Shown in pieces: positions 1 to 35,886 of a stretch of 35,886 bases of DNA. The translations under genes and the position numbers were made by a program. This DNA comes from Clostridiales bacterium Firm_05 (lineage in GTDB: Bacteria; Bacillota; Clostridia; Oscillospirales; Ruminococcaceae), in NCBI GenBank assembly GCA_001604035.1, contig LVAK01000052.1, positions 1-35,886 on the forward strand, written 5' to 3'. Each line of letters opens with the position of its first letter. Position 1 is the first letter of the stretch. A model generated the notes under the pieces. It saw nothing but the letters and a program-made list of their open reading frames with translations, ran no database searches and was not told the DNA's origin.

Positions 1-272
1 AATTCAAGTCTTGCGGCTCCGGTATACCTGAGATAAACACTTATCTCCACATTTTCTCCTGCAAATACAGACTGTCTGTACTTTCCGTCCACATGGATAA
101 CAGGGAAACGCAGTGCGTGCTCCTCCATCCAGCTTACGGAATATCCGAGGATATCCTCCATGAGCTGTATCCTTGCCTCTTCGAGCCAGCGGAAATAATT
201 GCTGTGATGTACGACTCCGTAAAGATCTGTATCGCTGAATCTTGCCTTTGTTCTGTAGATATAAGCCTCCAT
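1..272 (-). CDS. Hotdog-fold acyl-CoA/ACP thioesterase, YbgC/FadM-like (3' end outside window)
   Basis: Translating the minus strand from the ATG at 272-270 gives 90 codons that run off the window edge. Residues 11-33 carry the YbgC/4-hydroxybenzoyl-CoA thioesterase signature: an FSDTDLYGVVHHSNYFRWLEEAR-type stretch whose Asp and His-His-x-x-Tyr are the expected active-site block. A GAGGT ribosome-binding site overlaps the end of the upstream gene, which stops 5 bases earlier, so translation is probably coupled. The family hydrolyses acyl thioesters. In this operon it could release the finished chain from the carrier protein, or act as the dehydratase-like hotdog enzyme that the visible part of the cluster otherwise lacks. 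Family assignment is firm; substrate is inference. Confidence 0.85.
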   Translation of the reverse strand, partial: MEAYIYRTKARFSDTDLYGVVHHSNYFRWLEEARIQLMEDILGYSVSWMEEHALRFPVIHVDGKYRQSVFAGENVEISVYLRYTGAARLE

Positions 273-277
273 AACAT

Positions 278-979
278 TTACCTCGCCGTATATCCGCCGT
301 CGATAACTATGCACTGTCCTGTTATTGCCGGATTGACTGCCAGCATGGATATTGCCTGTACGACTTCCTCTGCATTTACTCTGCTTCTCGGAAGCATAGC
401 TGTTACCGTCATCCACTCACGCTTCTTCTTCACCTGCTTTTCCACCTTCTTGAGGAAATCAGATCCGAAGAATCCGGGGCATACACAGTTTGCAGTTATC
501 TTTCTGCTGCCGTAATCCAGAGCCACCGAGCGGATAAGATTTATCATTGCCGCTTTTGAAGCACAGTAAGAAGCTGATTCATAAGTTCCTACTATACCAT
601 ACTGTGAAGCAACTGCGATGATCGCTGCTCCGTCTGAAAGTACCGGTATCAGGCTGTGCAGCACTCTGTAAAGTCCGGTCACATTCACATCCATTGCCTG
701 AGACCATGCCTCCGGCGAGATATCAGTGACGCTTCCGTAATTGAATATACCAGCCGAATATATCAGCACATCCGGCCTTATATCTTCCGCTTCAAGACGT
801 GCTGCAAGGGAAGCGGTATCCTCTCCGCTGGTAACATCACAGCGTATATATGTGCAGTTATCGGGTATCTCTTCCGGCTCCCTTATATCGCAGAGGATGA
901 GCCTGTCATCCGGAAATGCTCCGGTTATATGCTCTCCGAGGATGCCGGAAGCTCCGAAAACTATAATATTCCTGCTCAA
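278..979 (-). CDS. SDR-family ketoreductase
   Basis: This 233-residue protein is a short-chain dehydrogenase/reductase. The nucleotide-binding glycine motif GASGILG is at residues 9-15, a shortened NAG-equivalent SAG at 75-77, and the catalytic set is Asn99, Ser125, Tyr138 and Lys142 (YCASK). It ends with the usual SDR sequence around VIDGGYTAR. Its start overlaps the stop of the preceding fabG-like gene by 4 bases (ATGA), so the two are translationally coupled. It most likely reduces a beta-keto group on an ACP-bound chain with NAD(P)H, or modifies the product later. The glycine motif departs from classical FabG (TGxxxGIG), so it may have a different substrate from its neighbour. Cytosolic; no membrane segment. 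Confidence 0.88.
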   Translation of the reverse strand: MSRNIIVFGASGILGEHITGAFPDDRLILCDIREPEEIPDNCTYIRCDVTSGEDTASLAARLEAEDIRPDVLIYSAGIFNYGSVTDISPEAWSQAMDVNVTGLYRVLHSLIPVLSDGAAIIAVASQYGIVGTYESASYCASKAAMINLIRSVALDYGSRKITANCVCPGFFGSDFLKKVEKQVKKKREWMTVTAMLPRSRVNAEEVVQAISMLAVNPAITGQCIVIDGGYTAR

Positions 980-1722
980 GCTGTAAGACCTCCGTCAACT
1001 ACAAGTACCTGTCCGTTTATATATCCGGAGCAGTCAGATGCAAGGAACATTGCCGCATTGGCGATATCGTCAACATCGCCTATTCTTGAAGCAGGGATGT
1101 CCTTTATGATCTTCTCCTTCATCTTATCCGGGATGGTATCCAGCATCTCCGTAAGGATATATCCGGGAGCGATGGCATTTACATTGATATTCTTTCCTGC
1201 AACTTCCTTTGAAAGGCTCTTAGTGAAACCGATAAGTCCTGCCTTTGAAGCAGAGTAGTTGGTCTGACCGGCCATACCGGCGATGCCTCCGACGGATGTC
1301 ATATTGATGATCTTGCCGCTGCGGTTGCCGATGAAATGTGTGAGGAACTGCTTTGTGACATTGAATGCGCCTGTAAGGTTCACTTCGATCACCTTTCCCC
1401 AGTTATCGCCTGACATGAGCATCATATATCCGTCCTTGGTGATACCTGCATTGTTTACCAGGATATCCACCTTGCCGAAATCGCTGAGGATCTGCTTAGC
1501 GGCTGCCTTTATGCTTTCGATATCAGATACATCGGCGCAATAGCCCTTTACCTGAACACCGCTGCCGGCATATTTTGCCTCAAGCTCCTCTGCTCTGCCC
1601 TTTGAAGAGCCATAGATGAATGCTACATTTGCACCGTGGGAAGCAAAATTCTCTGCGATAGCTCTTCCTATGCCACGGCTTCCGCCTGTAACTACGGCTG
1701 TTTTTCCTGTAAAATCAAACAT
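976..1722 (-). CDS. fabG: 3-oxoacyl-ACP reductase (FabG type)
   Basis: The 248-residue protein matches FabG throughout. TGGSRGIG is at 12-19, NNAG at 90-93, catalytic Asn115, Ser143, Tyr156 and Lys160 (YSASK), and the C-terminus ends in VVDGGLTA. FabG reduces 3-oxoacyl-ACP to 3-hydroxyacyl-ACP with NADPH. The start ATG follows AAAGGAGA and lies 12 bases after the Cys-less ketosynthase gene. Its place between ketosynthase-like genes and a second SDR indicates a dedicated reductase of this pathway rather than the housekeeping FabG, which normally sits with fabD/fabF/accB. Confidence 0.93.
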   Translation of the reverse strand: MFDFTGKTAVVTGGSRGIGRAIAENFASHGANVAFIYGSSKGRAEELEAKYAGSGVQVKGYCADVSDIESIKAAAKQILSDFGKVDILVNNAGITKDGYMMLMSGDNWGKVIEVNLTGAFNVTKQFLTHFIGNRSGKIINMTSVGGIAGMAGQTNYSASKAGLIGFTKSLSKEVAGKNINVNAIAPGYILTEMLDTIPDKMKEKIIKDIPASRIGDVDDIANAAMFLASDCSGYINGQVLVVDGGLTA

Positions 1723-1734
1723 AGTGCGTCTCCT

Positions 1735-2718
1735 TTATTCTCCGAGCACGAAGGCTTCTACTGTACCGGACATCTCTGTTCCCAGAACCAGTACCTTGCT
1801 GTAGCGCTTGTTCTTTACGAGAACTGATCCGAGTATAACGCTTGATACTGCGCTTGCACCGAAGCTCTCGCCCAGCATATCTCTTGCGTTGATAACTTCA
1901 CATCTGCTGCCGAATATCTCATTTACAGCAGTCTTCTCGTCCTCGCTTACTGATGACTGTGCAATATTTGAAAGAAGTACAAGGTCGATGTCCTCAGCTT
2001 CAAGCTCAGCCTTTCTGAGAGCCTTCTTTATAACTCTTGAATATGCTGATACAACATCTCTGCCTGACTGATAGAGAGGTGAGAAGCCTATACCTGTCTC
2101 TGCGTCTCCGAGGATACGTCCATAGATCTCACGGGCAGAGTCCTCGCTCTCAACTACTACTCCTGCAACACCTTCTGATATAACATCTCCGCCGAATTTC
2201 TTTACTGCTGTTGAAGCAACAGGGCCGCAATATTCATCGCCGCCGCATACTACGATAGCGTTATCCGGCTTCTTCTCGACCTGTCTCATGGAATATGAAA
2301 GAGCATTGCTTCCCATAAGAAGGGTGCTTGGTCCCTTGAGTCCGAAGTAAAGGGCAACATTTCCGAGAGCTGCGTTTGATACTGTATTTGCAAAATCCAT
2401 AGGACTTGCCAGCTCAGGTGTAGGGAGAAGTCTTCCGAATTCGATGTTGAGATTGATCGAACCGTAGTCTGTATTCATGATTATACCTGTATTATCGCCC
2501 TTCTCGCAGCCGGACATCTTCAGGCAGTTATCTGTTACTGCTGCACACATACGTCCGAAGCGTCCCATACGTCTGATCTTTCTCGGATCAAGTGAATGGC
2601 TGAAATCTATCTCGCCGCCTGAGGGCTTTTTTCTGCTGTCCCAGCTGTTGAGTATATCAGACTCTGTGCTGCCCATCTCTGAGATCATTCCCCAGCCGGT
2701 TATTGCTGTTTTGCACAT
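1735..2718 (-). CDS. Ketosynthase-like protein without catalytic Cys (chain-length-factor-like)
   Basis: A 327-residue thiolase-fold protein, shorter than the 396-residue ketosynthase in the same operon. The nucleophile region GPSTLLMGSNALS aligns with the GPVYTTMSACAAG of that ketosynthase and places Asn138 where the Cys should be. The HGTGT and GHCLGAAG histidine motifs are also lost, replaced by LLSNIAQSS and LGESFGASA. It therefore cannot condense by the normal Cys-His-His mechanism. In type II polyketide, aryl polyene and related systems such a partner (KS-beta or chain length factor) dimerises with the active ketosynthase and sets chain length; that role is inferred here from context. 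Start chosen at the ATG after AAAGGATG, 6 bases after the preceding stop. Confidence 0.82.
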   Translation of the reverse strand: MCKTAITGWGMISEMGSTESDILNSWDSRKKPSGGEIDFSHSLDPRKIRRMGRFGRMCAAVTDNCLKMSGCEKGDNTGIIMNTDYGSINLNIEFGRLLPTPELASPMDFANTVSNAALGNVALYFGLKGPSTLLMGSNALSYSMRQVEKKPDNAIVVCGGDEYCGPVASTAVKKFGGDVISEGVAGVVVESEDSAREIYGRILGDAETGIGFSPLYQSGRDVVSAYSRVIKKALRKAELEAEDIDLVLLSNIAQSSVSEDEKTAVNEIFGSRCEVINARDMLGESFGASAVSSVILGSVLVKNKRYSKVLVLGTEMSGTVEAFVLGE

Positions 2719-2724
2719 ACTTCA

Positions 2725-3882
2725 TTACATCCTTTCCATTACGCCTGACTTTTCAAGCTCTTTTATTCCCAGCAGGGCCGCTGTAAAATGTGCATTGCCC
2801 CAGCCGGCTATCTTTATTCTGTCCTTCTTCATGCAGGACACCGGATTCTTCATATTGTCCCGGCAGCTGAATGCCCATCCGGCAAAATTACCGCAGCCGT
2901 ACTGTCTTATAAGTTCATCGTATCCGACTACATCAGTGATCGCTGCACCGCCGAGAAGCTCAGACGCATTCTTCCTTATCAGTTCTTCGTCTGCACTCTC
3001 ATCGTAATAGATATCAGCTCTCTGAAAACCGCCGCTGCTCCATCTTATCATCTGTATGATGCCCAGCTCGTCAGCCTTGTCCGGAACTATGAACTCGAAA
3101 TCCGTATCAAGCTCCTCATCCGACACATACATTGTCATAAGCCTTACTCTGGACTTGCTTGTGTCAGAAGCCTCGATCAGCACATCATATCCCAATGTTT
3201 TACCGCCGGCAGTCAGAGTTTTCTCCGCCTCATTGATGACCACATCATCAAAGCTGCTTACCTTTATCACCTTTTCCGGATCCTCGTTCTTTATGAGCCA
3301 TGCAGCCATATGCTCGAGACTGTCGGTATGACAGCTACTGTCAAATACCTGGCCTGATATGTAGCCTGCGGCTGTATTCAGTGATATATCCTTTCTCGGT
3401 ACAAATGCTCCGAGGACCTTGTTCCACTCCTCTGAACCGGAAAGCTTCTCTGCAAAGCCGCTGTAGTCCTTCATGAAGTTCTTTGCCATTACGGAGGAGG
3501 GAGATGTATTTACCCTGAATCCGCTCTGAACGCTCAGCTTCCATTCTGCACCTATGCTGCTGAGGATATCTGAAAAAGCATCTGCCGCTTCATTTCCTGC
3601 ACCGGATACATCTGCAAGGCTTCTGATAAATTCATCAGCGCCCCTGTCAGCCTTATATCTGTGGGAAGATGTTCTTACTGAAAAGCCGTGACCGGGCTTC
3701 TGTTCAACAGTATAACCCAGCTTCTCAGCCGCCAGTGCCATCATACCGTCTGCACTGTCGCAGCAGTAGAAGGTGATGTCCTTGATATTTCCGGTAGTTA
3801 TCCTTCTGTGATCCACACCGTTCATTTCAAGGAAACGGCTGAGTGAAAGGGCAGTTATATTATTGCCTATGATAACGACCAT
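2725..3882 (-). CDS. Degenerate CrtI-like FAD/NAD(P)-binding oxidoreductase homologue
   Basis: A 385-residue protein resembling a worn-down amine oxidase/phytoene desaturase. It opens with a Rossmann-like strand-turn-helix (VVIIGNNITALSLSRFLEMNG) in which the GxGxxG of the active neighbour has become GNNITA. It closes with IKIAGWGNAHFTAALLGIKEL, which matches the C-terminal FAD-binding segment of CrtI-type enzymes (compare LFLTGHWGGVGDGV in the 511-residue protein of this operon). The acidic ribose-binding residue is not evident. It may be an inactive or structural partner of the true desaturase, parallel to the ketosynthase/Cys-less pair nearby, or an enzyme using FAD differently. It lies 5 bases after the ketosynthase stop, with a GGGGTAAGGAC ribosome-binding site. 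Confidence 0.6.
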   Translation of the reverse strand: MVVIIGNNITALSLSRFLEMNGVDHRRITTGNIKDITFYCCDSADGMMALAAEKLGYTVEQKPGHGFSVRTSSHRYKADRGADEFIRSLADVSGAGNEAADAFSDILSSIGAEWKLSVQSGFRVNTSPSSVMAKNFMKDYSGFAEKLSGSEEWNKVLGAFVPRKDISLNTAAGYISGQVFDSSCHTDSLEHMAAWLIKNEDPEKVIKVSSFDDVVINEAEKTLTAGGKTLGYDVLIEASDTSKSRVRLMTMYVSDEELDTDFEFIVPDKADELGIIQMIRWSSGGFQRADIYYDESADEELIRKNASELLGGAAITDVVGYDELIRQYGCGNFAGWAFSCRDNMKNPVSCMKKDRIKIAGWGNAHFTAALLGIKELEKSGVMERM

Positions 3883-3887
3883 TGTCC

Positions 3888-5078
3888 TTACCCCGCATAT
3901 TTCCTGAGCACTATGCTGGCTGTATTTCCTGCAAATGCGAATGAATTGGAAATTACATAGTCTACAGGGCGATGTACTGTCTCTGCACCGAGTATGTGGA
4001 TACCGCCTTCTGTTTCAAGGGGATTGTCAAGTCTGAATGTACCGGGCATGAACTGATGCTTGAGTGCAAGTGCAGATATAGCAAGCTCAATGCTGCCGGC
4101 AGCTCCCAGGCAGTGGCCTGTGATAGCCTTTGTTGAAGATACATAGATATTCGGCTGATCCGGGAAGAGCTTCTCGATGCCCTTGATCTCCATTGTATCA
4201 TTTGCCTTTGTACCTGTACCATGAGCATTAACGTATACATTCTCATCTGTTATATTGATCTCAGCATCTTCAAGTGCTTCCTTCATTGCTATGTATGCGC
4301 CCTCGCCGTCCGGTCTGGGTGATGTGATGTGGTATGCCTCGTTCTTTGCAGCATATCCTGCAACCTCAGCATATATATCAGCACCTCTTGCGACTGCATG
4401 ATCCAGTTCCTCAAGAACTATGAATGCGCTTGCTTCACCAAGGTTGATACCGCTTCTCTCCTGATCGAAGGGGCGGCACTTGTCCTCTGCGATGGCTTTA
4501 AGTGCGCTGAATCCAACTGATGAGAAGAGTGTGAGTGCGTCTGTTCCGCCTACGATAGCGACATCTGTCTCGCCGCTCTTTATTGCATCGAAAGCTATAC
4601 CTGCGGCTGCCGTACCTGCTGCACAGGCTGACATTGTTGTATAAACAGGGCCGTTTACTCCGAGCTTGCTGCTGATCTTATTGATGAAATCAGGGACTAT
4701 GTATACAAAGTCCTCATCGCTCTCAGGAGTATCGCTGTTTACATAGCGCATCATATTCTGATTGCCTGCCATAGATGTGGCAAAGGAGAATACAACGTCC
4801 TCGCTGTTCTCTGCGATCATATCTCTGAGTGACTGATCCTTGTAGAGATCATCAATTGCCTCGAAAGCAACTGCTGTTGTTCTCTCGTCGCACTCGTCCT
4901 CATATCTGAGAGGTCTCTTGATCTCGCAGCCGAGTCTTGAAACAAGTCCGTCTGTACTATAGAGATCTACTTCTGACTGTCCTTCTTTAAGCTCCTCAAG
5001 GGCTTCGATAAGCTCCTTCTCATTGCCGGCATTTGATGAAACGACACCGATACCGGTAACTACGATTCTTTTCTCCAT
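3888..5078 (-). CDS. Beta-ketoacyl-ACP synthase (FabF/KS-alpha type)
   Basis: A 396-residue condensing enzyme with a complete Cys-His-His triad: Cys152 in SACAAGTAAAG, His286 in NAHGTGTKAND, and His322 in TGHCLGAAG. The Lys of SSTKAITGH is also present. It performs decarboxylative Claisen condensation of malonyl-ACP onto an acyl starter. It is slightly shorter than FabF (about 410). Directly downstream are the degenerate FAD protein and the Cys-less ketosynthase, and 21 bases upstream is the ACP gene, so this is the chain-building core of the cluster. The start ATG follows AAGAGGTAAGC. Housekeeping fabF is unlikely because no fabD, fabH, fabZ or acc genes accompany it. Confidence 0.93.
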   Translation of the reverse strand: MEKRIVVTGIGVVSSNAGNEKELIEALEELKEGQSEVDLYSTDGLVSRLGCEIKRPLRYEDECDERTTAVAFEAIDDLYKDQSLRDMIAENSEDVVFSFATSMAGNQNMMRYVNSDTPESDEDFVYIVPDFINKISSKLGVNGPVYTTMSACAAGTAAAGIAFDAIKSGETDVAIVGGTDALTLFSSVGFSALKAIAEDKCRPFDQERSGINLGEASAFIVLEELDHAVARGADIYAEVAGYAAKNEAYHITSPRPDGEGAYIAMKEALEDAEINITDENVYVNAHGTGTKANDTMEIKGIEKLFPDQPNIYVSSTKAITGHCLGAAGSIELAISALALKHQFMPGTFRLDNPLETEGGIHILGAETVHRPVDYVISNSFAFAGNTASIVLRKYAG

Positions 5079-5099
5079 ATGCTTACCTCTTACAGGTCA

Positions 5100-5384
5100 T
5101 TATTCCTGACCGTTCTCACGAACATAATCTGCGATGGATGTGATGCTCTGGAAAATACCCATCTCCTCATCACTTACCTCGATGCCGTACTTCTCCTTGA
5201 GGCCTACTACCAGCTCAAGAGCGTCTACTGAGTCAAGTCCGAGGCCGTCGCCCTCTGAGTCGAATGAAGCGAAGATAGGTGCGTCGTAGTCAACATCTTC
5301 CTTGTTGATGTAGTCGATTCTGAGTCTCTCAAAGATCATGTCTCTTACTTCTTCCTCGATGTTTCTGTTTGCAAAATTAGCCAT
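5100..5384 (-). CDS. Acyl carrier protein
   Basis: A 94-residue acidic protein. Ser52 in GLGLDSVDALEL is the phosphopantetheine attachment site, followed by the acidic recognition helix II (ALELVVGLKEKYGIEV). I chose the ATG at 5384-5382 because GGAGGAATTAAC precedes it at good distance; the ATG 15 bases upstream would put that ribosome-binding site inside the coding region. The protein carries growing acyl intermediates as thioesters for the ketosynthase and reductases next to it. It is longer than AcpP (about 77) because of an N-terminal helix and an insert, FASFDSEGDG, before the DSVD motif. An 83-base gap separates it from the upstream gene, the largest inside the operon. Confidence 0.95.
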   Translation of the reverse strand: MANFANRNIEEEVRDMIFERLRIDYINKEDVDYDAPIFASFDSEGDGLGLDSVDALELVVGLKEKYGIEVSDEEMGIFQSITSIADYVRENGQE

Positions 5385-5467
5385 TGTTAATTCCTCCATT
5401 AAATAAATATAGTTTTATAATTTTTTCCCTTTCGGGTATATATTTACACGTCTCTGCGACGGTAAAA
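5385..5467 (-). other. Intra-operon gap before the ACP gene with a small hairpin
   Basis: The 83 bases between the desaturase and ACP genes are very A/T-rich. They hold a short CCC-GAAA-GGG tetraloop hairpin (minus sense), followed by A-runs rather than U-runs, so it is not an intrinsic terminator. It could be an mRNA processing or stabilising element that raises ACP expression. No convincing -35/-10 pair is seen. Confidence 0.3.
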
Positions 5468-7003
5468 TCAAGCTGAATGGTTTTTGCTGAAATCGTATAT
5501 CTCTTCGATATGATCGCAGCGGAGTATCTTGTCTGCAACTCTCATTGCAACATCTGTGGTGAATATCACACCGTCGCCGACCCCTCCCCAGTGTCCGGTG
5601 AGGAACAGTCCGTCTACAAGCTGGCGGCAGTCAAGGAGCGAGAAGTTCTCTACCAGCTCCGGAGTACACTTGTAGCCTCCGAAGGCTCCTTTGCTGTTGC
5701 CGGTATATCTCTGGAATGTGACCGGAGAAGCTATCTCCATCACTTCGATATGCTCGCTGATTCCGGGGAAGAATCTCTCTGCCTTACGCACAAGATTCAT
5801 AGCTGCCGCTTTTTTCTTTTCACGGTAGAGCTTCCTGTCGGTATCACGGAGCTTGTACATATCCTCAAAGTCCCAGTTCACAAGCATTCCCAGCATCATC
5901 TGTCCCTTTCCCTCGGGGCAGGCTGTAGGATCGTTGTTTGCCGAAAGACTTATCAGCAGGAAATCATTTTCTCTCTGGACGCTGTGCTCTCCGATAAGCT
6001 TTGCCTTATCGTCAAGAACGCTCATTGCATCCGGATAATAGGATATATTCTTCGGCTCATAGCCAAGGGACTTTATATCCTTGTCAAGGCCTATCCATAC
6101 CGAGAAGCAGGACGGGCTCTCTGTAAACTTGGTATTTATCTTTTCAAGCACTCGCTGGGGAACATTTTCCTCTCCCACCAGCTCACGTATGGTGAAGCCC
6201 AGGTCGCAGTTGGAAACGATATAGTCTGCTCTGAGTATCTCTCCCTTGCAGACAACTCCGACTGCTCTGCCGTTTTCCATGATTATCCTTTCGGCAGGAC
6301 TGTTCAGGAGCACCCTTCCTCCCAGCTCCTCGATGCGCTTGCGGAGGAGATCGATTATCGCTCCTGCGCCGCCTACGGGCTGGTATGTCTCCTCTCCGCA
6401 GTTTGCGAAGGATACCATTCTTATGAAGGCGAACAGCGCTCCGCCGGGCATTGCATCTGATATGGCTACCAGCAGGCTGATGATCTTCTCATTGGTGAAT
6501 ATGCCTCTCAGGAACTGGTCTACAGACATCTTTCTGTACTTGTCCAGTACCTTCAGGTCAGTCAGCGAGAACTTGCTTATGCCTGCATTAGCACCCTTGT
6601 CAATGATATCCAGTATGGAATTGATCCTGTCCACCTCTGCTTCAAAGCGGTCGATATCCTCCTTGTCCTCCGGGAACAGCTCCCTGAGCGAATCTGCTGC
6701 GCTGGAATTGCACATATTGAAATTGATATCGCCCACCTGAACATTCTCATGGAAGGTGTACCATTCCGGCAGTTCCTTCACTCCAAGAGCACTCAGGATA
6801 CCGTCCACACTGTTCCTGCCGTGGATACCGCCTATCCTGTGGACAGCTGCTGCAAATCTGAAGCCTTTTCTTGAAAAGCTCTGGCAATAGCCGCCGGCTA
6901 CGCTGTGCTTTTCAAGGACCGTCACATCGTAGCCCTTATTCGCCAGCGCACAGGCACAGGTCATTCCGGATATGCCGGAGCCTATAACTACTATTTTCTT
7001 CAT
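5468..7003 (-). CDS. CrtI/phytoene-desaturase-like FAD-dependent oxidoreductase
   Basis: A 511-residue flavoprotein with GSGISG at residues 8-13 and the ribose-binding Glu31 (VTVLEKHS), followed by the GGYCQSFSRKGFRF segment typical of carotenoid desaturases and isomerases. The C-terminal FAD motif LFLTGHWGGVGDGVIFTTDVAMRVAD is intact. The family (CrtI, CrtISO, CrtN) dehydrogenates or isomerises polyene and isoprenoid chains. No prenyl or phytoene synthase is present, so here it more likely introduces or isomerises double bonds in an ACP-derived acyl chain. The start ATG follows AAGGGAGAG, 17 bases after the upstream stop. Family certain; substrate inferred. Confidence 0.87.
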   Translation of the reverse strand: MKKIVVIGSGISGMTCACALANKGYDVTVLEKHSVAGGYCQSFSRKGFRFAAAVHRIGGIHGRNSVDGILSALGVKELPEWYTFHENVQVGDINFNMCNSSAADSLRELFPEDKEDIDRFEAEVDRINSILDIIDKGANAGISKFSLTDLKVLDKYRKMSVDQFLRGIFTNEKIISLLVAISDAMPGGALFAFIRMVSFANCGEETYQPVGGAGAIIDLLRKRIEELGGRVLLNSPAERIIMENGRAVGVVCKGEILRADYIVSNCDLGFTIRELVGEENVPQRVLEKINTKFTESPSCFSVWIGLDKDIKSLGYEPKNISYYPDAMSVLDDKAKLIGEHSVQRENDFLLISLSANNDPTACPEGKGQMMLGMLVNWDFEDMYKLRDTDRKLYREKKKAAAMNLVRKAERFFPGISEHIEVMEIASPVTFQRYTGNSKGAFGGYKCTPELVENFSLLDCRQLVDGLFLTGHWGGVGDGVIFTTDVAMRVADKILRCDHIEEIYDFSKNHSA

Positions 7004-7020
7004 ACATCACTCTCCCTTTG

Positions 7021-7785
7021 TCATTCAGTTTCAGCAAGGAGCGTCTCAAGCATTTTCTGCTCTTTTTTCAGGCACTTGATGAACTCTGCTCCTGACATAT
7101 ATTTCTTTTTGTATAATTCTCTCCAACCGCTTCCAAGACCGAGTATGCTCTCGAATACCTCTCTGCGCTGGTCTGTGAAAGAATCATCTATGCTTACTTT
7201 TACTGAACCGGTAAGATTGCGTGCCAGCTTGCTGCTTATAAAGCATCTGAGACCGGAGACCAGCTTCCTTATGTATACCTTCCGGCAGCTTTCATCCCTG
7301 CTATGCATACTATCGGGGTAGAAGTTGATATCCTCATACACTGCCCAGTCCCTGGTATTCACAAAGGCTGCTGACGCTCTTTTTTCAAGGCTGCGGCCGG
7401 TATGCCACTTGCCGTCGGACAGCTTCCAGAGCCCAAGGCCTGCGATATTTTTAAGGCTGCTGACTCTTTCATATGTGAAGCTGCATTTGTCAGCTGCATC
7501 CTTGTCGTACTTCCTTACGAATACACTGCTGCCGGCTGCCATTTTCTGCTTCAGTCTCCTCAGCTTCTTGCTGCCGAACTTCTGGATCACAGCCTGTATC
7601 TCAAGCTGATAGTATTCCCTTACGATATCCAGCCTGTTCTCAGTAAAAGCCTTTACGGCAAATCTGCTGTGAGATGTCTGGCAGAGATCAAAGGTCAGTC
7701 CCGAACACATAGCAGCTATATCATCAGCGCTCTCATTATCCGGGAACGCCATTGCTATCGCTTTCATCTGAGCGTTCTTGTTCAT
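7021..7785 (-). CDS. Conserved-looking protein of unknown function in the biosynthetic operon
   Basis: I do not recognise this 254-residue protein. It is rich in Lys/Arg, has no signal peptide or membrane segment, and shows no known catalytic motif. A central stretch reads like a substrate-binding or carrier domain (GLGLWKLSDGKWHTGRS), and the C-terminal 40 residues are charged helix. I placed the start at the ATG at 7785-7783 because GGAGGTG lies just upstream and the start overlaps the stop of the BtrH-like gene by 4 bases (ATGA). That tight coupling suggests a complex or consecutive step with the BtrH-like acyltransferase. An upstream in-frame ATG would extend it by 29 residues, deep into the previous gene, which is unlikely. 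Confidence 0.7.
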   Translation of the reverse strand: MNKNAQMKAIAMAFPDNESADDIAAMCSGLTFDLCQTSHSRFAVKAFTENRLDIVREYYQLEIQAVIQKFGSKKLRRLKQKMAAGSSVFVRKYDKDAADKCSFTYERVSSLKNIAGLGLWKLSDGKWHTGRSLEKRASAAFVNTRDWAVYEDINFYPDSMHSRDESCRKVYIRKLVSGLRCFISSKLARNLTGSVKVSIDDSFTDQRREVFESILGLGSGWRELYKKKYMSGAEFIKCLKKEQKMLETLLAETE

Positions 7786-8822
7786 GCTGCAAACACCTCC
7801 CTGAGACCTTCTATAGCCTGCTCCTCCTTGGATCTTATACCGCTCAGGAGCTCTATGGTAGCTTCGCCGCACATACGCTCCTCAACTGACAGATCCTTTT
7901 TCATTACTCTGGCTGCAAATTTGTTCCAGAGATAATCGGAGCCGGAAAGAAGTCTGCTTATTTCGGCTATCTCCTTTTCCTTTCCGATATAAGGCACACA
8001 CTCCATAAGGAACTTGCCGTACATCTTCCGGAACATTCCGGGTGATACGAATTTTATAAGGCTGCCGGTTATTTCAAGTGATACCCGGCATATTGTCTTT
8101 CCGCAGCTTTCAGGCAGCTCCGGGAAGCGCTCCATGAACCTTGTGAATGCCTTCATTCCAAGGCGTTCATTGCCTCCGTCCAGGTACTCCTTGAGGTTGC
8201 CTCTTACGGCTCTGTATATCATTCCCTCAACATCCGCCCGGCTCATATCTGCCGGAAGGACTATATGATGTATCCTGTGATGAGGATCAAGATAGGAATC
8301 CGAACCGATATCCCTTGCTTTTGAAAATACCTCTCTGGGTATGCTGTAGATCTCGCTGCTGTAATTTTCACAGATGTAAACGTTTTCCTGATCTATGCCG
8401 ATTATCTCAGTCACATGGCTGGTAACAGGCAGATCCAGCTTGAAATCCTTCCAGAGCGACGCCTTGCTGCCGAGATGATCTGCATATACCTCCGGAGATA
8501 CCTCACATATCACCGGATTGTCCTCCAGCCTGAGCATTGACTCCAGCTTTGAGAAGTCGTTGTCGGCCTCGGATACTATCCTGTAGTCCACTCCTGCATT
8601 CTGAGCGAAATGCTCGAACTGCATAAGATTCGGGGCAAGGGCCTTGAAAAATTTGTTCTCTGAGAATATCCCGCCGGGATCAACATACGAGAAGCTTAGT
8701 CCGCCTGCAAGGCCGAACACGAACTCCTCCTTTACCGTAAGTCCGCAGCGTTCAAGGGTATCCCTTATCGCAACGGTCCGGCAGGATTTTCCCTGGGTAT
8801 GTTTAAAGTTCTCTAAAATCAT
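7782..8822 (-). CDS. BtrH-like acyltransferase (BtrH_N domain plus C-terminal DUF4872-type region)
   Basis: A 346-residue protein whose N-terminal half looks like the butirosin BtrH N-terminal domain: Cys14 in GKSCRTVAIRD at the expected nucleophile position, then a G-L-x-x-E-E-F-x-F-G-L-A-G-G-L-x-F-x-Y pattern (residues 27-47). A catalytic-type His is plausible in LPVTSHVTEIIGI (about 133-145). BtrH moves an acyl group from an acyl carrier protein onto an amine acceptor, so this protein could unload the ACP of this operon onto an amino compound or peptide. It overlaps the permease gene by 20 bases, and its ATG follows GGAGAAG within that gene. The family call rests on pattern memory and needs an HMM check. 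Confidence 0.65.
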   Translation of the reverse strand: MILENFKHTQGKSCRTVAIRDTLERCGLTVKEEFVFGLAGGLSFSYVDPGGIFSENKFFKALAPNLMQFEHFAQNAGVDYRIVSEADNDFSKLESMLRLEDNPVICEVSPEVYADHLGSKASLWKDFKLDLPVTSHVTEIIGIDQENVYICENYSSEIYSIPREVFSKARDIGSDSYLDPHHRIHHIVLPADMSRADVEGMIYRAVRGNLKEYLDGGNERLGMKAFTRFMERFPELPESCGKTICRVSLEITGSLIKFVSPGMFRKMYGKFLMECVPYIGKEKEIAEISRLLSGSDYLWNKFAARVMKKDLSVEERMCGEATIELLSGIRSKEEQAIEGLREVFAA

Positions 8823-11016
8823 TGAGTATCTTCTCCATATTTCCGTTGTGCTTTAAGCGAAGCACCAGCATTGTACCGAAGTATACGATGAATGTCATAA
8901 GAACGGCAAATCCAATGCCCACTGCGTCAAGATCAGACGGATATCTCACTCCCGAAGCCTTTACTGCAATAGAGCAGATAAGGTTGAGGATGAAGAATGA
9001 GTACGGTATGCTTATGATGATGCCTAAAAGAAGGAATCCGTTGTATGAACCATAGACCATGCGGTTCATGATCTTGTTCTTTATGCCGTTTGCCTTGAAT
9101 ACATATATCTCCTTCTTGTTCTGGGATATGAGTACGGAAACGGTAACTGCTATCAGTATAACAGGGATGAGTATTCCAAGAACTCCGAGTATGATCGAGC
9201 CATACTTCATTACCTGCTGTGAGCTCTCATAGCTTTCGAGGATGCTGCTCTTTGTAAGTACAGACGAATAGTTCTCGCTGCTGTCCACAGTTATAGAAGC
9301 ATCTGAGGTGAACATACCGTTGTACTTGTTTTCGATGACATTTTCTCCTGCCAGCCATGCATGGTCAATGAAGATCTCCTTGCCGGCAACACGGTCTGAT
9401 ATGCCTGCCACCTTGACTTCGATCTCCTTGTCATAGATCTCCAGCTTTATATTGTCGCCCTTTTTAGCCTTGAGCACATCTGCGGAGGTCTTGTTGAGTA
9501 TAGCCTCTCCGGCAGACGGATGTCCGCCGATGTCCAGCAGCGCACCGTCTTCCAGTGCTGTAACTGTCACGATAACGTCATCCTTCTTGCCCTTTCCCAT
9601 TGCCTTGAGCTCGTAGAAGTACTGATCGCCCTCTGTTGACTTTTCAGCCGGCTGACGGAAGTACACCTGCGACTCAAAATCCATGGATTCTTCCTGTGCG
9701 TCGCATATATTCTTCGGGAAGCGGTATATCGAATAGCTGAGGAAGAACTCTACGCCTGCTGCAAAGACACTGAACAGTACCAGTACCAGCAGGAGCTTGC
9801 TCCTTATGGCAAATGATGTCTTGATCTTCTTCTCTATGCTGCTCTTTTTTGTGAGCTTCTTCACGAATCTCTCAAATCTGCTGATACCCGTTACCTTTGT
9901 GTCACGGAGCATATCCACAACACTGAGCTTAAGTATGCTGCGTGTACCGAATACTGCTGCGATTATACCTACAAAGAGGACTATCCACATGAATACGCCA
10001 AAGAACAGCGGTTCAAAACTGAACTTCATCTCCGGGAGACTCAGATCGGTCTCAAGGAGCCTGTTGAATACCGGTGCAAACAGTGAACCGGTGATATAGC
10101 CTGCAACAGCAGCCGGAAGCATAAGTCCTGCAACTGCTTTAAGATATCCGAAGAATACCTTTCTCCTGGGCAGTCCGTTCGCTACCAGTACGCCCACGTT
10201 CTTCTTGTTCTCGCCAATGAGGATATAGATGAACATTATCAGCATAACTGCTATCATAACTGACATGATGCAAAGTGAGATAACTGTGAGCATGAAGTAT
10301 ATGCTTATCTTTCCGCCAAGAGCATTAATATTGGAATTGTCAGCCCTGAAGGTAACGGAAGCAAGCTCTCTGCTCCTTACCAGCTCTGATGTATGATCGC
10401 TGATCTTCTCATCGCTTATGTCCTTGAACTTAGCCTTGTACACTACAGACAGCTTTCCGCCCTCTATAGCTGCGGTATCCTCTGCTGAAGCCATTATAAG
10501 AGCTTCATTTTCCGGATCATAGCTGAGTGAATCATTTCTTACGTGCATACGGATATAATCCGGAAGAGTCATTATACCTGCGACTTTATAGCTTTTGCCG
10601 CTGATAGTAACAGTATCTGCTGCCGAGATATCATGCTTGTCTGCATATTCCTTGTTTACAAGGATCTCTCCTGCTGCAGAAAGGCTGTTTCCGTCGGTAA
10701 TATGAGGCTTGTCGATCTTTTCGGCAGATGATATCACCCTGTAGCTCACTCCGTCCGAAACGAGCTCGTTGATGTATCTTTCCTCATAGTCAAGGTCGTA
10801 TTTTGCCGCCAGAGCCTCAACGTCAGTCCCCTCTGCCGGAACGAATTCCAGATCCTCCGCATTGGTCTCACTGAAATAATCATCCTGGAACTTGTTGTTT
10901 GCAGAATACAGGTTCACAGACATTGACGCTACGAACATCCAGAGGAATGTAAGAAGGACTATACCTGCGGTCTGTATCTTTTTCTTCGAGAAACTGCGGG
11001 ATATCATTTTATTCAT
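8803..11016 (-). CDS. ABC transporter permease, FtsX/MacB family
   Basis: A 737-residue membrane protein of FtsX architecture: an N-terminal transmembrane helix (about residues 17-35), a large extracytoplasmic domain, then three helices around 240-360, a second extracytoplasmic domain, and a final set around 600-725. It matches the duplicated 8-10 helix permeases that pair with LolD/MacB ATPases to move lipids, peptides or antibiotics outwards. I chose the ATG at 11016-11014. A GTG 9 bases upstream lies inside the GGAGGTG ribosome-binding site and is not credible as a start. The gene follows its ATPase closely (14-base gap). It probably exports the cluster product, or possibly the 11-residue peptides. 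Confidence 0.88.
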   Translation of the reverse strand: MNKMISRSFSKKKIQTAGIVLLTFLWMFVASMSVNLYSANNKFQDDYFSETNAEDLEFVPAEGTDVEALAAKYDLDYEERYINELVSDGVSYRVISSAEKIDKPHITDGNSLSAAGEILVNKEYADKHDISAADTVTISGKSYKVAGIMTLPDYIRMHVRNDSLSYDPENEALIMASAEDTAAIEGGKLSVVYKAKFKDISDEKISDHTSELVRSRELASVTFRADNSNINALGGKISIYFMLTVISLCIMSVMIAVMLIMFIYILIGENKKNVGVLVANGLPRRKVFFGYLKAVAGLMLPAAVAGYITGSLFAPVFNRLLETDLSLPEMKFSFEPLFFGVFMWIVLFVGIIAAVFGTRSILKLSVVDMLRDTKVTGISRFERFVKKLTKKSSIEKKIKTSFAIRSKLLLVLVLFSVFAAGVEFFLSYSIYRFPKNICDAQEESMDFESQVYFRQPAEKSTEGDQYFYELKAMGKGKKDDVIVTVTALEDGALLDIGGHPSAGEAILNKTSADVLKAKKGDNIKLEIYDKEIEVKVAGISDRVAGKEIFIDHAWLAGENVIENKYNGMFTSDASITVDSSENYSSVLTKSSILESYESSQQVMKYGSIILGVLGILIPVILIAVTVSVLISQNKKEIYVFKANGIKNKIMNRMVYGSYNGFLLLGIIISIPYSFFILNLICSIAVKASGVRYPSDLDAVGIGFAVLMTFIVYFGTMLVLRLKHNGNMEKILNDFREL

Positions 11017-11030
11017 AGGCTGCACCTCCG

Positions 11031-11732
11031 TCAGTTCCAGAGAACATCTTCAGCTTCGATAGTTTTGGTGTTCCTGATGTCCTCTTTGATCTCGCCGTCG
11101 ATCACACGGATCACATGGTCTGCCATTTTCTGCATACCAAGAAGGTGTGTAACGACGATGACAGTTGTTCCACGGCGGTTAAGATCCTGGAGTATGCGGA
11201 GAACGTTCTTGCCGTTCTTCTCGTCAAGAGCTCCTGTTGGCTCATCGCAGAAGAGTATAGCCGGCTCCTTTGCGAGAGCTCTTGCGATAGCTACACGCTG
11301 CTTTTCGCCGCCTGAGAGCTGTCCGGGGAACTTGTCGCCCTGTTTTTCCATACCTACAAGGCTCAGAGCCTTATCTGCGTCACATTTTTTCTTTGTGACC
11401 ACACTCATGACCTCGATATTCTCCTTTACGGTAAGGTTCTCGATGAGTGAGTAGTCCTGGAATACGAAGCCGATCTTTCTGCGGTAGTCATTGAGCGCCT
11501 TTTCACGGGACTTGCTGAGCTTGAAGCCTGCGCTCTCAACATCGCCTGATGTAGAGGAATCAAGTCCGCCAAGGATATTGAGCAGAGTGGATTTTCCGGC
11601 TCCGCTTGGACCTACGATGACTACGAATTCGCCGTCTTCTATTTTAAGGTCTATGTTCTTGAGAAGCTGCTGTGATACCTCTCCGGTCTTCACAGTCTTG
11701 TTCAGCTTGCTTACGCTGCAGATCTTTTTCAT
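11031..11732 (-). CDS. ABC transporter ATPase, MacB/LolD type
   Basis: A 233-residue nucleotide-binding subunit with Walker A GPSGAGKST (41-49), Q-loop Gln92, signature LSGGEKQ (139-145) and Walker B ILFCDEPTGALD (159-170), followed by the H-loop TVIVVTH. The TGALD sequence after Walker B and the lack of fused membrane segments place it with ATPases of FtsX-type exporters. Its start ATG overlaps the aminotransferase stop by one base (TAATG). The permease follows at once, so the pair forms one exporter. Confidence 0.95.
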   Translation of the reverse strand: MKKICSVSKLNKTVKTGEVSQQLLKNIDLKIEDGEFVVIVGPSGAGKSTLLNILGGLDSSTSGDVESAGFKLSKSREKALNDYRRKIGFVFQDYSLIENLTVKENIEVMSVVTKKKCDADKALSLVGMEKQGDKFPGQLSGGEKQRVAIARALAKEPAILFCDEPTGALDEKNGKNVLRILQDLNRRGTTVIVVTHLLGMQKMADHVIRVIDGEIKEDIRNTKTIEAEDVLWN

Positions 11733-13054
11733 TATTTATCTCTCCTTTTCACGCATTTTTCCAGCTTTCCGATACAGTCCCTGAGTATATCAGCGATATT
11801 GTCACATTCGTTTCTGCTTATATTCAGCACCGGTGCAACTATCATCGTATCCGGTCCGTCCGGATACAGAAGAAGTCCGCTGCCTGCCGCAAAATTTGTG
11901 AGTATATCCGCAATGCCGAACTCCGGCATACCTATTATCTGATAATCATTGAAAAGTATGGAAAGCATCAGGCCTTTTCCTCTGATCTCATCAACGAGGA
12001 AGCTTCCGCCCAGCTCATCCTTCAGTCTGCCGAGAAGGTATTCGCCCATTTCTGCTGAATTTTCCGACATATTCTCTCTTTCGAGTATCTCGATATTCTT
12101 CAGCGCTGCTGCACATCCCACCGGATGTCCGCCGGTAGTGAAGCCGTTTTCAAGGAGCTTTTCCGAGCCTCCTGCAAATGCCTCATATACCTCTTTTACG
12201 GCGAGCACACCTCCCATGGGGAAATATCCGGAGGTCACTCCCTTAGCAAACATCATAAGGTCTCCCCTGATGCCGTAATGCTCGGAGGCGAACATTTTTC
12301 CTGTTCTTCCGAAGCCTGTGGCCACCTCATCGACTACTACCAGCACACCGTTTTTCTTGCTGATATCGTACATTCCCTTTACGAAGCTCTCCGGAAGGAT
12401 ATTAACACCGTTTGAAAGCTGTATCAGCTCCATGAACACTGCTCCTATCTCCTTTGTGCGGATAAGCTCTTCGTACTGGGCAAGGCATTTTCCAATCTCC
12501 TCGTCATCGCTCTCGTATGAAGGAACATCTATCTGATAGTAGCCTGAGCAGTCATTGAAGTACTGTTCGTTTTCGTACTGTCCCTGACCAAGCTTCATTG
12601 CTGTCAGGTTCGAGCCGTGGTAAGCGCCCTTCAGGGAAACTATACCGCATTCCTTCATGCCCTTCATGTAAGAATACTTCTTTACGATCTTCACTGCTGT
12701 ATCGCAGGCCTCAGAGCCGCTGTTAGTGAAAAAGCAGCTGTAGTAATGATCGCCTGTAAGCTTACAGAGTTTTTCGGAGCATCTCAGTGCCGCATCGTTT
12801 GTAGTAGTAAAGAGCGTTGTATTGTCAAGGCGGAAGAACTGTTCGTTCACTGCTTCGATAAGCTCTTTGTTGCAGTGGCCGATATTCGCATTGAGGAGCG
12901 TTGATACTCCGTCATACATTTTCTTTCCCTTGCTGTCTGTGTAATAATTATCCGTATCAACATCTGTCAGAACACGGTAGCTCTTTTCAAGATATACCTT
13001 CATATCCTTGAAAGCTGCCCAGACCTTGTTTCCTGCTTCTTTTGAAAAGTCCAT
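11732..13054 (-). CDS. Class III PLP-dependent aminotransferase
   Basis: A 440-residue fold-type I enzyme. NSGSEA is at 111-116, the cofactor-binding Asp242 in VVVDEVATGFGRTG, and the Schiff-base Lys271 in FAKGVTSG, as in ornithine/GABA/7,8-diaminopelargonate-type omega-aminotransferases. It moves an amino group to an aldehyde or ketone. I chose the ATG at 13054 because GGAGGCTTACAG precedes it; the upstream in-frame ATGs lack a ribosome-binding site. It is the first gene after the LytTR-type promoter at 13132-13197, hence first in the biosynthetic operon. It may build an amine acceptor for the BtrH-like transferase or install a terminal amine on the acyl chain; both are inference. Confidence 0.92.
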   Translation of the reverse strand: MDFSKEAGNKVWAAFKDMKVYLEKSYRVLTDVDTDNYYTDSKGKKMYDGVSTLLNANIGHCNKELIEAVNEQFFRLDNTTLFTTTNDAALRCSEKLCKLTGDHYYSCFFTNSGSEACDTAVKIVKKYSYMKGMKECGIVSLKGAYHGSNLTAMKLGQGQYENEQYFNDCSGYYQIDVPSYESDDEEIGKCLAQYEELIRTKEIGAVFMELIQLSNGVNILPESFVKGMYDISKKNGVLVVVDEVATGFGRTGKMFASEHYGIRGDLMMFAKGVTSGYFPMGGVLAVKEVYEAFAGGSEKLLENGFTTGGHPVGCAAALKNIEILERENMSENSAEMGEYLLGRLKDELGGSFLVDEIRGKGLMLSILFNDYQIIGMPEFGIADILTNFAAGSGLLLYPDGPDTMIVAPVLNISRNECDNIADILRDCIGKLEKCVKRRDK

Positions 13055-13131
13055 CTGTAAGCCTCCTGATGAATCGTTTGCGGAAATCATCTGTATCATT
13101 GCTGCACAGTGTTTTCCGTTTCTGTGATCTT

Positions 13132-13197
13132 ATTATAGCCCCTGCATCCGGGATCAACAACTAAAAACGAGTGAGTAAAACTTTTTTCGGAGTAAAC
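13132..13197 (-). promoter_or_regulatory. LytTR-type operator and promoter of the biosynthetic operon
   Basis: Minus-strand promoter: -10 TATAAT at 13132-13137, 17-bp spacer, -35 TTGTTG at 13155-13160. The operator half-sites, in plus-strand reading, are CGAGTGAGT (13168-13176, degenerate) and GGAGTAAAC (13189-13197), 21 bp apart. The half-site nearer the promoter ends 30 bp from the -10, the same distance as in front of the peptide genes. It reads into the aminotransferase gene about 75 bases downstream. Confidence 0.85.
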
Positions 13198-13332
13198 GGT
13201 AATGTAATCCCTCATCCGTATCAGCAGAGATATGAGCTATATAGCGTTGTTTCGGCTTTTATCCATATCAACATCCCGTTCACGCTCCGCTCACTGCCGT
13301 TTGCCCGGATGCCTTTCGGCTCCCGTATGTCA

Positions 13333-13368
13333 GAAATAAAATCGGTTCCGCAGCTCCTGCGAAACCGA
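13333..13368 (-). terminator. Rho-independent terminator after peptide gene 1
   Basis: In the minus-strand transcript, a 12-bp stem (plus-strand arms TCGGTTCCGCAG at 13342-13353 and CTGCGAAACCGA at 13357-13368, one G-U pair) with a 3-base loop is followed by TTTTATTT. It should stop peptide 1 transcription before the biosynthetic operon promoter. Confidence 0.85.
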
Positions 13369-13404
13369 AGGATCGTCTTACCCGGCACAGCAGCCGGTCA
13401 TTTA

Positions 13405-13440
13405 TTATCTTCCGAAGATGAAATCCCAGAATCCGCCCAT
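13405..13440 (-). CDS. Peptide gene 1: 11-residue peptide MGGFWDFIFGR
   Basis: A minute open reading frame: ATG at 13440-13438, TAA at 13407-13405, preceded by AAGGAAG at normal distance. It encodes MGGFWDFIFGR, identical to two other genes at 13702-13737 and 13985-14020. Four aromatic residues plus Ile give a hydrophobic core with one Asp and a C-terminal Arg. There is no leader, no double-glycine cleavage site and no Cys. It sits between its own LytTR-controlled promoter and its own terminator. Likely a secreted signal for the adjacent AgrC-like kinase, a small membrane-active peptide, or a peptide acceptor for the cluster's acyl chain. Coding status rests on conservation; the function is unknown. 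Confidence 0.8.
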   Translation of the reverse strand: MGGFWDFIFGR

Positions 13441-13492
13441 TTTCAGCACTTCCTTCCGTATGTTTTTTCAACGTTTCCGTTTCGTTGTGCTT

Positions 13493-13558
13493 ATTATATT
13501 TCATATTTTCCGTTCCCTCAATCGATATGGAGTAAACGAAACTTTTTCCGGAGTAAAC
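13493..13558 (-). promoter_or_regulatory. LytTR-type operator and promoter of peptide gene 1
   Basis: -10 TATAAT at 13493-13498, 17-bp spacer, -35 TTGAGG at 13516-13521 (minus strand). Operator repeats GGAGTAAAC (plus reading) are at 13529-13537 and 13550-13558, a perfect 9-N12-9 direct repeat. The near repeat ends 30 bp from the -10 and 7 bp from the -35, typical for an activator touching RNA polymerase. Confidence 0.9.
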
Positions 13559-13579
13559 AAGAATAATACTGCTCAAGGC

Positions 13580-13618
13580 AAAAAATATCCGGATGTTTTA
13601 ATATCCGGATGATTTTTT
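13580..13618. terminator. Hairpin with A/T runs on both sides, possible bidirectional terminator
   Basis: Arms ATCCGGAT at 13587-13594 and 13603-13610 are flanked by an A-run on the left and a T-run on the right, so either strand could terminate here. It backs up the peptide 2 terminator and insulates peptide 1's operator. Confidence 0.75.
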
Positions 13619-13628
13619 CATTTTCTGC

Positions 13629-13664
13629 AAATAAAAATCGGTTCCGCCACAGCAGCGAAACCGA
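13629..13664 (-). terminator. Rho-independent terminator after peptide gene 2
   Basis: Stem arms TCGGTTCCGC (13638-13647) and GCGAAACCGA (13655-13664), followed on the minus strand by ATTTTTATTT. It is homologous to the terminator after peptide 1 but has a changed loop. Confidence 0.85.
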
Positions 13665-13701
13665 AGTTATATCACTCTCCGGCACAGCTGCCGGCTCATT
13701 C

Positions 13702-13737
13702 TTATCTTCCGAAGATGAAATCCCAGAATCCGCCCAT
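13702..13737 (-). CDS. Peptide gene 2: 11-residue peptide MGGFWDFIFGR
   Basis: ATG at 13737-13735, TAA at 13704-13702, with the same AAGGAAG ribosome-binding site and identical codons as peptide gene 1. It has its own operator-promoter (13790-13855) and terminator (13629-13664). Being a 297-bp tandem duplicate, it adds gene dosage of the same peptide rather than a variant, as expected when the amount of a signal or product matters. Confidence 0.8.
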   Translation of the reverse strand: MGGFWDFIFGR

Positions 13738-13789
13738 TTTTAGCACTTCCTTCCGTATGTTTTTTCAACGTTTCCGTTTCGTTGTGCTT

Positions 13790-13855
13790 ATTATATTTCA
13801 TATTTCCCGTTCCCTCAATCGATATGGAGTAAATGAGACTTTTTCCGGAGTAAAC
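13790..13855 (-). promoter_or_regulatory. LytTR-type operator and promoter of peptide gene 2
   Basis: -10 TATAAT at 13790-13795, 17-bp spacer, -35 TTGAGG at 13813-13818 (minus strand). Operator repeats are GGAGTAAAT (13826-13834) and GGAGTAAAC (13847-13855), 21 bp apart and 30 bp from the -10. Confidence 0.9.
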
Positions 13856-13874
13856 AAGAACTATATTGCTCATG

Positions 13875-13916
13875 GTAAAAAAATATCCGGATATATCGTC
13901 ATCCGGATAATTTTTT
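13875..13916. terminator. Hairpin terminator downstream of peptide gene 3
   Basis: Arms TATCCGGAT (13884-13892) and ATCCGGATA (13901-13909) with an 8-base loop. The minus-strand transcript of peptide 3 meets it with a following T-run, and the plus strand also has a T-run, so it may work both ways. Confidence 0.75.
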
Positions 13917-13937
13917 GTATAATCTACCAGCAAGCCA

Positions 13938-13966
13938 TTGACAGGCGGTAGAATTTGTGGTAAAAT
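13938..13966 (+). promoter_or_regulatory. Plus-strand promoter, probably for the response regulator
   Basis: TTGACA at 13938-13943, 17-bp spacer, TAAAAT at 13961-13966. The transcript would start near 13973 and run antisense through peptide gene 3 into the regulator gene at 14180, giving a roughly 205-base leader. A second weaker candidate is TTGACT-N16-TATAGT at 14062-14089. Confidence 0.65.
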
Positions 13967-13984
13967 TTAATGAGAGTTTATTTT

Positions 13985-14020
13985 TTATCTTCCAAAGATA
14001 AAATCCCAGAATCCGCCCAT
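13985..14020 (-). CDS. Peptide gene 3: 11-residue peptide MGGFWDFIFGR
   Basis: ATG at 14020-14018, TAA at 13987-13985, ribosome-binding site AAAGGAG. The peptide is identical to copies 1 and 2, but the DNA differs at two bases, both TTC to TTT Phe codons. The surrounding leader and downstream sequence are unrelated to units A and B. Sequence kept only at the protein level is good evidence that the frame is translated. It is the copy closest to the regulator gene and is overlapped by the antisense promoter at 13938. Confidence 0.83.
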   Translation of the reverse strand: MGGFWDFIFGR

Positions 14021-14069
14021 TTTTCACAGCTCCTTTCACACTAATCAGATCTCTCAATTCGTTGACTCG

Positions 14070-14135
14070 ATTCTACCACTCTCTATAGTCCCCGGCAACT
14101 TAATCAGAGTAAACCGACATTTTTTTGGAGTAAAC
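14070..14135 (-). promoter_or_regulatory. LytTR-type operator and promoter of peptide gene 3
   Basis: -10 TAGAAT at 14070-14075, 17-bp spacer, -35 TTGCCG at 14093-14098 (minus strand). Operator repeats are AGAGTAAAC (14106-14114) and GGAGTAAAC (14127-14135). The 30-bp distance to the -10 is kept although the sequence between is unrelated to the other copies. The operator also lies 45-74 bases upstream of the regulator's start codon, so bound regulator could block its own transcription. Confidence 0.88.
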
Positions 14136-14179
14136 AAAACGATCTACATCATATCAACTGAAAGGACACCGGTAATACT

Positions 14180-14890
14180 ATGAAGATAGCAATTTGTGAT
14201 GATAAGGCAGCTATGCGGAAAGACCTGAAAAAACATCTCGAAGATTATGCAATAAAAAGACGGCTCGATCTTGTATACGACGATTACAGCAACGGCTCTG
14301 ACCTTCTTGCAAGCCCTATCGAATACGATGTAATATTTATGGACTATCAGATGGACGGCCTGGACGGCCTCGAAACCTCTCGCAAGCTCAGGGACAAAAA
14401 TATCAAGGCTGTTATAATTTTCCTGACAAGCTTCCCGCATATAGTCTTCGATGCATTTGAAGTGAACACATACCGCTTCCTGCTGAAGCCTATAGACGCA
14501 GAAAAGCTTGCTTCAGCTATGGATGACTACCTGCTGAGTCTGGATGACAGCCACTATATAGTAATAAAGACCGACGACGACAACCGGAGGATAAATATCG
14601 ATGACATAATATATGCCGAAGCTTCTGATAAATATTGCTATATCAGAACGGCTGATGAGAATATCCTCTACAAGAACACTCTTTCAGAATTTGAAAAGCT
14701 GCTGCCTCAGGATTCCTTCTTCCGAAGCCACAGAACGTATCTGGTCGGCTTCAAGCATATCGTTTCACATACTGCGGCAAATATACTTTTCGATAATAAG
14801 GAGCGTGCCCTTATCAGCAAGCTGAAGTATACTCCTTTCAAAAAGGCTTTTCTGGACTATGTAAAGCGCTACAACTTCTCAAAGGGCTGA
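14180..14890 (+). CDS. LytTR-family response regulator (AgrA-like)
   Basis: A 236-residue two-domain regulator. The receiver domain (1-120) has the acidic pair Asp7-Asp8, phospho-acceptor Asp55 in VIFMDYQMDG, the conserved Thr/Ser of FLTS, and Lys in LLKPID. The C-terminal LytTR domain starts near residue 127 (YIVIKTDDDNRRINIDDIIY) and contains the usual FFRSHRTYLVGFKHI. LytTR proteins bind pairs of 9-bp direct repeats with 12-bp spacing, which is what lies in front of the three peptide genes, the biosynthetic operon and the 16.7-kb gene. The ATG follows AAAGGACA. The kinase gene follows after 4 bases. Confidence 0.95.
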   Translation: MKIAICDDKAAMRKDLKKHLEDYAIKRRLDLVYDDYSNGSDLLASPIEYDVIFMDYQMDGLDGLETSRKLRDKNIKAVIIFLTSFPHIVFDAFEVNTYRFLLKPIDAEKLASAMDDYLLSLDDSHYIVIKTDDDNRRINIDDIIYAEASDKYCYIRTADENILYKNTLSEFEKLLPQDSFFRSHRTYLVGFKHIVSHTAANILFDNKERALISKLKYTPFKKAFLDYVKRYNFSKG

Positions 14891-14894
14891 GATC

Positions 14895-16184
14895 ATGGAA
14901 TACATCGTATACTTTATATCAAACTTTATACTATGCTCAGCAATATTCAGATCAATGTGCGTGTTCCTGAAGATGAAGCCGGCTCACGGACGGATATTCA
15001 ATACAGTATGCCTGCTGATGTGTTCACTCACATCTGTTTCAGTACTTCTCCCGGCATCGTCTATACCGCCGGTGCTGAGAGTATTCATAGTGCTGCTGGC
15101 CATAACAGGAAAAATGATATTCTTCTCGCTTATATTCGGGAAGCTCAACCTTAAGCTGATATATGTCTGCCTGCTGTCAATGGTCACCAGCTCAAATTAC
15201 GACACAATCCTAACCCTGCTGATACCTGACAAGACCTGGCGCAGTATCGCAGCCTTCCTGCTGGAAGCTTCGATCCTGGGAACTGTGCTCATATACACCA
15301 AAAAGAAGGACCTGCGGGATATATTCTATGAATATATCAGAATGCTTCCAAAGAAGCTCTATGCGGTTATACTCATATTCCTGTATGTTATGAACCTGGT
15401 GATATTCGCATCCATAGATCCGAAATACGGCGACATCTCCAAAGTGATGCTGCTTCCGGCCTTTATATTCATGACAATAATCGTCTACTGGGTACTAAAG
15501 GTCAGCATATCCGAACACGAGAACAAACAGGTATCGTATATACTCTCAAAGCAGCTCGAAACTCAGGTCGGCTACTACGAGAAGATCAACAGCATATATA
15601 CTGAATTCAGGAGCTTCCGCCATGACTTCAAGAACCATCTCCTCTGTCTCAGAAGCCTGCTGGCAGAGAATGAAGTCGAAAACGCCCTTGAATATATGAA
15701 CGACATAGAAAATATGTCCTACACCGAAAAAAAGAACTTTGATACAGGAAATATCATTGCAGACGCACTTCTGAGCGATAAGAACGAGAAGGCTGCCGCC
15801 TGCAACTCAAGGATAACCTTCAGCGGATATGTCCCTACAAACGGAATATCTAACACCGATCTCTGCACTATTATGGCAAATGCCCTCGATAACGCTATCG
15901 AAGCCTGTGCCAAGGATACAAGCAGCGATATAAAGGAGATAAAGGTCGAGTCCGACTTTAAACAGGGATATTTCTTCTTTAAGGCCATAAATCCGGTATT
16001 TGAAAAGGTGGATATCAAAAACGGCAACGAACTGAAAACTTCAAAGGATGATAAGACCTGTCATGGATTCGGCGTGGCTAACATAGTCAAGACCGCTAAA
16101 AAATACAACGGTTCCGCTCAGGCATCAGTATCCGACAACAAATTCATCCTCGAAACAGAGCTCCTGCTCAACAGGGAGATATAA
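14895..16184 (+). CDS. AgrC-like GHKL sensor histidine kinase
   Basis: A 429-residue HPK10-type kinase. About six or seven transmembrane segments fill residues 1-205, forming the polytopic sensor typical of peptide-pheromone receptors. His243 in SFRHDFKNHLL is the phosphorylation site. The GHKL ATPase domain has the N-box NALDNAIEAC and the G-box GFGVANI. It should phosphorylate the adjacent LytTR regulator. No AgrB-type peptide-processing protease and no AgrD precursor are seen here; the 11-residue peptides are the natural ligand candidates, by position only. The gene ends in front of a strong terminator. Confidence 0.94.
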   Translation: MEYIVYFISNFILCSAIFRSMCVFLKMKPAHGRIFNTVCLLMCSLTSVSVLLPASSIPPVLRVFIVLLAITGKMIFFSLIFGKLNLKLIYVCLLSMVTSSNYDTILTLLIPDKTWRSIAAFLLEASILGTVLIYTKKKDLRDIFYEYIRMLPKKLYAVILIFLYVMNLVIFASIDPKYGDISKVMLLPAFIFMTIIVYWVLKVSISEHENKQVSYILSKQLETQVGYYEKINSIYTEFRSFRHDFKNHLLCLRSLLAENEVENALEYMNDIENMSYTEKKNFDTGNIIADALLSDKNEKAAACNSRITFSGYVPTNGISNTDLCTIMANALDNAIEACAKDTSSDIKEIKVESDFKQGYFFFKAINPVFEKVDIKNGNELKTSKDDKTCHGFGVANIVKTAKKYNGSAQASVSDNKFILETELLLNREI

Positions 16185-16193
16185 AAAGCAAAA

Positions 16194-16226
16194 GGCGTGA
16201 TAAAGCTTCTTTATCACGCCTTTTTT
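16194..16226 (+). terminator. Rho-independent terminator after the two-component genes
   Basis: Perfect 12-bp stem GGCGTGATAAAG (16194-16205) and CTTTATCACGCC (16209-16220), 3-base loop, then TTTTTT. It begins 10 bases after the kinase stop. Confidence 0.95.
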
Positions 16227-16262
16227 CTCTTGTTTACTTTATCAGCAGATCTTATCCGTTTA

Positions 16263-16709
16263 CTACAGCTTGTTGTAATTCGTTCCTATATAAATATCTA
16301 CGATACAGTCCGACGGATTTTCCGCCAGCCTTACAATATTATAATAGGGTCTTGTTATCATTTCATAGGATTTTTTCCGGATATAATCCTCAAGCTTTTT
16401 TTCAGTAGTATCGATATCAGCAAGGCTGCCCTCATGTCTGATGGTGACAGCGTTTATCAGCCGGAAAAGCTCTTTATGGCCGTATTCACTATGATCCGTG
16501 ATATCACCGATGACCGGAACAAGTATCTCGATATCCTTATTCTCATCTGTCGGATACGTAAAGCAGATCTTCTTTGTAGGTTCAACTCCTAATGCGGATA
16601 CATTCCGGCAGATATGATCCGCCAGCTTCGGAATATCCTCCTTAGGAAGATTTGTCCTGTATGAGATCATGTTTTCCATAAATAGGGAACGGTTTTCAAG
16701 TATCTGCAA
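16263..16709 (-). CDS. Unknown 148-residue protein, probable member of the LytTR regulon
   Basis: I do not firmly recognise this protein. It has no signal peptide or membrane segment. Alternating beta/alpha character and the segment around EILVPVIGDITDH recall the AraC-effector-binding/GyrI-like fold or DUF5085-type proteins, a weak resemblance. The start is taken as TTG at 16709-16707, which has AGGTGGTG upstream; an ATG 10 codons in is the alternative. Its promoter at 16822-16887 carries the same operator geometry as the peptide genes, so it is probably switched on with them. It could be an immunity, ligand-binding or tailoring protein, but nothing in the sequence decides. Confidence 0.7.
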   Translation of the reverse strand: MQILENRSLFMENMISYRTNLPKEDIPKLADHICRNVSALGVEPTKKICFTYPTDENKDIEILVPVIGDITDHSEYGHKELFRLINAVTIRHEGSLADIDTTEKKLEDYIRKKSYEMITRPYYNIVRLAENPSDCIVDIYIGTNYNKL

Positions 16710-16821
16710 TTGTATTCACCACCTTTTCCTTTCTGAAAGCTTCGATCGGTCTCGTGACCACTTATTTTTCTTCTGCCTCCTTCCAGATCATTGTTTTCGG
16801 AGATTCTATCCTCCTGATACC

Positions 16822-16887
16822 ATTTTACATATATATAGCCTCCCCGTCACCTATTTTTCCGTGAATGGCCCTTTTATAAGAGTAAAC
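16822..16887 (-). promoter_or_regulatory. Fifth LytTR-type operator and promoter (upstream of the 148-residue gene)
   Basis: -10 TAAAAT at 16822-16827, 17-bp spacer, -35 GTGACG at 16845-16850 (minus strand). The distal repeat AGAGTAAAC (16879-16887) is intact; the near repeat (16858-16866) keeps only the GT-AA core. Spacing of 21 bp and 30 bp is the same as at the other four sites. The leader from here to 16709 is about 105 bases. The remaining bases 16888-17064 hold no gene, only an AGCACCCA/TGGGTGCT inverted repeat (16969-17015). Confidence 0.7.
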
Positions 16888-17064
16888 GGATCTCTGCCGG
16901 GGCATATCTCCATGACCTGCTATTCTGAGCCGGTTCGTGCTCGACTAAAGCAGCTTCCGGATATGGGGAGCACCCACATTTTCCGCACCGTTTTTCTGGG
17001 TTCTACTTGGGTGCTATCCAGTTGCTGCCTACCGTTTTCCAGAGCTTTCCACAATGCCATAGAA

Positions 17065-17097
17065 AAACAAAAAACCTCGCAGGATAGCCCTGCGAGG
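17065..17097 (-). terminator. Original rpsI-rplM operon terminator, now cut off by the mobile element
   Basis: Stem arms CCTCGCAGG (17075-17083) and CCTGCGAGG (17089-17097), followed on the minus strand by TTTTTTGTTT. It lies 31 bp beyond the left att core, so before the element inserted it stood about 40 bases after the rpsI stop codon. Confidence 0.85.
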
Positions 17098-17128
17098 CGA
17101 ATTTGCGTATAGTCCCAGTTGGGATAAA

Positions 17129-17142
17129 ATTATCTCTTTGAG
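17129..17142. other. attL core
   Basis: ATTATCTCTTTGAG, identical to 29789-29802. It is the reverse complement of the rpsI end (Ser-Lys-Arg-stop plus one base). Sequence to the left is the old rpsI downstream region with its terminator; sequence to the right is element. Confidence 0.9.
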
Positions 17143-17282
17143 TTAGGGATTAGTATTCGGCTACTTTTTCATGAATCGAACTGAATTTCAGATAATCCCG
17201 TAAAATAGGACGTTTCAGGCATCATATTCTTTTAGTTTTATTTGGTTTTCAATCGCTTTTCATGGGACTACTTGTCCAGCGG

Positions 17283-17310
17283 TTGACCACAGTTGTACAA
17301 GCACTATACA
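17283..17310 (+). promoter_or_regulatory. Promoter and inverted repeats at the left end of the IME
   Basis: TTGACC (17283-17288), 16-bp spacer, TATACA (17305-17310). A 9-bp inverted repeat ACCACAGTT (17286-17294) and AACTGTGGT (17334-17342) surrounds the start region. The bases CTATACATATCTCTGTA (17304-17320) resemble the 14-bp repeat flanking the integrase promoter at 28437-28512. The rest of 17143-17384 holds no gene. Confidence 0.55.
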
Positions 17311-17384
17311 TATCTCTGTAACTAAAATTTGAGAACTGTGGTGAGAGCCACAGAGAGCTTTCACCAACGAAAGGAAGGTCTATT

Positions 17385-17714
17385 ATGACTATTGCAGAGA
17401 AGAAAGAAATTGTAAACAACATCATCAACCTGCTTATTCAGCTTACTGTTGAGGACGAACATCATGAAATCGTGAGAGAGGTGCCTATTCCTACACCTGT
17501 CACAGTTGAGCTGCCTAAGCCTAAGAACAATGTATCAATGCTTACTATCAAAGAGTGTACGGAGCTTATTCATGGTCTTACCGAGCATACTGTGCGTATG
17601 CTTGTACATCAGAACAAAGTCTCATACTTCCGTGCAGGGGCAGGAGAACGTGGAAAGATACTTGTAAATAAGGAAAGTCTTCTATCCTTGTTCAACCAGA
17701 CCGAGGAGGTGTGA
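17385..17714 (+). CDS. Excisionase-like helix-turn-helix protein, copy A
   Basis: A 109-residue protein. The C-terminal half (about 51-106) reads MLTIKECTELIHGLTEHTVRML, then a VHQNKVSYFRAGAGERGKILVNK wing, as in MerR/excisionase-type winged HTH domains that bind element ends. The N-terminal half is a charged helix. A close paralogue lies at 25749-26039 in the same element. The ATG follows GAAAGGAAGG. It is the first gene inside the left end, where recombination directionality factors often sit, but the integrase is 11 kb away, so it may instead be an element-specific regulator. It is followed after 3 bases by an unknown gene whose ribosome-binding site lies in its last codons. Confidence 0.7.
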   Translation: MTIAEKKEIVNNIINLLIQLTVEDEHHEIVREVPIPTPVTVELPKPKNNVSMLTIKECTELIHGLTEHTVRMLVHQNKVSYFRAGAGERGKILVNKESLLSLFNQTEEV

Positions 17715-17717
17715 GCT

Positions 17718-18134
17718 ATGAGCCGATATAAAAGCGAACAGACTGTCTATGATCCTCGGAAGAAGAAATACGTTCCGCTGTGGAGATTGGATACCAACAC
17801 CGTAACTGTTACGCACTTCAATCCCGATACGCTCACCATAGAGAGCAAGACATACCACACGGACTTCATCAGGTATCATCTCCATTACTCCGACAGCAAG
17901 AACCCTGACAGGCTTCGCAGGCTCGTCAACGAAGGTAAGGTGGAGCAGTACCTCGATGATTTGGAACTGAAAGTCAGTGAAGCTATCTCCCGTCAGGTGG
18001 AACTTTGGAAGCAGACTGACAGCTGTTATCAAAAGGCTGCCCTCGGCGGTGATGCCGTAAAGATGCTCGGACTGGAAAACTGTTTCATCAGTATGGCGAG
18101 AGAAGCGGTGTTTGAGTGTATGGTTTATATTTGA
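17718..18134 (+). CDS. Unknown 138-residue IME protein
   Basis: I do not recognise a named family. The sequence has a basic, Tyr-rich N-terminus (about 1-40) and a helical C-terminal part with a Glu/Leu/Asp-rich region (VEQYLDDLELKVSEAISRQVELW, 75-97 region) and ends in two short helices containing Cys. No signal or membrane segment. GAGGAGGTG at the end of the previous gene serves as its ribosome-binding site, so the pair forms an operon. The equivalent position after HTH copy B is taken by a different small protein (26054-26269). Confidence 0.6.
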   Translation: MSRYKSEQTVYDPRKKKYVPLWRLDTNTVTVTHFNPDTLTIESKTYHTDFIRYHLHYSDSKNPDRLRRLVNEGKVEQYLDDLELKVSEAISRQVELWKQTDSCYQKAALGGDAVKMLGLENCFISMAREAVFECMVYI

Positions 18135-18140
18135 TCGTTT

Positions 18141-18173
18141 ACGGCTGTGTCTTCGGGTGCAGCCGTTATTTAA
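18141..18173 (+). terminator. Weak terminator after the left IME operon
   Basis: Arms ACGGCTG (18141-18147) and CAGCCGT (18160-18166) followed by TATTTAATTG. The U-tract is poor, and it overlaps the stop of the convergent ATPase gene. Confidence 0.45.
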
Positions 18174-19747
18174 TTGTTTTGAGGTGATGAAATAACTTCA
18201 TATTGATATTTTTGAGCTACATAATTATATGCTGTTATGAATGAGGTAATAAAAGTTTCGTACTCTTCTGCATTCGTGACCTTCCAATGATTCAGTAATT
18301 TACTGTAGCCTTTTCCAAAATTATTACTTACACTATCAAACCATTTTTTAAACATTTCAGTGGAAGCATTATTATCAAGTAATGTTGCATATTCCAAGAA
18401 ACATTTTGTTTTATCAAAACCACCCAACGAATTATCCCAAAAACAATTATCGTCTTCAAGGTTATACAAAAAAGTATAGAACATTTTTTCAGGACAATTA
18501 TTAGATGGTAAAAACATAATATTTTTAGCAGAATACTTGTCGATTTTTTTATTAACAGAAGTTGTATTTTTATCTCCGTCAAGAATTACAACAGCTTCTT
18601 CAATTGATGAAAGTCCTACTCTGATTAATTCCAAGTATTCTTCTGCACCTAACGAACAAGACGAGATTTTATAGTATTCTTTATATGTCGATAACCAATT
18701 ACGTAGAATATTTCTCGCAACTATATCCTCACAGAATATTGGCAATTTTTTGATTTTTTTCTTTTTCTTTATAACTTCGCCTGACAATTCAGCAACAACA
18801 TCATCAATATTAGGGTTATTATAGCTTTTCACACATTTGCCCACTCTTTTCAGATATAATAATTGTGCTTCCGCCTTATTATATTTATCCGGAAAAGATG
18901 CTTTTATGACAGATGGAGAATGAGTTGTGAAAATAAATTGAATTTGATAGTCTTTGGCATACTTATAAATACGCTTAATCAACATTTTTTGAGCTGAAGG
19001 ATGAAATGTCGATTCAATTTCATCAATAAGTAAAATACCACCTTTATAATCGTTAGGATATTTATTCTTTAGTCTCCTGAATGATAATACTGCTAAAAGA
19101 ATCTTGGCAACATTATCTTGTCCAGCGGATATTGTAACAGCATCATATTGCTCTGTGTGAATTGCCGCCGAATGTTTGTTAGTAGAAGAAATAGTTTCCA
19201 CACTAAGTTCAGAATCACTTGTTATCGAAAAAATAGATTTGTATTCGCGAAATAGAAACTGTTTTTCATCGTCTTCAAGTTCTGATGTAACATCAACTCT
19301 TTTTTCTTCACCTATAGGTGTAACTCGTTTCAAACTAATATAATATACTGGTACTTGAGGATAATTCATATCCGCACCTCTGCCTTCAGTAGACCAAAAA
19401 CGGATTTGATTTGTTTTTTTATCTCTTATAATACTTTCAGCTTCAAAATAATCTGTTTTATAGATTCCATCATACAGATTTAAACGCCATTTATGTTCCC
19501 CTGCTTTATCTTTCTCAGTTAATTTAAATTTTTCCCCAAATTGAGAATGAAAATTATAACCATCTATTGTTTTTTCTCCAACCATAGGATGGTTCTTTGA
19601 AATTGTAAAAGTTTGGCTCAAGATTCCAAGAATAGTCGTTTTCATAGTACCATTGTGTCCGACAATCGCAGTTATTTTAGAACCCAAATCAAAATCCAAA
19701 TTCCGTAAAGCTCTAAACTTTTCTATGTAAGCGTGTTTAATTATCAA
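18170..19747 (-). CDS. AAA ATPase with C-terminal TOPRIM-like domain (OLD/PARIS-type architecture)
   Basis: A 525-residue protein. Walker A GHNGTMKTT is near residues 30-38, an ABC-type signature-like SAGQDN, Walker B ILLIDEIES near 244-252 and a following TTHSPSVIK His switch: the SMC-like ATPase of OLD and AAA_15/21 proteins. The C-terminal part has IFCED followed about 60 residues later by VVILDGDKN, the Glu...Asp-x-Asp arrangement of TOPRIM nucleases. Such proteins act in phage defence (OLD nucleases, fused PARIS-like). The start is TTG at 19747-19745, with GGAGGTG 6 bases before it, overlapping the methylase stop by 11 bases. The gene is clearly more A/T-rich than the IME backbone. A role as partner of the restriction genes upstream is inferred. 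Confidence 0.8.
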   Translation of the reverse strand: MIIKHAYIEKFRALRNLDFDLGSKITAIVGHNGTMKTTILGILSQTFTISKNHPMVGEKTIDGYNFHSQFGEKFKLTEKDKAGEHKWRLNLYDGIYKTDYFEAESIIRDKKTNQIRFWSTEGRGADMNYPQVPVYYISLKRVTPIGEEKRVDVTSELEDDEKQFLFREYKSIFSITSDSELSVETISSTNKHSAAIHTEQYDAVTISAGQDNVAKILLAVLSFRRLKNKYPNDYKGGILLIDEIESTFHPSAQKMLIKRIYKYAKDYQIQFIFTTHSPSVIKASFPDKYNKAEAQLLYLKRVGKCVKSYNNPNIDDVVAELSGEVIKKKKKIKKLPIFCEDIVARNILRNWLSTYKEYYKISSCSLGAEEYLELIRVGLSSIEEAVVILDGDKNTTSVNKKIDKYSAKNIMFLPSNNCPEKMFYTFLYNLEDDNCFWDNSLGGFDKTKCFLEYATLLDNNASTEMFKKWFDSVSNNFGKGYSKLLNHWKVTNAEEYETFITSFITAYNYVAQKYQYEVISSPQNN

Positions 19748-20639
19748 ATTGCTCACCTCCAAATAAAATTGTTTTTATGCCAGCTGCATCTAACTCAGAA
19801 TTATTCGGGCAAATATTGGGTTCACTAAAAATAATTAGTTCTGAAGATTTTCCCTTGTTAGCTAAGCTGTGATTAAGATTATATAGCATTTGCTTGTATT
19901 CCTTATAAATATTGGATATGTTTTCTTCTGCATCATAGGTCATTATCCATGGACACGTTAAGTACTGAACTATATGATCGTGTATTTCAATATGATCATT
20001 TTCATGAAAATAATTTATATATAATTCTTTTCCTTTAATATAATAAGGTGGATCGAAATATACAAACGCATTCTTTTGCATCGGATTAATAACTTGTACA
20101 ATAAAACTACGAATATCTTTATTATATATTTTGATACTTTTACGGTGTGAAGCAATTTGTGAAATCCGATGAATTAAATTCTCTTTATTAAACCTTACGT
20201 CTATATGATAACTACCTGTTTGATTGTAACCACCAATTGGACCAGCTGTTAAAATTCCAGATCTATTTGTTCTGTTTAGAAAAAAGGCTGCAAACCCCAG
20301 TTCAAATGAATACTTCTTATTATCTTTAGAGTATATTTCTTTTTGCCTTTTCCATTCTTCTACAGAAACAGGAGTCTGAACTATTGTCTCTATAAATCTA
20401 TCTGGCTCTGTAATTACAGCTCTCCAAAACGAATAAATCGCTTTATCATAATCATTTATAATGATTTTATCAACAGTTCCATCCAACAAGAGATCCAATG
20501 CCACACCCGCTCCACCTGCAAAAGGCTCAATATAGGTTGTTACATTGGCGTTAGTTTTATGTTCTATAATATACTTTACCAAAGGAGCTAATTTTGATTT
20601 TCCCCCAGGATAACGTAAAGGTGATATTGTTTCAGGCAT
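19737..20639 (-). CDS. Dam-type (D12 class) adenine-N6 DNA methyltransferase
   Basis: A 300-residue alpha-class methylase. Motif X is LRYPGGKSKL (8-17), the AdoMet motif I FAGGAG (40-45) and motif IV DPPYY (196-200). It transfers a methyl group from AdoMet to adenine in a short duplex target. It lies 14 bases after the second methylase gene and overlaps the ATPase by 11 bases. Two methylases with one nuclease suggest either an asymmetric recognition site, each enzyme protecting one strand, or two stacked systems. The ATG follows AGCGAGGCG. Confidence 0.93.
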   Translation of the reverse strand: MPETISPLRYPGGKSKLAPLVKYIIEHKTNANVTTYIEPFAGGAGVALDLLLDGTVDKIIINDYDKAIYSFWRAVITEPDRFIETIVQTPVSVEEWKRQKEIYSKDNKKYSFELGFAAFFLNRTNRSGILTAGPIGGYNQTGSYHIDVRFNKENLIHRISQIASHRKSIKIYNKDIRSFIVQVINPMQKNAFVYFDPPYYIKGKELYINYFHENDHIEIHDHIVQYLTCPWIMTYDAEENISNIYKEYKQMLYNLNHSLANKGKSSELIIFSEPNICPNNSELDAAGIKTILFGGEQFDN

Positions 20640-20653
20640 TGTTTTCGCCTCGC

Positions 20654-22126
20654 TTAGCGTATTTTTCTTTTCATGTTGCCAATCATTTGTGGTGTTAGAT
20701 GCTTTTTTAATTTGTATATGGTTTCTGTTCGTTCAAGGTCAACAAAAGAAACACATTGGATACATTTCTTTAAATCCAATCTTGATAATAACTTAACCGT
20801 ATATGGCCTTTTACTGTCTAAAAAAGCAATCGACGTTAAATACTCCTGCACAGGTTGACTGTTCAACAGGAGCATCATAGTATAAGCGTCATCATAGTTG
20901 TCAAAAGAAAGGAAGTATGACGTATCATCGGTCATAACAGGCTTATCAGCAGTTAAAAGGCTAAAAAGCGGCTTCTTATAGAATCCGGATACTCCAACCT
21001 TATACGGCGCAAAGCTATAATCGCCAACACCAAACATTGAAAACGAGCCAGATTTTTTGTAGATTACACTTTTTCTCTTACTAAAATCTGCACTATGACT
21101 ATTCAAATACGACCATAAGTGCGGATACTCCTGCTCGATATAGCTTGTGTCTTGTTTTGCTCTTTGTTGTGTTACAATAACATACTTTTTAAAATCGCTG
21201 ATAATTGGAGATTTGAAAAGGCTCGACTTGACTAAAGGAAAGACGAGATCATCTTCAACCTCAACGATTTCCTTGTACTTGTTAACATAATTGCCGTCTA
21301 CTAATTCTAATTCCATGACCTTGCCGCAATCGTGTTTTACTCCACTTCTCCAGGTCATCTGACAAGTTCCTTCAAAGTCTTGAGCATTTGCATCGGAAGA
21401 AACGAGGTGATGATTCTTGATAGTAAGAGTATCTATTGTCTCTAATGAATCAAAGTCTTTCACATGGCAAGTAACCGTAGAATTTACAGTAGAAGACAAC
21501 TGTATAACTAAGACACACGCAGCAGCGGATACACCGAATACCTTTTGGCTATTAAAATTGAGCATTTCGATATTGTTACAGGAAATGGAATTTCTATCGA
21601 TCTCTAAAACAACATTTCTTGCAACTGAGGTTTTGCAAAGCATACATATTACACTATCAGTGCCTTTAAATGCATTAAGCATTTGAAGTATCACATATTC
21701 GCATATATCAAAGTTAGAAGAACCAGTCAAGGCTTCTATTCCTTTAAGTTCTTTGAAATTGGTTTTTTGCGGTAAATTATAGTCGAGATCGGAGTTCGTT
21801 GCCCATGGTGGGTTTCCGATAATAAGTACATTTCTATATTTGCATATATCTGCAACGGCAACATCGAAGATATTATCATTAATAAAAGTACCTGACGGAA
21901 GTCTTTCATGCGCTGTTTTAATGTAAGAGTTATTAATGTCTATGCCGATTGCAGGCAGATGGAAATTCTCGAAAGCAGAAACAATAAAATTGCCAAGTCC
22001 GCAAGTCGGCTCAATGATAGCATCAATATTTCTGATCAAGCCCTGCTCATCAAGATAAGCACATACTCTGTCACAAAAATCAATAGGAGTTTGATAATCA
22101 CCAAACTCTTTTTTATTACCAGACAA
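20654..22126 (-). CDS. N6-adenine DNA methyltransferase, gamma class (TaqI/Eco57I-like)
   Basis: A 490-residue protein with motif I IEPTCGLGNFIVSAF (38-52) and motif IV GNPPW (104-108), the gamma order of N6-adenine methylases. A long C-terminal target-recognition region follows, as in TaqI-like enzymes. I set the start at TTG 22126-22124, which follows AAGGAG by 9 bases and overlaps the nuclease stop by 11 bases. The longer reading frame upstream (53 more codons) is the other frame of the nuclease gene and has no methylase character. It pairs with the nuclease as a restriction-modification unit. Confidence 0.88.
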   Translation of the reverse strand: MSGNKKEFGDYQTPIDFCDRVCAYLDEQGLIRNIDAIIEPTCGLGNFIVSAFENFHLPAIGIDINNSYIKTAHERLPSGTFINDNIFDVAVADICKYRNVLIIGNPPWATNSDLDYNLPQKTNFKELKGIEALTGSSNFDICEYVILQMLNAFKGTDSVICMLCKTSVARNVVLEIDRNSISCNNIEMLNFNSQKVFGVSAAACVLVIQLSSTVNSTVTCHVKDFDSLETIDTLTIKNHHLVSSDANAQDFEGTCQMTWRSGVKHDCGKVMELELVDGNYVNKYKEIVEVEDDLVFPLVKSSLFKSPIISDFKKYVIVTQQRAKQDTSYIEQEYPHLWSYLNSHSADFSKRKSVIYKKSGSFSMFGVGDYSFAPYKVGVSGFYKKPLFSLLTADKPVMTDDTSYFLSFDNYDDAYTMMLLLNSQPVQEYLTSIAFLDSKRPYTVKLLSRLDLKKCIQCVSFVDLERTETIYKLKKHLTPQMIGNMKRKIR

Positions 22127-22760
22127 AATTAACAACTCCTTGAATCTGATTATCAAGAGATATAACTCTCTTGTACTGTAACCTCCATTGAAGAGCATTA
22201 CTGATAGTAAGATAGCCCTGTTCCGGAGGATTGTTAAATATCTCATCAGCAAGATCGGTATAGGTGATTTCATCGCCGGGTACATTTTTATCAGTCAGCA
22301 AAGCAATTATATCTTCTTTGTTAGCTCCAATTTCAAGACTTTGACGAATTAGACGAGTAAGCGTATAATCTGCTGTTCTTTCTGATTCTATAAAAGTACA
22401 ATGAGTCATGATCAAATGACAATCATTCGCTGTATCTTCTTTGTGGTAAACAAATACAAGCAGATTATAACCCAAACCGAATATCTTCTGTCTTGCAGAT
22501 TTAAACGGACAACTGCTTTGTGGTTGAACAATACTTGTGGTTTTTATATCAGTGTTCACTGATGGAAGATCAATTCCGAGTGCTGAACTACCAACAGACA
22601 TTTCATATCTTTCGTTAAGATAGTTCTGAAAAGCGTGCTCAACGTATGTACCAACAGCCTTGCCATCAGTAACACCTATCAATTCAACGTGATTAAGTGT
22701 TGAAAACCACTCACTAAAAGCAGCTGCTTCATCTATCAGATCATTTATTGTCAGTCTCAT
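22116..22760 (-). CDS. PD-(D/E)xK restriction endonuclease (type II-like)
   Basis: A 214-residue protein with a PD-(D/E)xK core: Glu41, Asp64 and Asp71-Ile-Lys73 (GIDLPSVNTDIKTTS). Middle and C-terminal parts (FGLGYNLLVFVYHKE) show the following beta strand of the nuclease fold. I start at the ATG at 22760, since AAAGGA precedes it by 9 bases; the ATG 9 bases upstream abuts that site. It is the first gene of the minus-strand cargo operon, with promoter at 22794-22822. It should cut sites left unmethylated by the downstream methylases. The exact restriction family is not recognised. Confidence 0.78.
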   Translation of the reverse strand: MRLTINDLIDEAAAFSEWFSTLNHVELIGVTDGKAVGTYVEHAFQNYLNERYEMSVGSSALGIDLPSVNTDIKTTSIVQPQSSCPFKSARQKIFGLGYNLLVFVYHKEDTANDCHLIMTHCTFIESERTADYTLTRLIRQSLEIGANKEDIIALLTDKNVPGDEITYTDLADEIFNNPPEQGYLTISNALQWRLQYKRVISLDNQIQGVVNFVW

Positions 22761-22793
22761 CTTGACCATTCCTTTCAGATAATAGATACTATT

Positions 22794-22822
22794 ATTATAG
22801 CATATCGCAAAGGAAAAAGCAA
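22794..22822 (-). promoter_or_regulatory. Promoter of the restriction-modification operon
   Basis: -10 TATAAT (22794-22799), 17-bp spacer, -35 TTGCTT (22817-22822) on the minus strand, 34 bases before the nuclease start. Confidence 0.6.
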
Positions 22823-22887
22823 TGCATAATTCGAGCTTTTCATCTATTTTTCGCCAATCGCAACTTTTCCCCCACTGGAATCAAAGT

Positions 22888-23907
22888 TCAGACTTTTTTT
22901 CCGAACCTCTCAACCAACTCATCAGCCAACGCCTTTATCTCAGCCTTATACTTAGCCCCAAGCTCAAAAAGCTCCTTGGTCGGTAAACCGTTCCGTATCA
23001 GGCGTTTTTTGAGCTTGTCCATATCGTCCATACGCTCCTGTTTTGCCTGCATAAACTCGTCAAACTCGGCAGGATGATATTTCTCAATGCCTGCTTCTAC
23101 AAGTATCTTCTTATATCTGCGGACGTAGGCATCATAATCACGCTTGACGGCAGAGTATTCCTTGGTATTCTCCTTGTAAATAGCCTCTTTCTGCTGCTTC
23201 TGTGCTTCGATGCACTCAGCAGAGTGACAGCAGACCTCGCCTTCCGTTCCGAGGAACAGCTTGTGACAGAAGCCACACTCGCAGACCGTCCACTTATTAT
23301 GATGAACGAGCTGCCCGATTTCCGCAAGGATAGTCAGCAGGCAGTTATCGCTTTCACGGAATACATTATAAGTGTACTCGTCGGCAGCAATGATCGTCCG
23401 CCCGGGCTGTATCATAAAATGCTCCATATTTGCCTTATGGCTGAAATACGCATCACTGCTCATAAGCGTAAACTGCGTATCCATGTAGTCAATGAGCTTT
23501 CGGGCAACTTCATCTTGTATCTTTCTTCTGTTGAGCTTGGCAATAACTACGTCATTCGGTTTCAGCAGGACATACCGTTCCTTATCATAAAACTCAATGA
23601 CCGAGGTCACATATCCTCGGAAGAATATGTTTTCCCCATACTCGGCAACGAACCTTGCAATCATATCATCGGTGCTGACATCAATGCTCCTGTCAATACG
23701 CAAGGCACTGTTGAGCCTGTCCCTGAACGTATCGTAAGGCTCGGTATGCTCGCAGAACACTTTATGCTGATTCATCAGCTCGTCAAAGGTGAATGTTCTT
23801 GTATTCAGAACAGCTCCATGAACACTTTCATCGGTATCATTAACAGACTGTGCGATATTTATCGTGCGGTCTGTTTCGTTTATACGGTAAATTGTCGTAG
23901 TTCCCAT
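22888..23907 (-). CDS. Unknown IME protein with a zinc-finger-like Cys cluster (DUF6076-like)
   Basis: A 339-residue protein. The central part contains CECGFCHKLF followed by VCCHSAEC about 10 residues on, a likely zinc-binding cluster. The last 110 residues are highly charged helix with coiled-coil character (ENTKEYSAVKRDYDAYVRRYKK...). It resembles the DUF6076 proteins I remember from clostridial elements; no biochemical role is known to me. The start is the ATG at 23907, preceded by GCGAGGAGAGCG; the longer reading frame upstream crosses the promoter. It is transcribed from a full-consensus promoter (23938-23966), divergently from the DUF3987-like gene, so it may be a regulator or replication accessory. 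Confidence 0.65.
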   Translation of the reverse strand: MGTTTIYRINETDRTINIAQSVNDTDESVHGAVLNTRTFTFDELMNQHKVFCEHTEPYDTFRDRLNSALRIDRSIDVSTDDMIARFVAEYGENIFFRGYVTSVIEFYDKERYVLLKPNDVVIAKLNRRKIQDEVARKLIDYMDTQFTLMSSDAYFSHKANMEHFMIQPGRTIIAADEYTYNVFRESDNCLLTILAEIGQLVHHNKWTVCECGFCHKLFLGTEGEVCCHSAECIEAQKQQKEAIYKENTKEYSAVKRDYDAYVRRYKKILVEAGIEKYHPAEFDEFMQAKQERMDDMDKLKKRLIRNGLPTKELFELGAKYKAEIKALADELVERFGKKV

Positions 23908-23937
23908 ACGCTCTCCTCGCTTTCGGTATCTTCTTCC

Positions 23938-23966
23938 ATTATAGCACATCACACGCAAACTGTCAA
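23938..23966 (-). promoter_or_regulatory. Consensus promoter of the zinc-finger-like gene
   Basis: TTGACA (23961-23966), 17-bp spacer, TATAAT (23938-23943), minus strand. Immediately upstream is a set of GCGTATT-type repeats (23973-24040), including the palindrome TTGCGTA-AA-TACGCAA at 24025-24040, likely the operator of this divergent region. Confidence 0.8.
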
Positions 23967-24012
23967 TTATAATGCGTATTATAGCGTGATAATATTCGTA
24001 TTCTAAAATATT

Positions 24013-25647
24013 ATGCGTATTCTTTTGCGTAAATACGCAATACACGCACAAGCACTCCGAAAGAAATGTTACAATGTTCATGTCAGATGCGAAAGGTTTC
24101 TGACAGCGGAGCAACATGACGATGTCGACCGCTATACACATAAAAGTGCTTTTATAGATCATATCAGAAAGGACGATGATAATTCATTGAACAATGAAAC
24201 ACAGTGGGCAACGCCCACTCCACTACGTCCCGACGGGACAAACCTCCTGCCGTTCCCTGTGAACGCTCTGCCACCTATTATAGGAGACATGGCACAGGCG
24301 ATAGCGACTACCACATCAACAGACGTTGCTATGGCAGGGACTTCTATACTCTCGGCGGTGAGCTATTGCTTTTCGGGAGTATACCGAATGTCCGCCAAGC
24401 GTGACCATACGGAGCCGCTTGTACTTGATACTCTCACGATAGCGGAGCCGAGCTTCAAGAAATCACCTGTAATGTCGCTAATAAAGCGTCCGTACATTCA
24501 GTTTGCACACGACTGGAACGAAAACAACAAGCAGGACATATTCACTTCTCAGGCAGAACGCAAGCTCTTGCAGGGCAAGCTGGAAGCCCTTGAAAAGAAG
24601 AAAGACGTTACCGCTGAGGAGATTGCCAGGCTGCAAACAGAACTGAGCAATATCCCGCCCAGCAACTTCCGCAGGATAGCCGTGGACGATGTTACGCCCG
24701 AATCCCTTGTGAACCTGTTTGAAGAAAACGGCACTCTGCTGATGATCTCAGATGAAGCCGGAATGCTCGGTAATTTCAGCGGACGGTACAGCAACAACGT
24801 CCCGAACCTTGACCTCCTGCTGAAATCATGGAATGGCGAGACTTACATCAGCGACAGAGCGACCAGGGCGAGCATAGTCCTCAAAAAGCCTTACATGAGC
24901 ATCTGCCTTGCGTGTCAGCCGTATGTATTTGACGGTATGATAAACAATCCTGTATTCCGTGGCAGCGGACTGATAGCGAGGTTCATGTATTGTTTTCCTG
25001 TCAGCAACATCGGTTCAAGAAAATATGATACGCAGGCTGTGCCTGAATCAGTATCAGAGAATTACAAAAAGCTGATATACACTCTCCTCGGCAAGAAGTT
25101 CACCTACCATGACGAGAAAGAGCTTTATCTGCATTTTGATGCAAAGGCATACAGCGAGTTCGTTGATTACTATAATAACTTCATAGAACCGCACCTCGTT
25201 ACGGATATGGCGTTCTGCAAGGACTGGGGCGGCAAGTATCACGGAGAGCTGCTCCGACTGTGCGGTATCATTCACTGCATCAAGTGTGCCTTGAACGGTG
25301 TTGAGCCTGTGGAGAACCGTGTGACATTGGACACATTCTGTAATGCCATTGAGATAGGCGAGTATTTCCGTGAACAGGCTATCTACGCTTACAGTCTCGG
25401 TGACGTTGACCTCGGCACGATAAAGGCTGAGAGGGTACTCAACAAGATACGCTCCAAGCATATAACCAGTATCAGGCAGAATGACCTTTACAAGCTCTGC
25501 CGTTGTACGCTGTTCAAGAACGCCGCCGACTTCGGTGAGACAATGGAGATGCTGGAAGAATACGGCTATCTCCGCCGTGAGAAAGTGCAGGGAGCAAATG
25601 GAAACAACAAAAGCGGAGTCATGGTTTTTATCAACCCCAACATATGA
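24013..25647 (+). CDS. DUF3987-like (YfjI-type) replication-associated ATPase-like protein
   Basis: Up to 544 residues. The core begins near residue 70 (LLPFPVNALPPIIGDMAQAIA), as in DUF3987/YfjI proteins. The P-loop-like AEPSFKKSP keeps the Lys-Ser but not all glycines, and a Walker B-like region LLMISDEAGML follows. Such proteins accompany primases in plasmids and elements and are thought to help unwind or replicate the circular form. The start is uncertain: the ATG at 24013 has no ribosome-binding site and lies within the GCGTATT repeat zone; TTG at 24187, 13 bases after AAAGGA, would leave 486 residues and a complete core. The downstream primase-like gene at 26272 fits a replication module. 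Confidence 0.8.
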   Translation: MRILLRKYAIHAQALRKKCYNVHVRCERFLTAEQHDDVDRYTHKSAFIDHIRKDDDNSLNNETQWATPTPLRPDGTNLLPFPVNALPPIIGDMAQAIATTTSTDVAMAGTSILSAVSYCFSGVYRMSAKRDHTEPLVLDTLTIAEPSFKKSPVMSLIKRPYIQFAHDWNENNKQDIFTSQAERKLLQGKLEALEKKKDVTAEEIARLQTELSNIPPSNFRRIAVDDVTPESLVNLFEENGTLLMISDEAGMLGNFSGRYSNNVPNLDLLLKSWNGETYISDRATRASIVLKKPYMSICLACQPYVFDGMINNPVFRGSGLIARFMYCFPVSNIGSRKYDTQAVPESVSENYKKLIYTLLGKKFTYHDEKELYLHFDAKAYSEFVDYYNNFIEPHLVTDMAFCKDWGGKYHGELLRLCGIIHCIKCALNGVEPVENRVTLDTFCNAIEIGEYFREQAIYAYSLGDVDLGTIKAERVLNKIRSKHITSIRQNDLYKLCRCTLFKNAADFGETMEMLEEYGYLRREKVQGANGNNKSGVMVFINPNI

Positions 25648-25658
25648 ACGATCGACAT

Positions 25659-25699
25659 TATCAGCATTTTCGGACTTGATAGTGTTGAAAATGCTGATA
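25659..25699. repeat. Perfect 13-bp inverted repeat
   Basis: Arms TATCAGCATTTTC (25659-25671) and GAAAATGCTGATA (25687-25699) with a 15-base loop, between the DUF3987-like gene and HTH copy B. No U-tract follows, so it is not a standard terminator. A replication origin, binding site or processing hairpin are options. Confidence 0.7.
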
Positions 25700-25748
25700 G
25701 TACACAAAAAATACAACTCAGAGAAAAGAGAAAGATGAGGTATTTATT

Positions 25749-26039
25749 ATGCTTACAAGAGAACAGAAAGAGACAATGCTGAACCAGATACTGGAGCTTA
25801 TGACTGCTATCGCCTACGATGAGCCCGTGGAAAACGCTCCTGCGCCTGCCGAAAAGAAGACAGACAAAGTGAAGATGCTCACTGTGAAAGAGTGTACCGA
25901 ACTGATCGAGGGGCTTTCCGAACATACCGTGCGTATGCTCGTTGCTCAGAATAAGATCAAGTATATCCGCACAGGCGAGGGTGTCCGTGGCAAGATTCTT
26001 GTCAATAAGGCCGACCTGCTGAACTATTTTCAGAACTGA
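25749..26039 (+). CDS. Excisionase-like helix-turn-helix protein, copy B
   Basis: A 96-residue paralogue of the protein at 17385-17714. The C-terminal 53 residues share MLTxKECTELIxGLxEHTVRML and the RGKILVNK wing; the N-terminal helices have diverged. It is thought to be a small DNA-binding protein of the MerR/excisionase kind. It sits between the DUF3987-like gene and the primase-like gene, so it may regulate the replication module or bind near an origin, while copy A sits at the element end. The ribosome-binding site is weak (GATGAGG). Confidence 0.7.
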   Translation: MLTREQKETMLNQILELMTAIAYDEPVENAPAPAEKKTDKVKMLTVKECTELIEGLSEHTVRMLVAQNKIKYIRTGEGVRGKILVNKADLLNYFQN

Positions 26040-26053
26040 GAGGGGGTGAGAGT

Positions 26054-26269
26054 ATGTTCGAGTATAACGAGAATGATTTCCGCAGCGGTATCCATACTTT
26101 CGATGATGCCGAGCAGGAGGAGCTTTACTATAAGATGCTCCATACGCTGTTCTATCACGGCTTCTATGCTGCCGATAACAAGGACTGCGATCCGTGTCAT
26201 TTCCTGACCGAGCAGGAGCAGAACATTTACAAGTCGGCTCTCGACTTCTACAACGCTGTCCCGTTCTGA
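26054..26269 (+). CDS. Unknown 71-residue acidic protein
   Basis: A small acidic protein rich in Asp/Glu, Tyr and Phe, with HGFYAADNKDCDPCHF near the middle. The Cys-Asp-Pro-Cys-His could bind a metal, but there is no recognised family. GAGGGGGTGAG precedes the ATG. The gene lies between HTH copy B and the primase-like gene, with 2 bases to the next start, and forms one operon with them. Confidence 0.6.
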   Translation: MFEYNENDFRSGIHTFDDAEQEELYYKMLHTLFYHGFYAADNKDCDPCHFLTEQEQNIYKSALDFYNAVPF

Positions 26270-26271
26270 GC

Positions 26272-26859
26272 GTGACGGTATTCGAGCAAGTAAAATCTGC
26301 TATTGATATGAGAACGGTTGCAGAGGGATACGGCTTACATATTGACCGTGGCGGGATGGCACTTTGTCCCTTTCACAATGAGCGCACTCCCTCTGCGAAA
26401 ATCTATCCCGATGCCCTGCATTGCTTCGGCTGCGGAACGCACGTTGATGTTATCGGATTCACGCAGAAAATGTTCGGACTGGACAAGCCTATTGATGCAG
26501 TAAAAAAGCTGAATGATGATTTCGGTCTGAATATCGATATTGGCAAAGCTCCGACTGCAAAAGAAGTGTCCGAATATCAGAAGCGTGTTCAGGAAAAACG
26601 AGCCTATGAAGAATGGGAAAAGTCTGCTTGGAGAACACTCAACGATTACCTGTGGCTGATGCGTGAATGGAGAGAATTTGCTCCTGCGTCACCCGATGAA
26701 ATTCCTGACGAAAGATTTGTGTATTCCCTGCATCATCTCGACTACGCAGAATACCTCTGCTGGGAGTTCATAAACTTCAATAAAGCAGGTCGGCTTTCCA
26801 TGAAAAATATCGTAGATCAGATAGCAGATTTTCAGAAAAATATAAGAGCTGATTTTTGA
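26272..26859 (+). CDS. CHC2 zinc-finger primase-like protein (no catalytic TOPRIM part)
   Basis: A 195-residue protein. Residues 32-54 form the CHC2 zinc finger of DnaG-type primases: Cys32, His35, Cys51 and Cys54 in LCPFHNERTPSAKIY...HCFGCG. The preceding sequence (VTVFEQVKSAIDMRTVAEGYG) is the usual start of such proteins. It ends in a helical tail without the TOPRIM polymerase core, so it recognises template but cannot by itself make primers; truncated forms like this occur in IMEs together with DUF3987 proteins. The start is taken as GTG at 26272, just after the stop of the 71-residue gene; the reading frame extends further upstream without conserved sequence. Confidence 0.82.
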   Translation: MTVFEQVKSAIDMRTVAEGYGLHIDRGGMALCPFHNERTPSAKIYPDALHCFGCGTHVDVIGFTQKMFGLDKPIDAVKKLNDDFGLNIDIGKAPTAKEVSEYQKRVQEKRAYEEWEKSAWRTLNDYLWLMREWREFAPASPDEIPDERFVYSLHHLDYAEYLCWEFINFNKAGRLSMKNIVDQIADFQKNIRADF

Positions 26860-27228
26860 AAAAATTATCGTTTCCGATATGGCGTTTTTTCAAAATTGTA
26901 ATGCGTTTTTCAGCATCTCTCATGGGTGCGATTTTGAATAACCGTACCCACAATTTCGGCTGCTCCGCCAGCCGATAGGAGCCTCGCAGAGCCCCAATAT
27001 CATTTTTGATGGACTGTATAGGCTGTCAAAAGTGATTTGGGGTTACTGGCGGCGCTCCGCAAGTAAATCCGGTGCTTCGCACCGTTTGGTTTGCCGATCA
27101 CCACTGTATCGTTGCAAGCCAATCAAAGCCCATCAAGGGCGCTCACATAGCAAAGGCATCGAGCCTTTTGCGTACCCATTTCCCCCTCGTCAGAGGGTTC
27201 AATAAAAATATAAAAAGGAGACATTTTT
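26860..27228. other. Gene-free region with nested inverted repeats, candidate origin of transfer
   Basis: These 369 bases precede the relaxase gene and hold no credible gene. Inverted repeats: CGGCTG/CAGCCG (26957-26974), CCGCCAG (26965-26971) with CTGGCGG (27046-27052), an imperfect 17-bp pair starting CCCCAA (26992-27009) and ending TTGGGG (27026-27042), and CGGTGC/GCACCG (27070-27084). MOBV relaxases usually nick next to an inverted repeat just upstream of their own gene, so oriT is likely here, probably at the CCCCAA pair. The nick site itself is not identifiable by eye. Confidence 0.5.
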
Positions 27229-28425
27229 ATGAGTGAAAAATCAATCTCTATGTGTGAGGGAAAAGGCAGCCTTTCACATAACAACAGAGAGTTCACTGCC
27301 AAGAATATTGACAGCTCCAGAACGCCGAACAACATAGTGTTCGTTCAGCAGGAATTGGGAGAAGTCTATCACCAGCTTTTTGATGAAGCAGTCGAGAAGT
27401 ATAACGCCCGTCAGAAAAGAAAGGATCGCAAGATCGGTGATTACTTTGAACACCTGTTCAACCGTCCGCCCGGCAAGAGTTTTATTGTCAATGCCAACAA
27501 GCAGAAATGCTTCTACGAACATCTTGTTTACATTGGAACGAAGCATGATACTGGCGTTGGTACTCCCGATGCAGAGATAACGAAAGAGTGCCTGCGAGAA
27601 TACATGGAGGGATTTCAGGAAAGGAACCCGAATTTCTATGTGTTCAATGCCGTTATGCACCTCGATGAATCAACTCCACATCTGCACATTGACTATATCC
27701 CCATAGGACATTTCAAAAATGGTCTTGAAGTCCGCAACGCCAAGAACAAAGCTCTCGAAGAAATGAACTTCGGAAAAGATGCTAAGGCGAACAACCGTTG
27801 GAGACTTGCCGAGTGGGATATTTTGAAGAATATCTGCAACGCTCACGGTATCGAGATCAGCGAGCCGAAGAAGTCCAGGGGTTACAGCTACACGGTCGAG
27901 GAATACGGCGAACATCAGGACAAGATAAATGCCCTTAACGCCGAGATTGAAAGGCTCACCGCAGAGCGTGACGAGACTGTTGCCGAGTTTGAAAAGCTCT
28001 CCAAGAAGAAAGTGAACATCACCGAGATTGAGAGCATAGAAGCCAAGGAGTCTATGTTCGGTAAAAAGGTCACTCTCACAAAAGAGGACTATGACAAGCT
28101 CAGCGATACTGCCAAGAAGTATGTCGCTATGGAGAAGAACATCAAAAAGCTGAAAAAGGAGCGTGATGCTGCCGTGCAGGAGCTTGGTGCTATGAAACAG
28201 CAGTTTTCGGCTGTCTCCTCGGAGCTTTCTGCATACAAAAAGAAAGAGGAAGACAAGCGTTTCTTCTCCCGTGAAAAGATGAATGCTGAGGGGCAGCGTA
28301 TGAAGCGTGAGGAACAGCTCTCCCGTGACCTGCAAAAGGCAAGGGCATTCATATCAGCCTGCGGACTGGCAGACGATTTTGCCCGGTATAAGTTCAACAA
28401 AACAAGAAACACAGAGTTAGAATAA
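27229..28425 (+). CDS. MOBV-family relaxase (Mob/Pre type)
   Basis: A 398-residue mobilization protein. Motif I region NNREFTAKNIDSSRTPNN (18-35) and the metal-binding motif III HLDESTPHLHIDYIPI (144-159) are those of Mob_Pre enzymes. From about residue 225 to 385 it is a long coiled coil. It nicks one strand at oriT, stays attached to the 5' end and guides the strand through a helper conjugation system. The ATG follows AAAAAGGAGAC. The gene lies between the candidate oriT region and the integrase, the usual order in small mobilizable elements. Length is slightly below typical plasmid Mob proteins (about 400-500). Confidence 0.93.
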   Translation: MSEKSISMCEGKGSLSHNNREFTAKNIDSSRTPNNIVFVQQELGEVYHQLFDEAVEKYNARQKRKDRKIGDYFEHLFNRPPGKSFIVNANKQKCFYEHLVYIGTKHDTGVGTPDAEITKECLREYMEGFQERNPNFYVFNAVMHLDESTPHLHIDYIPIGHFKNGLEVRNAKNKALEEMNFGKDAKANNRWRLAEWDILKNICNAHGIEISEPKKSRGYSYTVEEYGEHQDKINALNAEIERLTAERDETVAEFEKLSKKKVNITEIESIEAKESMFGKKVTLTKEDYDKLSDTAKKYVAMEKNIKKLKKERDAAVQELGAMKQQFSAVSSELSAYKKKEEDKRFFSREKMNAEGQRMKREEQLSRDLQKARAFISACGLADDFARYKFNKTRNTELE

Positions 28426-28436
28426 AAGACGAAAAG

Positions 28437-28512
28437 CTATGGCATATCTCCGTAAGCGCTTGACAAAGACAGAATAGTGCGCTACAATGCTAAATACAGA
28501 GATATGCCATAG
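28437..28512 (+). promoter_or_regulatory. Integrase promoter framed by a perfect 14-bp inverted repeat
   Basis: TTGACA (28460-28465), 17-bp spacer, TACAAT (28483-28488). The arms CTATGGCATATCTC (28437-28450) and GAGATATGCCATAG (28499-28512) stand just upstream of the -35 and just after the expected start. A protein bound to both would control integrase expression. Confidence 0.85.
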
Positions 28513-28535
28513 TGTAAATTCAGGAGGGATTTACA

Positions 28536-29672
28536 TTGGCAAATATAACAAAACGTGGAAATACATTCCGCATCAGGGTGTTTGTCGGCTATGATATGAA
28601 CGGCAAGCAGCTGGTGAAATCAACAACATTCACTCCGCCTGTCGGGGTGACAGAAAAGAAAGCCGAAAAGCTGGCTCAGGAGTACGCTTTTGAGTTCGAG
28701 AGACACTGCAAGGGTTACTCTCAGCTCAACGAGAATATGCGTTTTTCCGAGCTTGCCGACTGGTATTTCACAAACTACGCTCCGCAGGAGCTGAAAGAAA
28801 GCACCGTCTACACTTACATGGGGCAGTACAAGAACCATATTGAGCCTGTTCTTGGCAATATCAAAGTCAAGGACATCAATGCTCCCAGGCTGACGCAGAT
28901 CATGCAGTCCTATGAGCTGAACCCTGCGACGGTCAAAAAGCTGTACGTTATCGTGCAGAGCATCTTCCGCAGGGGAGCAGAGCAGGGCTTTATCCGTGAC
29001 ACTCCCTGCCGTAACGTGATACTGCCCAAGCGTAAGAAAAGCCGTAAAAACAAGGCTCTGGAGGAGGACAAGCTCAAAAGGTTCATGGCATACCTTGAAA
29101 GCAAACCGTGGGACGATGATTTCAAGCGTATCATCAAGGTTCTGCTGTACACGGGAATGCGTTCGGGAGAATGCCTCGGTCTTGCGTGGGAGGACATTGA
29201 TTTCGAGAATAACACGATCTCGATCAATCACACGCTGACCGATATAGGAGGAAAGCACGAGCTGACAGACCCGAAGACCGAGAGCAGTATCCGCATCGTC
29301 GGTATGGGGCAGGAACTGAAAAAAGTTCTCCTCGCTCAGAGGGACTATATCGAAAAGCTGAAATACGCCCTCTGTGATGATTTTGCACACCCCGAAATGG
29401 TGTTTGTATCTGCAAGAGGGAACTACCGTGACCGCAACTCGGTCTATCAGTCCCTCAAACGCTTCACCAAAGGAACGGAGTTCGAGGATATGACCCTGCA
29501 TCAGCTCCGTCACTGTAACGCTACTATGCTCCTGAACAGCGGTATTGACCTGAAAGTCGTGTCCGAGCATCTTGGACACCGTGACGTAAACATTACCGCA
29601 GAAATCTATGCTGATGTTCTGCGTAAAACAAAAGCCCGAACTGCCGAGCAGATCGAGCTGTGTCTTGCATAA
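28536..29672 (+). CDS. Tyrosine recombinase/integrase of the IME
   Basis: A 378-residue integrase with the catalytic set Arg209 (YTGMRSGE), Lys247, His322-x-x-Arg325 (HQLRHCNATML), His348 (LGHRD) and nucleophile Tyr358 (ITAEIYADV). An N-terminal arm-binding domain (about 1-60) and a SAM-like core-binding domain (about 68-160) precede it. It starts with TTG after CAGGAGGG. It inserts the element into the rpsI 3' end through the 14-bp core and, with an excisionase, takes it out. It lies 116 bases from the right core. The regulatory inverted repeats around its promoter suggest tight control. Confidence 0.97.
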   Translation: MANITKRGNTFRIRVFVGYDMNGKQLVKSTTFTPPVGVTEKKAEKLAQEYAFEFERHCKGYSQLNENMRFSELADWYFTNYAPQELKESTVYTYMGQYKNHIEPVLGNIKVKDINAPRLTQIMQSYELNPATVKKLYVIVQSIFRRGAEQGFIRDTPCRNVILPKRKKSRKNKALEEDKLKRFMAYLESKPWDDDFKRIIKVLLYTGMRSGECLGLAWEDIDFENNTISINHTLTDIGGKHELTDPKTESSIRIVGMGQELKKVLLAQRDYIEKLKYALCDDFAHPEMVFVSARGNYRDRNSVYQSLKRFTKGTEFEDMTLHQLRHCNATMLLNSGIDLKVVSEHLGHRDVNITAEIYADVLRKTKARTAEQIELCLA

Positions 29673-29679
29673 AGGCATA

Positions 29680-29708
29680 ATAAAAACCTCCCTGCGTGAA
29701 CAGGGAGG
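29680..29708 (-). terminator. Element-borne terminator serving rpsI
   Basis: Stem CCTCCCTG (29687-29694) and CAGGGAGG (29701-29708), followed on the minus strand by TTTTTATTA. It faces transcripts coming from rplM-rpsI and sits inside the element, so it replaces the terminator left behind at 17065-17097. Plus-strand integrase transcripts do not have a U-tract here. Confidence 0.85.
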
Positions 29709-29716
29709 TAATTGAC

Positions 29717-29735
29717 TTGACCAATTGTTGACCAA
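29717..29735. repeat. Direct repeat TTGACCAA, possible integrase arm sites
   Basis: TTGACCAA occurs at 29717-29724 and 29728-29735, 11 bp apart, about 55 bp inside attR. TTGACCA occurs once at 17283-17289, inside the left end. Such short repeats near att cores usually bind the N-terminal domain of the integrase; assignment is by position only. Confidence 0.45.
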
Positions 29736-29788
29736 AGAGTTTTGGAACACTCGCAAAGTGCGTAACAACGCAGATTTTGAGGTGTCTG

Positions 29789-29802
29789 ATTATCTCTTTG
29801 AG
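29789..29802. other. attR core
   Basis: ATTATCTCTTTGAG, identical to 17129-17142. It contains the stop and last codons of rpsI (minus strand), so the gene stays intact whether the element is in or out. Confidence 0.9.
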
Positions 29803-30191
29803 AACTGAGGAGCACGACGAGCGGCCTTGAGACCGTACTTCTTTCTCTCCTTCATTCTTGGGTCACGAGTGAGGAATCCAGCCTTCTTGAGGGCAGGACG
29901 GAGCTCAGGATCGAATTCGAGGAGAGCTCTTGAAACACCGTGTCTAATAGCGCCAGCCTGACCTGTAACGCCGCCGCCTGTAACTGTGCAGATGATGTCG
30001 AACTTTTCGAGGTTCTCTGTAACAGCGAGTGGCTGACGAACGATGAGCTTAAGTGTCTCGAGACCGAAGTAGTCATCGATGCCTCTGCCGTTGATTGTAA
30101 CGTTACCGGAGCCGGGGTAGATTCTAACTCTTGCTACGGAGTGCTTTCTTCTGCCTGTTCCGTAATAGTATTTAACTTTTGACTCGTACAT
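29790..30191 (-). CDS. rpsI: 30S ribosomal protein S9
   Basis: 133 residues of standard S9: [16 protein letters not shown] at the start, [19 protein letters not shown] in the middle and the basic C-terminus ending RAPQFSKR, whose tail reaches the P-site tRNA. It is the second gene of the rplM-rpsI operon, 18 bases after rplM. The last codons form the attachment core of the mobile element; the coding sequence itself is complete and normal. Confidence 0.99.
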
Positions 30192-30209
30192 TTAAAAGCA
30201 CCTCCTGAA

Positions 30210-30638
30210 TTAAAGCTCGTAAGCAACAGGCTTCTGTGCAGCCTGGTTGTGGTTAGCGTCCTTGTAAGTTCTGAGTCTCTTGAGCTGAGCTCTGCCGAGG
30301 CTGTTGTTAGGAAGCATACCGTTAACAGCGATAGTCATAGCTCTGTCAGCCTGCTCAGCCATCATGTCCTTATAAGAAATGGACTTGAGTCCGCCGATCC
30401 AGCCTGTGTGCCAGTAATACTTCTTCTGCTCGAGCTTCTTACCTGTAAGGATAGCCTTTGCACAGTTGATTACGATAACGTGGTCACCGCAGTCAACGTT
30501 AGGTGTGTATGTGGGCTTGTGCTTGCCTCTGAGAATATGAGCTGCCTTAGCTGCAACACGGCCGAGGGGCTTGCCCTCTGCGTCGAGGATGTACCATGTA
30601 CGTGTTACTTCAGCAGGTTTTGCCAGTGTAGTTGACAT
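30210..30638 (-). CDS. rplM: 50S ribosomal protein L13
   Basis: 142 residues with the L13 hallmarks RTWYILDAEGKPLGRVAA, the YTPNVDCGDHVIVINC segment and MLPNNSLGRAQLKRL. The protein binds 23S rRNA early in large-subunit assembly. Standard partner of rpsI. Its leader (30639-30699) may contain an L13-type autoregulatory RNA, and its promoter is a full consensus one. Confidence 0.99.
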   Translation of the reverse strand: MSTTLAKPAEVTRTWYILDAEGKPLGRVAAKAAHILRGKHKPTYTPNVDCGDHVIVINCAKAILTGKKLEQKKYYWHTGWIGGLKSISYKDMMAEQADRAMTIAVNGMLPNNSLGRAQLKRLRTYKDANHNQAAQKPVAYEL

Positions 30639-30699
30639 AATTTATTCCTCCGTATATTTATTTTCGTCGGGGGAAAATATCCGAGTTCCCGACAGTGCA
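30639..30699 (-). promoter_or_regulatory. Leader of rplM with a GTCGGG/CCCGAC hairpin (L13-leader candidate)
   Basis: The minus-strand leader contains a stem with arms GTCGGG (30688-30693 in sense) and CCCGAC (30666-30671), 17 bases apart, shortly before the ribosome-binding site ACGGAGGAA. Firmicute rplM leaders are known to carry an autoregulatory structure; identity with that Rfam family is untested. Confidence 0.5.
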
Positions 30700-30705
30700 T
30701 TGACT

Positions 30706-30734
30706 ATTATACACGATGCAGCGGCGCTTGTCAA
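30706..30734 (-). promoter_or_regulatory. Consensus promoter of rplM-rpsI
   Basis: TTGACA (30729-30734), 17-bp spacer, TATAAT (30706-30711), minus strand; both hexamers perfect. Confidence 0.93.
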
Positions 30735-30931
30735 GAGGTTTTTTCGGATTTTTTTAATATATACCCTATTTTCTCACTGATTCTCTCGCATATTCTCCGT
30801 TTCTCTCTCATTCTCGTGTTTCATTTCACTTTTTGAGCGTAGAAAAAAAGAGCCATTTTGCACGGGATTATGTGCAAAATACAAATAAAAAGGCGAGATA
30901 TCCCCACCTAAAAATGTCGAAATACCGTTCC

Positions 30932-31009
30932 GGGACGCCGAGGGCGGCGTCCCCTACAACAGTAAATACGCATAACAACCAAATTGTAGGGGGCGCACAT
31001 TGTGCGCCC
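30932..31009. repeat. Double-hairpin intergenic repeat
   Basis: Hairpin 1: GGGACGCC (30932-30939) and GGCGTCCC (30946-30953). Hairpin 2: GGGCGCACA (30991-30999) and TGTGCGCCC (31001-31009). Between them CTACAA (30954-30959) pairs with TTGTAG (30984-30989). The G/C-rich palindromes in an A/T-rich spacer look like one of the dispersed small repeats common in Ruminococcaceae genomes. The rest of 30735-31080 holds no gene. Confidence 0.65.
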
Positions 31010-31080
31010 GTGTTTGATTCTATGTGATATTTGATTTTTATCAAGCCGAAACAAGTATACCCGACTTTCTCAGTCAGTAC

Positions 31081-31818
31081 TTAATATCCGACGGCCTGTG
31101 CTCCATATTCCGCCTGAGCCTGAGTAAAGCCCTCATATATTAGCTGGTCAATCAATTCTTCTCTCGACATTGAGGTGTAATTCATGTAGCTTTGAGCCGT
31201 TTCCGCTGCTTCGCTATTCCAATCTGCTCCACAATTATCAGCTCCATATGTTGCCTGTTCGTGCGTGAATTTTTCATATTCAAGTTGACTCACAAGGCCT
31301 GTATATGAAAATCCCGAATAATCAATATAACTTTTAGCAGACTCCAACGCTTCACTATTCCAGTCAGCTCCACAGTTATCAGCGGCATATACAGCATCCT
31401 CATGAGAATATTTCTCGTATTCAAGTTGCGATACGAGACCATCATGCGAAAATCCAGAATAATTTATATAACTTTTTGCAGATTTAACAGCATTTTTCTG
31501 AGATAAAGTTTCCGTTGATTCCGGTTGTGTTATCTTTTCAGTAGGAGGCTCTGTCTTTTTTTCAGTTTTTGGCTCGGTAATCTTTTCTGTTGGTGGTTCT
31601 GAAGGCTTTTCCGTTTTAGCCTCTATTGTCTTTTCTGTTTCCGGCTCTTTTGTAGGGGTCTCATCATTTTTAAGAGCTGTTACTTCTTCCATGCTCTCCT
31701 TTTCAGTTGAAACCTCACTTGATGAGCCGCTTTTCTTGCTGCTTTCATCATCACCGCACCCGGTAAAGCAAGCTATAACAGCAATTGCTGCTATAGATAC
31801 TGCAAAAAATCTTCTCAT
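31081..31818 (-). CDS. Lipoprotein with three Ltp repeats (host cell surface-exposed lipoprotein type)
   Basis: A 245-residue precursor. A signal peptide ends in the lipobox FTGC with Cys21 as lipid anchor. Residues 40-105 are a low-complexity linker of Pro, Thr, Glu and Lys repeats (PPTEKITEPKTEKK type). The C-terminal half has three about 45-residue repeats of the form SAKSYINYSGFSHDGLVSQLEYE, matching the Ltp family (PF07553). The founding member, Ltp of phage TP-J34, blocks phage DNA injection; many chromosomal members exist without known role. Anchored on the outer face of the membrane. A promoter TTGTAA-N17-TATAAT lies at 31866-31894. Confidence 0.88.
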   Translation of the reverse strand: MRRFFAVSIAAIAVIACFTGCGDDESSKKSGSSSEVSTEKESMEEVTALKNDETPTKEPETEKTIEAKTEKPSEPPTEKITEPKTEKKTEPPTEKITQPESTETLSQKNAVKSAKSYINYSGFSHDGLVSQLEYEKYSHEDAVYAADNCGADWNSEALESAKSYIDYSGFSYTGLVSQLEYEKFTHEQATYGADNCGADWNSEAAETAQSYMNYTSMSREELIDQLIYEGFTQAQAEYGAQAVGY

Positions 31819-31865
31819 TCCCTATCACATCCTTATTTTAGAATCACGACCTTCATCGCAGTTAT

Positions 31866-31894
31866 ATTATAACATATCCTAACAAGAATTACAA
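31866..31894 (-). promoter_or_regulatory. Promoter of the Ltp lipoprotein gene
   Basis: TATAAT (31866-31871), 17-bp spacer, TTGTAA (31889-31894), minus strand. The leader is about 40 bases and contains AAGGATG before the start codon. Confidence 0.7.
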
Positions 31895-31984
31895 GTAAAT
31901 ATTACCTGCAATTTTAAGTATATTATTCACAAATAATATCATGTAAGATGTAATTATACCTATTCTTACAGGAGTGAATGATAA

Positions 31985-32161
31985 ATGTTTGAAATAAAAA
32001 AGCCCTCCGCCTCTAACAAGACGATCCGTATGCCGGATCCGCTCATTGAAAAGCTGGAAAAGCTTGCCGCTCAGCATGACATCTCCTTCAATCAGCTTGT
32101 TGTACAGTGCTGCGAATACGCTCTGAACAACCTTAACGATATGCCTGACAAGCGCAAATAA
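31985..32161 (+). CDS. Small ribbon-helix-helix-like DNA-binding protein
   Basis: A 58-residue reading frame starting at ATG 31985 after AGGAGTGA. The stretch KTIRMPDPLIEKLEKLAAQHD, then SFNQLVVQCCEYAL, fits the ribbon-helix-helix fold of Arc/CopG-type repressors: a short beta strand followed by two helices with the G/S-x-S-x-N/x turn. Such proteins bind operators as dimers. A terminator follows 41 bases after the stop, so it is a single-gene unit; targets unknown. It could bind its own promoter or that of the divergent lipoprotein gene. Confidence 0.78.
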   Translation: MFEIKKPSASNKTIRMPDPLIEKLEKLAAQHDISFNQLVVQCCEYALNNLNDMPDKRK

Positions 32162-32201
32162 TGCTTATCAGGCTATCTTTGCAGTAATTTTTGCGCTCAG
32201 A

Positions 32202-32227
32202 CATCCGGTCAGCGGATGCCTTTTTTC
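32202..32227 (+). terminator. Terminator after the ribbon-helix-helix gene
   Basis: Arms CATCCG (32202-32207) and CGGATG (32213-32218), 5-base loop, followed by CCTTTTTTCG. Confidence 0.85.
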
Positions 32228-32269
32228 GTTAAATCAGCAATAATTGAACAGTTGAAAGTTAAATAAATA

Positions 32270-32298
32270 TTGACTATATCACAAAACAGTGATATAAT
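32270..32298 (+). promoter_or_regulatory. Promoter of glmM
   Basis: TTGACT (32270-32275), 17-bp spacer, TATAAT (32293-32298). The leader contains a perfect 8-bp hairpin ATCCCACG/CGTGGGAT with a 5-base loop at 32327-32347; there is no terminator-type U-tract, so its role is unclear. Confidence 0.85.
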
Positions 32299-32382
32299 AT
32301 AAATATGCGAAATATATCATATCAATATCCCACGACTGGCGTGGGATAACGCATAAATACTTTTAATAAGGAGAATCATAGT

Positions 32383-33768
32383 TTGGGAAAGTATTTTGGA
32401 ACTGACGGCTTCAGGGGAACCGCCAACGAGAATCTCACAGCAGATCACGCATTTAAAGTAGGCCGTTTTCTTGGATGGTATTACGGCGAATTAAAAAAAC
32501 AGAAGGGCGATGATTCCGCCCCTCGTATCCTCATAGGTAAGGATACCCGCAGATCAAGTTATATGTTTGAATACTCCCTTGTGGGAGGCCTCACCGCTTC
32601 CGGTGCAGACGCTTATCTGCTCCACGTTACAACTACACCTTCCGTTGCTTATATTTCAAGGGTAGACGCTTTTGACTGCGGCATTATGATCTCCGCAAGC
32701 CACAACCCTTATCACGATAACGGTCTCAAGCTCATCAATTCCAACGGCGAGAAAATGGAAGATCAGGTCATAGAGCTGGTCGAGGCTTATCTCGACGGAA
32801 AGCTCAGCGCCTTCGGTCAGGACTGGCCGGAACTTCCTTACGCTCACGGCGCTTCTATCGGCCGCACTGTTGACTACGTTTCGGGAAGGAACCGCTATAT
32901 CGGTTACCTCATATCCCTTGGAATGTACTCCTTCCGTGGCAAGAAGATAGGTCTTGACTGCGCCAACGGCTCCTCATGGAATGTTGCTAAGGCCGTTTTT
33001 GACGCTCTCGGCGCTGAAACTCATGTTATAAACGCCGAGCCGGACGGTACTAACATCAACAACAATGCCGGCTCAACACATATCGAAGGTCTCCAGAAAT
33101 TCGTTGTGGAGAACAGTCTTGACGCAGGCTTTGCATATGACGGTGACGCTGACCGCTGTCTCTGTGTGGACGAAAAGGGCAACGTCATCGACGGCGACCA
33201 GATACTCTACATATACGGAAGATATATGAAGGAAAGAGGCAAGCTGGTCAACAACACCGTTGTCACTACAGTTATGTCCAACTTCGGCCTGTACAAAGCC
33301 TTTGACGAGCTGGGTATAGAGTACGCAAAGACTGCTGTCGGCGACAAATACGTCTATGAATACATGAAAGAACACGACTGCTGTCTCGGCGGAGAGCAGT
33401 CCGGTCATATAATCTTCTCAAAATACGCCTCCACCGGCGACGGCATCCTCACAAGCCTCAAGATCATGCAGGTGATCATGGCTAAGGATAAGACTCTCAG
33501 CGAGCTTGCTGCGCCTTTCACCGTTTACCCGCAGGTGCTTGAAAATGTAAGGGTAAAGGATAAGGCTGCCGCTCAGGCTGATCCGGATGTGAAGGCTGCT
33601 GTTGAGAAGGTAACTGAAGATCTCGGCTCCACAGGAAGGATACTGGTTCGCCAGAGTGGTACAGAGCCCCTCATCCGTGTTATGGTCGAGGCTGAAAACA
33701 AGGATATCTGCCGCAAATACGTAGATCAGGTAGTTGATATCCTCAAAAAGAACGGACACACTGTCTGA
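32383..33768 (+). CDS. glmM: Phosphoglucosamine mutase
   Basis: A 461-residue alpha-phosphohexomutase: N-terminal KYFGTDGFRG, phosphoserine loop ISASHNP with Ser106, metal loop DGDADR (253-258), sugar-binding GEQSGH and the phosphate-binding loop RQSGTEPLIRVM. It converts glucosamine-6-phosphate into glucosamine-1-phosphate for UDP-GlcNAc and peptidoglycan synthesis. Start is TTG at 32383 after AAGGAGAA. The GTDGFRG and GEQSGH motifs favour GlmM over phosphomannomutase. Confidence 0.95.
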   Translation: MGKYFGTDGFRGTANENLTADHAFKVGRFLGWYYGELKKQKGDDSAPRILIGKDTRRSSYMFEYSLVGGLTASGADAYLLHVTTTPSVAYISRVDAFDCGIMISASHNPYHDNGLKLINSNGEKMEDQVIELVEAYLDGKLSAFGQDWPELPYAHGASIGRTVDYVSGRNRYIGYLISLGMYSFRGKKIGLDCANGSSWNVAKAVFDALGAETHVINAEPDGTNINNNAGSTHIEGLQKFVVENSLDAGFAYDGDADRCLCVDEKGNVIDGDQILYIYGRYMKERGKLVNNTVVTTVMSNFGLYKAFDELGIEYAKTAVGDKYVYEYMKEHDCCLGGEQSGHIIFSKYASTGDGILTSLKIMQVIMAKDKTLSELAAPFTVYPQVLENVRVKDKAAAQADPDVKAAVEKVTEDLGSTGRILVRQSGTEPLIRVMVEAENKDICRKYVDQVVDILKKNGHTV

Positions 33769-33792
33769 AAACTCAGCGGCACATCCGCTGCC

Positions 33793-33850
33793 GCCAGATC
33801 AAACGATACTGCACTCCTCATCTTTGTCACACTCCGGGTATCGTTCTGGC
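33793..33850 (+). other. RNA hairpin between glmM and the GH43 gene
   Basis: The arms GCCAGA plus ACGATAC (33793-33809) and GTATCGT plus TCTGGC (33838-33850) pair with a 4-base bulge and a large loop. No U-tract, so readthrough into the GH43 gene is likely; it may mark mRNA processing. Confidence 0.5.
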
Positions 33851-33876
33851 AATAGATGTAGAAAGAGGAACACAAC

Positions 33877-35364
33877 ATGAACAAACAGGCTTTCAACCCT
33901 TTTCTGCCTGTCGGGGAATATATCCCTGACGGCGAACCGCATATCTTCGGTGACAGAGTTTACCTCTACGGCTCACACGACAACGAGGGCGGCTGGACAT
34001 TCTGTATGGGTGACTATACGGTTTACTCAGCCCCTGTGAATGACCTTACCGACTGGCGCAGAGAAGGCGTTATATACCGTGCTGCACAGGATCCCGACAG
34101 CAGCACCGAACGCCGCTATATGTACGCACCGGACGTTGTTCAGGGAAATGACGGAAGATATTACCTGTACTACTGTATGTCAGGAGAATTCGGCTTCGGC
34201 GGCTACTACGGCCCCATACAGGTAGCTGTGTGCGACAGCCCGGCCGGACAGTTTGAATATCTGGGATACGTCCGCTGGCCGGACGGCACTCCCATGAAGA
34301 AATATGTCTGTTTCGATCCATGCGCCTTCAACGATAACGGAAGGATATACCTCTATTACGGCACACAATACCCCGACGAATCCAACGAAATACTTGCCAA
34401 TGACAGCGAACAGATGAGCGAGGTCATGGAACGCTATGACAAGACCGCAGAGGAGATACTCTCCACTCCCGAAAACGTCAACGGCGCAATCGTTGCCGAG
34501 CTGGAGGATGATATGCTCACTGTCAAGGGACAGCCCCACCATATCATACCTTACGAAGCAGACTTCGGCGGCCATGAATTCTTCGAGGCAAGCTCCATGC
34601 GTAAGGTCAGGGATAAGTACTTCTTTGTGTACTCCTCACAGTACAACCATGAGCTCTGCTACGCTGTAAGCGACTACCCTGACAGGGACTTCACCTTCGG
34701 CGGAACTATCGTTTCCAACGGAGATATAGGCGTGAACGGCGTTACAGAGGACTGCCGCATGAATATGACCGGCACCACCCACGGCAGTATCATCGAGATA
34801 AACGGTCAGTGGTACGTGTTCTACCACCGCCTTACCCATAAATCCGATTACAGCCGCCAGGCCTGCGCCGAGCCTATCGAGATAACTCCGGATTACAGGA
34901 TAAAACAGGCCGAAATAACCTCCTGCGGCCTCAACGGAGGCCCCCTTGAAGGCAAAGGCACATATCCTGCCGTTATAGCCTGCTATATCACCAACGGAAA
35001 TATGCCCCACGGTGCAAACAAGATTTTCGATCACAGCTTCCCCAATGTCACCCACGAGACATTCCCCGGCAGGGATACTGAACGCTTCATAGCTGAAATA
35101 TCCGACGGCACACTCATCGGCTACAAATACTTCAGCTTTGATGAGCCAGTAAACATATCCCTCACTGTAAGAGGTGAAGGCGATGGAAAATTCCTTGTGT
35201 TCACCGATCTCAAGGGCGAGGCGGTTTCCGAGCTGGAGATTGCCCCGGCTGCCGACTGGCAAACTGTTTCCGCTCCTATTTCCATAAGTGCCGGAACCCA
35301 TCCGATATACCTCATCTACAGGGGCACAGGTATGACTGCTCTTAAAGATATATCGTTTGAATAA
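33877..35364 (+). CDS. Glycoside hydrolase family 43 enzyme with C-terminal carbohydrate-binding-like domain
   Basis: A 495-residue protein without signal peptide, so it should work in the cytoplasm on imported oligosaccharides. The five-bladed GH43 signals are: general base candidate Asp18 (PDGEPHIFGDRVYLYGSHD), Asp147 (FDPCAFNDNGRIYLYYG) and acid Glu237 (HEFFEASS). Residues about 375-495 form a beta-sandwich resembling CBM6/CBM36. The family covers beta-xylosidases and alpha-L-arabinofuranosidases; HEFFEASSMRK is typical for those acting on xylo-oligomers. The start ATG follows AAAGAGGAAC. Specificity cannot be read from sequence alone. Confidence 0.92.
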   Translation: MNKQAFNPFLPVGEYIPDGEPHIFGDRVYLYGSHDNEGGWTFCMGDYTVYSAPVNDLTDWRREGVIYRAAQDPDSSTERRYMYAPDVVQGNDGRYYLYYCMSGEFGFGGYYGPIQVAVCDSPAGQFEYLGYVRWPDGTPMKKYVCFDPCAFNDNGRIYLYYGTQYPDESNEILANDSEQMSEVMERYDKTAEEILSTPENVNGAIVAELEDDMLTVKGQPHHIIPYEADFGGHEFFEASSMRKVRDKYFFVYSSQYNHELCYAVSDYPDRDFTFGGTIVSNGDIGVNGVTEDCRMNMTGTTHGSIIEINGQWYVFYHRLTHKSDYSRQACAEPIEITPDYRIKQAEITSCGLNGGPLEGKGTYPAVIACYITNGNMPHGANKIFDHSFPNVTHETFPGRDTERFIAEISDGTLIGYKYFSFDEPVNISLTVRGEGDGKFLVFTDLKGEAVSELEIAPAADWQTVSAPISISAGTHPIYLIYRGTGMTALKDISFE

Positions 35365-35441
35365 GCCTTTTGGTGCATTATGGCAAATTGCCCCGGAAGT
35401 AAAATGTCATAATTTGGATAAATACTGGAAAAATAATCAAA

Positions 35442-35475
35442 AAGCCCGAAATTCTTGACGTTCGGGCTTTTTTAT
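35442..35475 (+). terminator. Terminator after the GH43 gene
   Basis: Arms AAGCCCGAA (35442-35450) and TTCGGGCTT (35461-35469), then TTTTT. The -35 box of the next promoter lies in its loop. Confidence 0.9.
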
Positions 35476-35483
35476 GCTATAAT
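35455..35483 (+). promoter_or_regulatory. Promoter of the Wzz-like gene
   Basis: TTGACG (35455-35460), 17-bp spacer, TATAAT (35478-35483). The spacer is the right arm and U-tract of the GH43 terminator. Confidence 0.8.
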
Positions 35484-35542
35484 GGGTATTCGGGGTGTTG
35501 CGCCCTTTATACTTATTCAGAAAAAGAAATATGGAGGTCAAA

Positions 35543-35886
35543 ATGGCAAAAAAATCGGAACGTAACCTTAATGTTACTATACAGAACCAGGCCAACAGCA
35601 ATGACGAGATCGTCGTTTCTGTCGGAGGTATTCTCAGAAAGCTTAAAAAATATTTCCTGCCCTGGGTAATAGTCTCAGTTATGATCGCAGTTATGGTCAC
35701 AGGTGTGGCTACCTTCAAGACACTTCGTGATAAACCGCCTCTTACAGCACTTATAAGCTTCAACTACAGCGGTATCGAAAACGGCAAGGATCCTGCCGGA
35801 AGAAATTTTGACATAAATATCGTAAAGAACTCTCAGGTGATCGCAGACTCCCTCACAAAAAATGACGTGGACATGGAAAAAGCTTC
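35543..35886 (+). CDS. Wzz/polysaccharide co-polymerase-like membrane protein (5' part only)
   Basis: The first 114 codons of a gene leaving the window. The ATG at 35543 follows GGAGGT. Residues 1-36 are polar; about 38-57 form a transmembrane helix (FLPWVIVSVMIAVMVTGVA), and the sequence after it (KPPLTALISFNYSGIE) begins an extracytoplasmic domain. The N-terminal VGGILRKLKKY before the helix resembles chain-length determinant (Wzz/CapA) proteins, which set the length of surface polysaccharides. The start of an exopolysaccharide locus is likely. Confidence 0.72.
   Translation, partial: MAKKSERNLNVTIQNQANSNDEIVVSVGGILRKLKKYFLPWVIVSVMIAVMVTGVATFKTLRDKPPLTALISFNYSGIENGKDPAGRNFDINIVKNSQVIADSLTKNDVDMEKA

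What the first reader, a model, noticed from the sequence alone, without database searches (positions are those of the whole stretch)
13405..14020. Three tandem genes for the same 11-residue peptide MGGFWDFIFGR
Seen directly: minus-strand frames at 13405-13440, 13702-13737 and 13985-14020 encode the identical peptide, each with a Shine-Dalgarno sequence, its own promoter and its own terminator. Copy 3 differs only at two Phe codons (TTC to TTT); one of these changes spoils a small palindrome (ATCTTC-C-GAAGAT) without compensation, which speaks for coding rather than RNA structure. The peptide has no leader, Cys or double glycine, so it does not look like ComC, AgrD or a lanthipeptide precursor. 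I know of no described peptide family like it. Position next to an AgrC/AgrA-like pair suggests a leaderless pheromone; a small membrane-active peptide or an acyl acceptor are alternatives.
Basis: partly seen in the sequence, partly recalled or inferred. Interest (0 to 1): 0.95.

Follow-up and report, generated by a model that had tools for sequence, protein, structure and literature searches.

The report
Tiny leaderless peptide signals in Ruminococcus
Three tiny genes for one 11-residue peptide belong to a wider, fast-changing family of very short peptides that sit beside a sensor-kinase pair in rumen and gut bacteria and probably act as chemical signals that switch on antibacterial weapons, without the leader, protease or dedicated exporter that known signals of this type use.

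Summary
In detail: MGGFWDFIFGR is encoded three times, each copy with its own ribosome site, promoter-like and terminator-like sites, and a LytTR-type direct repeat. It is one member of an unannotated family. Among 22 loci encoding orthologues of the neighbouring AgrC-type kinase and LytTR regulator (near-identical ones removed), 21 carry a divergent 7-24-residue ORF with a strong Shine-Dalgarno sequence, against 8 of 136 control regions. Sequences differ between strains but share aromatic residues and a hydrophobic-[DE]-hydrophobic core (19 of 20 distinct, 7.2 expected). The direct repeat precedes the regulator in 20 of 22. In R. albus 7 the module sits on plasmid pRUMAL03 with huazacin-family RiPP genes. 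Direct repeats also precede the acyl cluster here, and, in relatives, RiPP-like precursors, secreted wall hydrolases and a conserved GyrI-fold protein. No AgrB lies at the locus. Best reading: leaderless micropheromone quorum sensing that controls antagonism (0.72). Secretion, receptor binding and pheromone activity are inferred, not shown. The acyl-acceptor idea is rejected. Ten searches of open papers showed no description.

The parts
13405..13440 (-). micro-ORF copy 1, MGGFWDFIFGR
   Evidence: Shine-Dalgarno AAGGA
13702..13737 (-). micro-ORF copy 2, MGGFWDFIFGR
   Evidence: Shine-Dalgarno AAGGA; tandem duplicate of copy 1
13985..14020 (-). micro-ORF copy 3, MGGFWDFIFGR; position shared with the relatives
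   Evidence: Shine-Dalgarno AGGAG, 159 nt from the regulator start
13530..13558 (+). LytTR-type direct repeat (21-bp period) before copy 1
13827..13855 (+). LytTR-type direct repeat before copy 2
14107..14135 (+). LytTR-type direct repeat before copy 3, between it and the regulator gene
13169..13197 (+). LytTR-type direct repeat before the aminotransferase and biosynthetic genes
   Evidence: 1 mismatch; 0 mismatches to a looser pattern
16859..16887 (+). degenerate direct repeat (2 mismatches) before the GyrI-like gene; uncertain, a level at which chance matches are common in this genome
   Evidence: read
13342..13368 (-). terminator-like hairpin of copy 1
13638..13664 (-). terminator-like hairpin of copy 2
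13884..13909 (-). terminator-like hairpin of copy 3
13938..13966 (+). predicted promoter of the regulator-kinase genes (TTGACA-17-TAAAAT, TG before the second hexamer) lying 3' of copy 3, so its transcript would be antisense to copy 3
   Evidence: similar layout in 18 of 21 loci (no shuffle control)
14180..14890 (+). LytTR response regulator
   Evidence: Pfam Response_reg and LytTR
14895..16184 (+). AgrC-type GHKL sensor kinase, 7 predicted hydrophobic segments, no evident extracellular domain
16263..16709 (-). 148-aa GyrI-like protein, conserved partner
   Evidence: Pfam GyrI-like E 0.0036, 18.0 bits, below cut-off 26; AlphaFold pLDDT 87 and Foldseek matches to GyrI-fold drug-binding proteins; in 19 of 33 loci
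278..13099 (-). cargo: fatty-acid/polyketide-like cluster (SDRs, two ketosynthases, ACP, CrtI-like, BtrH-like, ABC pair, class III aminotransferase; the latter probably starts near 13054)

Best explanation
The three genes encode a leaderless micropheromone, translated directly as MGGFWDFIFGR (perhaps N-formylated). The peptide leaves the cell by a route not encoded in the conserved part of the locus, builds up, and is bound in the membrane by the AgrC-type kinase encoded next door. The kinase phosphorylates the LytTR regulator, which binds the 21-bp-period direct repeats and activates the three pheromone genes (positive feedback), the biosynthetic operon starting at the aminotransferase and probably the GyrI-like gene. 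The GyrI-like protein may bind the hydrophobic peptide in the cytoplasm, as immunity or as a threshold buffer. SHOWN by sequence: micro-ORFs with ribosome sites, conservation of position and chemistry, direct repeats, linkage to kinase, regulator and GyrI-fold protein, no AgrB at the locus. INFERRED: translation, secretion, receptor binding, positive autoregulation, role of the GyrI-like protein.
For: Divergent micro-ORF with strong ribosome site in 21 of 22 orthologous loci against 8 of 136 other upstream regions, composition-blind (on the same strand 2 of 22). Composition-aware test, set after seeing the peptides: 20 of 20 core loci, or 20 of 21 with L073, which that call counted among the rest, against 0.51 expected from shuffles and 1 of 129 control regions. 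Direct repeat with at most 1 mismatch in the 420 nt before the regulator in 20 of 22 loci, 0.1 expected. Motif [FWILVY][DE][FWILVY] in 19 of 20 distinct core peptides, 7.2 expected. Strain-specific variants: R. flavefaciens FD-1, 007c, XPD3002 and ND2009 and R. albus AR67, KH2T6 and 7 all differ. Copy 3 protein kept within diverged flanks. Kinase profile's only PDB match at E 0.001 is S. aureus AgrC. Cargo under direct repeats (at most 1 mismatch) in relatives: RiPP-like precursors, glucosaminidase, lysozyme, M15 peptidase; in R. albus 7 the module is on the plasmid that carries two huazacin-family precursors, a radical-SAM maturase and a second radical-SAM-like protein. Peptide distance follows sensor-domain distance beyond kinase-domain distance in 28 loci (partial r 0.29, P 0.0002), but see against.
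Against: No expression, peptide detection or activity is known. No conserved exporter or protease gene among the neighbours. The kinase-peptide covariation disappears when loci with sensors over 60% identical are thinned (21 loci: sensor given kinase P 0.20, kinase given sensor P 0.055). L073 has regulator, kinase and GyrI-like gene but no divergent micro-ORF. L060 and L073 lack a clear direct repeat. L054/L076 (G002, a weaker kinase relative) has no such micro-ORF. In G170 copy 3 has lost its start codon, although another copy is intact. In G024 the frame runs 9 residues further. Of 61 other kinase relatives only 13 have a qualifying micro-ORF (1.54 expected), some of which look like chance (L088, L109), so it is not a property of the whole kinase family. 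Perfect repeats without an obvious target exist (L146 1990, L068 9573, L073 1502).
Confidence: 0.72

Rival explanations
1. The peptide is a membrane-active micro-toxin or leaderless bacteriocin (PSM-like) that the two-component system switches on in response to another cue; the GyrI-like protein is its immunity factor.
For: Aromatic, hydrophobic peptides of 7-24 residues; GyrI-fold partner resembles the albicidin-resistance protein STM3175 and CtaZ in complex with closthioamide; a second micro-ORF MWLWPWLP lies under a direct repeat before the huazacin genes of R. albus 7.
Against: Fixed position beside kinase and regulator, hypervariability between strains, and cargo that in several loci already encodes separate antimicrobials or wall hydrolases; 7-8 residues is very short for a pore former.
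Confidence: 0.14
2. A cell-autonomous feedback peptide: it stays in the producing cell and tunes its kinase from inside, as small proteins such as MgrB do for PhoQ (recalled), with no communication.
For: No leader and no conserved exporter among the neighbours; direct repeats before the micro-ORFs as before the likely targets.
Against: Far shorter than a membrane span; strain-to-strain diversification is typical of pheromones, not of feedback peptides (general knowledge).
Confidence: 0.09
3. The conserved element is RNA: the micro-ORF transcript acts as an antisense RNA on the regulator leader, the peptide being incidental.
For: A predicted regulator promoter lies 0-144 nt 3' of the micro-ORF and would read through it antisense in 18 of 21 loci (no shuffle control).
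Against: Copies 1 and 2 are not opposite the predicted regulator leader; only synonymous changes in copy 3 within diverged flanks; conserved amino-acid pattern; in L070 and L057 the predicted regulator promoter lies elsewhere; no Rfam hit reaches its gathering score (best is SR1, 29.1 bits of 45).
Confidence: 0.03
4. The peptide is an acyl acceptor or RiPP substrate of the neighbouring acyl cluster.
For: Adjacent to a BtrH-like acyltransferase, ketosynthases and aminotransferase.
Against: G024 has the micro-ORF, kinase and ABC pair without the acyl genes in the 20 kb fetched and has no BtrH-like match; 19 of 21 related stretches show no homologue of the acyl-cluster enzymes, though some stretches are cut by contig ends.
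Confidence: 0.02

Closest known systems
Agr (AgrBDCA) quorum sensing
   Same: AgrC-type GHKL kinase with polytopic membrane sensor, LytTR regulator, 21-bp-period direct repeats (layout of AgrA sites recalled), short hydrophobic signal, strain-specific variants
   Different: No AgrB at the locus; the candidate signal has no leader, no thiolactone Cys and no C-terminal recognition tail (Agr features recalled)
ComCDE / Blp-type bacteriocin-inducing pheromone systems (recalled)
   Same: Kinase-LytTR pair next to its candidate signal gene and antimicrobial genes
   Different: No double-glycine leader; 7-24 residues encoded directly; no exporter conserved among the neighbours
SIP-RopB of Streptococcus pyogenes (PMC6565748; abstract and passages seen)
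   Same: Eight-residue leaderless secreted peptide signal
   Different: SIP is re-imported and bound by an intracellular receptor; here the candidate receptor is a membrane kinase with a LytTR regulator
Phenol-soluble modulins and leaderless bacteriocins (recalled; PMC6131525 seen in search listings only)
   Same: Leaderless, hydrophobic, presumably formylated
   Different: Longer, membrane-active, with dedicated transporters; not known as ligands of an adjacent kinase
GyrI-like drug-binding proteins (CtaZ, STM3175, CTR107, EcmrR)
   Same: Predicted fold of the 148-aa partner
   Different: 11-17% sequence identity in the best matches; kept with a signalling module whatever its cargo

Membership tests
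Agr quorum sensing | AgrB membrane protease encoded with the signal | tested here: not met
   PF04647 search of 16 of the 17 genomes with a close kinase: 4 (G024, G170, G034, G162) have no match at E 0.001, 12 have one, 10 over the cut-off, and no match lies at the peptide locus (nearest on the same contig about 91 kb away, G044). The own genome has one marginal match on another contig (22.6 bits, counted over the cut-off with its neighbours)
Agr quorum sensing | AgrD precursor with leader, thiolactone Cys and acidic C-terminal tail | tested here: not met
   20 distinct core peptides, 7-24 residues, hold one Cys in all
Agr quorum sensing | AgrC-type kinase and LytTR regulator | tested here: inconclusive
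   HATPase_c_5, SPOB_a, Response_reg and LytTR above Pfam cut-offs; NCBIfam staphylococcal AgrC model 27.9 bits of 500 required; only PDB profile match is AgrC
ComC/Blp double-glycine pheromones | double-glycine leader | tested here: not met
   Peptides of 7-24 residues without a leader
ComC/Blp double-glycine pheromones | peptidase-containing ABC exporter | tested here: inconclusive
   Among 33 loci a mixed ABC-ATPase family in 11; only regulator, kinase and GyrI-like protein are in more. Genomes were not searched for a peptidase-ABC elsewhere
SIP-like leaderless signals | short leaderless peptide gene | tested here: met
SIP-like leaderless signals | cytoplasmic Rgg/RRNPP receptor encoded next to the signal | tested here: not met
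   The conserved neighbours are LytTR regulator and GHKL kinase, in 33 and 32 of 33 loci
Peptide quorum sensing in general | secreted peptide activates its cognate receptor | not testable with these tools
   needs experiment
GyrI-like domain (PF06445) | profile match above the curated cut-off | tested here: not met
   18.0 bits of 26; the predicted fold agrees, so filed as GyrI-like fold only

The most novel reading that the evidence does not exclude
A separate class of peptide quorum sensing in rumen and gut Clostridia: the ribosome makes the finished 7-24-residue signal, with no leader, maturation protease or dedicated exporter; a membrane AgrC-type kinase reads it; a GyrI-fold cytoplasmic protein binds it before export and sets immunity or threshold; and the signal gene lies opposite the leader of its own regulator, so that sense and antisense transcription sharpen the switch. 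It drives diverse antibacterial cargo and has diversified into many strain-specific dialects.
Probability: 0.4. Interest if true: 0.92.

Novelty: new variant of a known kind. Interest (0 to 1): 0.86.

Why it matters
If true, a layer of cell-cell signalling in Ruminococcus (key fibre degraders of rumen and gut) has been missed because its signal genes are too short to be annotated. It gives synthesizable peptides that could be used to switch on silent antibacterial clusters, for example the huazacin locus of R. albus 7, and a simple system for how membrane kinases read unmodified peptides. It also predicts that other orphan AgrC-LytTR pairs have hidden micro-ORF partners.

Tried and rejected
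Acyl-acceptor or RiPP-substrate idea: rejected because G024 and 19 of 21 related stretches (G024 among them) show no homologue of the acyl-cluster enzymes. Peptide as AgrD or ComC: rejected. RNA element: no Rfam hit reaches its gathering score; the SR1-like hit at 13877-13992 (29.1 bits of 45, E 0.0023) is taken as chance. Conserved exporter: none among the neighbours; the FtsX-type permease of the window recurs only in three close loci. Viral carriers: 8 weak kinase relatives in viral contigs and 46 phage records with kinase hits under 60% identity; not followed. Ketosynthase stretch against plasmids: no match. Genome-wide LytTR regulon: at up to 2 mismatches 19 matches against 24 for the reversed pattern, and two of the three one-mismatch matches lie on other contigs, so I rely only on the sites of this window. 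No chance expectation was computed for the repeats before cargo genes in relatives (17 sequences scanned) nor for the antisense promoters. Kinase-peptide covariation: significant on 28 loci and in a core of 19 (P 0.026), not after thinning; one search used a shortened form of the L059 peptide and is superseded. Foldseek on the kinase model (pTM 0.50): the 50 rows shown are mostly kinase domains, AgrC first; nothing on the sensor. Literature: ten searches over open-licence PMC papers; the listings showed no description of this family; subscription papers and preprints were not searched. Rows dropped before the core count: L038, L058, L046, L069, L072 and L045 as duplicates or near-duplicates, and L005, L042, L044, L047, L048, L050, which are the same loci as L059, L061, L063, L065, L067, L070; close relatives such as window/L059/L039 and L040/L041/L063 were kept. 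L055 was not tested for lack of a regulator on its short contig. The second G081 locus was not fetched. L087, L069 and L093 were left out of the covariation test for lack of a usable kinase frame.

Full report
Observation. The three minus-strand frames exist exactly where stated and encode the same 11 residues. Copies 1 and 2 belong to a tandem duplication, 204 nt at 93%. Copy 3 agrees with the others at 34 of 36 coding bases, both differences synonymous, while its 88 upstream bases align at 55 of 96-97 columns and its downstream bases at about half. That is what selection on the protein looks like. Each copy has promoter- and terminator-like sites. The own genome has no further match to the pattern.

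Control sites. Each copy is preceded by a direct repeat GAGTRAAY-N13-GAGTRAAY (21-bp period), the form of LytTR-family binding sites (general knowledge). The three zero-mismatch matches in the 2.97-Mb genome are these three; a one-mismatch site (13169) precedes the aminotransferase that opens the biosynthetic operon. Two other one-mismatch matches lie on other contigs, and with two mismatches allowed the genome-wide count is no higher than for the reversed pattern (19 against 24).

Relatives. The exact peptide pattern occurs in 2 of 149 genomes including the own one; the other, G024, has peptide, regulator, kinase, ABC pair and GyrI-like gene but, in the 20 kb fetched, not the acyl genes. In the genus, 54 of 125 genomes have a kinase match at E 1e-20 and 17 of 125 one at 39% identity or more. 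Divergent to the regulator, about 100-430 nt away, stand short frames: MTWSTIIDFLFG, MTWSTILDFLFGNK (R. flavefaciens 007c), MWDWLFG (XPD3002), MIWEWIFG, MGDFLDWLFGGRK (ND2009), MEEAIIFGLWDWIKNGGNGNGGNN (FD-1), MQYWFDLWGWNF (R. albus AR67), MQDWFDFWGWFL (KH2T6), MFGWWDW (YE71) and others. In two close relatives the window's own peptide recurs: G167 twice, G170 once plus a decayed copy that lost its start codon. Two of the weaker relatives gave none: G002 has no such frame and the short G066 contig shows no regulator.

Chance. A composition-blind test (ATG, 6-25 codons, ribosome site of at least five bases, 60-450 nt upstream, opposite strand) finds a frame in 21 of 22 core loci and in 8 of 136 upstream regions of other genes of the same loci; on the same strand 2 of 22; the exception is L073; for L039 (G170) the frame counted is its intact distal copy. 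A test that also asks for Trp and aromatic residues gives 20 of 20 core loci (20 of 21 with L073, which that call counted among the rest), 0.51 expected from dinucleotide shuffles, 0 of 20 on the same strand and 1 of 129 control regions; among the 61 other kinase relatives 13 pass, 1.54 expected, with 2 on the same strand. The second test was set after seeing the peptides. A motif hydrophobic-[DE]-hydrophobic is in 19 of 20 distinct core peptides against 7.2 when residues are shuffled within peptides, and in 5 of 5 of a second group (1.8 expected); a third group that includes R. bromii YE282 (MYMYFVRFLHWLCG) has it in 1 of 6, and 4 of its 6 carry a net positive charge. The direct repeat with at most one mismatch lies within 420 nt before the regulator in 20 of 22 core loci (0.1 expected from shuffles); L060 and L073 lack it; of 11 extended loci 2 pass.

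Module. Over 33 loci the regulator is found in 33, the kinase in 32 and the 148-aa protein in 19; an ABC-ATPase family, mixed in kind, is in 11; the next families are in 5 or fewer. Of the 22 core loci 18 have the 148-aa protein; L043, L049, L067 and L068 do not, L049 and L067 being cut by contig ends. It scores below the Pfam GyrI cut-off, but its AlphaFold model (pLDDT 87) matches GyrI-fold drug binders: rhodamine-binding CTR107, albicidin-resistance protein STM3175, EcmrR, CtaZ with closthioamide. A direct repeat with at most one mismatch lies before it in L040, L041, L063, L064, L066, L070 and L146; in the window the repeat has two mismatches. Because it accompanies the module whatever the cargo, its natural ligand may be the peptide; this is inference.

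Kinase. Seven hydrophobic segments in the window's kinase (six or seven in three others) and a helical membrane part without a folded extracellular domain in the model (pLDDT 79, pTM 0.50), GHKL and SPOB_a domains; its profile's only PDB match is the S. aureus AgrC kinase module. AgrB gives no match at E 0.001 in 4 of the 16 module-bearing genomes searched and lies at the locus in none.

Antisense layout. In 18 of 21 loci a predicted promoter (up to two mismatches, 16-19 nt spacer allowed) for the regulator lies 0-144 nt beyond the 3' end of the micro-ORF, so the regulator transcript would run antisense to it; L059 (overlaps a lengthened frame), L051 (312 nt) and L070 (between) differ; most non-core loci do not share it clearly. 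No shuffle control was run. This might sharpen the switch; untested.

Cargo. In R. albus 7 the module is on plasmid pRUMAL03 (NC_014826.1): MQDWFDWWGW, regulator WP_013483955.1, kinase WP_013483956.1, GyrI-like WP_013483957.1 (its match to the family profile), two annotated huazacin-family precursors, a radical-SAM maturase and a second radical-SAM-like protein just below the Pfam cut-off. Direct repeats there precede the micro-ORF, the GyrI-like gene (one mismatch) and a second micro-ORF, MWLWPWLP, about 0.5 kb before the huazacin genes; a further one at 1990 has no evident target. Elsewhere repeats precede a 39-aa Cys-rich RiPP-like precursor (L062; L065, where a radical-SAM/SPASM gene follows on the same contig, read as L047), a glucosaminidase (L063), a phage-type lysozyme (L064), an M15 peptidase (L071) and a 124-aa protein without Pfam match (L060); secretion signals were judged by eye. 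In the window the cargo is the acyl cluster; its BtrH-like gene was found in 1 of 100 genus genomes searched, the own one, but G167 and G170, not among those 100, have it. The common theme is interbacterial antagonism; that is an interpretation.

Covariation. Peptide distance follows sensor distance after removing kinase distance in 28 loci (partial r 0.29, P 0.0002), not the reverse (r 0.06, P 0.27); in 19 core loci P is 0.026 and 0.089. After thinning to 21 loci with sensors under 60% identical the signal is gone (r 0.09, P 0.20) and the reverse is the larger (r 0.22, P 0.055). It is weak support at best.

Known work. SIP of S. pyogenes shows that an 8-residue leaderless peptide can be a secreted signal, but it is re-imported and read by the intracellular RopB (PMC6565748, abstract and passages). 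A survey of two-component quorum sensing places AgrC and ComD in the LytTR family (PMC8895600, passages only). The listings of ten searches showed no account of the present family.

Verdict. A conserved, unannotated peptide-gene family tied to an AgrC-type kinase and LytTR regulator (near certain from sequence); most likely a leaderless micropheromone system (0.72). It works like Agr and Com systems but fails their membership tests.

Noticed in passing
window 17385-29672: Element-like region with Mob_Pre-type relaxase (27229-28425), tyrosine integrase (28536-29672), D12 adenine methyltransferase (19737-20639) and AAA ATPase (18170-19762) between the signalling locus and what look by eye like ribosomal-protein genes (29790-30638); G024 also has a Mob_Pre-type frame about 6 kb beyond its kinase gene (L005 13923-15059). 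The module may travel with mobile DNA.
   Followed up: partly
L146 about 9145-9171, plus strand: Second micro-ORF MWLWPWLP, 77 nt after a perfect direct repeat and about 0.5 kb before the huazacin genes of R. albus 7: second signal or effector?
   Followed up: no
window 16762-16791, minus strand: Possible 9-codon frame MIWKEAEEK before the GyrI-like gene, with its AGGAGG about 18 nt from the start, too far for a normal ribosome site (read by eye).
   Followed up: no
window 278-13099: Fatty-acid/polyketide-like cluster with two ketosynthases, CrtI-like oxidoreductase, BtrH/DarH-like acyltransferase and class III aminotransferase; two proteins (2725-3882, 7021-7785) have no Pfam match. Product unknown, possibly an amino-lipid or polyene.
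   Followed up: partly
L039 (G170), copy 3 position: Decayed copy with mostly C/G to T/A changes over copy 3 and its surroundings, while the other copy is intact.
   Followed up: no
L065 200-316 and 964-1080: Two identical 39-aa Cys-rich RiPP-like precursors ending ICGGGCWGIGCVG, no NCBIfam match (38 aa given); a radical-SAM/SPASM gene follows on the same contig (L047 6184-7506).
   Followed up: partly
window 31081-31818, minus strand: Lipoprotein with three Lipoprotein_Ltp repeats (PF07553).
   Followed up: no
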